64,000 nt of DNA. It comes from Circinella minor (lineage: Eukaryota; Mucoromycota; Mucoromycetes; Mucorales; Lichtheimiaceae). The position numbers and the translations under genes were made by a program. Positions 1-64,000 of this stretch are shown here, one piece after another. The notes beneath the pieces were generated by a model. It was given only the letters and a program-made list of their open reading frames with translations, searched no databases and was not told where the DNA came from. Numbering within the stretch: the stretch's first letter is position 1; each line of letters begins with the position of its first letter. The DNA is taken from the NCBI GenBank assembly GCA_016758965.1, contig JAEPRB010000096.1, positions 62,001-126,000 of the forward strand, read 5' to 3'.

Positions 1-43
1 ATATTATGACTACCCAAAAATGGTGTTTGAATTATATAAATAC

Positions 44-370
44 CTGAGAAGTTTCGAGTTCTTCAGCTTTTGGGAAATCGGATTCAAATGCTGAATAATC
101 AGTAGTAGTAGTAGTAGTATTCATAGCACCGGGTGTTCCTGGAGTAGGCGATAAAGTAGTAGAACCCAATGCGGGTGAATGGGAAGTGGGTACATCAGAT
201 GGTGGTGACATCATCAAATCGTGTGTTGGAGAAGTCATATCAGCAGCAATAGGTGTTGACACATCACCCGATGAAAAAAGATCAGCATCTTCACCAAGGG
301 CTGCACGTTCGCGTGCCAAAAAATCGGCAGTAGGGTCGTTGGAGGAATTAAAGTCACCAAAATCAGACAT
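44..370 (-). CDS. CLC1: Clathrin light chain, first exon (gene runs off the left edge)
   Basis: The translation starts MSDFGDF and soon reads DPTADFLARERAALGEDADL. A phase-setting acidic motif of this kind (FLARE..ALGEDA) opens fungal clathrin light chains, which bind the heavy chain hub and regulate coat assembly at endosomes and the Golgi. The rest of the exon is Ser/Thr/Pro-rich, with a threonine run encoded by a GTA/TAC-type trinucleotide repeat, as expected for the variable N-terminal region. The reading frame ends at a donor CAG|GTATTT at 44/43, so the heavy-chain-binding helix and C-terminus lie outside the window. The start ATG at 370 is followed upstream by an AT repeat and poly-T tracts that look like promoter or 5' UTR DNA. 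Identification rests on the motif only, because the diagnostic helical part is missing. Confidence 0.85.
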
Positions 371-2767
371 TTTCTGTTATATATATATATATATTGTTTG
401 AAATAAAAAAAGAAACCCGTTTCTTTTTTTTTTTTTTGCCAAGCTTGTTTCGCTTTACAATTGCGGAATTTAAATTTTTGGTTTACTCTCTTCTTCTTTT
501 TTATATATATTATGCTTTGCCCATGAATCCATCATTTTTTTACCGGGCTTAGTTTTTTTTTTACTGTAACTGCTTATTGCTATCACACATAATCTTTACC
601 TTTAAGAACAAAAAGAAATCGAATCATTCTATTGAATAATCTCTTATTGTTTGAATCTAGTTCTAAGAATAAATTTTAAAACTCCTTGTTGAAGGTACGT
701 AGATATGCTAATTACATCAAGAAATAAGTCTCTGTAGTGAAATATTATCTTTGTTACATGAACTCTTTTATCACTTTATTACTACCAATAAGAAAATATA
801 TATATAGAGAGAAAAAAACAGTACTATTTTTTTTTTTTTTGCTTAAATCGTGTTGCTTTATTATCACTATTTTAGATATATAAAGAAACTGTTCAGTTTA
901 ATCCACCCTATAAATCATAGACGTAAAACCCCACAATGTTATATTGGGTCATGTTATAATGAGACCATGTAATAGAAGAAAAACATTAATTTGTATTGTT
1001 CGTGAAACTGTTTACGAAATAACATAGATATGTATTAGTAAAATGAAAAAAAACCCCTCTTTTATTACGATAATGGATAAAAAATTGATGCATTATTTAT
1101 TACATATTACACCACACAAAAAAAGTCAAAAACATGTTTCTGCTTTATTTAAATTCTTGGTTATGCTAGAGGTAGGTATCAATAAGTCCGATCTATTGTT
1201 CCTAGTACATCACCTCTTCTTATTACAAACATTAAAAAAAAAAAAATTAAATGGAGAAAGAATCGATTTTTTTTTTTTTACCGGGTAAAATTCATTTATA
1301 TATTATATGATTTGTAAATTCAGTCTTTCTTTTGACTTGGTTAATAATTATATACTTTTATTTTCTAATTCAATTTTTTTTTTTATTTTATATAAAAGTC
1401 ATCAATAAATGATCAATTACTTTTTTCGATCCAACAGAATACCCTTAACGATGCTATTGAAAAGATATAATTTATTATATCTATCGTTTTATATAGATTC
1501 ATCGAAAAAAAAAATTTCATCCGTACTTATTGTTTTAATTATTTTATGGGTGATATATACTGTTTGCTCGATTGAGATATTACTACGTAGAGATGATCAT
1601 TCATTATCGACCTAATACAATGAATGTAAAATGTTGACACTTGAAAAGTTCTCATACTATACCACTTCATTGTATTAAGACCGAAAATGACACACGAGTA
1701 TAAGATCAAATTAATAATTCTTAACGAACAATATTAATAATATATCATATGGATAGCAACTTGCAGGTGGGTACATCTGAAATAGTATTGTTCCTTCTGA
1801 TTCATCGGCTAATAACTTTACATGTCGGTAAAAAGAGAGATTTGACAATATATATTTAACAGCAATCCCTCCAAAACTATGGACGGTCATCATGTGGTTA
1901 TTTTATGGTGTATAATCAACTTGTTTTGTGTGTATTGCAGCAGATCGCGTGGACAATGTACAACAACAACAACAACAACAACAGGAACAGCCTCAGGATT
2001 TTATTGAAACCGATTCAAATACTCGAATAGTATTTTATTCATTCATCACTTTAAATTATTTTTTCGTTTTCTAGGTAAAAAAAAAAAAAAAAGAATATCT
2101 GAAAAAGGAATGATTTTACCTAAATGTATAAATACGTATGTTTTTTTTTTTTTTTTGGAAGAATGTTTAATCTATATTTAAGCGATCATTAAGAAGAGCA
2201 AGAAGATGTGTTTTGGACCGATAATAGAACGATTAAAACATGGATCATCAAAAAAAAAAAAAAGCAAGTATATATCATGTTGAATTGGACGAAAACAATG
2301 TTTCCATTTGGATATTAGTTTTTTTTTCCCTTTATGAACATATTATTACATGTCAAAATTGTGTTGAATTAAAACACCACAGACAAATTTAGATTATTTT
2401 CCATGTTCTTTATATCCCCTTCTTCTTACCTTATGTTATTCTTGAAATTATTCGGTAACTGCCTTACATTTAATATTCCGATATTGAGTATAATTTTTTG
2501 CTTTTGGTGACCAAGTTTACATTCATGACATGGTGTATCAAGGTAAGATATGTCAATTTTTTTCTTTATTACGAAAAAGAAATAGAGTGTTCGGAACTTC
2601 ACTCTTATTTACATAATCGTCATAGTATCATTACTAGGATACAAGTCGCCAAGTTATACTTAAATTCGTATTATACGTTACTATATTACCTCTTCTGTTT
2701 GGATATATATACAACCTATATCTATTACATATACTTATTCAAAAATTAAAAGTGCTATACATGGGAG

Positions 2768-3115
2768 TACGTAATAATTCAAACGAACGAGATTTTCTAG
2801 AGGTACGTATGCTCACTTAATGGGATAATTGTACGACGAAAGAAGATATAATATATAAGATATATTAGATTACGTACGTACTTGTGCTTATATTTATTTG
2901 TACGTAAATAATTATATTTTTCTTTTTACCAATAATTTTATACATGTTTGCCAAATTGGGATACGTAGTAATGGAATGTTGATAAATGTACCCCATTATA
3001 GACCCATAATATTTATAATAACGGATACGTAGTACGTACTGTTTAATAATAATAATAATAATATAAACGGTTTATAATGAATACATTCTGCAGCTTATTA
3101 TAATATATCTACGTA
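2768..3115. repeat. Cluster of nine TACGTA palindromes
   Basis: TACGTA occurs at 2768, 2804, 2871, 2875 (overlapping the previous one), 2901, 2962, 3026, 3033 and 3110. The spacing is irregular, so this is not a simple tandem repeat. The surrounding DNA is strongly AT-rich, where a CpG-containing hexamer should be rare. I see no gene in this interval. Confidence 0.75.
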
Positions 3116-4465
3116 AGTTAACTGAAACACGGCGTTTATATAATACTCTTCGTTTCTATGTATATATGTATATATAAACAGCAGTTGAAGATGCTACTAT
3201 ACCAGTCCAAAAGATTCAACAGGGTTGTTATATGAGGAAAACGGGTTTTTTCAAATAATATATTACGACATCCTTGAACTTGAAATCACAACCTCCCCCA
3301 TCATTGAAATTATCCAAATCATACAAATTACTCACTTGATTTAGAACAAAAACAAATATGTTGATTTGTGGGGACTCTCTACGGTATATGATCTTAAAAA
3401 AGTATTGAGCATTAAGTACAACGAAAAAAAGTTTTAAGGAGGGTCCGTGCTTTTCTTCGGAGTTAGTTGTGAAACAATTAACAGGAACGATCACCATGAC
3501 AATTACTTTTTTCCCGTTTTTCTTTCAACTTACGATCCTCTGAAGTTTTTTTTATTCATATAAACGTGACCTTTATTTAGTAGTGCTATCAACCTATACT
3601 GTGTTTTAAGTCAATTTAAAGTGTCTTAAGATAAAAGTTCAAATTTTTGAAAACCGTCCACGAAAAAAAAAAAGAAGAAATAACCAGTCAATGGATCAGA
3701 AAAGTCGATTCGATCTGGCCAATCCGTGTTCGACGTTCACTTTATACGTACAGGTTATCCAGTGTTTACATTTTTTTTAAATCTCTTAATTTCCCTCTCC
3801 TTCACTATTCAAAAACTGGAGAAGAACACCAATTCAATAAGAAAATGATAAAAAAAAAAAAAACAATAATTATTACAATAATTATTATAAATGATAATAA
3901 TATAATAATAGTGTTATGTTCATCTTGAGCTTAAACATTCTAAAATGCTATGTTTTATATGTATAAAAATTCTGCTACGTACCGTAGTAATAACGTGCAC
4001 AGACCTAAACGCGCTGATTAAAAAACACATATCTTTTTTTTTTTTTTTTTTGTTTCTTTGGCCATAGGAACCACATAAAAAGTACCACTTTTGATTTTCA
4101 ATGAAAAAGTTCATTGTCAAAACAGAGCGTCACTTGTATTTGACATTGTTCCATTTTTTTTTTGAGTTTTGAAAAAAAAAATGCTTGACAGCGGATACAT
4201 ACTTTTAGTACAGAAATAAGTTAACATAACCAAAACATACATTTAGGGAGTTATTTTGAAGTGTAGGGTTTATCAAAAAAAAAAAAAACTCACATGCATT
4301 GTCTTTAAATACAGATGTTTTTTTTCTTTCAATACAATATTAAATAGTTCTCTCTCTCTATTTTAAAAATGATTGGAATTATTTGCCCAGTGTTTAACAT
4401 CGTAAGTTTTTTTTTTTTTTTTTTTGGGGGGGGGGGTGAGGAAACAAGTGTTTGACTCCTTCTTT

Positions 4466-4467
<2 letters not shown>

Positions 4468-4501
<34 letters not shown>
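4468..4501. repeat. (ACT)n microsatellite
   Basis: A pure ACT trinucleotide run of about eleven units, in non-coding DNA and just after a poly-T/poly-G junction. Confidence 0.9.
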
Positions 4502-4504
<3 letters not shown>

Positions 4505-5008
4505 AATAAAAATACACATACCAATACCGACAATGAATAACATAAGCGATAGAGGCAATAAATCGATCATGATGGTATGTATAAGTTGTAAGTTTATTGG
4601 TCATTGACATGAATTGTATTATCAACAACGTATCGTTTCATGTTGTAACATATCATATTCACGACCCTCGTATATACTTATTACGTCTAGACCTACTAAT
4701 TCATATGGCTTACAAATAAATAGGAACAAAAACCATGGCTTTTTTTTTTTTTTTTTTTTGGTTAATTAATATACAACGAAATATTTTATTTTATAATTTA
4801 TTATATAGAGAAAGAAAAAGAAAAAAAAAACAAGACGAAAAGAAAGAATATATAAAAAATAATATAACACTATAAATAGTAAATAAGAGTAATAAGAAGA
4901 AAACAAAAAGTAGAAACAAAAAGTATATATGTAATCAACCCCACGAAATTTTTTTTTGTGGGGTGGAGGGGGGAAGAGCAGGGGAGGAAAAATTTATATA
5001 TGTATAAC

Positions 5009-8000
5009 TTATTCTTGTGGTAATTGATATGATCCACTTAAAGCACTGGATGCACGTTCAGCTTCCCATTGTTGTCTGAGTTCTTCCATACTACCACTAC
5101 TATAACGATATGCCATCTTTGCACGGGAAGCTCGTGTAGGTGTTTGTGATAATCGATCAAACACATTACCAGCACTATGAGCTCTTTCCATTGCTATTGA
5201 AGATGCACTTACTACAGGTCCAATATTAGGTCTTGGAGGTTGTTGGAATCTTTGTTGATAAGACATTGTAGCAACAGGTTGTGCTGATGGTGATTGTTGT
5301 GGATCATAATAATACTCATTACCATTACCATTACCATTACCATTATTATTATTAATATTATTATTATTATTATTATGTTGTAGTTGTTGTTGATACATGG
5401 ATAATTCACGTAATGATGAACGTCTTCGTTGTGGCACAGGTGGTTGTTGTAATGAATAAGCTCGTTTACGTAAAGAACCCGTTTGTGACGAAGAATGTTG
5501 TGAAGAAGAATGTTGGGATGAAGAATGATCCGATTGCATTGAGGATCGACGAATGTGATTATTACGTATAGGGGAAGGTGTAGATGACTCACGATCCGTG
5601 CTGTATCTTGCAAATTCACTTGGATTTGCCATTACAAATGGAATAGGGGATTCAGAACCATTGGCCATACGTTGTTGCCAAGATAATCGGCGCTAAAATA
5701 ATTATAAAAAAAAAAAAAAAAATTTAGTATCTATATTTATAGAAAGAAAAAAAAATATATTTTGCTTTTGCTTACCTGAATCATGTTCAAAAATCTATCT
5801 GGTGATGGAGTTGCTTCACGAGTTGGAGCATGACGATTACCTTTATCTGTCAGTGACACAGGAGGTCGAACGCCACCATTGAGACTATTCCGTTTACTTC
5901 CTCCTCCTCCTCCACCACCACCATTACTTGATCCAGTCACGTAAGTGGGTGAAGTGATAGGAGAAGGTGGAGGTAAAAGTACTTCATCATTAGTACCTCC
6001 AAAAGAAGCAATCGATGATCGACGAGAATCAATCAATTGTGGTTCTGGTGTACTGACAACACCACGAATACCATCTTCATAAATCTTGTCAAAGATGGTA
6101 TTACCACTATTAATGTATTCTTCGATTTTAACATCAATAGCACTATCATCATCACCCATGATTGATTGTTGTCGACTACCCCGTCTACCACTTGTATGAA
6201 TACTTTTTTCTTCCAATTTACGAATACGTCGTTCATTTTCTACTGTCGTTGTAATAGCTGCACGTTTCATGACAATCAAAGTACGACGCAAATCATGTAC
6301 TGTCTTTTCTAAATTTTGAATCGTAACTTGACGGCTGGTATCGCTCATACGCAGATTCATTATATCTTCTACTAATCCTTCAGAAATACCCTTCGCTTCA
6401 TCTAATTCAAGTGTCTTGATCAATTTGGAAAGAACATCATAGGCTGTTTCAGGTGCTGCTGATGCTGGTACACTGTATTGTTCTTCAAAAGCATCCATAT
6501 CAGCCCATCCATCACCATCATCATTTCGTCGTGGTGTCATAGATTCGTTAATGATATCATCAGCGAAGGCAACTCGTTTTTCAATTGCTGCACGTTGTTG
6601 TTGTAATTGATGATGATGCTGTTGTAGTTGCCCAGTAGTACTACCGCCACTACCACCTGAAGCAATACTTCCAGTTTCACTTCCATCTGAAGAAGCAATA
6701 GCATCCCCTGCAGCTTCTGATTGAAGGGCACGTACACGAGCGGTCAAATAAGAAATTTCTGCTGAAATAAGATCAATACGTTCATCCGTAAAATCTAATG
6801 CCAACGTATCCATGGGTTGACCCGTGGCTTCTGCATTTTCTTTTTCAGCCAAATAAATATGTCGACGTTCATCAATTAATTCGAGTTTCTCAGCAGCTAA
6901 TCGTTCTCGTCGGAAAAGTAATTGTTCCATTTCCACAACCGCTTGTTTGCCTTGAATAAACTGGTAAAGAGCAGTATCCAATAATTGCTTCTTACGCATG
7001 ACTCGGACATCTACGGGTATCTTGTTCAATCTTTTTCGCATGGCCTTGCGATCATTGACTCGATTGGCACGTCGTGCAATAAAGGCAAAACTACCACCCA
7101 CAATATGTGTCACTTTACCCAGCAATCGTTCATCCAAGACACCTCCTTCACGTACCGCCTTCTTTAATACATTCGTCAATTGTTTGAGTTGTTGATTATT
7201 CATCAATACTTCTTCATCACGTCGTTTTAATGTCATACGTTGTTGTTCATGTTGACGTTCCAATCGACGACGTTGCATATTGGCTTCAGCATTCAAGCGT
7301 TGTAATTGTTGAATTTTGCGGTCTTGCAAAGTAGATTGTTCACGTACACGATCCGCTTCTTGTTTCATACGTTTTATCATACGTTTCTTTTCCACTTTAA
7401 GCGTTTCTACATTGACACGTAAAGAGCGTAATAATGTTTCATTTTGGTTACGTGTGGCTTGCATCGTCATGGTCGTTTGTGAATATTTGCGTTTGAGTTC
7501 TTGAATCTGAGATAGCAAATGTTTCATTTTAGCTTCATAAGCGTGTCGGATTTCAATGAGATGTTGTTTTTCCTTCATTTGAACGGTTACTTCGGATTTA
7601 CTGGTGATACGACTACGTGTACGTGTTACTGCTTGATCACGTTCACGTTGTAAAAGGATCAATTGTTCTTGAAGTTGAGACATACGATCATCATATTTGC
7701 GTTTCATGAACGTATATTCATTTTCGGATTTTTCTAAATGAGAAACAAGTTCTTCCTTTACACGAATATCAGATTGGATTTGATGTAACATACGAGCTAA
7801 TTGTGTATCGGTTTTCTTTCTATTTTCAGGAAGCATATTTTCAACACGTGTAGGACCTGTAGCCGAATCACCACTACTACTATTATCATCCACCAAAATT
7901 TCATTTTTACGTCGCTCACTCTCTGGACCATCCCATGCTGGTACAGCCTAAATAAAAAATAAAAAAAATAAAAAAAAAAATTTTTTTGTTCAAAATGACA

Positions 8001-10825
8001 AGATCTAATTTTTTTTTTTTTTTCATTGTTAAGCTTTTAAAATATAAAAATTGTAAAAAAATTCTTACCAAAGTTTCAATTTCATCTAATAAAGCATTAC
8101 CCAAAAGATCATTATCATCTTCTTCAACAGGCGATCGAGCTGGTGTGAAATTACCCTCATCAGATGATGTACGTTGCATATCTTTTTCTCCATAAAGTGA
8201 TTTTTCTTGTTCCTCAAATTCCTTTTGAAGAACGAAAAAAAAAAAAAGACATTTCATCTAATTAGTAAAAAAAAAAAAAATCTTATATAACTTGTAGCAT
8301 AAATATATATATATATATTTACCTTGAGTTCTTCTTCCCAATCACGAGCTGCATCATCCAATGGTTTAGCAAGATCCAAGACTTGCATACCTTTTTGAAT
8401 TTCATTTCTTGCTTTAGCAATACTATCTTTCACTTCTTGTCGAATTTCATCATCCCCTATACTAAGCGTATATTGAGGTGTAATGACACCTGCTTGTCGT
8501 TGACGTTGAACACGTGTACTGGAACTTTGTGATAATACAGGTCGACGTGCAGAATGTTTGGTCTTGACACGAGCTGTATAAGTAGTATTACTACTATTAG
8601 GTGTCACACGTTGATGACGACGACGTGATCGACGTGTACCACGTCGTTGACTTGTAGATGTACTCAAAGTCATTGAAGCAGAAGGAACACCCGATTTTTG
8701 AAATGAGGAACTTGCCATCATCATTGCTTGCATAGCCATAGGTTGAGCATTTTCCAAAAAGGCAAGACGATCACGTGTATCTTGTAATTCATTATTCAAA
8801 TCATGAATTTGTTTTTGATATTGTATAATAATAGGATGGGATGTAGCTGTTTGTTGCTTTTTTACTTCTCCATGATGACTCTTATTATTATCATCTACCG
8901 ATTGTCCTGATAATGAAAGGGGTGCCGTGGGTGATGCATCATTTAAGAAATCACCTAAATCACGTTCCATAACAAGAGTATCACGTTCACTTGTTACTTG
9001 AATAAGATTTGTTGACATATCTTGAAGACGTTCACGTAATCGTCCAATTTCAGCACGTAAAGCTTTATTTTCACCACTATCACCCCCTGTGCTAATATCG
9101 CCTGTTGCACCACTTGCACGAAGGGAAGCAATTTCCATACGTAATCGAGCAATGTATGAACGTAATTGATTGATTTCAATCGAACTTCCAGCAAAATCTT
9201 GATTGATAGTGACCCGATTCTTAATATTACGCGCTCGATTCGCATATTTCAATGTATTCAAGGTTTCCATGAAATTCGAATCCGATGGTGACACACATGC
9301 CAACATGAGAGTTTGACTGTTACCACCCAAAGAATCTTGGAGTAATCTCGTGAGTTTAGAATCTCGATAAGGTACATGCGTTGCCCGCCGGGTCTCATCT
9401 CCGAGTGCTGAAATGACGTTACCAAGGGCTAATAAACCAGAATTAATCGCGATACCTTCTTTAGCACGATCTCCTTGAGCATTCGTTCGTTTTAACTAAT
9501 CGTTTTTTTTTTTTTTTTTTTTGATATGAAAGAAAGTTTTTGTTATTATTTCCCATTGATATTATTATTTGATAACACCACAAAGAGAGCAAAAATAAAA
9601 TAAAAAATAAATTTACCCTTTCAGATCCAGCTAAATCAACAAAATGAAATTTACTTGTAAATGACTTATCACTACCATCTTCTTCACGTTGTTGTTGTTT
9701 AAGAATGACAGAAAAAATAGCGTGTGAGCGAGAGGAGACAGTATTCATATCGGTAGATCCGGTGGTTCTGCAAAGAGAACCTTTGGCGAGGTACCCGAGT
9801 AATTCTTCTGGACTTGAGCAAGTTTCCTCTCGAACACCACTCCAATAAATATTACCAGCAATATCTTCACGAATAGATACTTCAGCACTCATATTATTAT
9901 TATTATTATTATTATTCTTTCTTCGTTGAATTGTATTTGGATTTAAAAGATCAACAAGTTCTTCGTTGTACAATTCCAAAAATGAGACAAGAATTTCATA
10001 TTTAAAGTCTGGACTTTCTTGAGCACGCTGTTCCATACTTTCGAATAATCGAACCATACTACGCGGTACAATACCTAGTTATATTCATTTTGAGTCCTCT
10101 TTGCTTTTTTTTTTTTGCTTATATATGTGTTCTTCTTCTTTCAGTTTAGTGTGGGTAAAAAAAAAAAGATTGAGTTACCTTCTTCTTCACGAACTGTAGT
10201 ATTGTGAAGACCGGTACCCATACTGTATGTTTTGCCCGATCCAGTTTGTCTAAAATGATTTATTTTTTTAGTCAAAAAGATCAAAAGTTTTTTTTTTTTT
10301 TTTCCATTGTTGCAATACATGATCGTTTTATTATAAGTATTACCCATAAGCCAAAATGGTAGTATTAAATCTATTATATAATATATTATTATTATTATTA
10401 TTATTATTATCAATTCATCTTAGTTAACAAATGACGCATGGTAATAAGTTAAAAGAATTTATATATAAAAAAGAAAAAAGAAAACATTTGTTTGGGCATA
10501 AAAAAAAAAAGACGAAAAATATAAAATTTATTATTATCTATTTTAAATTTATTTACCCCTCCATAAACTTGTCTAAAAGTGGGGTTATAGCTTCTGAATA
10601 AACCTGAGACTGAATCGTATTGCTGTCAAATACATAATCGTAAGTAAACGATTTATCAGTTCCAATCAAGATTTGTGGTTCATTAGGAACATAAGATAAA
10701 CATTCAGTACAGTTTTCCAGTTGTTCTTTTTGTGACAAAGGGCGTGCCCGAATAGCCACTCTATAAATATATATTATATATATATAAAAAAAAAAGTGCA
10801 CGGACAATGTTGTAAGATTCGTCAT
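5009..10825 (-). CDS. Kinesin-4 family motor protein (KIF21/KIF4-like), nine exons
   Basis: Exons, minus strand: about 10825-10806 (start, uncertain), 10760-10557, 10370-10344 (27 nt), 10249-10179, 10074-9617, 9495-8323, 8221-8069, 7947-5776, 5692-5009. The sum is 4962 nt, 1653 aa. The motor fills roughly residues 8-340: VAIRARPLS, the P-loop GQTGSGKT (about 84-91), [16 protein letters not shown] and DLAGSER. The GIVPR form and the long KR/Q-rich coiled coil after about 730 match kinesin-4, a microtubule plus-end motor involved in microtubule length control, spindle or chromosome work. A run of eight Asn sits inside the motor at about 160. The C-terminus is Ser/Gln-rich without the WD40 repeats of animal KIF21. 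The first exon is the weakest part: ATG at 10825 needs a GTCCGT donor, and the intron could instead be read through in frame. Confidence 0.9.
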
Positions 10826-12638
10826 TCCATCGGAACTAAACGCCGATTCACTTGTACCCCTCTCTTTTTTATTACCTCACCGCTGTTGCTGCCATTCAAC
10901 GAGGAATGTATTAAATAATAAGGGGTAAGAAAATAAAAATAAAAAAAGAGAGAGAAAAAGAAAAAAAAAATTTGGAAATGAAATGAAATGAAATGAAAAA
11001 GAAAAAAAAAAGTGATGAAAGAGTAAAAGAAACAAACAAGAAAAAGGTTATTCACAAAAAAAGACTGAAAGTTGTGTATAAGTTTTTTTTTTTTTTTTAG
11101 TTGCCCTGAATGAATGAAGTGAAACGTCAGTTGTTATACGGTTTAAAAAGTACTACAAGAAAAAAAAAATGGCTTATTATAAACCAACCAACAAAGCAAA
11201 AAGTCCCGAGAGTGGGAGTACAAGAACTGATAGCATTGTGGAACGTACCTTTTTTTTTTTTTTCGTGTTACAACCCTCAGAAAAGTTTCTTTTCCTGTGT
11301 AATAATTTTATTGTCGTTATATATATATATATATAATATATATATAAACTTAAGTTAATTTTTACATGTACAATGATAACTACAGGCGACGACGATCATT
11401 TCAATTTATAATAAATTTCTCTAGTAAATGAAAATTAAAAATTTGACCATTTTAATTTCTCTTGGTGTCGTCACTTTGCGCTTGCATTATTATATGAAAC
11501 ACCGCATTGACAACATCAAACCAAACAGCAAATAAAAAAAAAACATACGAGTTGTTTATGGTTTTTTCTTTCCTGTAGTACATGTAAAACTTATCTTTTT
11601 TTTTTTTTTTTTACCTTATAATATCATTGATACGTACCAAAAAAAAAAATGAATAATACTTTTGTAAATGAGAATCATAAACGTATTAGTTAACCAGTCA
11701 AAACTTAAAAAAAAAGCTATGATGATGATGCAGCCAACAAAAAAAAAAAAAAAGTCAGTAGACTTAACCACATGTTCTTCACACCTCCTTTTCTTAAAAC
11801 TGTATAGAATAAGCTATACTATATATATAAAATAGAAGTACAGTTTATGCATAACAACAATCGATTATAACATTATTAAATAAAAGAAGTTACAATTCAG
11901 AAAGCAAACTATAATATATAAATGTAAATATCGATTTTTATATATTACTCTTGATTAATCTTCATATTATGAGGATTTTACACAAAGTTGAAAAGAGCAA
12001 CAATTCACTCAATGCAAAAGTGAAAAAAAAAAAAGTGTAATGATTGAATAAAGTTGTTATCAAAATTCACCTAAAAACCAATCAAAAACATCATGGGGGG
12101 GAGGAGTGAGGTTGTGCGGAGAAAAATAACTTTCTGAAATCACTGTCGTGCAACATTATGTTTACTGCATCATCTCCTGAGTAAAAAAAGAAATACACAC
12201 TAGGTATATCATTTATTTCACTCATACGTAACATAAATGAAAAGTGAAGTACTAGTTATATGTTTAAATGGGTTAACGTTCCGTTCATTACTATAAATAT
12301 ATCAATTCTCGGGTTCCGATGCTCCGGATAAAAAAAAAAAAAGAGAGACCTTCTTACGTATCAAGACATATATTGAAGAACGCTAGTTTTATTATAAATA
12401 AATAATGCTATTTGACGTGCTAGGATATAAGTAGTTAAGGGGAAATAACAAAAAAAAAAGTTTTATGCAATATTTTGGATCATTTGATATTGTTGTTTAA
12501 TAATAATATAAAGAATTGCTAAACCGTGATGATAAATTAGTAATCCCCTCATAGTTTATATGTATACCCAAATAACTGACCCAATGTTGAAAATCAAGAA
12601 ATGTTTATTATAATTATAATTATTTATAAAACTATTTT
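10826..12638. other. Intergenic, no gene seen
   Basis: About 1.8 kb between the kinesin start and the 3' end of the CEDxW gene. It holds poly-A/T tracts, a (GAAAT) run near 10978-10996 and AT dinucleotide repeats near 11320-11345. Open frames are short and homopolymer-driven. The right-hand part near 10830-11100 presumably contains the kinesin promoter. Confidence 0.6.
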
Positions 12639-13989
12639 CTAGTGGAGATTACTCTCCCCCTTCTTTTTTTTTTTTTGCGACCAGCACGTTGTTCGGTTGT
12701 TGATGATGCTGAAGGGGAGAGTCCATGTGGTAGGAACGAACACACCGTGATCCTCAAAGATGTTTTGCCGGAATCGCGATGTGCTGTTGTCGTTGTCGGT
12801 GTTGATGGTGGTATGTAAAGAGGGCATGCGGGGATCAAGCATACCCTCTCGGGATGATAATGATGGTGTTGATGGTCGTTGCTGTGGTGAGGTAGGATGG
12901 GAATGGAGTCTTGGTGTGGGTCGTCGCGGTTGTAAAGGGATGGCGGATGATGAGGGGGTGGACGAGAAAACTGAGAATCTTAAAAAAAAAAGACCTTTAT
13001 CAGCATCTGAATAATATAATATAAAAATGTATGGCATGTTTATTGGTAACTTACGCTGGCATGTATGGAGGAGGACGAGTAGCAGAGCTAAAAATAATCA
13101 TTGTAAGAATTAGGAGTTGATGGGATATAATAGATATAATGCTACATGTTTGTAATAAATTGAAATTATATATGGTTACCTTTCATCGAACGCTTCTTGA
13201 GCAACCGAGTCACTATTTTGAAAAAAACGTATTGTTTAGATACATGTCATTATTATATAATTGAATAAGTTTACTTACGTTGACATCTCTGATGCCACAG
13301 AGCGGATGCTCAGGGATTGTCCGGGTGAAGCTACGGCTTGCCTGCTGACGCCACTCATGAGTGACATCGTGTCCATGCTCCTAATACATTTTTTTTTTAT
13401 GTTAGAATGTGATGTTGATGAATACAAATAGTTATATATAAATATACATACGTTGTTCGAGATACAAGGCTTCTTGTACCGGATGGAGCTCTAATAAAAA
13501 GAACTTATTAGTAATTGGTAATAATATTTTCGTGTTAAATGATAAGCATCAGTTTAATAGAAAAGAAACACTTTACTCCTTCGATTCACGCACGAGAGCC
13601 GCCTTTCTCAAAAGAAAGTTGGTTACCCAGTGATCTTCACATAGATGAATAGGAAGCTTGAACATCCGGTACACCTTGTACTCGAACAATGTGATCTCCG
13701 TCATCTTATCACCCTCGTCGTAATTATTCCAGCTCTTTTTTAAATTGCTGGGGATTTGACCCCTAGCCCTCCAAAGAGCATCTCGGTGACGAACAGCCTC
13801 ATCCCTCAGCATGTTATACATACCTGTATCCTGCTCAAAGTCGGACCCAATGTTACAAGGCTTGTTGATAAAATGCCTTATAATATCAGGTCTTTCTTGT
13901 GTTGCCGGCTTGGGAATGACATTGTTGAGGATTGGAAGGAAAATCTTGTTTCTGGTGTGTTCCCAGATTGAACCATTCTTGCAAGTCGT
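12639..13989 (-). CDS. Lineage-specific protein with 'CEDxW' module; 5' end unresolved
   Basis: I do not recognise a named family. Exons, minus strand: up to 13989-13577, 13490-13452, 13380-13279, 13212-13180, 13087-13055, 12978-12639. Phases fit across all five introns, which supports a real gene. The first exon encodes a module with SWNNYDEGD and then LPIHLCEDHWVTNFLLRKA. A similar module ends the gene at 57357-58178 (SWSHQDEE and PLAKCEDDWIIKYLFPRK). After the module comes a Ser/Thr/Pro-rich tail. The open frame runs up to a stop at 13992-13990, and its first ATG is at 13821. Another frame upstream (to about 14182) also looks protein-like, so either an upstream intron or a one-base frameshift hides the true start. 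Function unknown. Confidence 0.6.
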
Positions 13990-14378
13990 TCATTGGTTTT
14001 TGTCCATCGTTGGGCAACGACATTGAAGGTTGTTGTTTAATTGCAACAGTATTTTGGTACATCATGTCCATAATTGTTGAGGGTTGTTGTTTATATTTGA
14101 GAAAAGTTGGAAAAAAAAAATTGAGTAGTTTATACAAACCACGGCGTAGTACGGTGAAACTCATGGAAATTGGCGTTTTCACAAAAATTTACTTTTATAC
14201 ACAAATTAGTCTACATGTAAAACCCGGAGAGTCAAAGTCTTCAGATTAAGTAGACGTTGATTGAACATGAGCAATATCATTATACTTATTACATTTAATC
14301 CGTATATATAACCAATATAAGGAATGATTGTTTTAAAAAAAAGAAAAGGCAACCTAACAACTACTTGATGGTTCTTCA

Positions 14379-14950
14379 TCACTTGATTTCTTTCTCTTTT
14401 TTACGAGATAACAAGTCATTGTCGACTGTAAGCTCATGTTTGAATGAAATATGCAAACCCCAATGCTTGTTCTTTGTATTTGAAAGGATGACTGTTTCGG
14501 ATTGAAATAGCTGTCTCATCCAAGACGACATTCTGTTTATAACATAAAATACTAGAGTTAGTTAAGAAATGCAAAGATTAATCACTGTACGTATTCGTTA
14601 TTTACCTTTAATTCTAAATAAACGCAATACCATGGTGATAAATGAGTTTAATTGACTCAATGTAGTAAAACACACATCAACTTTAGAAATTTGTCTACAG
14701 CGATACAACTGTGGGGAGATCATATCCATCACGTCCTTGGACATATGCTTGCCTTGGGCCAAGATTCCACAAACCATGGGGAGTTTGGAATCCTATTCTC
14801 CATTAAATCATTGTGAGCTGCTTTCATTTGACATCCTAGCTTGATTTCGTCAGACTCTACAGCAGAATGGTTCTCCATAAGTTTAAATTTGGTAATGAGA
14901 ATAACGCATTTGATATTGATTGTTTGGGTGTAAACTCATAAATCAGGTTT
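14379..14950 (-). pseudogene. Decayed fragment of a Mucorales repeat-family gene
   Basis: Read on the minus strand, one frame gives KFKLMENHSAVESDEIKLGC and the next frame continues MVCGILAQGKHMSKDVMDMI and then SPQLYRC. The two pieces join only through a one-base shift near 14790, so the gene is broken. A further stretch (WMRQLFQSETVILSNTKNKH, ending at a stop at 14379) lies beyond an apparent intron whose phase no longer fits. From memory this pattern of charged helix, then 'VCGI..G..MS...MD' matches a multi-copy hypothetical family of Mucorales genomes; I know no function for it. Only this part is left. Confidence 0.55.
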
Positions 14951-15099
14951 ATATGATACGGGATCATGTTTCTTGGTATCATTGCTAAGTAAAAATAATA
15001 ATACAAGTGATACAGCATTAACATGTTGACTACAGTCAATGTATACTTACAAGGATGACAAGATGTGAGCAATATATATATCAATTACATTTTTGGATA

Positions 15100-15321
15100 T
15101 CGTACGTAGCCTCAGTCATAAACCCTGAGCATCTTGAAATACAAGACATAAAATTATTTGGGAGATCAATGCCTAACTGGGAGCACTATGAAGCTGCTTT
15201 GATCGATAGCTCGGGGGAGAAATGGGTTGAGATTCCCAAGCTGATAGAATCAATGTATGTACATCCAAATCCAAAATACCTCGTCTTCAGAGAAGCACTC
15301 GTGTTATTTTTAAATAAATAA
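15100..15321 (+). pseudogene. Short coding-like fragment, unknown family
   Basis: The plus strand reads INPEHLEIQDIKLFGRSMPN, then WEHYEAALIDSSGEKWVEI and ends at a stop after FREALVLFLNK. Composition is balanced and not homopolymer-driven, unlike nearby random frames. No start context, no partner exon and no family match were recognised. It faces the decayed minus-strand fragment at 14379-14950 and may be a separate remnant of a repeat. Confidence 0.35.
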
Positions 15322-15936
15322 ATATCATTCAGCAGAGACCTATAAAAATCACAAGATAAGTAAATCTGATTACGTTCAGCACTAATATTTATTCTACTTA
15401 CAAAAGTCTCACATCCGACAGGTTCACAGTGTGTTGTCTTTCATCTTTTTTTTTGTGTGTTTTCTTTTAACCCAAAGCATCTTTGGCTGTACTTCAATAT
15501 TTTGATGAATACCATCAACTAACCAATGTACTTGTTGCTGCTGCTGAGAGATTTTCTTTTTAACACATCAATGCTTACGTATGAAAACTATTATTATTGG
15601 AATGGTAAAAGTTTTTAGTTGTTATTCATTATATCACATATTTGGAAGTGAAAAAAAAAAATACTCTGTTTTGACGAAAGTGACATCCACCTGTTTTTTT
15701 TCCTTTTACAGTTTCGTTATTTTCATTATCCCAAACCTCTTTAGAATTACTTGTTAGCTCGTAAAAGAAAAAAAAAATTCGAGTGGTACGTACTCATTGT
15801 ATGAAAAGGACAATACGTATAAAATAGTTTTATTCTGAAATAAAACGTAAATGATATTGAGGATATCAGTAATACTTCAACTCTTTTCCTTTTTTTTTTT
15901 TTGCGAAAAATAAAATAAAATATCCATTTTTATTTA

Positions 15937-16052
15937 TGTGCCAAATGTGCCAAATGTGCCAACAGTGCCAAAGAAAGCTTTATTTGGAAACTTGTGATCA
16001 ATTCCTTTGGTCCCGAATGTGCCAAAATGTGCCAAAGTATGCCAAAAAATTC
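15937..16052. repeat. TGTGCCAAA short repeats flanking a unique core
   Basis: TGTGCCAA(A) or close variants occur four times at about 15937-15971 and three times at about 16019-16046, on both sides of about 50 bases of unique sequence. The copies are in direct orientation. No coding role is visible. Confidence 0.6.
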
Positions 16053-16556
16053 CCATGGTGATTTTCTCCAGGCAGTTAAATTATATGTACTAAAAAAAAA
16101 TAAGCTATCTTGAGTGTGTGATACGTATGTGAACAATTAAATATTTATACAAGAAAATTCTTTTACATATTATTACGTATGTTTGAAACAGATTTTACAA
16201 GATAAAGAGATGAATAACAGATGCAGTAATGTTTATTGAACAAAAAGAAGATACAATGTCATTATATCCAAGATAAATGTTAGTAAATAGCATTGTCTTC
16301 AGCACACTATTTATCAAACGTATTCTTATTTACTGAGAATTTAAAATGAAAGGATAAAAGTTTTTAACTGCTCCCAAATAATGAAACTATCCATATTATA
16401 AAGACTTTTATGAAAATATTAGTAATTATATAGTATATAATAATAATTATTATGTGATAAAAAAGATAAAATTATTGACTATTTACATTTTCCCCCTCTT
16501 GAATATTTAGAGTGGGAGGGTAAAGGTGATGATAGGAAAAAAACAAAACAAAAAAA

Positions 16557-19500
16557 CTATTTAATTTTCTCACGCATTGTATGTAACCATTCCAACATAG
16601 ATTGAGTAGCTGCATGCCATTCACTAAAATCTAAAATTTTATCTAAAGAATCGTTACTTGTATTAACATCATTTTCTCTCCTTGTCTTTTTACTTGGTTC
16701 TAATAAAGCTGGTTCATCCAAAATATTATTATTTTCTATTGAGGAAATTGGACGTTTGTTGCTTGTAGTAACTGTATTGGATAAATGGTTATCCTTTTTT
16801 CCTACTTCTGCCATAGTTATATCATCGTCCTTGTTGTTCACAGTTGGTCCATGTGGTGATAATGAATTCACTGTCACAACATTATTGTTATGTTTAGTTG
16901 TATCAATAATTGAATCATTCTTATCTTTGCTAATGTCACGTTGAACAGGATCTTTCATACTAAGAGTCGACGATTCTGACGTTCGTGTTGATGATAGTGG
17001 AGTCATGTTGGATCCTGTAGATCTACGACCCAATAATGTCGATGTGTTGGTCTGATCGATAGGTGGTTGCTGGTCATCAATAGATGTTACAGGTAAAGAA
17101 GATTCGCTTGCTGCAAGCATCGCAGCACGTGTAGGATGAATAGAATTTAAAGGTTGTTGATTTCTGGGCTGAGTTATTATATCATTTGTTAATGAACTAT
17201 CAGGACTACTCGAGCTCGTAATAGACAATGGTTCTTCTTGAATCAATCGTCGTTGTGTCGATGACAAAGATTGTATTTCTGAGGGTGTACTACTTTGTGA
17301 ATCATTATCAAAATTACCTTCAAGTAATCTTAAAAAACAGTAAAACATATTATATCAGAACAAGTATAAATTATTTGTGTAATAAGGGTCACAGAACAGA
17401 GAAAAAGAAATCATTACCTTGATTTTCTAGCTTCACTTGCTATCCTTCTTGCGAGTGTATGAAATTGATTACCCCAAATATCTTTATTAGAAATCTAAAA
17501 TATAAATATAGATAAATGATTTAATTATTTTTTTCTTTTCTTCCTCCCCCCTCCCCTCTTCTCACCTAAACTACATACCAAAAAGAATTTTACAGATTGT
17601 GTTCTACATGAAATTAATTCTTTAATTGTCTGGATATATTTGTTTAAAATCGGTTTATGTCCACTTTCTTCTCTACCGTTCAAATCTATTTATATATATA
17701 TATATCATAATTATTAACAATTAAATTTTATTCGTATAGAAATATATATCTTACATTCATAGGCAACTTTATTTTTCATGCCAATATGTATAGGTCTATC
17801 CTTGATGGGTTGAACAAGTATATCAATGATACCCTTAAAAAATTATATATATATATATATACAAATTAAAATACAAATATAGTCATCATTAGATTTCTCT
17901 CTTTTCATTACCTTTAATACAAATATAATAGTACTATTAAATGGTCCATTATAATGACCATAGAGAATGGGAAGTTCTTTATCAATCCAAACAACACCAT
18001 AACCACCCATTTGATTTCCTTTTCGATCACGACTTTCTGTTGACATTCCAATAATGGCTCTTAATTCATGTTGAATCGATGCCTTGATAATAATAATTCA
18101 TAAGTATAAACAAAAAATATCACATCCTTTTTCTTTCTTATTCACACACACAAACCCTCTTTATTTTTTCAATATTAACTTACTGGATTAGATCTTGTAT
18201 ACTCAACAACTAATTTATTTCGATCCTCTTCAATTCTCTTCAAATCATTTTCAAATTTTTCTGAAAAAAGGAGTTATTAATAACAATGACATGTCTTTTG
18301 ATACTTTATTATTATAAGAATACACTTACTATTATCCATTTTATTAGTTATTAAAGGTGATTGTTCTATTGGTGATTGATCTCTATCTGGTATATATACA
18401 CCATGATGGATTAATTTTTGTTTTTCTGTCGTATCCGTTGTTGAAATAGATCTAGATGATAAAGTACGTTCTTTTGAATTTTCAACGTATCTAAAATTAT
18501 AAATTTATCACTATAAGTATATAAAATAAAATGTTATAGATGTCAAAAAAAAAAAAAAAAAAAGCTGTCACCTTAATCTTTTTGCTTCACTTGCTACTTT
18601 TCTTGCCAAATCATAAAAATCATCCAAATATCCATTTGTTGATCCTGGTTCAATCTTGATTATTATTATTATTATTATTTTTTAGTATGGGAAACCGAAT
18701 AAAATCAATGATAGTTATATATATATGATTGTAATCACTTACCAAAATACCACGGATTGGTTTGGATCTCTTTTTTAACCCCTTATCAATGATATCTAGA
18801 TAAGGTGAAAGTTCCAAATTTTTTCTACTAATGGATGGATGATCATTGTTCAAAACTAGTGTGTGTGTTTTTTTTTTTTTGAATATTATTAGAATATCGG
18901 TTATACATAATAACTTTTCCCTTCCCTTTCCCCCCTCCCAATAAAAAATAATAGAGTAAAAATGAATAGAATTATTTTATCAGGAGTAGATATTCACTTA
19001 CAATTAACAATAAGTAAATTTTTTGATGCAATTAGAAGACGACGATCTGGTGGAGATTGAAGAATGGCATCTGCTGTAGCCTATATATTTTTCCCATATT
19101 AATTAAAAATGGATGCTCACAGCAGTAAACAAAATTATTAAAAATAATAATATCAAACATACCATAACAAGAAAATTTAAAGTACTTTCATATTTGCCCT
19201 CATGATTTCCAAATTGATTCTTAATAGTATCATTCAACCAAACAGCACCATATCCACCTAATTGATGATAATCAGAATAAGAATCCACGGATGTAGCAAT
19301 AATGGCTACTTCTTCTCGTAATTGATATGTAAACTGATAAAATATATAAATTATGTATATTATTGTTATTTTATCTCATTTTATATGATTTCATTATATA
19401 TATATATATTATACACTATTTTTACCATATCAACAATATCTTTATGTTTCTCTAATAATTCTTGTCGTGTATCTTGTATATCACCTAATTTTTGCATTAC

Positions 19501-20877
19501 TTTACCTATAGTAGATATATCTAATAAAAAGTACGTATTAGACCTTTTGAAACGACAAAAAAAAAAGAGTTTTGATTTACCACTTTTTTCTGGTATGGAT
19601 TGAGATTCTGTATCATAATTAGGTCTATATGAATCTCCTCTGGTTAATCCTATTGCTGGACTTGATCTTAGAGAAGGAGATGAATGTGTAGTAATATTAT
19701 CTCGTTCTAAATGCCTTTTTTTTTATCATTATTAACATATCAGGGTTAATAAAAATTCTTTATGGAAAACAACCTCTTTTATAATATACTATACCATAAA
19801 TCCAAACTTTCTCGTGCACCACGTTTAGCTATACTATAAAACTTTTGTATCCAATCGATTCTAGTATTACCATCAAACTATTAAAAATATTGAATTATTA
19901 GTAATGAATAAACTTGTCCTGACAACACCCCCCCTCCCAAATTTCCACAACTTTTATATATAATAACGAACCAAAAAACCATGAATAGGTGCTTTTCTAA
20001 GCTGAATTAAATCTTTGATAATATCAAGACAAGGTCTCAAAAGATGATTTTGTTTTCTAACAGATGGACTTTTACCATTCAAATCTTTTTAAAATAAAAT
20101 AATTTTTTTTTTTAATTTTTAAATGTAATTTTATTATTTTTCAAATATAAAAATATATATATAAAAAAAAAAGGTAGAACTTACAATTTATTATGATAGG
20201 ATTATTACAACAAATAATAAGTGGTTGATCTTTAGGACATTTTTTTACTATATCTCTGACAGCCTAAATGAATGGGGATCACATGGTTCATAATTAAACA
20301 AAAAAAAATTAATGCTGTATCACTAAAAATTGTATATGTAAATGATATATTCAAAAAAAAAAAATCACCTACGTACCATCAAAGGAAATATTAATGCACC
20401 TGTAGGTGGACCATTATGATATCCATATTGATTTGATATCTTTTTATCTAACCATACTACACTATATCCACCTAATTGTTTATTATCTGGTGATGGATTT
20501 TTTGTTGATATAGCAATAAATGCTACTTGATAGACTGGTTCTTCATTTTTCTATACCCCCCCAAAAAAAGAAGTTTTTAGTATTAAATTTATATTCAATA
20601 AAAGAATGAATATAATAAATAGAAATTTTTACTTGAATTCCAAATCGAATGCGACCATCAATAACGGATGCACCAAATTGACTTCCACATTGATTTAATA
20701 AGTGAATTCGTTCGTTTTGTAAATCGTCAAGTGTTTTTTGAGTTCTATCTAAAGAAAAAAAAAAGTGATTTTTTATATAAGAAAACAAAAAACAAAAACA
20801 AAAACAAAAGCAAAAATAACTGGTAAATAATAATAATAAACATTTTCTTGTTTTTTTTTACGTTGTAATGAACTCAT
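16557..20877 (-). CDS. Protein with three tandem degenerate RNase H-like repeats (paralogue A), 19 exons
   Basis: Exons, minus: 20877-20862, 20748-20633, 20550-20377, 20263-20185, 20084-19972, 19877-19795, 19714-19581, 19520-19426, 19333-19163, 19080-19002, 18855-18743, 18654-18572, 18490-18330, 18260-18184, 18082-17912, 17833-17755, 17685-17579, 17494-17418, 17328-16557. Sum 2700 nt, 899 aa. Three units (about 52-193, 277-418, 504-642) each follow a helical lead-in and read as an RNase H fold: a 'VAIIATS.D...GGYGAVW' hairpin, a helix plus 'LLIASKNLLIVN' strand, then 'RGILIEPG...DLARKVASEA' like the RNase H end 'VKGH.G...D.LAR.AA'. Catalytic acids are mostly absent, so it is probably not a nuclease. 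The tail (643-899) is Ser/Thr/Asn-rich with NLS-like KRPIS and KKTRR. Assignment to RNase H is by eye. Same layout as the gene at 25980-30378. Confidence 0.8.
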
Positions 20878-21341
20878 TTGAGGAACATGTTTTTTAAAAA
20901 AAAGAGAGAAAAGTGTGGGGTCTTAAAAAATGTAAAGTCCATGAACAATCAAATTTAAAACCTATTTTATATGTGCGTGTAACAAAAAAGATCGACATGT
21001 TTATGTCCCCGGTAATATGTCTAGGAGGAAAAGAAAATTTAGAAATTATTGTTTAAATAGTTATACTAATCAGTCCATCAATGATAAATTGGTAACTAGG
21101 CCTTCTTTTCTTTGAAGCATGAAAAAGATGGAAGAAGTATGGAGTCTGGAGGGCTGTAATTATACATGATGTGTATCACCCTCGTTATTAAAAACTCAAG
21201 CTTTAGTTTGTAAAATAATACCGACAGTACAGTAGTTTGCTATTACATATTGTTTTATTCGGATTATGTATTGTTTCATGAATGCACTCATTAGCTAAAT
21301 AAAATATAAATATTTGGGGTGATACGTAAAAATTATGGAGT
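20878..21341. other. Short intergenic spacer
   Basis: Upstream of paralogue A and downstream of the decayed exonuclease element. It should include the paralogue A promoter. I see no gene, and no clear inverted repeat that would mark the element's end. Confidence 0.5.
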
Positions 21342-24300
21342 TTAGTGGGGAGAATTTAAGAACACTTCTGGTGACGAAGGAAATGGTAAGATTTTTCTAT
21401 ACGAAGTTGGAGACGATGGTTGTGTATTAGTGGTATTATTAGTTTTCTTTTTTGATCTTCGTGTTCTTTTTCTTGATAATATTGTTGAGATTGGCATGAT
21501 TCTTCCACTGCTTCGACTGTTATTGGTATATAATGACTGTGGTACTATTGTTTATGATAATATTGATGTGTTTTCTGCTGCGGGATTTAGTGACAATGAT
21601 GATGATGATCACGATTGTAGGAAAGACGAGATAACAGCAGGTAAAACAGGTATTCCATTTTAAGAGTTGATAGAATCATTAGTACGTAAAGGGGCAGGGT
21701 ATTGTGCAGACACAACTTCATATGATCTATCGGGATATTGCAATTGATGCTCCATTATTTCACATACACCATTGCTATTCATTTTACTATTGTACGCCAC
21801 GTTTCTCTTTTTCCAAAAAGAGTTATAAAATGATTCAAGGTGTTCAGGTGATTGGTAAAAAAGGGTATATATGGTGCCATGCCAGTATTTACAATGTTAT
21901 TCCATTCACTTGCTAATTCATTCCAATTTATAGATAATCGGTTATGTACGTATGACTATGTATGCAGCGTAATTTTTTGGGAAATAATTTGAATTCTAGT
22001 TGTGTGTGTGTGTACGTAGTGGCAATACTGCTTTTTTGACTTGTTGCTTTGTTGCGCGATAATCATATAATGCTTCTCTTGGATTATTCATAATGCCAGT
22101 GAGTATAGAGAAGTAGGTACTAGTAGAAATCAACATTGAAATAGTAACAGTGGCATCTGGTGTATGCTGCATGTTGAGTGATCTTGATATTTCTTCTGGT
22201 ATTGCTGTAATGCCAAAGGATTCCCGACCTGATTTCAGACGCAAACGTCCACTAGTATACCCACCATTAAATCGTGGATCAAGTGTATTCATTCCATACT
22301 TTTGACATAAAATATTAATTGATTCCATTAGCCATGGATCATGGTGGCCTTGATGGCTTTGTTTATATCTGTTTTTCATGCTAGCCTAGAAAAAATAATG
22401 CAACCAAAAAAAAAAAAAAAAACATATAGTGTTACATACATGGATATTATGTCGTAAACGATAATCGGCAAGGATACAATCGGTAAATTTCGGCCCAGCC
22501 CCAAATGAAACAAACTTTCGAACGATACGTATTCATATGAACACCCCCCTCAAGAGTGTTAGTCCTACGAGTGCACCTATATAAAGGTAGTTGATTTTTG
22601 TCTCTGCCAATTTCAAAATAGAATGACACGCCTGGAGGATCTGATACATAGTCACATCGAATTGTATTTAAAACGTTTTCAGCTTGCTTCCAAGTTTGAT
22701 CGTCAAATAATGTACGATTCGTAAGTGAGTATTTTTGTCGACCATACTCTTGGAATAGCAATTCAATAACGGGATACAGATCGTTTGATGGAGGGATTAC
22801 CTGTTTTACTCGTTTCAAGACCCAAGCTAGATTTTTTTGATAACATATACTTGAATGTGATATTTTGACCTTGTAAATATGTTTCAATCCTTCTTCTATC
22901 ATCTTTATCTATTACAAATAGTGCATCACGTAAACAACGTGCAAATTCCATTGCTATATAAAAAATAATGAAATTTGATTGGTATATGGAAGAATGCCTT
23001 GTGTTATTTACGTTATACATATTTCAGCAACATGATCAAAGCTATATGTAGTGTTTTAGTAAATATACGTATATACCCAGACTGTGTTTCTTAAAGACTT
23101 TGAGCTGTCCCATCAAATGAAATGATGTCTTTTAAAATTCTTGTTATGCCATAATTTTCAATTTGCTCTATTATTTCTTCTTCTGGTTGTTCTTCAAAAA
23201 TATTTTTGTTATACAATAATGAATCAGAATCCAACTACCCCTGGCCTTGATTATCATCTTGGTATATTGATGAAGAAATTGTTGTAGGGGTTATTGGTTG
23301 GATAGAATTATTGGATATATAAGCATGCTTTTCTTAAATTCTTGATACGTTTAATCAAACTATTGTACACGTTCAAAGATACCCAAGCATCGAGTCCGAC
23401 ATAATATATTTGATTTGGTGACAGTAACGGACTTTCCCAATTACTTAATCTATCACCATTCCCTTTGTATAAAAGTGACGCCAATACAGCAGCACACATG
23501 TTTGACAGGTTGGTTCTACCGTCTTGAGCAGCACCTTGCTCTCTCTTTTGCGAATGAGCCTAGCTCTACTACATGTCTTCTGTCGGCGTCAACTTGATAA
23601 TCATGATTGATCTTTGCAAAGTCGTTCTACACATTACGCTACGTAAATTTAACAACATTGTTACTTTTTAACAAATCGATCAGCTTCTTGGGTAGTTCTC
23701 CATAATGCAATATAGGTAAAATTAATAGCAAATCATTATACGCAATTTGTACGACAGCTGTCTTTCCAATGTACTTTGTAACTTTATTTATAGTTCCATT
23801 CGGTATCAAAACTGACTGTTATTGACCGACCATCCTGAATATCACTTAATATTTGCTCTATAGCTATGTTTGCATCACTGATTGTACGAATATAACAAGG
23901 AGAAATGTAATCTGGAAGTGATATATAGTTCGAATTATTGTTGATGGTGTTGTTTATTGTTGTGGATGATGATGATGATGATGATGATGTAATTGTAGCT
24001 GTAGTGTAGCAGATAAAGGTTGATTTAGCGAAGGGATGGTTTCTTGCAAAAATCGCTTATCACCAGCAATATTGTCTATACGTATAAAATATTTGAGGTT
24101 CTTGCTGATCGTATAAATGATATGACTTCAACATTTGTTCAAATGATATTTTTAAAGGTGCTACGTACGTAGTTTTTTTGTTGATACTAATAGTTGGATA
24201 CTGATCTCCTCAAACTCATTATATACGGTATATAATGCATAAAATGTCGATTCCCTATCAACTTTTGCCATATGCTTGATTATCTTAAACGTGTGATCTC

Positions 24301-25610
24301 CTTTTAAAACAACACCGTCCAACACCATCATTTCTTTATCCATAAATAATCGAAGCTGATCCACAATTGCTGTATATATCATACGTAAATAGGTAGCTGA
24401 TGGAACATAACCAGCGTATCCCAGCGGATCATCAAAATTTGAAAATGGTGGATGACTTTGACTTACCCCACTTCCTCCAAAGAAAGATAATTGTGGAACG
24501 TGTCGTTGTTGATGATTAATTGAAGTTAAACATGTAAGTTAAAGACAGCTATAACGAAAATGATGAAGTTCTTGAAGCAGATCATGTAAACGTTCCAGTC
24601 CCATAGCACTTTGAAAGCAAGGTCGAAGCAAATCAGCAAGTTGTCTTGAAATACGCACCACCTCGATGAGTTAATATAGCTGGGAATATTGATTGAATCT
24701 GATAAGGTAGACTAGCCATGTTGAGCTCACTATTATGACCATTAATGATCTTTCTACATTTCATGTACGTAGCATCTATAACGTCGAGAAAGTATGTAAA
24801 AGCAGCTATATACATATTTTTATTCATACGTATTTAATAAAATGCCTCGTTACTTTGATATATTAATAGTTTACAAGCCTTTATAATATTATTACCTATC
24901 AATATCCACAATTTGGCGCGCAATAGGATCACAATTAAAACCATCACTGTGAAGTTTACCTCCACAATCTGGAGCTTGGCAAAAAATATCTAAAGTTTAT
25001 CTGGAGCCCATACAAATATACGCGGACGATAAAGTAAAGCTGGATCAAATTTCTGACGACCACCACGAAAGCAAAAGTATGGCGATTCTGGCTCTATCCA
25101 GAATTTATGTTCGTTATACAACATGATTTTATTTTTTGTGATCTTTTTTTTTTATTATTGTTTTATTTTTAATAGATATTCTTGAACAGCGCCAAGGGGA
25201 GTATCATCTGGTTCTTCTTGTTGGTTGTGATTTTGTTCGTGATTTGATGAACTGTCACTACCAGTATTACTATTAAGTTGTTGCCGCTGTTCTTGTTATC
25301 CAGCCTGCTCGTCCTGTAAAGTTTCTAAACTAGTATTTTCAACTTCAACCATCGTACGTATCACCAACACTTTCATTAAGAATAACTTGTTCCGAATGCT
25401 ATTATATAGTATTGTTAATAATTTTATCCGGCTGATATATAGCCAGGTAAAATTTAGTTAAATACCTGTATATTGTCATTTACATTTACATGAGAATGTT
25501 GAACGTGATCTTTTTCTTCGTTATGGGAGGTAGTGTGTGAGGTACGTAACGAGAAAATATTTATTAATAGGGTTCCTTACAGAACGAGCAGACTTTATAG
25601 TTTTTCCCAT
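21342..25610 (-). pseudogene. Decayed repeat-element gene with Cys cluster, transposase-like stretch and 3'-5' exonuclease
   Basis: From an ATG at 25610 (MGKTIKSARSVRNPINKYF) to a stop at 21342 the minus strand holds coding pieces in shifting frames. In order: acidic/Gln linker; YFCFRGGRQKFDPALLYRPR followed, after a one-base shift near 25000, by CQAPDCGGKLHSDGFNCDP (a Cys cluster like DUF6729); QIQSIFPAILTHRGG, shifted, then SRQLADLLRPCFQSAMG near 24600; GDHTFKIIKHMAKVDRE at about 24280; the exonuclease motif FDTEW near 23800, IGKTAVVQIAYNDLL, and the last motif LSPNQIYYVGLDAWVSLNVY near 23400; TNTLEGGVHMNTYRSK, shifted, to the RHNIHV region at about 22450; and a basic tail RKRTRRSKKK near 21480. 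Exonuclease motifs follow the RNase D/WRN pattern. At least four frameshifts and several stops make it non-functional. It probably encoded a mobile or multi-copy element protein. Confidence 0.75.
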
Positions 25611-25979
25611 TTTTATTATATTAAAAAAGTAAAAAAAAAATAATCAAATATAATTCATGGATACAATCCTTCCTATAACAAAAACAACAGTCAAAATGTT
25701 ACACATGGATACAACTCTACATATATCCCATACAACGTAGCATGATCATGGTTCACATTTACTGCTAATTACTTCACACAGCAATAAAAAAAATCATGTT
25801 TATTTCAATTGAAAAAATGATTTGAATTCACTTTTTTTTTTAAAAAACTATAATAATTGTTTTGTTTATACATAAAAAAAGAAACAAAAACTTTTTTTTT
25901 TAGTATTTTACGAATCGTTGAATTCAAATTGGTTTTACCCAAAAGATGTCAACTCATTTTTTTTTAAAGATGTTTGTAT
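25611..25979. other. Short spacer between the decayed element and paralogue B
   Basis: About 370 bases of AT-rich DNA. It presumably holds the 3' UTR of paralogue B and the former promoter of the element. No gene seen. Confidence 0.5.
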
Positions 25980-28900
25980 TTAGCGGCGAAACATTCGGTT
26001 CATCCATTTACCGAGGCGATTGATTACTCCATCTCCACCCTCATCTTCAGAATCATCGATACGTTGCCTTTTATTTGATTCATTTTCCTCTTCCTCTTCG
26101 TCTTCTGTAATGGATCGTTTGTTATTATATTTGTTTTCTTGATAATAATATGGAGTGGGTCCTGGAGTCAATGGTATAGATGCTTGGTTTCTGTTCATTT
26201 GCACGCCATTGCTATCACTCGATTCAACCACGGATGTTGAAAAAGGTGGTTCATTAATCAATCCAATTGCAGCTGCTCTAGATGAATGTATACCTTCAAG
26301 AGAATGCTGATTAAATTGATTAACTAAAGACCAATCTATTTCATCCGGGTAAGTAATCGAAGATGACGCGAGACGTGGGGACACCATTTGAACAGGATCT
26401 TTTCGAACCTGTTTTGTTGGTGGGATGATTGATAAACTACTAGAATCTTCTTCATCTTTTTCAATTCGAGAAGGAGTAAAAGAATATGTTTCTTCTTCCG
26501 AACAAGCATACCTTGTAAATTTTTTTTTAAGAAAAATATATATATATTAATATAGGTTTTTCCAAGACGATTCGATAATAATAATAACAGAAACTATCTT
26601 ACCAAAGTTTTCTAGATTCACTAGCAACATTTCTACTCATATCATACGCGCATTTAATCCATGGATTCTTAAAATAACTTTTATCAAGCTAGATGATTTT
26701 TTTTTTTAAAAAAAAAAGAGTTAGCATCTATGTATGTTACAGCTTATAGTTCGAAATTCTTTTTTTTATAACAACTAGATACTTTACCAAAATACTAGTA
26801 GTAGATGCTTTTCTTTTCCTAATTTGATTTTCTATATCTGGATCCACAACACAAGTTCCAGCATCATGTAATACTTCACTGGGTGTAACTTGGATATTAT
26901 TAATAACTATATATATTTAATAGAGTTAGTAAAAGTGATAATGAAGTGAATACTATATATATATATATATATATATATATGCTTATATTTTTTTTTTAAA
27001 AAAAACATGACACTTACAGTTATGGATAGCTTCGTTAGTAGATCCAATAATTAGATGGTCTTCTGATGGACATTCTGCTAATAGTTCCTTAATAGCCTAA
27101 TAATATAACGGGCGAATATATATAAATTTATAAAAATCAAATGATCGAATTTTAATACTTGCTATCTTTTTTTTTTATAAAATCAGAAAAAAAAAGGGGG
27201 GGGGGTTTACCTTTAATAAAAAGATGACAGCTCCACCTTCAAAACTATTGTAATTACCAAACTGATTTCCTATATCTTTATTCAACCACACCACACCAAA
27301 TCCACCCACTTGACCACGGTTTTCTCCATGAGGTACATCAATAGACATGGCAATAATCGCCACTCGGATATAAGGCTAATATAATCCCAATATAAGTTAA
27401 ATCTCTATTTTAAAATTCCAGTAACTTAGAAAAAAAAATAAAACTAACCTGTTTTTTCAAATCAATTGATTGATCACCAATTTTAATCGTTTTGTTTGGA
27501 AATTCCAAAAGTTCCTTATGTCTTTTTTCAATTTCACGAAGTCGTCTCACAATAGAATCTATTATAAAACGGATTAGTAAAAACAAGAAAACATTTCTCA
27601 AGTAAATACGAAAATCAATTCAATTCTCTTACTTGTATCAAAGTTTGCTTGTTTTTTAGGTCGTTTACTTTCTGGTTTTTGTACGGATAATTGATCTGAA
27701 CTTGATACAACAGGAACAGGTTCAAAAACTTGATCTGGTAATGGTTCAAAATTTCTTTCATTACTATTTTATAATATATACAAGTTAGTTTTTGTCGCCA
27801 GTAAACTCTTTTCAAATAAAAAATTTAAAATAAATACCCCAATTTTCGAGATTCACTTGCAACATTACGGCCCATTTCATAAAATTGTTTTACCCAACTA
27901 TACTGAGGATATTGAGCAATCTATATATATATATATAATTATTAGATGTTTTCTATTCAACCAGAATATCTTATATATATATATATATATTATTCATTCT
28001 TACCAAGAAAGCTACTGTAGGAGCTTTTCTGCTTTCAATGATATAGTTGATTTCGGCTACACAAGATTCAATATATACTTTCTTTTTAAAATTCCTTTTA
28101 AGATTAATAACTATATATATATATATAAATTTACGAGTTTTAGTAACGAAAATATTATTATTATAATAAAAAAATAAAAACTGATGTATTAATTGAGGTA
28201 CTTTACAGTTAACAATGTCATGGCCTGTTGTAGCTATAAGAAGTGGTTCGTGCTTTGGACATTTACGAAGCGCATCTCTCAAAGCCTAATATACAAAAAA
28301 AAATTAATAAAAAGCATGTATAAACTATCTTTTTTTTTTTTTATATTATCCCTAATTCATGTTCTTTTCAAACAATGTATATATAATTTACCAATAATAA
28401 AAAGGAAGGTGTACGTGAATCAGGATTATCATAATAATTATATTGATTGGATGTACAGTCACTATCAACCCAAACGACTGAATACCCACCAAATTGATAT
28501 CCATCTGGTCTACGGCTATCAGTCGAAATGGCTAAAAATGCAATATGTACTCGATCAGGTGCATATTGCTATATTATTCATTTATATATTCAAAAAAAGA
28601 AAGAAAGTTAAATATGTTATTCACATCCTTTTCTTATTTGAATAATAATTAACTAACCTGTCTGTGTAATCGAATGTGTTTGTTACAGATTATTCCAAGA
28701 TTTCCACCTCTCATCTTCAATGATTGAATTCTTTCCCCGTGAGTTCTGTTCCATTTATCAAGTGCACTCCCTGTAGAAAAATAAAAAGATTGAATTACAA
28801 TATTAATTGATATATAACTCCCTCCAATTTTTATTTTTCTCTTTTTTTTTTTTTAAAAAAAAAAAAAAAAACTTACATGCTTTTTGACCAAGTGGTCCTA

Positions 28901-30378
28901 AAGGTCGGTCTGAAACAGGTGCGGGTGATGACTGTACTCCTTGGAAATTTTGTAAGTCTTGTGGATGATTCTGTTGCATGGGTTGTGGAAGATCTTGTTG
29001 CATGACTTGTGGAAGATTTTGTTGCATGGCTTGTACAGGAATTTGTTGTACGGCTTGTGGAGGAATTTGTAATATGCCTTGTCGAGGATCTTGTTGCATG
29101 GCCTGTGAAAGACTTTGTGGAGGACCTTGTTGGATGGCTTGTGGGGGGATTTGTTGCATACTTTGTCGAGGATCGTGTTGCATACTGTGTCGAGGATCTT
29201 GTTGAAGACCTTGTTGAGTTACTTGTTGTACAGAAGAATGTGGTAAAGATACCGACATTTTATGCGCTTCATCCCATTGACGATCATCATCTGTAACCAA
29301 AGCTAATTTTCTTGCTTCACTTGCTACTTTTCTTGCTAATTCACCAAAATCTTTCATCCAATCCACATTTTGCTCAGGATTCATCTAATATTATGTATCA
29401 ATACAATAATAATGATGTTAATTTTCTATATTCCCCTCTTTCCTCCAACTCCTTTTTTTATTTAATGACTTACAAAATAACCATAGACAGGAGCTGTTCT
29501 TTCAGCAAACATTTTTTCAATATCTTCAATACAACCAGCTATGTATGGATAATAATCAGTTTTTGGATTGAAGTTATTTTCTCCTTTCAAATCTAAAAAA
29601 AAAAAAAAAAAAAGGTTTAATACCGAACGTTTTGATTAATTGCCAAGAAAAACAAAAAAAAAAAAAAAATTACATTCAGCAACGACTTTATTTCTGGTAA
29701 TAATAGTAAGACTTTCATTATTAGGTATTGTTTTCATAACCTTTCGTACAGCCTATTTGTTTGTTTTGTTAAATAATTTCAGGTACTCTCTATTACTCAA
29801 TACATAATAACAAATAAAGCTTATTAATTTACCTTTAAAGAAAAAATGATTGTACCAGTACTTTTTCCATCATGATATCCAAATAATAAAGGAGAAGTTT
29901 TATTAAAAGGTATAATACTATATCCTCCAGGTTGAGTGTTATCAAGTCTCATTGGATCAGTGGATAAAGCAATTATGGCTGTATGAATAGTTGTTTGAGG
30001 TTCACCTTCCTATAAAAGTTTCATGTCAGAATTTTTTTTTAAAGGATTGAGGTCAGTTAAGTTCTTAATTATTTTTTTTCTTATAAATTAAAAATGAAAA
30101 TTGACTTTTATATATAATATAAAATTTACAAACAAACCTCATTAATAACAAGTGGTGCACTCTTAATGTCTTGTTCATATTTATCAACTAATTTTATTTT
30201 TTGGTGTTGAAGATCGTCTAGACGACGAATAGTATGTTCCACTAATAAAAATAATTAAAAATAATTAAATGTTATTTTAATGAATGACCACACACAAACA
30301 CACACACACACAAACATAAAAAAAATGAAATAGTTTAATTAACAAGATGATAAAAACTTTACTTTGTTCTGGATTCAT
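25980..30378 (-). CDS. Protein with three tandem degenerate RNase H-like repeats (paralogue B), 18 exons
   Basis: Exons, minus: 30378-30363, 30241-30138, 30009-29833, 29752-29674, 29592-29474, 29384-28877, 28770-28658, 28568-28392, 28285-28207, 28110-28004, 27920-27838, 27763-27633, 27558-27449, 27375-27211, 27096-27018, 26906-26788, 26688-26603, 26511-25980. Sum 2784 nt, 927 aa. The plan is that of the gene at 16557-20877, including a 16-nt first exon. RNase H-like units lie at about 50-193, 380-520 and 605-750, with core lines such as HIAFLAISTDSRR..GGYSVVW and FYEMGRNVASESRKL. The linker after unit 1 (about 205-334) is a Gln/Pro-rich run of 'MQQ.P.Q' repeats absent from paralogue A. The tail has an acidic patch and basic stretches NNKRSI and NKRQR, suggesting nuclear location. 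The fold is inferred by eye; activity is unlikely because three of four catalytic positions are changed. Confidence 0.8.
28905..29215. repeat. Gln/Pro-coding imperfect tandem repeat inside paralogue B
   Basis: On the minus strand this stretch encodes many copies of a short 'QAMQQ-P-' unit with units of about 21-30 nt. It lies inside the long exon 29384-28877. It explains the Cys/Gly-rich frames on the opposite strand, which are not genes. Confidence 0.7.
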
Positions 30379-33300
30379 TTTTTTAAAAAGAAAATGGTAT
30401 TGAAAAAGATAAAAAATAAAAAATAAAAAAAACTGGGAAAGAAAAGGGTTGTTGACTTTTAAGAAAACCAAAATGCATAGAGCTATTATTACGTTTTACT
30501 TATTTTCATTTTCCGATGACTGCGCACACATAGAAGAGCTTATGACTTGTTTAAAAAATTTGAATGATTAAAAATGGAATGTGAGTCATCATATTACCCT
30601 GTGGTCAGTTGTTTGTTAATCCATTTTTATTTTTTCTTTTTATCAATATAAAAAAAAAGTCAACAAATATCTCTATATGAACTTTTAATAAAAATCATAT
30701 ACTTTAGATTCAACAATAATAGACAGTGACTATTCTCATATTGACACAAACATGATTATTCTATAAAAGTAAACATAACAATTAAGTACGTAGAAAAAAA
30801 TGAAAATAATCTTCAAGGGGGGAGGTAATATGACTTTTGTTGTTAGTGTGTAGTTCCCATGGTTTTTTGTTAACTACCCAAAACCAGACTTGATTGGTTT
30901 ATATAGAATTTTTTGGCATCCCATTGATTCATATATATACTATCTCTCTGTAGTCTCAATATCAAGACAAAAAAACATCGTTGTCTTTCTAATGGTATGT
31001 AGGTGTTTTGCGCCCATTTAAAAAAAATGAGAGAGAGAACATCTGTAGCGCCTTTCCTTGCGCCACACGCCAAAAATGTTAAAGCCTTAACTGTTTAGAT
31101 CATTGTGATGGTACGGTAATAGTGATTGGAAAAAAAATACTAATAATTTGTCGAATTCAATAAAATTTATAAACAGTGCATATATGATGTTTTTATTGAC
31201 AAATAAATAAATCCATGTTGATAAACGTGGTAAAATAATAACAAATAACTACAGGATTGAATGAAAATTATTATAGGGTGATAATATAAACAAACAAGTA
31301 ATGGTTATTCCATAATATAACTCCAGATTTGTTTTTCTACCGTGTTTTTGAAATTATATACGTTTCACGTACCAGTTGGTAATAAAAAAAAATAACAAAA
31401 AGTTATTATCATTATCTCTATTATAAATATTAATTTATTTATGATTATCACATACACCAATATATTAATTTATATCACCTAAAACACCAGTTCTATTCTT
31501 TTTTTTCTTCTATTATATTATTGTTGGTATGATTATAGGTATATAAAATAATAATCCATGTACGTAGTCAAATCGATTGGATAAAATACCAGAAGATAGT
31601 TTGTTTGCAAATGAACGGGTACTATATTATACAGTATATCTTAAGAAAAATAAGCGCATATATGTAAAATTGCTACTCGTTGAAGTTTGTAATATGATCA
31701 TATATTTTAAACTCATCTTATACTCCAAAGATTTTGGCATGTGTTGCTTATCTTCGAGTAACGAAAAAAAAACAATGGACAGTGTAGTTAATTTTAAAAT
31801 GAATGTGTTTTTTTTTCTTTTGCCTTCTTGGTTCAGTATATTTTGTCATACGATGCCGTTATACATATGGCTATATTATAAAAAAAATGCCATTATCATT
31901 GTACATTGACAACCAAAATATGTATACATTACAAATATAGACCTTGTAATAAGACTAAACTGTTCGTTATAAATGATTATTATTATTAGCTCCCCAAAAC
32001 AATTATCAACTGATTTAGAAATCTTTTTGTAGTACTTTTAGTGCTTCTGCGACGAGTCTATTTATTGTTGCAGAAAATTTCACGAGGTCATTTATCTATC
32101 TATTTTAACTGTTGGTAACTACTACCCATTTTGACTAATCCATTTATCTCGTGGGGGCATGTTATTCTTTATCCTTCTCTTCTCCCCCCCTTCATTTTTA
32201 TTTTAACCTTTCGGTTTCTACGTTTCCAAGTCCGCTGTCATTTGATGAAGAATGTAAACACCGCCTTTTAATGTATTAAGGTGGAGTTTCTATTTATTGT
32301 TATTTGCGCACGATCCATTTTAATGATGCAATGCCACAGTTTTGGATTTTTCTAAAACAAGGTCCGCGGGATGATTGCTGTAATACAATAAAAAAAAATA
32401 CTTCAAAAATTTATGTATTTTTACACTATTAAAGAAATCTTATTGGAAGGGTCTGTTCATCTTTTAATCTTGTACAACATCCCTGGACAAATTATTATAT
32501 TTATAACTCTAACTAAAATGGCGATCATAAAATGTGTTTTTACCTGAAATCAAATAACATGAGTCAAGATGCTGTATTTATAAGTTGTTGAATATTCTCA
32601 GTTCCTTTTATATATATATATATATATATATTTCTTTGTTTCTTTTTTTTTTTAAGAAAAACAAACATCTTTATTGTCTATTTATTATTATCAGATAAAT
32701 AATAACTATTTTACTTATAATAAAATAACAATAAATATAAATGGCATTGACAGCCAAACAAAAAAAACATATGTACGTATAATTTAAAAAACGAACATAT
32801 TTTGCATATGAAACTGAATTTTTACATAGAAATGAGATGATGATTATGTCGTTAATTATAATAATTTTCTTATCTTATTTTATTTTACTACGTATTTGTT
32901 TTTTTTTTCTATGTTATTTAAAAAAGGAGATTGATAATATTAGTAATGAGGAGGAAAAGAGAGGGAAGGAGAAAAAAAAATTAGATCAATGAAATCATTT
33001 CGTCTGACAAGGTAATCAATTTTATTGTCACTAAATAAATATCCTGTGTAAAAACTATTGGATGGATTCAACTATCAAACTAATTGTGTAACAATACATG
33101 CATTATTTTATTAAGTTAATAAAAGGAAAATGACATTTATAAAGAAGTCTAAATGTATATAACATTTATTTTATATCCGAACGAAAAAATGGTCTCTTGT
33201 TGCTGCTAAATAAGTTAAACTTAAACTTTATTTTATTATAGGTATAGTGTATTTACTTATACTCTTAATACGGGATTTAGATGATGTATTCTAGTACTTA

Positions 33301-33985
33301 ACGTACATAATGAATGTTCATGATTAAAAAGGGGGAGAAAAAGAAATGGTTTTAAATAATATTAATTTTTATCCCATCTATAAATCACTCTCTATAATGT
33401 ACTTTTAACAGAAATAAGAATGACGAGAATAACCTTCCCTCACATCTTTTTTTATATATATTACAATTACCACTATTTGCATCTAAAAGGCGACTACCCC
33501 CCCCTTTTTTTGGATCTTGTTAGTTTTGTGATACATTACATTTTTATCCACATATTTTGATTTATGACAATTATGGGCTAGTTTTAATATTCAAAAAAAA
33601 AAGAAAGAAAATAGTTGCTAATTATGATTATATATATATATATAAAGAAAGAAAGAAAACATGTACAAATAAAAACTTTTCATCAAGAAAATAAAAAGAA
33701 GATTCAAATTATACAAAAGAAAAACAAAAACAGTAGATGTGTGTATGTGTGTGTGTGTGTGTGTGTGTGATGGATGAGATTAAGATAATACGTAATAAAA
33801 AAAGAGTAGTGTTAAAAGGAGAAATGAAGATGAATAAGATAAATGGGTCGGATGAATGATTGTTTCCAGAAGGAAATGGTATGATTAAAAAAAATGTAAT
33901 AAATGTATATATAAAAATAATAGTAGTAATTGTAGTAATAGTATGTAGCAATAATAAAGTAATATAAATTTGTGAAATAGCTTTT
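30379..33985. other. Gene-poor intergenic stretch, 3.6 kb
   Basis: Between the start of paralogue B and the 3' end of the CAP-Gly gene. Contents seen: (CA) and (TG) repeats near 30291-30312 and 33737-33768, AT dinucleotide runs near 32610 and 33633, and many poly-A/T tracts. The longest open frame (31577-31909, plus) has no recognisable features. The first part probably contains the paralogue B promoter. Confidence 0.55.
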
Positions 33986-36490
33986 TTAAAATGCTTTATA
34001 TTCAGTTCTTCTTGGTTGTGTGGATGAGGAGAACTATGTGGGGAAAAAAAAATAAAGGTTTGTTTTAATTACATTCCCTAAATTTATACAAGTAGCCTAA
34101 AAAAAAAGGAATTCTTATCATACCTGGGGTGAAAGAGTAGTAGTAGTAGTTGATATTTGATCAAAAAGATTAGAACAACCCATAAGATCATGACCAGAAA
34201 CCTGACACACTTCACAAAACGGTGTTTCATCGTCTAAATGGCGTTGTAATAAGTTACTATTTTGTGATAATGATGCCAATGTAGGTGGAATAGGTGGAAC
34301 GGAGGCTGTAGGTGGAGGTCGACGTGGTAGTGAACGTTGAGTTTTGGTTGATGTATTACTTGGTGTAGATGTGGAAGAAGAAGTGGAAGCAGAAGATGCT
34401 AGACTCCGTATGGATGGCGTTGTTGACATTGTTGTTAATGTTGTTGTTTGTGTCATCTTTCTTCGTCGACCTGCAATCGATCCCTGATGTTCCGTCAACA
34501 AACGATGTACGACTCGACGTTCATGATCTAGTGCTTCTAATAAATCGACTTCCTTGAAAAGTTTGGCTTCAATCAAACTTTCAAGCTCGGAAATATCTCG
34601 GTTCAATATATTGATATGTTTACGATACTTTTCAGATTCTTGAACTCGCTCTTGTTGCATGGAATTCAGTCTACTTTTTGCTTCATTCAACTGTACCTGC
34701 AGCTGCTGTTCAGGGATAGAAGCAAGACTCGTGGGAGTAGGTGGTAACGCCTTGACACGATCTTGTAAAAGTTGGTATTCCATTTGTGATTTCTTAAGCG
34801 CCTCCTGCATCACCTGACTTTCTTGTTTGAGTTGTTGGTTTTCTGTTTGAGTGGTTGTGTTGGTTGTTTCCAAATCATTTTCAAGTTGCGTTACTTTTTC
34901 TCGTAATCGATCGTTTTCGCGTTCAATAGATTGATGTGTGATCTTTTCATGTTCCAATGCTTGTTGTAATTGTTTAATTTCTTTTTGACTTTGTTGTTCT
35001 TTTTTATTATGTTCTTCAACCAATTGAGGTCGTTCTACTTGGGTATATTCAGAGACTACCGTTTCTGCATCTTCTTTGGATAGTTTTAATCGATCGCGTT
35101 CATTTTCCAGAGCTTGAATCCGTGCATGGGCTTGTGCTAATTTGGCTGTATGTCGTTTCATACTGGTTTCATGTTTTGCTGTTGTACATTCATAAAGTTC
35201 AATGGTCTCCATGCCTGCACGCTTTAATTCTTCAACAGTCTGTTCCAATTCTTTCACTCGACACTTGTATGATAAGGTAATTTCTGTATTACTATTTAAT
35301 GCTGCTGTCATTTCCAAAAGTTTGGTTTCGAGATCAGTACGAACGTGCTCGTGTTGTTTACAGTGAAGACATTCACCTATATGAATTGCAGGAACAAGGT
35401 CGATTTCCTTTTTTGATGTAGTAGATGTAGAAGAAGATGAAGAAAGGGAACGGCTGTCAACCCTATTCGTACTATTGGATATGAGATGAAATTTATCTTC
35501 ATCTTGGTGCATAACAGGGGCATCCATATCTAACCCTTCATGTAATGTAGTTGGGGTCATTTCGGGTGAAGGAATACCACTTGTTTTAGGTGAAACGGAG
35601 AGTGGATGTCGAGGTCGTTGTTGATGTTGATTTATACATTGTTGCTGTTGGTGCTGTTGATGGAATAAGTGTTGGTGTTCTTGTTGCTGGTGTTGACGAG
35701 CTGTATTAATACATGGTAAAGATGTTTGTTTTGCAAGTGCTTTTTTCTTTCGTAAGTTTGGTGATGACGGTGATGCTGGATTACTATGTTGGTATTGTTG
35801 ATGTTGTGTACGACATGTAACCTTACTTGATAACACAAAAATTCCAGTTTTTGGTGGGCAGTTGAAATATCGCGTGCTATATATAAAACATAATAATTGT
35901 AAGATTTTATATATATATATATATATATTTGAGGTGATACATAAATAAAAAAAAAAGGGGGGGAGGAAGAGAAGAGAAAAAGATCGAGAACTATTTTACC
36001 TATCCACTGAACCATCATTTTTACCAGAACCTGGTTGATCCAATTCAATACCGGCCCAAATACCTGATTTAAAATGTGTTGTTCCCAAGAATCGTAAAGT
36101 ACCTTTCAATTTTCTTGATTCAACAATAACACGTTGACCTACACATAAATTTGCTGGTGACTGTTGTTCATGAACAGAAGGTAATGAACTACGAGGAGTT
36201 GAAAGTGTTGTTTGAATTGAACTCGTATTGGATGATATTGAAAAGCGAGGTGCTGAATTATTAATAGGTGTATCCATAAACTCATCATCGCCAGACGAAT
36301 CAGACATTCGTGAACGAGAAGGTTGCATACGAGTTGTTGATTTAGAAACAGTCACTGGTGTTGGTAAACGGTACTGATGTCGGCTTCGTAAAAAATCGTG
36401 TGATGCTTGTCTTGCAAGTCTCATTGTTCGAATGGTTTCACTGTTACTTCGAGTAGTAGTTATGGTCGGACTGTCAGGTATTCTTGACAT
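33986..36490 (-). CDS. CAP-Gly microtubule plus-end protein, CLIP-170/Tip1-like
   Basis: Exons, minus: 36490-36000, 35876-34124, 34033-33986 (last exon inferred), 2292 nt, 763 aa. Residues 1-114 are Ser/Thr-rich. A CAP-Gly domain at about 115-182 is split by the first intron (GQRVIVESRKLKGTLRFLG, GIWAGIELDQPGSGKNDGSV, then RYFNCPPKTGIFVLSSKV); GKNDGSV binds EEY/F tails of tubulin and EB proteins. A Gln/His-rich linker and a long coiled coil follow, then a zinc knuckle FCEVCQVSGHDLMGC (C-x2-C-x4-H-x4-C) as in CLIP-170. Members track growing microtubule ends and regulate dynamics and dynein. The last exon would end RRTEYKAF, recalling the EEY/F-type CLIP tail; without splicing at CAG|GTATGA the protein stops at 34118. 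The start at 36490 is preferred over an upstream in-frame ATG at 36574 that adds only Phe-rich sequence. Confidence 0.88.
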
Positions 36491-36793
36491 TGTGGAAAAG
36501 AAGGAAAAAGAAAAGTAAAAGAAAGATAGGGGGAAGAAAAGAACATACACACGAAAATCAAAACTATAGGGCACAAAGTAAAAAAAAAAAAAAAAAAAAA
36601 AAAAGAGAGAAATAGCTAAAAGGAGTATTTAGGTGTGCAAGCTATTATACAAATAAATTATCGTTTATAAAATAAAGGCATAACCTAAAAAGAAAAAAAC
36701 CACACTACTTTTCTTCGTTTCTGCCCGTATGTCATGCACTCAAATTGAGCTTTCCTTTTGTGGTGTAACGCCCAAAATTTCTTTGTGTATGTA

Positions 36794-36836
<43 letters not shown>

Positions 36837-37941
36837 ACATACATACATAAATGTTCCTTGTTAAAATCAATATATTTCGATCAATTTTTTTTAAAAAAGT
36901 AGTAGTAAACTCATTTTATGAATGTATAAAAAAAAAGTCCTCTCATTTTTTTTTATTAATTATACCATAGTAATTATATATTTTAAATGACAAGTGTCTG
37001 TACTACTCGCTTTTTCCCATTTGGGATTTAGATAAGAAACAATTGTTGGAGAAAAAAAAAAGATTCTCTCTCCATGACAACAAACAATTTCTTTTATTTA
37101 TTTTTCTGTCGCCCAAAGCAACTTAAAATTACCATAACAACAAGAATAACTTTACAATTTTTTTTCTTTGTTTTATTATTTAAAATAAAATGGATTAAAA
37201 GGAGTCTTTTTATAATTATCCATTTGGGGGATGGGAGGAGTTTTTCATTTTTGGGGGATGTAAGGAGTATGTGTCTTTTTTTTTGGGGGGGGGGATAGGG
37301 AAGGAGGTGGTCTAGGGATTTGATTTAGAAAAAAAAAGGGATTTTATTCAAGCGAAAGAAATCAGTCCACCAAAAAAAAAAAAATAAGAAGTGTGTCGGT
37401 GTTTTTCTTAAAAAAAAAAAGAAGCCTGTGTGGGACAATTCACTTTGATTGGTTCTGAAAGATTTTTCTTTTAATAAATAAAACCCTAGGTGAAAAAAAA
37501 AAAAGAGTTTTCTCTTCTTTTCTTTCTTAACTTCCACCTCATTTTACCTTTATAACAATTATATGTTGATACCGAAGATATAATATCAAAAAACCCTTTT
37601 TTATAATCCTTATCAACATATTTTCTCGTCTCTCTCACTCCCGTCTTCTTTTACGCTACAAAAAACTTTTATAAAAAAAAAAACCAAAAAAAAGCTTCAT
37701 TTTTTTCTCTTTTTTATATTATTCTTTTGTTTTCATATTCATACTCTTTTTATATTCTTTTTCTTATACATATTTTTTCTTCTTCCCTTTTTTGTTTTTT
37801 GTTTTTTTAATACTCTTTTTTTTTTTATATTTTAAATACGTTTTTTATTTCGTTTCCTCAAACCTCCTTCCCAAACAACTTTATTACTCTCACTCCTCTT
37901 TTAATTCTCTTTTAACTCAATTTAAGAAACAAAAAAAAAAG
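36491..37941. other. Divergent intergenic region between CAP-Gly and Edc1-like genes
   Basis: About 1.45 kb shared by two divergently transcribed genes, so it should contain both promoters. It carries a (GT) microsatellite at about 36799-36834, several poly-T and poly-G runs, and a pyrimidine-rich stretch from about 37620 to 37930 just before the Edc1-like start, which looks like a CT-rich fungal 5' leader. No gene seen. Confidence 0.55.
36799..36834. repeat. (GT)n microsatellite
   Basis: An uninterrupted GT dinucleotide run flanked by GTAT repeats in the divergent promoter region. Confidence 0.9.
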
Positions 37942-38580
37942 ATGGCAAACAACAATAACAACAAAGCTCTTATCCCACGTCCAAAGAATAACAATCTTGC
38001 AAAATTGCCAGTTGCAAAGCCTGTCTCCCATCTTTCATCTACCAACAAGACTCAGACAATGCATTCTAAGCAATCTCAACAACCTCAACAACCTCAACAA
38101 CAACAACAACAACGCAATAACTATACTGGCAATAAGAAAAAAAATAATAACAAGAATAAGAATGCCCCAGTACAACAAGCTACTGTAGATTCGCCGCAGT
38201 CAAAACAATTTGCCAATAAAAAGCAAGATTGGAAAAATAATAACAATAATATTATCAATAGTAAGCCATCTAAGTATAACAACAACAACACCTCATCTCC
38301 TCACCGTTCAAATAATCAACAATATCAACAACGTCGTCAACAAGTGATGCCCGTCAAAGCTCGCCGAGTAGAACGTAAGAAGGACATCGTATCGATGCAA
38401 GATGCTTTACGCAAGTCTCAAGTTGATCTTTTGAGCACAAGTCCAGTGTCCAGCTCTGGTGAGTCCGAAAATGATTCGGATAGTGGCTTCCAAAGGTATT
38501 TAGTATTTCTATTATTATTTACAAATTCTTTTGATATCCTCTCTTCCTTATATTATTTTACCTCGCCCTCGCCCTCGCCT

Positions 38581-38615
<35 letters not shown>

Positions 38616-39071
38616 TTTCATCACTCCTCATAAAAATCCCTTGAACATGAGGAAAACCTCTTTTCTCCTATTACCATGATTCATGAAAAATCCTTTTTGA
38701 ATAACACAAAAAACTTTTTTTTTTAAAAAAAAAGCCGCCGACGCAATCGTCGTGCTAGCAATGATGGTGGTCAAGTGTATTGTGGTCCTTGCTTTAGCAA
38801 TGCACCTGCTCCTAGTGCCTTACCTATGCCACCCGCTTTATCGTCTCATAACCCTGATCATGATGGCATGTTTATGATGGATGATTTACAACAACAGTCC
38901 AAGGAACTGATGAGCCTTTTGATGCCTAGCCATCGTATCCAAAATCCATCGATGACGACGATGGCAATGAACTCGAATATTCCTCCAAGAATGCAAACTG
39001 CTCATAGCTTGGACAACGACCTTTCCGAGATCCAACGTGGTTTACGATCCATGCTCAAAATGTCTTCGTAA
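37942..39071 (+). CDS. Edc1/PNRC-type mRNA decapping activator
   Basis: Exons 37942-38495 and 38735-39071, 891 nt, 296 aa. The N-terminal two thirds are low-complexity, rich in Asn, Gln and Lys, as is usual for RNA-associated decapping co-factors. The second exon contains VYCGPCFSNAPAPSALPMPP, which matches the short Edc1/Edc2/PNRC motif 'YAG..F..SP.PS.LP.P' that docks on the Dcp1 EVH1 domain and activates Dcp2 in cytoplasmic P-bodies. The C-terminus (LSEIQRGLRSMLKM) is a predicted short helix. The ATG at 37942 has a good context (AAAGATGGC); an upstream in-frame ATG at 37792 would add only hydrophobic homopolymer-coded residues. The intron holds a (CT) repeat. Identification rests on one short motif plus overall composition. 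Confidence 0.75.
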
Positions 39072-41971
39072 TAGTGGGGGCCCTTTTTCATTATATTCCC
39101 CCATTACTATCCTTCTTTTTTTTTTATTAATCTTTCTCTATTATTCTTTTTTTTTTCTTCCCTTTTTAAACCTGACACAAACTTTTTTTTTGATTCCATT
39201 TTTTTATGAATTGGGCCCTCCCTTCACGAACATATACTCCAATCGACATAACAACATAACATCATATAACTCTACAACCATTTTCAACAACAAATCCCAA
39301 CAATCAGCCTTTCTTTGTAAAAAGTTTGTTTTTTTATTTCTGTTTTTCTTTTTATTACTTTGGGTTTTATTTGTGAAGGTATTTTCCAATTGAGGAAATG
39401 CTTTCTTTTTTTTTCGGTTTGTGCACTTCCCCCCCCCCCCTTTTTATTTTTTCTACCCTTCACTTTTTCCCTTTTCTTTTGTATTATATTTTTTTTTCTT
39501 CGTTTTTTCTTTCATTTGAATTGTACACATATTTTAGAGAACATGAAAGTCCTGTTATATGTTTAAGGACGTTCTCCAAAGTGACAATCCACTTCTTTTA
39601 TTACTTTTTTTCTTCACTTTTTATTTTTATCACATTTTACAAACCACTTAGTATCGATTCATCCCCCCCAACCGCTTATAATCAGTTTATATTTTTTTTT
39701 TCTCGGCTGGGAAAAAAAGATCATACGAAAACGAACGAATCATCAGTTACGAAACCCACAAGACCTTTTGGCTTTCTTTGTTTCAAAGCCATTCAACATT
39801 ACTCATAGTCTTTTTTTTTTAAAAAAAAAACTATCTTTTTACTTCAATCACATCATTTCGTAAAACTTTTTTGTTGACGAAATTTCTTTCTCTCACACAC
39901 ACATACTCTCTCTCTCTCTCTCTCTCAATATCTCTATTCCAACTTTTTTTTTTACTTCTAACTCGATTTTTCTTCACCTTCTCTCTCTCTCTTTTTTTTT
40001 ATATTTTCACCCATTCCCCCTTTATCCCTTTTCGTCAACTTCCCCTACTCCCCTATACTCCCCCAAATTAAAAAAATAAAAAAGACCTCATCCCAAGTTT
40101 TTGGTGCTGAGATGAAAAAAAAAAAAAACCAACATTCAACACCAATTTGTTCTATAATATATACATAATTGCATAAATGGGGTGGGATGAATTATTTGAA
40201 ACTATAAAATTTTATTTTGGATGTAATGTAAACAAATTCTTCTCATCGTTGTTTTTTTTTGTACAACAAATAATAAATAGAAATCTCAAAAAACATTTAA
40301 AAAAAAGTCATTATTTAATATGTTTTTATAAAGCTTTGGTATAAATATCGATGGCATTACTGAACATAACAACTAAACTGACTTGTATACATTCGAATAT
40401 TACTTGAGGTTGACTAGGGCAACAACTCCCACACTAAAGTTTTTTTAAGAGTTTTCCATGCTTTTAAATTTATATTTAGTTCACGTTTTTTTCGCTTGGC
40501 ACATAAAAAATGAGCCCGCCCCGCTTAATTTGTGGTTGCCACGTTTGAAAAAGAGGAAAAAAAAAAACGATTGATGTCATTTTTTTTAAGTCAAACATTA
40601 ACATACATATTAAGCAATTACACCGATCTTTTTTAACTGTCTCTCCTACCCACCCCCCAATAAATCAATAAATAGAATCTCACCCTTTAATTTCCTTTTC
40701 CAATTAATTTACCAATCCTTATCAATATTTGACTGACGTAGTTTATGTGTAAAGTTGACTATATATCTGCATGATATGTGGGTTATCTCTTTTTTTTTTT
40801 CCCATTCTCAGTTAAGCTATAACTTGTCATTACGTATTATTATTATTTTAATGTCAAATTGTATAAATTGTTCTTTTGTTACCAAGATTTATGTAACGGA
40901 TTTTGATCAAAAAAACACGTTAAAAATGTATATAGTATTATATGAACTGTTACTAAATTAAGTTTGGGTGTGAAAAGTTTCAGAAAAGCTGGAATATAAG
41001 TTAAACATGTGGTAAGGTGGCAGAAAGGTGTCACAAAATTATGTCGAATCTGAGAACAATTTATTATATTTCATTATTATTCTTAGAATGAATGCATTAA
41101 AATTAATTTTATCGACTATTGAATTGGACAATAAAGGTCTTCATATAAACTTGTTCTATTTCTTTAAATAAAAAGTCTTTATTATTATTATCATATAGAA
41201 TTCAATAGAAGCATTTTTAGTGTTTATCGTTTATTGATGCTCTAGCGTATTTGAAATATATATATATATATAAAAAAGGTGTTTCATCCTAAAACATTAC
41301 GATGTCCGATATATGGATGTGAGCTGATATAATTCTTCTTGTTCTTTTTTTTTGGGTACGGGCGCAGATTATTATTTTCACTTTTTGGCTGCATTAAGTT
41401 TACTTTAAAAAAAAAGGACACATGCTTAAACATACATTTTATACGCACATGTATAATGATGGTCCCATTTTAATAGCATATAACATAGATTTGATCGCCA
41501 TGATGATCTTTTGCCCATTTTTCTAATGATCGCCTGAAAAAAGAAATGATTATGAAGTGTGCACTGTCTGGATTCGTTACTCAAGATAAAAATAAAATAT
41601 TAGCCAATAAAAAACTTTAAATGGTCCCTACTCAAAATCGCTCAGCCAATAAAAAACCTTACTACATAAGTATAACTTAGCCAATGGGAGACCTTAAATC
41701 GGTAACTCAAAATTAAAAAAAAGGTTGTGCTACTTAATACAATATAGTATCCCACGTTTCTAGGCTATTACCCCGTTATTTAAGATTGTGAGGCAGCATA
41801 ACCTCTTTTACAAAATAAAATACAGGTTAATTTTAGGCATGTAAATATTTTATATGCTTGTCCTGGATGTCTTTTATCGTTTAATTCAATTGAGTTGTGT
41901 TCACTTCATATTGAAGAAAACCACAAAGAAGGTACATATCACACCTTTTTTATGAAAAAAAAAGAAAGACT
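39072..41971. other. Intergenic, no gene seen
   Basis: Nearly 2.9 kb of very AT-rich and pyrimidine-rich DNA after the Edc1-like gene. It contains (CT) runs near 39905-39926 and 39981-39992, poly-C/poly-T junctions near 39430, and the CCAAT-like triplicate at about 41595-41720. Open frames are Phe/Leu/Ser-rich products of pyrimidine tracts. Confidence 0.55.
41595..41720. repeat. Three imperfect direct repeats with an AGCCAAT core
   Basis: AGCCAATAAAAAAC..TTA appears near 41603 and 41643, and AGCCAATGGGAGACCTTAAA near 41679. Each is followed by a divergent tail, and two tails share 'ACTCAAAAT'. Unit length is about 36-41 bases. The core contains CCAAT, the site bound by the Hap/NF-Y complex in fungi, but no gene start lies nearby. 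Confidence 0.55.
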
Positions 41972-41984
41972 AACCCTTTTTTTA

Positions 41985-42615
41985 TAGTAGCAACCGAAAC
42001 AGATTTGTTTCTAGATAGCGGAGGCCAATCGAGTTTGAATGATCAAACAGAAAAATTATTGAAACGCAAAGTGACAGATGAAGAAGAATGCAATGTAAAT
42101 CCAGGGTAGTTATACAATGAATGTAAGATAGACGAACGATCAAGAAAGATAATGGAATGTTTGGATTTAAAACCATTTATATTGGAGGATGAAGTTGAAG
42201 ACAAAGCAAATAATTCACACATTCAAGAACAACGACAAAAGATTGCGCCATACCTAGGTTGAACCTAGGTTGTTCTGAAGTTGGACCTAGGCTGGACCTA
42301 AGTTGGTCATCATCAATATATCACACCAGCGATTGTATTGATACACCAAAATCGTATCCAACAATTGACAATACAATTAGAACAAGCTCATATTGCGAAT
42401 TACTCGCATTTAAAAAGTATGTGGAAATAAACGAAGGGCAATTAATGGTGTTAAACACGTCGTGGCGTTCGAAGCCATATCTATCCTTGGCATTAGCCTA
42501 ATTGTTGGCTGGATCAATCCTTGTCAATGAAAACGAAGCGTTGTTAATTAATGGAATCGAGTCATACTCTCGATCTCCATCCGTAGATGCTCATTGTTAT
42601 ATCAATGAAATTTGA
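41985..42615 (+). pseudogene. Decayed gene fragment with an internal 11-bp repeat, unknown family
   Basis: One plus-strand frame reads TETDLFLDSGGQSSLNDQTE, passes a TAG at 42105-42107, and continues LYNECKIDERSRKIMECLDL up to a stop at 42260. Another frame resumes with IRTSSYCELLAFKKYVEINE and runs to a stop at about 42500. The break coincides with a short repeat of CCTAGGTTGGA-like units at 42253-42306. The amino acid composition is protein-like on both sides. No product is recognised. The stops and frame change indicate a dead gene, perhaps from a multi-copy family. Confidence 0.5.
42253..42306. repeat. 11-bp CCTAGGTTGGA-type minisatellite
   Basis: Units CCTAGGTTGAA, CCTAGGTTGTT, a diverged unit, CCTAGGCTGGA and CCTAAGTTGGT lie nearly head to tail. 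They interrupt the decayed frame at 41985-42615. Confidence 0.7.
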
Positions 42616-43013
42616 ATAAATAAAAAGAGACGTTAAGAAGTCAACGAGGCCCCAAAAGAACAATAATTGAACTCAAGTTTTTTAAAATAAAATATTTTCT
42701 CTATTTATATTAAATTATTATCATCGGTGGGATACGTATATCAATATGGGTATGCGAGTATGTGTGGTCTTTCTATTTGTAATGAATGTGTGAATTATGA
42801 TAATAAGATAAATGATATTTAGATTGGACTTTGTGTGGTTGACGATATGGTATATCTACGCGCAATGACCATACGGATAAACCTGTCATCTGTTAATGTT
42901 TCATTTATCTTCCATCTATGACAAACAAATGTCACTTCTTTTTATTAATTAATAATACACACGCGGGGATGTACTGGGAATGTTAATTTTATTATTTTAC
43001 TTGTTTTTTTTTT
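42616..43013. other. Spacer downstream of MSH3, no gene seen
   Basis: About 400 bases of AT-rich DNA next to the MSH3 stop codon. No open frame or repeat of note. Confidence 0.5.
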
Positions 43014-46000
43014 TCATTCTTTTTTCAGATATTTGCGTAATTGTTGAACATATTTTTCAGGATCTGTCAATGCACGCATTAAAGTTTGTTTCCTAATTTT
43101 TGAATTTACACTCGTTTCCATCTCTGCAGCTTTCAGTTTAGCTACTTGTAATATATTTTTTGGTATATCTGCTAATCGAGCTACGTTGATACTAAATAAT
43201 TGTAAATTTTTCTCTATAAATTAGTTTATCCGTTTCTTTTTTCCTCTCTCTCGCTTTTTCCATCTTCTTCTTAACATTTCCCCTGCACCCCTCCCCCTTG
43301 TTAATTTCCTTATTTACCCGTAACTGCGAGTCGAGATCCCTTGTACCAATTTATATAGAAAAATGACACTCGGCAAATCTAATATAATTGAAATAAGTTA
43401 TCTTTCTCTTTCATTTGTTCATTATATATCTTTTTCTTTCATTTAATTCATATAATTATTTTTACCGTCATCATTATCTTCAATATAATTCATATATCCA
43501 TTGGTTGTAGTATCCGGAAACTCATCTGCTAATTCTGCAAGGGATGGATAATGTGTAACGAATAATGTAATGGATTGAATCTATGATAAAAAGAAAAAAT
43601 TCATATCCAGAAAATAATAAATGTATATTAATTATTTTAATATACACAAGCACACATGTGCACCTCATATATCCATACACACATGCATGTAAAACATTTC
43701 CAATGGATTTTTCTTTTTTTTTTCCCACTTAATTGACGTAACATACCTCTGTAATGAAATGACGAAGTACTGCATAGGCTATTGCCATACCATCATGGGT
43801 TGAAGTACCACGACCTAATTCATCCAAGATTACCAACGAACGTGGAGTTGCTTGTCGCATAATATCCGAAGTCTCATGTAATTCAACCATAAACGTACTT
43901 TCCCCTGCCAACATATTATCCAATGCACCCATACGAGTATATACTGCATCAAGGATACCTAACTCAGCTGATTCAGCAGGTACATAGGATCCAATTTGAC
44001 CCATGATGGCAATCAATGCGACTTGGCGAATATATGAACTTTTACCTTTATACATATATATTAATATATATATATTTAAAAATATAAGTAAGAAAATTAT
44101 AATATATATTTTTTATATACATAAACAATAATGTGTTTATTATTACCTCCCATATTTGGACCTGTTAGAATCATGGTCCTTTTCTTATTTATATCGAAAT
44201 CAATGTCATTAGGAACATAGGAAGAATCGGATGGTAGAAATTTTTCTACCATAGGATGTCGTCCATTGACCACTTTGAGCTGTGCATGATCTGAAAAACT
44301 AGGTTTGACATAATCAGGTTGCTGTGCTACGGTTGCCAAGGAAAATAAACAGTCTAATTGAGCTAATCCAAGGACAACATCACGAAATGTTTCATATTTT
44401 TCTGTCACTTGACTATATAATATATATATATATATATATGCATAAATTAAAAATGCCAACATTTTCTTCTCTTTTTTTTTTTTACCTTAAAAAAGTACGA
44501 TACGCATTTTCAAATGCGATATTTAATAGTTCTCGATGTCGTTCACGTTCTTTGAGTTTTGTAATGAGCCATGGAGAATGAAAACGAGATGCAGCTTTAG
44601 TTCCATTAATTTTGATCCATTCTCGCGGTACTTTTTTTGTCAGTGTGTTCTTCACTTCAAGCAAATACTAAGAATTAATAAAGTTACATTTTTAACAATA
44701 AGAACCAAGATTTTTCTCTATACACACATGTGTATAAATTGCTTTTGTTGATCACACATTCTCATGTATGTGTGCGTTACCTCAATACCGGCGACATGAA
44801 TATACTGTAATGATGGGATTTGAACCTTTGATTTTTGTTCGACAAGATAGCTATCGAGTTCTTTTTCGACACGAGCAATGTTCTATATATATAATGTAAA
44901 TTAGTCTCCATTATCTCTCTTTTCTCTGTCTTCCTCTTGTTTTCTATTTCTTCTTGTTGTTTTAAGGTAATAGGTAAATAGCATATATATACCTGTGTGT
45001 CTATTATTAAGAAACATAAATTAGAGTAAGAAAAGTTTTTACCTGTTTTTCCTGAGCGAGCTCTGGCCATCGATCATCTTCCTTGAGCAAATCAATTTTA
45101 CGATCAGAAGAACTCAGCGCATCTCGATTGATTACTTTTTGAAGTTCAATAACATCTGGACGAATAGTAGGTAATAAAGCAAATATATCATTCAGTAGTG
45201 ATGATTCGAATGGAATTGTAACTTTCCCATGAAAAGTATCAGCAATACGTAATAATGTATCAAGTACTTGGACAAGTTCTTTTGGTGATGACTATATAAT
45301 ACAATCGGTTATCTCATTATCGCGAGTAATATATATATATGTGTGGTTTTCTTTTCTTTTTACCTGTCCATAATGTATTCTTGATAATCCCTTTTCAAGA
45401 TCTGGCATTTGTTTTAATAATCCTTTTGCTTTTTCTTTATTTGGATTGTCTGTTCTTAATAATTCATCCACTGCATTAATGCGAGTATGTAACTGTCTGT
45501 TGATAATATCAATCAGTTAGTATTCGCGCGATAATACTATATCTATATTATTACTTACTTGACGTCAACAAGAGGTCGACCCACCCATTTGCGTAATAAT
45601 CGTCTTCCAAAACTTGTGCTCGTATGGTTTAGTACAGAGAAAAGGGACCCCTTTTCAGAATAAGTAGTTGAATTACGATAGATTTCCAAGTTGGCCATTG
45701 TGTTTCCATTAAGAAGCATATGACTCCGTGATGAAAAATGAACAAAATATTTTGTGAGTTGAAGAGCATGTTGCAGACCAAATTCTGAAAGGTATCGTAT
45801 GGTTGCGGCAAGTGCTTTACTAATTATAAAATATTAAAGCCTATTAGAATCCATCATTATATATTATTATTATTTATAGTCTCTCAATAATATACAAAAA
45901 AAAATTACATGACAGTATCTGGTAAGCGCAATATCTCGGAAAAGAGTACTTTTGAGGTAGAGGGTGAAGAAGAAGAATGATTTTCATCATTTTGAATTTC

Positions 46001-47513
46001 AGAATTTTGAGTATAGAATTCTGAAACATGTGTAAAAGCTGTATTATAATCTTGCATAAAGGTATCATTTTCAGGCATCCGTTCAACACGGACAGCTTCA
46101 CCAAATGCTGTTGTTCTTTTTTTTTTCAACGAATTAGTTATACGAAAAAACACACTTACAATCCAGGTTCTTAAGAAAAACACTATTTTTTTTTTTTTTT
46201 ACCTTTGCATACTCATATGTTTTACTACTTTTTCAGTTGCTTTACTCAAACTAAAAGGTAATAACAATTCACAGGGTTCGATATGTAATATCCGAGTTTC
46301 AAGTTCTGACCGCATATATCCATCTTCAAACGAATCATAGGTAACATCACCTGTAGCAGGTTGAACAGCAACAAGACCAATTTGAACACGTTCATCTGGA
46401 CCGCCACCACCACGTTTTTCTTCCACAATACATAATAAGTAATTTGAAGATGATCCACCACTACTACTACTGCTACTTGTATTGTTATCATCCAATTCCA
46501 AATCATCCCTCGTCGCCATTTCATCGACGAAGGTCCCCTTGGTATATAAATGTTTCAATTCTCGAAGAAAAGGACCTCCTTTATTCGTTCCTGATGCTTT
46601 CAATGCTGCTGTTTCTGTTTGTCGAACTACGCCTACTTTATGGCCTGCATGCACCAAACGACGTACATGAACCGCCAATCGATGAGTAGGTATACTTGCC
46701 ACATAAAAATTTCTATCAATAAAATGAGCAATATGAAGAACCCGTGAGGCAAGTTTGGCATCATCACCAAAAAATCGAAATTTGTAACCAACTTCAATCG
46801 CTAATAAAACACCAGGGTGTTTTTTTTTTAATTCAAGAACTTGAAGTTCGAGCGGTGACCAATTCTTTTTATCTTTTCCGTCGGTCGTAGTGCTAGTAGT
46901 GTCATCCCCATTATTATTATTATTATTATTATTATTCATACGTCGCCGTTTTTGTTCTCGTTCTTGTTCCATTTGTCCAAAACGTGCGACAAATTCTGCA
47001 TGACGTTTTTCTTTGATTGGATCGTTCACTTTGGTTGATTGACTGGCATTATCATTATGATTATTAAACGCATATTGTTGTTCTAATTGGGGTATGGAAT
47101 GTTGCTGCGATGATGTTTGTGTAGTAATAGTAGTAGTTGAGACTCGATTGTCTGGTAGAGAGGGAAAAGGTACAGGAGCTGTGTCATTGTCATTTTTAGT
47201 TGTTGTTGATTCATCAGCATATATAAATTGATCGCGCTGTAATCGTGGAACAGGTAGTTGTGGAGGAGGTGAGGGTGAATCGGTTGGTGATGAGAAAAAA
47301 GGTGAATTGGAACCAGAAGGTGATTCTTCAATCGCGTCTAAAATAAATAAATAACAAAATTCATTTTTTTTTTTAAAAAAAAAAAAAAAAACCCCCACGT
47401 TTAAACACTACCCGTTATGTAATTGATAAAAAAAATTATATATTACCATTCTCTTTTGGTTTTTTGGTTTGTTGAAAAAAAGAACTTAATGTCAACTGTC
47501 GCTTTTTACTCAT
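43014..47513 (-). CDS. MSH3: DNA mismatch repair protein Msh3, 13 exons
   Basis: Exons, minus: 47513-47447, 47337-46203, 46115-45909, 45819-45559, 45496-45364, 45291-45043, 44882-44781, 44667-44486, 44412-44147, 44045-43747, 43580-43466, 43378-43318, 43191-43014. Sum 3255 nt, 1084 aa, a normal Msh3 length. Msh3 pairs with Msh2 (MutS-beta) to recognise insertion/deletion loops in the nucleus. The N-terminus carries a PCNA-binding PIP box QLTLSSFF (residues 6-13). The mismatch-binding domain reads [13 protein letters not shown], with the Tyr-Lys pair typical of Msh3 in place of the Msh6 Phe-x-Glu, and [17 protein letters not shown]. The ATPase has Walker [14 protein letters not shown] (split by an intron), Walker [17 protein letters not shown] and FVTHYP. 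An Asn run coded by an AAT repeat sits at about 46911-46935 in the disordered linker. Confidence 0.95.
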
Positions 47514-47532
47514 TATGCAAATAAGTTGCTGT

Positions 47533-47567
<35 letters not shown>

Positions 47568-49682
47568 AAACGCGAAAAAGAAAGGGATGCGAAATTTTTG
47601 AGCTCCAATTTTTTTTTTCGGTTCATGCGTCTTTTGTAACTGGTGCTTCATCATTTATTTTTCGTTTTTGAATTGTACGTAATGTATCTACATTATTTAC
47701 GAATATTCCTAAAGGCAAATTAAATTGATACACATCATACTAGACCAAGTGAATGTAAATAGAATGTAAATCATAAATATAATTGCTATATATTGACGAG
47801 AATATGTGATTTACTGCCTTTCATGCACGTATAAATGTATATAATCTATACGTATCATTTTATAATATATCGATTTTGTTGCAAGTTTATATATATATAT
47901 ATATATATCCTATTTTATACAACTTTTATTAACCAATATGTGATATTTATATCTATATTATATCTTGATACACATCTTATAACTATACCAAGAATTATTT
48001 TATATATACATCACCACGACGGGTATGTCAAAAAATTTTAAACGGTTACTATGGAAACCACTAGAAAATGGAATCAGTAAGCTGGTTTTATCATGTACCT
48101 ATACTGCAATCAAGTTAATAGAAAAAAAAACTATCGTTTTCACTGTTTGATCATGATAGACTTTAAGCATAATTAATTGAAAACTTGAGTAGAAAAATCA
48201 AAACAATCGGTATAAGTGTAGTATATTATAAATTATAGTTATAAATGAAGAGTGGTTACTAATAAAAAAAAAGCGTCCATATATATATAGAAAAAGAGAT
48301 CGACAGTGCATGTCATTACCCTTTTTTTTTTTTTTATTTTTTTTTTTTGCAAATTGCTACTATGAAAATATGCACACAACATAAAATTCTTGGTCTCAAA
48401 GGTTCAATAACATTCAACATTTCTGCATCTGCTGTATGGAGAGGAACGGAATGAAATAATATATATATCATATATGTAATTCCGACAAAAAAATATAAAA
48501 AAATATATAAGTATAAAATAGGAGGTAAATAAAGTTAGCAAAAAAGGATCGACGATATGTCAAAAAAAAAAAAATTAATTGGCAGCTATACCTAATGTGG
48601 GATGCGTTCAGTGAAAAATAATAATACTTAAAAAATCAAGAGATCGACAAAGCCACTCTTTGTTAAAGTATCATATAACACATATACGTAATTGAAATAA
48701 AAGCGGATAATCCCCTTTAAAATACGGATGAACTCCTTAGCAAAAAAATATTCTCCCCTTTTAAGAAATAAATAGTCGAATATTCCTTTTTCTGATAACA
48801 AGTTTTTTCATTAAAATAATGATGACAGAAAAAAAAAGATCGACAAAAAAAAGTTAAGATTATATACAAATATCAAATGAAGATGTAAAAAACAGAAAAA
48901 GTTCGTGATAATGATTCATCATTTATTTTTTTCTGTAAAAACAAATCAAAAATTTGTTTATTATATTTATTTAATTTCGTCATAATTTTTTTTCTATTTT
49001 TTATTATCATTAACCAAATAAATCATAATAGAGAAGATAATTGTTGATGTGTATTATAGTTCTCTAAAAATAGTTCTATTTTCATATTGTTGTTACAACA
49101 AGAAGAAAAATGCAAGTTTTTCTGTTCGATAATAAGGAGTATATATGTACCTAGTAAAAATAGTAAGACTATATACTCAACGTGCCCGTTCTATTACTAA
49201 ATACTAGAGCGGTAATAGTAACCTACCAGCATAGTAAGTTTATAAAATGCAGAAGTTTCTTTTTAGTTATCTAATGTTTTCTTTTTTTCTTTTCCGTTAT
49301 TCTTTTGCTACATAAGTATCATAAGGAATCTATCGGTCTCTTTTTTTTTTTTTCTTTGCTTTCGGGATATTTTTTTTTCTTTTGTTTTCAGTTGAAGCAG
49401 TAATTTTTTCTTTTTGGTAAAGTAAACCTCATCTATTTTCCAATTCTAATTTTATTATCATTTTTGTGTATATAAACCACCATCAGAATTTGGTCCAGAA
49501 AAAAATAACTACTTTTTTTTTTGTTATTTTCTTTGTTAATAATTATAATATATGACTTTAGTTACCACATTCGTCAACAACTATACATAATAATAGCTAT
49601 TATACACATATAACAAAAGCATAAAAATTTTAAATAAACAGATCCGTGTTTATAACAATAAAAGTATAACGTATAAACAAAA
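47514..49682. other. Divergent intergenic region, no gene seen
   Basis: About 2.2 kb between the divergent MSH3 and first MFS transporter starts. It is very AT-rich with a 30-nt class poly-A run at 47537-47565, (TA) runs near 47890, and poly-T tracts near 48322-48348 and 49341. Both promoters should lie here. No gene or repeat family recognised. Confidence 0.55.
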
Positions 49683-52292
49683 ATGCCTAACGCACCACTT
49701 GATATAAATAACAATATGTCAACATCAACGACTGCAACAACTATCAAGATAGAATCAAGTATATCAACAAAAGAAGATGATATATATTATCATGACAAAA
49801 GTGTCGAACAAAAAATAGATCATAATGAAGATACTGGAGTAAAAATTGAAGACATGACTGATTTATCATCATCCTCATCATCATCGACTTCAGTATCTTC
49901 TTATGCTGAAGACGACAAACGTTCCGTAGAATCATATTATTCAACAGACGATGGTGGATATGGTTGGGTTATCGTTCTCGGGGCGTTTTTAGGCATGTTT
50001 ACAATATACGGTGCAACAAATTGTTGGTAAATACTGAAACAATAGAAACGATTTTGACATTTTCTGTTCAATCAGACATAATAGATAATTAATAGTTAAC
50101 GACTAACTAATTGTTTAAATTTATTTCTACATCTCTTTGTATTTTTCTTTTTTAAAAAAACAACAACAACAACAACAACAAATAAACTAGGGGTAGGTTA
50201 AGATAACTATAATATCTTCCTTTTTATATATTTGCACTGAAATGAGTGATGGAGATGAAAGGAAGAAACTATATTAGTGGAATTTCATATGTATACTAAT
50301 ATTGTCGTCTCCTTCTTTTTCCTTCCTTTCCCTTTCTCTCCCTCTCTCCTTGCTATATCAATCATTCCCTTGATAATGCTCTTACCCTATATATCCCTTC
50401 TTTTTTTTTTCTACCTATCAAAATCTACGTAGGCATCATGATAAATCACTACGTTGAAAAAGTATTTTCTGGAGATCGAGGAATAGCCACATCACTTAGT
50501 CTTGTTGCCGTATTAATTAGTTTTATCGGTGGTGTTTTTGCTCCTATATCAAATATGATTGAATCAATACTTGGTGTTCGTCGCACTCTTTTCATTGCTA
50601 CCCTTCTCATTTCAGGTGGATTTGCTGGTGCAGGATCAGCAACAGAAGTAATTATTTAAGCTAGCTTTATTATACGTACTACATATTATTTAATTGGAAC
50701 ATACCATCATTCAAATATTAACACATATATGTACATACTTGATAGGTATGGGAACTATTTCTTGCATTAGGTATCTGCTTTGGTATGGGCTTCTCTATGA
50801 TGATCATGGTATTTATAATAATATTTAATTGTCGCCACACAGCAACTATAAAATAATTTGATTTTTGTTCAAGAAAAAAAAATTACATAATAGTACAAGA
50901 GCTAAAAATGAATATTATAAAATGTCAAACTACCCTAGGTTACTTCAAAAACAGTACCATTATGGTTTAATCGTAGAAGAAGTACAGCAATGGGTATTGT
51001 AGCATCAAGTGGTGGATTAGGTGGTCTCATTTTACCTTTCATAATCACTCCACTGAATGATTCATTAGGTGTATCGTGGTAACTATCTTTTTTATTCTGA
51101 TTATTATTATTGTATATGTAAATGAGAAAAAAAATAAAATAGTACATAGCTATAATAAATAAATAATAATCTTATTTTTTTTAACAAAATAGGACATTCC
51201 GAATCTTAGCAGGTTGTTTTTTTGTCATCAATTTAATCACAACAATGATTGTCAAAGAAAAGAACCCACCAACGAAACGAGTTTTCAAAAATCCGTGCGA
51301 CATTCTCCAACTTGACTTATTACGTAATATAAACTTTCTTATTTGGTGTTTAGCTGCATTTTTACAAGTGTCTTATATGAATATGCTTTTCTATTTTTTA
51401 CCATGTAATGTGTAACATTTGATTTCATCCCTTAACTTCTTCTTGTGGTTGGCCATTATCATTCATTTATACATTGCTTATTATTAATTTTTACTAACAA
51501 TATCATTATTTTATGTTGCTGATATCTCCATTTTATTTGAATATAAATATATATATTATAGCATATGCAACACATATCGGTTTAGACACAATGCATGGCT
51601 CAGTATTGGTGTCTGTTACCGCGGCAACCACTTTTGTAGGACGACTTTCTGTAGGGTAAATATTTGAACAAGATATATCGATTATTGGTTATATACTTGT
51701 TATATATTAATACGATAATGTAAAATTTTATAACACTATTTTTTAGAGTACTAGCTGATCGCGCAGGGAATTTAAATATGTGTATTCTATTCAACCTGGT
51801 TACATGTTTAGCATCTTTTTTTATTTGGACGTTTGCATATAACTTTAATATTCTATTATTGTTTGGAATTATTCACGGCTTTTTTGGCGGATGTTATATT
51901 GCATTATGTAAGTAAATAACTTCCTTTATTATATGTACGCTGAAGATATAAAAGGGATCGTTGGTGATGAAAATGGTGATATAAATATATATTCTAAATA
52001 ATAACAAACAAACAAACAAATGATTCTTCTTATTATCATTATTATTATAGTGGCACCTATTGTACGTACCGTTCTCGGTCCAGAAAAATTTTCATCTGGG
52101 TTCGCATTGGTGTCATTTATTGTTGCCCCTGCATACGTAGGACCTAGTATTGCAAGTGCTTTGGAAAATATCACATCAATTGAACCATTCTTGATTTTCA
52201 AACTATTTACAGGTAGCACTGCGTTTGGAACAGCCATTGTTGTTTTAATTCTTAAACTTCGGATGAAACGACAATTATGGGCAATCATCTAA
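49683..52292 (+). CDS. MFS transporter, monocarboxylate porter (MCT/Mch) family, copy 1
   Basis: Exons: 49683-50026, 50191-50192 (2 nt), 50433-50647, 50746-50808, 50939-51078, 51193-51404, 51562-51655, 51747-51907, 52051-52292. Sum 1473 nt, 490 aa. After a hydrophilic Ser/Glu-rich N-terminus comes the family signature DGGYGWVIVLGAFLGMF at the start of the first membrane segment, and about twelve hydrophobic segments follow. The central motif WFNRRRSTAMGIVASSGGLG fits the MFS loop 4-5 region of the MCT family (TC 2.A.1.13). Substrate is not predictable; relatives move monocarboxylates, riboflavin or related organic compounds across the plasma or vacuolar membrane. The gene at 54025-56697 is a tandem paralogue with the same exon plan, including 215-, 63-, 94- and 161-nt exons. 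The 2-nt exon restores W-G before IMINHY; an alternative GTTGGT donor would omit both residues and stay in frame. Confidence 0.9.
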
Positions 52293-54024
52293 AAAAAAAC
52301 ACTATCATTGCTATTATCATCATGAAATCAGTTGCTATTGTTGTTGTTATTGTTTCTGTGTATCTGTATATATTTGTTTTGTATTTAAAATTTTTGTACG
52401 TAAACATGATATAATAATTTTAGTAGTAATAAAAGGCATTATTTTTATGATTACAAATGAACAATCTTATTATTATGATAAATACACATATAAATAATCA
52501 TTTTATTTATTTATTTAAATACACAAACAAAAAAAAAATTATTGGATATTATTTTCATCGTCACCATTATCAACTATCTTTTAAGATTACTATTATTTGT
52601 TTTTATTTCTTGATATCAAATCATTACATGGATATACAAAATAAAAATTAAGGTTCTTTTTTTTTTTTTTTTTGACAAATGATAAACTAAATTTTTGAGT
52701 TGAAATGAAAATCTTTATAATAATTTATAATGTATTGGTGACCCCATACACCTTAGATCTCCTGCATGAAATATAGTATTATAATATGTAAATATATATA
52801 TAAATGTTTGTTAAGCCAATCATTTTGTGAAAAAAAAAAGGTATGACACGGAGCTATTATGTTCATACGTACATGAAATAAATAAAGTTTCTGCATAAAT
52901 TATCATCTCACTCTCTCAGACACTCATTTTCTTTGATATTCCTTTTAAAAAGCCAGAGTACGTAAAAGTATGCTTTTGCCACCTCTGATTTTCTTTTCTC
53001 TTGTTGACCTGTTATATAGACATTCAATCGATCGAACTCCTTATCACATTTATATCAAATGTAATAATGATGACAAATAATAATAAAAACCAATAAATGT
53101 CACAGGACGAACAGCCTTTATTTTTAATAATTTTTTTTATCAAACATTTATTGGTTGCCTGTTGTATTGTTTCTCTTATTTTGTTATTATCATTGTGTAT
53201 ATAATCATTTCTTATTGTTTCTGGCTTCAAATGTTTCAAAGAGGAGGTCTAAACAGTGTCATCGTATTTTTTTTTTACCAGTGAATGATCCTGTGTCATA
53301 TGTATCACAACAACCCCAAAAAAAACTTATTCTGTTTTTTTTTCTTTGATGAATAACTTGAAGAGTGATTTATTTACGTATGTAAATTTCTCTTTTTTAA
53401 AAATAATCACTACCCAACACATAATATAAAGGGATGAAGAAGAAAAAAAAGACTTATAATATACCACTACGTAGTAGTTTATTCCTGAACAAATAATATA
53501 CGGTGGGCTCTTTTCTTTATTCTTAATGTTGATACGTACTTTTTGTTTTGTTATATAATGTTATTGAGTTCAACAATCAAGAACAACAACGACAACGACA
53601 ACAAAAGAGTTTCCTATTTTTGCAAAAAAAAAAAAAAATCGATTTATAGTACATATGTTGGAAACGTTAAACGTGATGTTCAATGTGGCAAATGTTAGAA
53701 AAAATCATCTGAAGTTTCGTCCATTTCTATCGCAGGGTCCAAATCTGGATTATTATTATTATTTTTTGCATAAAAAAAAAATCGTTTTAAAGCAATCAAC
53801 TTTTTCCCTATCTTTTTTTCCCTGCCTTTTTTTCCCTGCCTTTTTTTCCCTGCCTTTTTTTTTCACTTTCCTCTTGTTAACAAAAAAGGTATACATTACT
53901 CAATTACTGTTATTTATACTATATATATACTCGTTGAAATGAATATATCTTTATAATAACTTTTTATAAATTTATTCCTTTCATTGAATTATAATAATTA
54001 TATTATAAACAGCGAAGGAAAACA
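52293..54024. other. Intergenic between the two MFS transporters
   Basis: About 1.7 kb with AT-rich tracts, a (CAACGA) run near 53584-53602 and the 14-bp minisatellite at 53820-53862. No gene seen; the promoter of copy 2 should be on the right. Confidence 0.55.
53820..53862. repeat. 14-bp minisatellite, CCCTGCCTTTTTTT x3
   Basis: Three nearly identical head-to-tail copies of CCCTGCCTTTTTTT, about 160 bases upstream of the start of MFS copy 2. Confidence 0.85.
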
Positions 54025-56697
54025 ATGTATGGAAGTAGTCAAAAAACAACTTTGCTTGATATGCAGCGAAAAAGAAATGGATTCTTTATGAATCCAGATA
54101 ATAATACATCAAGTACACTGGTTGCTAATCAATTAAACAATAATGAAAAGAATAGTTTTGACAGAAATGATAGCTCAGTTGATGTGCAAAGTATCGTTTC
54201 TTCGTATGTTGAATCGGATAGCTCATCATCATCTAGTATAACTAATTCTGCTCTTGGAGATCAACATGGAAAATTTGAATATGATGGTGGTTACCAAGGC
54301 TGGTTGGTCGTTTTAGGATCATCGTTGGCTTCTTTTACTGTATTTGGAACCATGATGAGTTGGTAAGATTTAAGATTTGGTATTAATTACAATAGGTAGT
54401 TTTGTTTTTTAATTGACTACAAACTCAAGCAGTCAATACTATCATTCATAGATTATTTTTATTATTTATTAATTAACTTGCTATACCTTCTTTGTACACT
54501 ATTTTTTTTTTACATTGCTATTGTTGACTGCAATGGTGCCTTTACAATTATATAACACATAAACATAACATAGGGGTAAATATAGTATAATTAATCAGAC
54601 ATTCAAATTTTCGTTTATTGAAAATGGTTTTGACATTCTTTTCTCTTTCTCATACTCTACGAACATTTTTCTCGTTCTCTAAACGCCCCAATTATTATTA
54701 TGATGTAATGTCCATTTATAGGTGTCATGCAAAATTATTGTGTACATTATGTATTTGGAGATACAGATCGGAATCAAGTTCTCGTGAGTTTTGTTGGAAC
54801 GCTTTGTTATTTCATATCAGATGTATTTACACCCATTGCATGTATGCTTGAATCGTTTATTGGCACACAAAAAGCTTTGCTTTTTGGTACCTTTCTTGTT
54901 GGTGGAGGACTTTTAGTATCCGGATCCGCTACAGAGGTAATCAAAAACAACAATAGTAATCAAAAGTTTAAAATATATATTATTGAGTAACCCTTCCCCC
55001 AACGTTTTAATTTATAGATTTGGCATTTATATTTATCGCATGGAGTTTGTTTTGGACTTGGTTCATCAATTATGTATATTGTAAGTTGTTATTCTATTGT
55101 CAAGTGAAATTTTATTTTATTATCTCATTAACAAACGTTTCATTCTTATTTACAATATTATATCATTTTGTATTTATCTACAATGTTTTATAAAAAAAAT
55201 AGATTACCATGACAACTACAACAGAATGGTTTCAACGAGGAGGAAAAGCAAGTACTGCTACAGGAATAGTAACAAGTAGTATAGGTCTTTCTGGTTTAAT
55301 TACACCAATGATCATGACTGCTTCAAATAGTAAACTAGGTGTTGGCTGGTAACAATAATTAACTCTTTCTTTCTTTCTTTTTTTTTTTTAATCCAGTAAA
55401 AACATTATATACTAAAAAGAAACAAAATAACCGAATCTATTATAGGACATTCCGAATACTAGGCATTGCATTTTTTGTTGCTAACCTAATCACGACAATT
55501 TTGGTGAAACCGAAAATTTCAAAAGAAAATAAAAAATCAAAAAAAAATAATGTGGGTGATGTTATCCAATGGGATTTATTAAAACATGCCAATTTACAAA
55601 TATTTATCATTTCCGCGTTTTTTCAAGTATTATGCGTTTTCGTACCCTACTTTTTCTTGCCATGTAAGTTATTTTTTAATTGAATATTCTTTTTTTTTTT
55701 TAAAAAAAAAATACCTATGTACTCATACAACTGTACATATAATAGCATATGCCACCTATTTAGGATTGTCTACTACACAAGGCTCTTATTTAGTATCTGT
55801 CACTGCTGCTATGAGTTGCCTTGGTAGAATTTCAGTGGGGTATTTTTTTAAATATTTCGTCATTTTCTTTTTTACTTTGCTGATACGTAGACATCCTATG
55901 AATCACCAACATCAAAAAAAAAACAGTTCAGTTATTAGACCTACTTCTTTTTCTAATACCAATTTTTTTTTTTTTTTATCTTTTTCCCTCTCCATTTTCA
56001 TATGATTTTAATAGAATAATTGCAGATCGCATAGGCAATTTAAATGCAAGCATTATATTTTCCTTGCTTGGTGGATTATCATCGTTATGTATTTGGATTT
56101 TTGCATATAGTTATCCAATATTAATGATATATTCAATAGCTTTTGGATTTTTTGGTGGATCTTATTATACCATTCGTAAGTTTTAAAATACATCTTTATT
56201 TACGTACTTTTGCACTACTTGTTAGCTAGCGTTTATATGTCTAATATAACATATATATATATATACTATGTACCTACGTACTCACCCAGAATATATTCTT
56301 GCTTTTTATGTGTTACGTAGTGGCACCTACTTTAAGAATGATTCTTGGTGCCGAACGATTTCAAGCTGGATTTTCTCTTTTAATGGTGATGGTAGGTATA
56401 CATATATGTTGATGTATATAAATTTATAGAGAATATAAAAAAAAAAACTGATATTGCTTATTGTATAGAGGGAAACAAAATGAGACTAACAACATTATTA
56501 TTATTATTATTATTTTGGTACTTTAGACCTCTCCTGCCATTGTTGGACCGACAATTGCTTCAACAATTGAAAGCATAAGTCCGTTAGAACCTTTCATGAG
56601 TTATAAACTTTTTTGTGGATGTATATCTATCGTCGGTTGTATTTTTACATTAATTTTAAAGTTACGTCTTCATGGAAATGTATTAGCAAAGATTTGA
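54025..56697 (+). CDS. MFS transporter, monocarboxylate porter (MCT/Mch) family, copy 2
   Basis: Exons: 54025-54362, 54574-54575 (2 nt), 54722-54936, 55018-55080, 55203-55348, 55446-55663, 55746-55839, 56015-56175, 56321-56391, 56527-56697. Sum 1479 nt, 492 aa. The signature YDGGYQGWLVVLGSSLASF opens the first membrane segment, and WFQRGGKASTATGIVTSSIG matches the loop motif of copy 1. Later segments (YATYLGLSTTQGSYLVSVTA, IIADRIGNLNASIIF) align with copy 1 throughout, so this is a tandem duplicate. It differs by one extra intron (56392-56526), a Lys-rich central loop (NKKSKKNN), and a different N-terminus. The 2-nt exon gives SWGVMQNY across the junction. As for copy 1, the substrate is unknown. 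Confidence 0.9.
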
Positions 56698-56802
56698 TTA
56701 TTATATAAAGTATTTTTTCAGTGCAAAGTTAGCATTTTTGACATTCGTAATAATAGCATTAGATATGATAATATTGATAGTAGTCATAATAATAGTTCAT
56801 CT

Positions 56803-56869
<67 letters not shown>

Positions 56870-57356
56870 TATATATATATGCGTGTGTATAGTCTTAGTT
56901 TTGATTTGATATATGATGATGACAAGAAGAACAAAATAGATAGAGAAAAGGTCGGAATGATTTACCGAGTTTTTTGTTTCTTTTTTGTTTCGCTGACTTG
57001 TCATCCTTCATTTGCAGGTGATATGACAATCAATCATTTATACAGCAGTTGATAATAATAAAATGCATTATCTCACTCACCACTTGTCTGATTCATTCCA
57101 AGTTTTCAAGTTGAATTTTTTTTGTGTTATATCTACTTGTAAATATCTTATCAATTGAAAACATGAAACAACGCTTTATACAATTACCATGTTGTGAATC
57201 GCAATGATACGTTTCACGAAAGATTTGTAGAAAACAAACAAATAAGCAAAAAAAAATCTACTTTCTTGGTGTATGAGAAAAAAAAAAGCCTTCCATCTTT
57301 TTTTTTTTTTTTTTCCCTTTTTTTTTTATCTTTCTCTCACATTATATATTGCAGTC
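56698..57356. other. Intergenic spacer with CA microsatellite
   Basis: About 660 bases after MFS copy 2. It contains the long (CA) run at 56803-56866 and an acceptor-like TTGCAG just before the next gene's ATG, suggesting a 5' UTR intron. Reading frames over the CA run are artefacts. Confidence 0.6.
56803..56866. repeat. (CA)n microsatellite
   Basis: About 32 uninterrupted CA units followed by CG and AT alternation, in non-coding DNA. Confidence 0.95.
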
Positions 57357-58178
57357 ATGGAAAGTAGTAGTATCGATCATACTAACGGTGATGAAGAAGT
57401 AGAAGAGATGGAACAAGATATTGAATCTTCCTATCCTTCCATTCACGAGCTTTTATCATTACTTGTAGAAAAGACAAACAATATCGAAGCTACTTTGTCC
57501 GGTGTTTTAACTACTCAAAGTCAACATAATGAAATACTAAAAGCAATAACCCAAACGCTTGGTGTGAACGTGGAAATACCTATTATAACAGGATATAATA
57601 GTAATAGTATCATTCATAAAAAACGAACAACAATACAAAACAGGACGCGAGCACTTTTGGTTGCCCCTACTACGAGGACCCCATTATCACCAACAAGAAC
57701 ACCTACGCCACCTATACAAAATGAAAGTTTGACAAATACCCATGAATCTTCTATGACAACCAGTAATCATAGTAGACAAAGTCAACAACTCCCAAGCAAG
57801 TTTGTTTTGGCACCAAAAATGAGACGGAAAGGAAATGTTGTTCAAGCCATTCATAGTCTGGCAAGATCTTCTGTCGAAGGTCGAAAAATGATGACTTTTT
57901 TACATGCCAGTGCCAATCGGGCCGTACGCAGAGTATTTGAAAAAGCGGAATCCAGTCGGCCCGACTTAGGTGGTAGTTGGAGTCATCAAGATGAGGAAGT
58001 ACGTCAAGAAGCAGTAGAATGGCTAGTACAAACTGTAACCAATTTTCACCCAAGTATTCCATTAGCAAAATGTGAAGATGATTGGATTATAAAATATCTT
58101 TTCCCAAGAAAATATAATGATTTTGTATATACAGAAAGGAAACGCATAAAAAAGAAAGGAATCCGAAGAGTATTTTAA
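57357..58178 (+). CDS. Lineage-specific protein with 'CEDxW' C-terminal module
   Basis: Single exon, 273 aa, no recognised family. The acidic N-terminus (MESSSIDHTNGDEEVEEMEQ) is followed by a predicted helix of heptad type (IHELLSLLVEKTNNIEATLS), a Thr/Pro/Ser-rich linker, and a C-terminal module of about 100 residues containing SSVEGRKMMTFLHASANRAV, SWSHQDEEVRQEAVEWLV and PLAKCEDDWIIKYLFPRK. The module resembles the first exon of the gene at 12639-13989. The protein ends in a very basic stretch (ERKRIKKKGIRRVF). An oligomerising helix plus a basic module would suit a nucleic-acid-binding protein, but this is inference. The ATG at 57357 is preferred to one at 57273, because TTGCAG directly before it looks like a splice acceptor and the upstream extension is Phe-rich. 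Confidence 0.75.
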   Translation: MESSSIDHTNGDEEVEEMEQDIESSYPSIHELLSLLVEKTNNIEATLSGVLTTQSQHNEILKAITQTLGVNVEIPIITGYNSNSIIHKKRTTIQNRTRALLVAPTTRTPLSPTRTPTPPIQNESLTNTHESSMTTSNHSRQSQQLPSKFVLAPKMRRKGNVVQAIHSLARSSVEGRKMMTFLHASANRAVRRVFEKAESSRPDLGGSWSHQDEEVRQEAVEWLVQTVTNFHPSIPLAKCEDDWIIKYLFPRKYNDFVYTERKRIKKKGIRRVF

Positions 58179-59301
58179 AAAAATGATAAAAAAAAAAAAA
58201 AAAGGAACAGATAATGCTAATAGTAGTAATATGAGTTAATTTTTATTATCACCAAAAAAAAAAAAAAGAAGGGATGGGGTGATAGATCTAATGATATTAA
58301 TAATAAAGGATTATTCCTTGACCCACATAAATAATACATGTATATTTTAAGAGAACCATTTTGGGTAGAGGGGATTTCGACAGCTAGTAGCTTCATTGCT
58401 ATATGGTATATGCAATAATTATATTATAGATATAAATTGAGAAATCGGATGAGCAGTTATTATATCAACTAATGTATAGTGAGAGCCAGTTATCCAGCGA
58501 TTGACTGAGCCAAAACCTTTTTTCTTTCCCAGTGTTAAATTAACTAACACCTCGTTCACTTTACTAAAAAAAATATATTTATAAACAAGAACTTCCATAG
58601 TAATCATATGAATAGGGTGTTTTTTTTTTACGCATACAATTTTTTTTCTTTATTAATAAGAGTTATTTCTCTCTCTCTCTCTCTCTATATATTATTCGTG
58701 AACTTTGTTTCCCCAAATTATATAAAGTTAATCAAGAAGGGAAAAAAAAAAGAATGTCATTATTATTGATTAAAAAAGAAAAAAAAAGTGGGGGGAGGGA
58801 TTCATCTTGAAATAATGTACAAGTGGGTAAATTATAGTGACCTGCAATGACGTTTACTTTATTCAGCAGAAGTATCAGTTATAACTTGTGATGTTTTTTT
58901 TTTATTCTTCGTCATTTTGTAGACCATTTTAAAAAAGTTACTTTTAAATAAAAGGTTCTGAAAATGACGTTTACTTTTCCATCTTTTTTTTTTTTTTGCA
59001 AAGATAATTATATTCTTTTTTAGCGGGGTATAAGGACTGTCTTATCAAAGTATATTATTTATAGTGAGTAACAAAAAAAAAAATTGGCACTTCATCAGTA
59101 TATTACAATATATTTATACAATATATAATATAAATTTCTAGAATCCTATCTATCTCTATTATTCTTTTTTTTTTCTTATAATATGAAAATAAAAGTCATT
59201 GACAACAAAAGAAAAGAAACAAAGTGAAATGCAATTATTGTTGGGATGGGGTGTTGGATTCGGTTATCGTTAGGTAGGAAATGTATATATAAGTAAATAT
59301 A
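58179..59301. other. Intergenic, with one coding-like scrap on the minus strand
   Basis: About 1.1 kb of AT-rich DNA between two convergent genes. At 58419-58570 the minus strand reads KVNEVLVNLTLGKKKGFGSV and VNRWITGSHYTLVDIITAHP before a stop, preceded by an acceptor-like TTTTTTTTAG. This could be a leftover exon of a lost gene. A (CT) run lies at 58667-58685. Nothing else seen. Confidence 0.45.
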
Positions 59302-60099
59302 TTATTTTGTCGAAAAGATCATGCTATAAATCGATGCATATTCATTTCGTAAAGGAATCTTTTGTGTACATCGACCAATAATAATAAGTCCAGATAATAA
59401 GACAATGCCTGTTGTTGCTATGACAGTTATCTTTTTGTTCTTTTTTGTTGTTGCAATGGATGAATCATTCTTTTTTGTTGTTAATCCACTATTTCGTTTC
59501 CTAGTAAATGTACGTTGATACGCTGTTGCTCCTCCACTAATAATATGATATGCTGCTGTACCAATCAATGCACCATGTACAGTATATGTGAATAGAGGCC
59601 AATTCTGTAATCCCCAAGCAACAATACCCACATCCAACATGGAAGAATCACCAAACACCTTCACAGGTAATTCGCGTACTAGACGATAATGAATCCAGCA
59701 TAATGGTATTAAAAAATATCCCGTCACATTATGATAAGATAATAATCCATTGGTGTTTTTCTTATTGTTGACAGATAGGATCGTATTAATATCCTCATTA
59801 GAATCGTTGTCACTCTTATTCAGTTGTTTTTTTCGTTGACCTTGCCAATATTGTCGAATAGCTGCTTTAGCCAATCCAGATACAACATGAACTGTAATAG
59901 CGCCTGTTACTACGAGTCCTTCAGTATGTTCGTCTTGATAGAAAGGTCGACCGAGCAACAGCCAACGGTTTGTCATGTCTGGACCACCTACATTGGCAAG
60001 TGCAATTTGTGAACCATGAACAAAAATAAATGACGAGAATGCAACTGCAGACGCTGACTGAATGGTAGTTAAAATACCATATGTTTTATACAAGACCAT
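59302..60099 (-). CDS. MCP1: Mcp1-like mitochondrial membrane protein (DUF1691 type)
   Basis: Single exon, 265 aa. Hydrophobic segments begin with GILTTIQSASAVAFSSFIFV and recur at VTGAITVHVVSGL, SYHNVTGYFLIPLCWIHYRL, LFTYTVHGALIGTAAYHIIS and near the C-terminus VIATTGIVLLSGLIIIGRC. Conserved His residues sit within or next to several of these segments (HGSQ, HVVSG, HNVTG, HYRL, HGAL, HII), as in the Mcp1 family, a mitochondrial outer-membrane protein that in yeast recruits Vps13 and compensates for loss of ERMES contacts. The stretch between segments two and three is a hydrophilic Asn/Lys loop. The start at 60099 gives a normal length; an in-frame ATG at 60216 would add a Phe/Ser-rich leader coded by homopolymers. 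It lies directly downstream of the Rieske gene on the same strand. Confidence 0.75.
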   Translation of the reverse strand: MVLYKTYGILTTIQSASAVAFSSFIFVHGSQIALANVGGPDMTNRWLLLGRPFYQDEHTEGLVVTGAITVHVVSGLAKAAIRQYWQGQRKKQLNKSDNDSNEDINTILSVNNKKNTNGLLSYHNVTGYFLIPLCWIHYRLVRELPVKVFGDSSMLDVGIVAWGLQNWPLFTYTVHGALIGTAAYHIISGGATAYQRTFTRKRNSGLTTKKNDSSIATTKKNKKITVIATTGIVLLSGLIIIGRCTQKIPLRNEYASIYSMIFSTK

Positions 60100-60420
60100 T
60101 TTTAAGGAGTAAAAAAAAAAAGAAAAGGAAAAACTAAATGAAATAAGAAAAGAAAAAAAAACAGTATAAAGAAAAGAGAAAAATAATAATAAATCATCGT
60201 CGGCCCCACAAAACAAACGCGTTTGTCATACATCACAACCTATACACACACACACACACACTCCTTTTAGTCAATATGTAGTTTTATAATAAATAAATAA
60301 ATAAATAATAGTGTAGTAGTTTATGTAAGTTTTGGATAATATGTAACAAAAAAAAAAAACTCTATCTGCTTTTTTTTTTTCCTTTTATTATTATTATTAT
60401 TATTAAATATATATGGCAAT
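60100..60420. other. Spacer between Rieske and Mcp1-like genes
   Basis: About 320 bases with (CA), (ATAA) and (TTA) runs and a poly-A tract. It should hold the Rieske terminator and the promoter of the Mcp1-like gene. Confidence 0.5.
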
Positions 60421-61556
60421 TTAACCAATGATCAACTTATCCTCAGAGAATGAGTATTCTATAAAAAAAAAATTATGATATGTTTTTAGTTTTTGACAGT
60501 TTTTTTTAAGAACCCTCCCTTCCCCAGATTCGAAAACAATTTAAGTATAAAAACTTACCAGGAATTTCAAGGTTAAGAGGGGCAGGACCCTTACGGATAC
60601 GACCCGAGATATCATAATGGGAACCGTGGCATGGACAGTACCAACCTCCATAATCACCGGCTTCACCAATTGGCACACAACCCCTATATATATATTATCA
60701 TCCAATTATACATTATATATCAGTTATATTATTTCATAATAACCAAACTTATTCTTCCCTTTTCTTTCCCTTTTAGCCCTTTCTAAAACCTTCCTCATAA
60801 TATATATACATATATATATGTATATATATAAAACTTACAAATGGGTACAGACACCCAACATGACCAACCATTCAGGACGCTTTACACGTTCAGCATCTGC
60901 TTGAGGATCACGTAATTCTGCAACACTGACACCGTTGGCTTCAGCAATTTCATCAGCAGTACGGTGACGAATAAAGACAGGCTTACCACGCCACTTGATT
61001 GTTACGTTCTTACCCTCGGGAATAGAAGCCATATCCACTTCAGCCTTAGCCAAAGCCAAAACATCAGCAGAAGCACTCATGTTAGCCAAAAAGTCACTCA
61101 CAGTAGCTTGAGCACCAGCAGCACTGATCAAACCAGTGGTACCAACCATCATGTAAGCAAATGAACGACTGGCTTCACCACTTGTGTTGGTCTTTTTATA
61201 CTTTGAGAAATCGGGAACAGCAGTGGTGTTGTGCATACGGACTTGATTGTTGTTCGCGCCCACTAAAATAAAATAAAATGGATATATCCCATTTTCGATT
61301 AGTAAAAAATAGACCATGTTATACATAATTTGGTTGTATTTTTTTTTTTTATCAGGATAGGTTGTTGTGATAAAGTTATCATTATAAATTGATTCCTTTT
61401 TTTTTTTTTTATCGAAAATAAAAGTTCCAAATTTATAAATAAAATAAAATAAAATAAATATATAAATGTACCAGCAACAGCCGACAAGGCATTGGTAGAA
61501 CGTTGCTTAAGGGAATGAGCAACGGCCGAGGTTAATGTGCGCGACAATGCAGCCAT
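60421..61556 (-). CDS. RIP1: Rieske iron-sulfur protein of the cytochrome bc1 complex, four exons
   Basis: Exons, minus: 61556-61472, 61262-60839, 60683-60559, 60458-60421. Sum 672 nt, 223 aa, the usual size. The N-terminus [20 protein letters not shown] is a typical mitochondrial targeting sequence (no acidic residue, Arg/Lys/Ser/Ala-rich). A single membrane anchor follows ([20 protein letters not shown]), then the flexible neck, and then the [2Fe-2S] domain with the two ligand boxes CTHLGC (167-172) and CPCHGS (186-191), giving the two Cys, two His and the disulphide Cys pair. The protein passes electrons from ubiquinol to cytochrome c1 in complex III of the inner mitochondrial membrane. 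The last exon codes only [12 protein letters not shown], a standard Rieske C-terminus, which confirms the short terminal exon. Confidence 0.96.
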
Positions 61557-61806
61557 TATATTTAAAGAGAGGGGAGTTAAAAGGGTTGAAAGAAAAAAAA
61601 ATAAAAGGTTTTGTTTACTGTTTTGTTTAAAAAAGTAATACGAGTTTTTTGGCTGTCCTTAAAAAAACTGGGGGGGGGGGTGTCGTTGTTAATTCACTAA
61701 ACAAAATATATTTTCTTTTTTTTTTTTTTTTTTTCTAAAATATCCTCTCCCCCCCCCCACCTTCCTTTTAAACCAGTTTGATGTTAAAATCCTTTTTTTA
61801 TTATTA
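61557..61806. other. Rieske promoter region and OCA1 3' end
   Basis: 250 bases between two minus-strand genes, with poly-G (61669-61680), poly-T and poly-C tracts. Regulatory sites are not distinguishable by eye. Confidence 0.5.
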
Positions 61807-62644
61807 TTATAACCATCCAGGTTTATTTGCAGGTATTCTCACTAAATCTGTATCAAATAATTCAATAAATTGTTCATTTAATAATCTAACTTTGGGTCCT
61901 GCATAACGTCGATATTCTTCAAAAATGGATGTTAAATTCCATCGTTGTAATTTTCGTAAGCATCCAACAATTGTACCTAAATTATATCATTGGCATATCA
62001 GGATCCATTTTTTCTTTTGTGATCCTTCTTGAACTTATTTATACTCTTCCATCTATCCAAAAAATATATTCTTTCTTTATTTTACCTGTACGATGACGAC
62101 CTAAATTACACATAATCATCATTGGATAATTACTTGGTTGTAAAATAAGATCTAATGCTTCTAATACCGCTTCTTCTGTAATAGGATCCCATGCATTAAC
62201 AGATGATACAACACCTAAATGATGTAATTGAATTTCTTGATCATCAATAAAGTCCAAGCTAAAAAAAAAAAATATGTTTTATAACTTAGAAAAACCATAC
62301 ACTAAATTATGTATTAAAAACCATATACATCACCACCACGAACGGTTAGATATCAAACTTACAATCGTTGGTTAGGTTCTTCAGGTGCAAGCCATGCAAT
62401 TGTTTTTAAACCAAGTTTTTCAAGAAATGGAAAATTAAGTTCATTGGGTTGACCTGATCGATAAAGATCTTCTTCAATCATTCCAAAATTCTATATTTTT
62501 TTTTTTTAAAAAAAAGAATACCTTGATTAAGTTAATGAATGGTTTTCTTTTCTCCATTAAAAAGTTTTAAAAAAAAAGTTGAATCGCTTTGAGATTAAAA
62601 AAAAAGGTACATACGACAGGTGGTATAAAATGTTGAGAACTCAT
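61807..62644 (-). CDS. OCA1: Oca1-type atypical dual-specificity phosphatase, four exons
   Basis: Exons, minus: 62644-62615, 62490-62363, 62258-62086, 61976-61807. Sum 501 nt, 166 aa. The second exon carries the family opening [20 protein letters not shown], and the third has [10 protein letters not shown], the Cys-x5-Arg active-site loop with C103 and R109. This loop form, CNLGRHR, is that of Oca1 rather than Siw14. The fourth exon contains [13 protein letters not shown], which also fits Oca1. Oca1/Siw14 family members act on inositol pyrophosphates or are linked to cell-cycle arrest after oxidant stress in yeast. The key Cys and Arg are present, so activity is plausible. The start ATG at 62644 begins a 10-codon first exon ([10 protein letters not shown]), directly followed by GTATGT. 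It is divergent from the CFT1 gene. Confidence 0.9.
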
Positions 62645-63218
62645 TATAAAGAAGAGAGGAAAAAAAAAAGGTGGAGTATATAAATTGTATGAACAAAGTT
62701 TTTATTTATGAATACATTGAGCGAAAAAAAAAAAAGAAAAAAGAGAGAGAAAGGAAAAACGCGTAAAGTAATTTGGGACTTGAAATAGATTCTACTTGAC
62801 TTTTCTTTTTTTTTTTTTTTGTCACTCTTTTCAAAAATTATAAGTTATTTCCATGGTTTTCATAAAAATATATAAAAAACATAAACTACATATGATCTTT
62901 AATTAAACAAGTAAGCATAATAAACATCAAATAGAATTTTTGGTAGTTCAAAAACAATATGCGCCAAAAAAAAAAAAAAAAAAAAACTTATCGGGTTTCG
63001 TGTTTTAATTTTTACGACAACTCCTCCCTTTCCTCTTCATTCCCAAAAAAAAAACTTTCCATGTGCTGTGTATAATATCATTTTTTCTTTTTACAATTCT
63101 TTTTTTTTTAAAAAATATCAAGAATATACAGAAACAAAACGAAAAAACGAAAAGCGAAATACAATTCAAATATATATATATATTTATTACGTAAAATAAA
63201 TAAATAAAATAAAATAAA
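62645..63218. other. Divergent promoter region OCA1 / CFT1
   Basis: 574 bases shared by two divergent genes. Long poly-A and poly-T tracts occur near 62807, 62966-62986 and 63103. The right end, with (TAAAA)-type repeats before the CFT1 ATG, looks like a 5' leader. No further signal could be assigned. Confidence 0.5.
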
Positions 63219-64000
63219 ATGTCAGCTTATACAATTTATAAAGAATTGTTTCCAGCACAAACAGTGGAACATGTCAAATATGGTCAATTTACTTCACCAG
63301 ACGCGAAAAATCTTATTGTAGCAAAAGCTTCATTGTTACAAATTTATGATTTTGTTGAATATACACCTACAGACACGACTCTTGTTGAAACACAAGATGA
63401 TCAAATTGAAATGGAAGCAGACGATAATGCTCAAGATCGATTTAATGACAAAGACGAACAGGTAAATATATATATATATATATATATTTGTTAAAATAAT
63501 AATAATAATAATAGATTCTAATATTCATAATTATTTATATTTTTTTTAGGCACTCGCGTTTCCTAAACTTAAACCATTAAAAAACGAATTACTTGAATCA
63601 AGTTCAGGACGACTTGAATTAGTTGCTCAATATAAATTAAATGGAAGTGTTACTTCAATGGGTATTGTAAGAACCATATCACCTCGTGGAAAACAAGGTT
63701 GTGATAGTTTATTACTTGCTTTTAATGATGCAAAGGTAAAGAAAAAATCTATTATTATTATTATTATTATTTTTATTTGGATCCAAAAGAAAAAAAAAAC
63801 TAATTGAAATTTGTAAAAAAAAAAAAAATTAGTTATCATTACTTGAATGGTCACCTGCAACAAATTCAATTGTTACAGTATCCATTCATTATTATGAACG
63901 AGATGAATATAAGGTAAAAAAAAACATAAATGAAGGAATATCTTTTCTTATTGAAATAGATGTTAATCATGACAATATATATAGAAAGAATTTTTAACGA
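63219..64000 (+). CDS. CFT1: Cleavage and polyadenylation factor CFT1/CPSF160, 5' part (runs off the right edge)
   Basis: Exons seen: 63219-63461, 63550-63735, 63833-63913, and probably 63985-64000 onward. The protein opens MSAYTIYKELFPAQTVEHVK and DAKNLIVAKASLLQIYDF, the first strands of the CPSF160 beta-propeller, and then LELVAQYKLNGSVTSMGIVR, SLLLAFNDAKLSLLEWSPAT and VSIHYYERDEYK, which follow the conserved Cft1 order. Cft1 is the scaffold of the nuclear cleavage and polyadenylation complex and contacts the AAUAAA-recognising subunits. Only about 170 of the usual 1400 or more residues are inside the window. The last exon start (AG|AAAGAATTTTTAACG) keeps the frame. Confidence 0.9.

Follow-up and report, generated by a model that had tools for sequence, protein, structure and literature searches.

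Two neighbouring genes of Circinella minor (Mucorales), here called A and B, each encode three tandem units that, judging from predicted structures and profile comparison, almost certainly adopt the RNase H fold, and that, judging from their residues, very probably carry no RNase H catalysis. Taken as a whole, we tentatively read the pair as members of a lineage-specific triple pseudo-RNase H family that would act in the nucleus as a non-enzymatic, multivalent scaffold. The two genes lie in a window of 64,000 nucleotides (contig C96, positions 62001-126000), while genome-wide searches covered the 46.6-Mb assembly. Elsewhere in the window, and assigned by eye, lie what we take to be a kinesin-like gene (5737-10078), a CAP-Gly/coiled-coil gene (34118-36628), a MutS-homolog-like gene (46199-47407) and a Rieske-like gene on the minus strand (60835-61506).

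Gene models and the three-unit repeat

Both genes were spliced manually and are located on the minus strand, gene A at 16557..20877 (19 exons, 899 aa) and gene B at 25980..30378 (18 exons, 927 aa), where NCBI lists the hypothetical proteins INT45_013274 (P0001) and INT45_013273 (P0004), respectively. In the rebuilt models all 37 exons are open and GT...AG borders flank 35 of 35 introns. Their outer ends agree with the range of 16557-30378 given in an earlier note on this DNA, with the start of A falling inside it. BLAST of both genes against the NCBI entries for C. minor gives 95 and 96%, with a query cover of 75 and 100%. When aligned, however, the NCBI models P0001 and P0004 both lack some of the exons inside the units, and it is these missing exons that hide the repeat in the NCBI models.

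The earlier note had described a pair of paralogous proteins with three tandem units each, and this is confirmed by the spliced models, the unit identities and the shared intron columns. The cores of the pseudo-RNase H units, all on the minus strand, are found in A at 19795..20538 (A1, aa 49-194), 18487..19321 (A2, aa 275-420) and 17322..18073 (A3, aa 502-645), and in B at 29295..29994 (B1, aa 46-195), 27760..28556 (B2, aa 377-522) and 26508..27375 (B3, aa 602-752). Pairwise identity among these six is 25-35%. All six units share intron columns 56 (phase 0), 83 (phase 1) and 125 (phase 0), five of them also share column 154 (phase 2), B1 having no intron there, and a 79-base exon is present in every one. 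Such sharing of intron columns and phases goes beyond chance and indicates that the units arose by exon-block duplication. The repeat unit also occurs in Phascolomyces, in three copies, and in Zychaea, in two.

A helix ahead of every unit, likewise proposed earlier, is seen in five of five modelled units, which belong to the relatives P0003 and P0005 and not to the window's own proteins. By extension from the relatives' models, the preceding helix would be encoded in A by the exons at 20633..20748 (ahead of A1), 19426..19520 (A2) and 18184..18260 (A3), and in B by those at 30138..30241 (B1), 28658..28770 (B2) and 27449..27558 (B3), all on the minus strand, where the B exons correspond to P0003 helices 3-33, 281-306 and 529-548.

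Evidence for the RNase H fold

Searches that use sequence only do not detect an RNase H in these proteins. With Pfam on whole A and B, no RNase H model exceeds its cut-off (RVT_3, in unit A3, stays below it at 12.6 bits against 21.6, E 0.13), and none of 13 units scanned singly has a hit to an RNase H family. A scan of the whole genome with PF00075 matches two other places, neither of them A or B, and a sequence search of the PDB with P0002 and the unit profile found no RNase H. The fold claim thus rests on predicted structure and on profile-profile comparison. When the AlphaFold2 models of P0003 and P0005 are submitted to a fold search, RNase HI is the best match, while hhalign aligns the unit profile with RNase HI over 123 columns at a probability of 80.7, some way short of 100; both lines bear out the fold that the earlier note had proposed. 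More broadly, significant in-register profile and structural similarity to the RNase H-like superfamily was found for the units, whereas no actin-like, Argonaute or Prp8 structure appears among the 50 matches listed per fold search.

The GGYG hairpin named in the earlier note is common to the units and type 1 RNase H. A further likeness, to the pattern 'KGH.G...D.LAR.AA', stands for the LAR..A helix only, as KGH is absent and the Asp is displaced from its RNase H place. The input alignments to AlphaFold2 had 4 and 5 rows and the models reach a pTM of 0.31 and 0.36 (P0003 and P0005), which does not fix how the modules sit relative to one another. For unit 1 of P0003, the fold-search matches listed include none that covers this unit singly. 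The best viral match, from BFVD, is A0A481ZDV3, a 306-aa 'Ribonuclease H' from a Pithovirus (aligned over 447 columns, rmsd 24), in which two RNase H folds may follow one another.

Active site, hybrid contacts and charge

Residues were called by the hhalign register against a set of 31 RNase HI. We take D10, E48, D70 and D134 (E. coli numbering) to be the catalytic residues of RNase H, and T43, N44 and N/Q45 to be the residues by which it contacts the hybrid. The active site is degenerate, as had been claimed: E48, D70 and D134 are kept in 0 of 13 units, compared to 31 of 31 RNase HI, and T43, N44 and N/Q45 show the same division (0/13 vs 31/31). No unit has an acidic residue at the E48 or D70 position, while in nine of the 13 a D or E, noted by eye, sits one residue past the place of D134. 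At the D10 position, D is found in ten units, E in two and K in one, namely A1. In the alignment columns, S11, Q22, G25, I73, I110 and E149 are invariant across all 13 units, and N77 is present in 11. With the catalytic set lost and other residues fixed, a different constraint acts on the units, and the old active-site face, where D10 is mostly kept alongside fixed residues, may retain a specific role. An RNase H enzyme was rejected as a candidate on these residues, since E48, D70, D134 and the hybrid contacts are all lost.

The net charge of the units ranges from -4 to +10, and that of six RNase HI domains spans 0 to +6. A1 (+10) and A3 (+9) are strongly basic, Zm1 (+5) is basic and B3 (-2), Pa1 (-4) and Pa3 (-4) are negative, so that net charge does not decide between nucleic-acid and protein binding.

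Tail, linker and putative nuclear signal

The stretch past the last unit is long and of low pLDDT in the models of P0003 and P0005, and within this tail a Trp-containing C-terminal segment is conserved, modelled as a helix that is also of low pLDDT. A tail motif, [I/M]H[P/S][S/T]RAA, is present in A, in B and in five of five database proteins. It reads HPTRAAMLA in A (17112..17138, minus strand, aa 707-715), where it is aligned in the five database proteins, and by alignment HSSRAAAIG in B (26262..26288, minus strand, aa 826-834). Little weight attaches to a search for the motif in other genes with a 31-residue query, as it found gene B alone and missed gene A. Further downstream, a pattern match places a bipartite NLS-like stretch in A (KR...KKTRR; 16677..16757, minus strand, aa 834-860) and in B (KR...KRQR; 26061..26120, minus strand, aa 882-901). 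The pattern recurs in P0002, P0003, P0004 and P0005 and is missing from P0001 only, the NCBI model of which lacks that region. This stretch suggests that the A and B proteins are probably nuclear. Exon 6 of B (28877..29384, minus strand) contains the end of unit B1 together with a long Gln/Pro-rich linker, in which we observed repeated QQxPxQAMQQ-like stretches that A does not have.

Range of the family and history of the locus

Protein searches returned five family proteins in four species. The search method needs shared 5-residue words and misses true homologs: the search that recovered P0004 missed its homologs P0003 and P0001, and another missed P0004 and also P0003, although the latter was in its own query. 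Because homologs are missed in this manner, the family may extend to other Mucorales despite these searches giving no match there. Between family members, identity is higher within the unit cores than outside them, at 91.1 vs 81.9% for A and C. umbellata, 57.7 vs 39.3% for B and Phascolomyces, and 45.7 vs 31.2% for Zychaea and Phascolomyces. In a tree of the 13 units, B3 and Pa3 form a pair (support 99/99), and B2, Pa2, Zm2, B3 and Pa3 form a group (84/92) of unresolved inner order, with the A units unplaced; Zm1 joins B1/Pa1 (82/84) but is a long branch of unsure placement. This topology is consistent with a two-unit ancestor that gained its third unit through a subsequent duplication, the alternative being loss of a unit in Zychaea.

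Searches of the C. minor genome yielded, among the best candidates scored, no further intact copy of A or B, only partial ones. B-like partial copies are located at C47:205.0-207.7k, close to the contig end, at C49:48.7-52.2k, with a stop inside an exon that is clear at 50.7k, at C53:28.1-28.5k and C53:53.2-53.8k, and, on the same contig as the window, at C96:19.4-19.8k, where a stop inside an exon is clear at 19.5k. An A-like piece at C53:29.0k sits about 0.5 kb behind a B-like copy. Stops counted across introns at the remaining copies carry no weight. Among the loci with such remnants (L009, L010, L018, L019, L020, L055 and L056: partial B copies, plus a single A-like piece), in-exon stops occur in at least two; by eye, copy L009 has an apparent insertion, and at L010 a long degenerate array of a AAAAAAGATATGACACCTCAG-like unit (960-2350) adjoins the B remnant. 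The partial copies suggest that the A/B family is under birth-and-death evolution.

Between B and A lies a repeated element (21996-25320, minus strand, ends placed by eye). It contains a stretch resembling the 3′-5′ exonuclease DNA_pol_A_exo1 (Pfam E 7.8e-5, 23.0 bits vs a cut-off of 23.6), and one of its frames has counterparts in 54 stretches of the genome. A likely history is that a tandem B-A pair was copied several times, and that the pair in the window was split by the repeated element.

Origin, proposed function and alternatives

The unit profile scores 33.7 against the C. minor RNase H1, a median of 18.6 (11.9-35.6) against 30 bacterial RNase HI, and a median of 12.3 (9.7-17.1) against 12 Ty3-type RNase H domains of the same genome, while shuffled controls have medians of 11.5 for both RNase HI (maximum 19.5) and Ty3 (maximum 13.2). 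This test is weak, given its overlapping ranges and the single eukaryotic RNase H1 compared, and a cellular type 1 RNase H is weakly favoured as the ancestor. A scan of the collection for relatives of RNase H1 gave one locus. Alternatively, A and B could be remnants or domesticated pieces of a Ty3-like retroelement, with the units derived from degenerate tether/RNase H domains. Retroviral reverse transcriptase (connection plus RNase H) does rank among the best structural matches of the relatives' models, the genome is rich in Ty3-type RNase H domains (89 matches), and dual and degenerate RNase H domains occur in retroviral and Ty3 lineages, according to portions of one paper (PMC9040795). Yet the profile prefers the cellular and bacterial domains over the Ty3 ones, within overlapping ranges, A and B together contain 35 introns, and neither has a reverse transcriptase or integrase domain by Pfam, all of which makes a retroelement source improbable.

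In the mechanism we propose as most likely, a cellular-type RNase H domain would have lost its active site, and the inactive domain would have been copied as an exon block to give two units and then three, with the whole gene duplicated side by side to give A and B. The modules and their preceding helices would bind other proteins in the nucleus, where the HPSRAA motif and the C-terminal helix could serve as additional docking points. Loss of the catalytic set and of the hybrid-contact residues makes a protein-binding scaffold the likeliest role and a nucleic-acid reader the second. We lean towards A and B being mainly protein-binding scaffolds, a possibility that we put somewhat short of an even chance. 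As a nucleic-acid reader, the triple array would act inside the nucleus and recognize, but not cleave, an RNA:DNA hybrid, dsRNA or other structured nucleic acid. The RNase HI fold predicted for the relatives, the NLS-like tail, the retention of the first Asp in most units and the basic charge of A1, A3 and Zm1 would suit such a role, as would the use of inactive RNase H as an R-loop probe, known from a partial account, and since RNase HI domains themselves reach only 0 to +6, charge is no obstacle for most units. That B3, Pa1 and Pa3 are negative, that T43, N44 and N/Q45 are missing from every unit and that Pfam finds no hybrid-binding domain in A or B all weigh against it, leaving this role rather unlikely. 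The scaffold for hybrids or dsRNA suggested in the earlier note gains no support here but keeps some probability, with no hybrid-contact residue kept and net charge giving no decision. A more specific version, in which a killed cellular RNase H, multiplied into a string of pseudo-RNase H modules, reads RNA:DNA hybrids or other structured nucleic acids in the nuclei of a small set of moulds and is kept in rapid birth-and-death evolution, is distinctly unlikely; if it were true, the proteins could, for example, act as guards or sensors in conflicts that involve mobile elements or RNAi.

Another enzymatic activity, seated on the former active-site face and drawing on the retained Asp together with polar residues particular to the family, would account for a D or E at the D10 position in 12 of 13 units and for the constancy of S11, Q22, E149 and, nearly so, N77, but an acidic residue never occurs at the E48 or D70 position and A1 has a K at the first Asp, such that this activity is highly improbable. 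It is also doubtful, and very unlikely in our estimate, that A and B are functionless and in decay, as the genome's other copies are: five further places have partial copies, at least two with in-exon stops, and the family is found in few species, but the exons of A and B are open with GT-AG introns, the cores are conserved above the rest in three comparisons, and the tail motif and NLS-like stretch are retained in related genera. Should the protein-binding scaffold be confirmed, an enzyme would have been converted to a repeat scaffold, with two-unit Zychaea beside its three-unit relatives as possible steps, and a clearly testable protein family would be at hand for the cell biology of early-diverging fungi.

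Comparison with known RNase H-like systems

The RNase H fold is among the most reused in biology, but our literature search turned up no description of repeats of an inactivated cellular RNase H. The earlier note was aware of no described protein in which three RNase H-like folds follow one another, and for paralogous repeats our search agrees: covering few subscription papers, it found no account of the A/B family, nor of a paralogous trio of RNase H repeats. It does not hold for differing domains, as proteins with several RNase-H-like domains are described, pol polyproteins being typical, and the retroviral pol polyprotein combines three such domains that differ in kind (PMC3985635, in part). 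In the Athila/Tat and Odin dual RNase H and in retroviral reverse transcriptase, a degenerate structural domain stands beside an RNase H, as set out in part of another source (PMC9040795). In the retroviral tether, Athila/Tat and Odin cases, two RNase H-like domains thus share one protein with A and B's kind of repetition, one of the two being degenerate. In contrast, the A/B repeats are paralogous, none has a full active site, no reverse transcriptase or integrase accompanies them by Pfam, and their profile gives Ty3 RNase H lower scores than it gives cellular RNase H.

Members that lack RNase H activity are known elsewhere in the fold as well. Prp8 has an RNase H-like domain without RNase H activity, and L18/S11, aeRF1 and Prp8 are single domains that belong to separate branches of this fold and are both ancient and widely distributed, while in actin and HSP70 the nucleotide cleft lies between the two folds. 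The relevant sections of one paper describe L18, S11 and aeRF1 as using the RNase H fold for binding or structure, with no RNase H activity, and actin and HSP70 as NTPases that typically have two RNase H-like folds in tandem (PMC6514570). A and B resemble actin and HSP70 in having tandem RNase H-like folds, but their best matches are RNase HI and their modules are joined by linkers. The closest likeness is to type 1 RNase H (PF00075), with which the units share the predicted fold, the order of elements, the GGYG hairpin and the L-A-R terminal helix, and against which the unit profile reaches 33.7 (own RNase H1) and 35.6 (best of 30 bacterial). The A/B family departs from type 1 RNase H in that its units have lost three of the four catalytic residues as well as the hybrid contacts, are missed by the Pfam models, and come as a tandem set of two or three accompanied by helices and a disordered tail.
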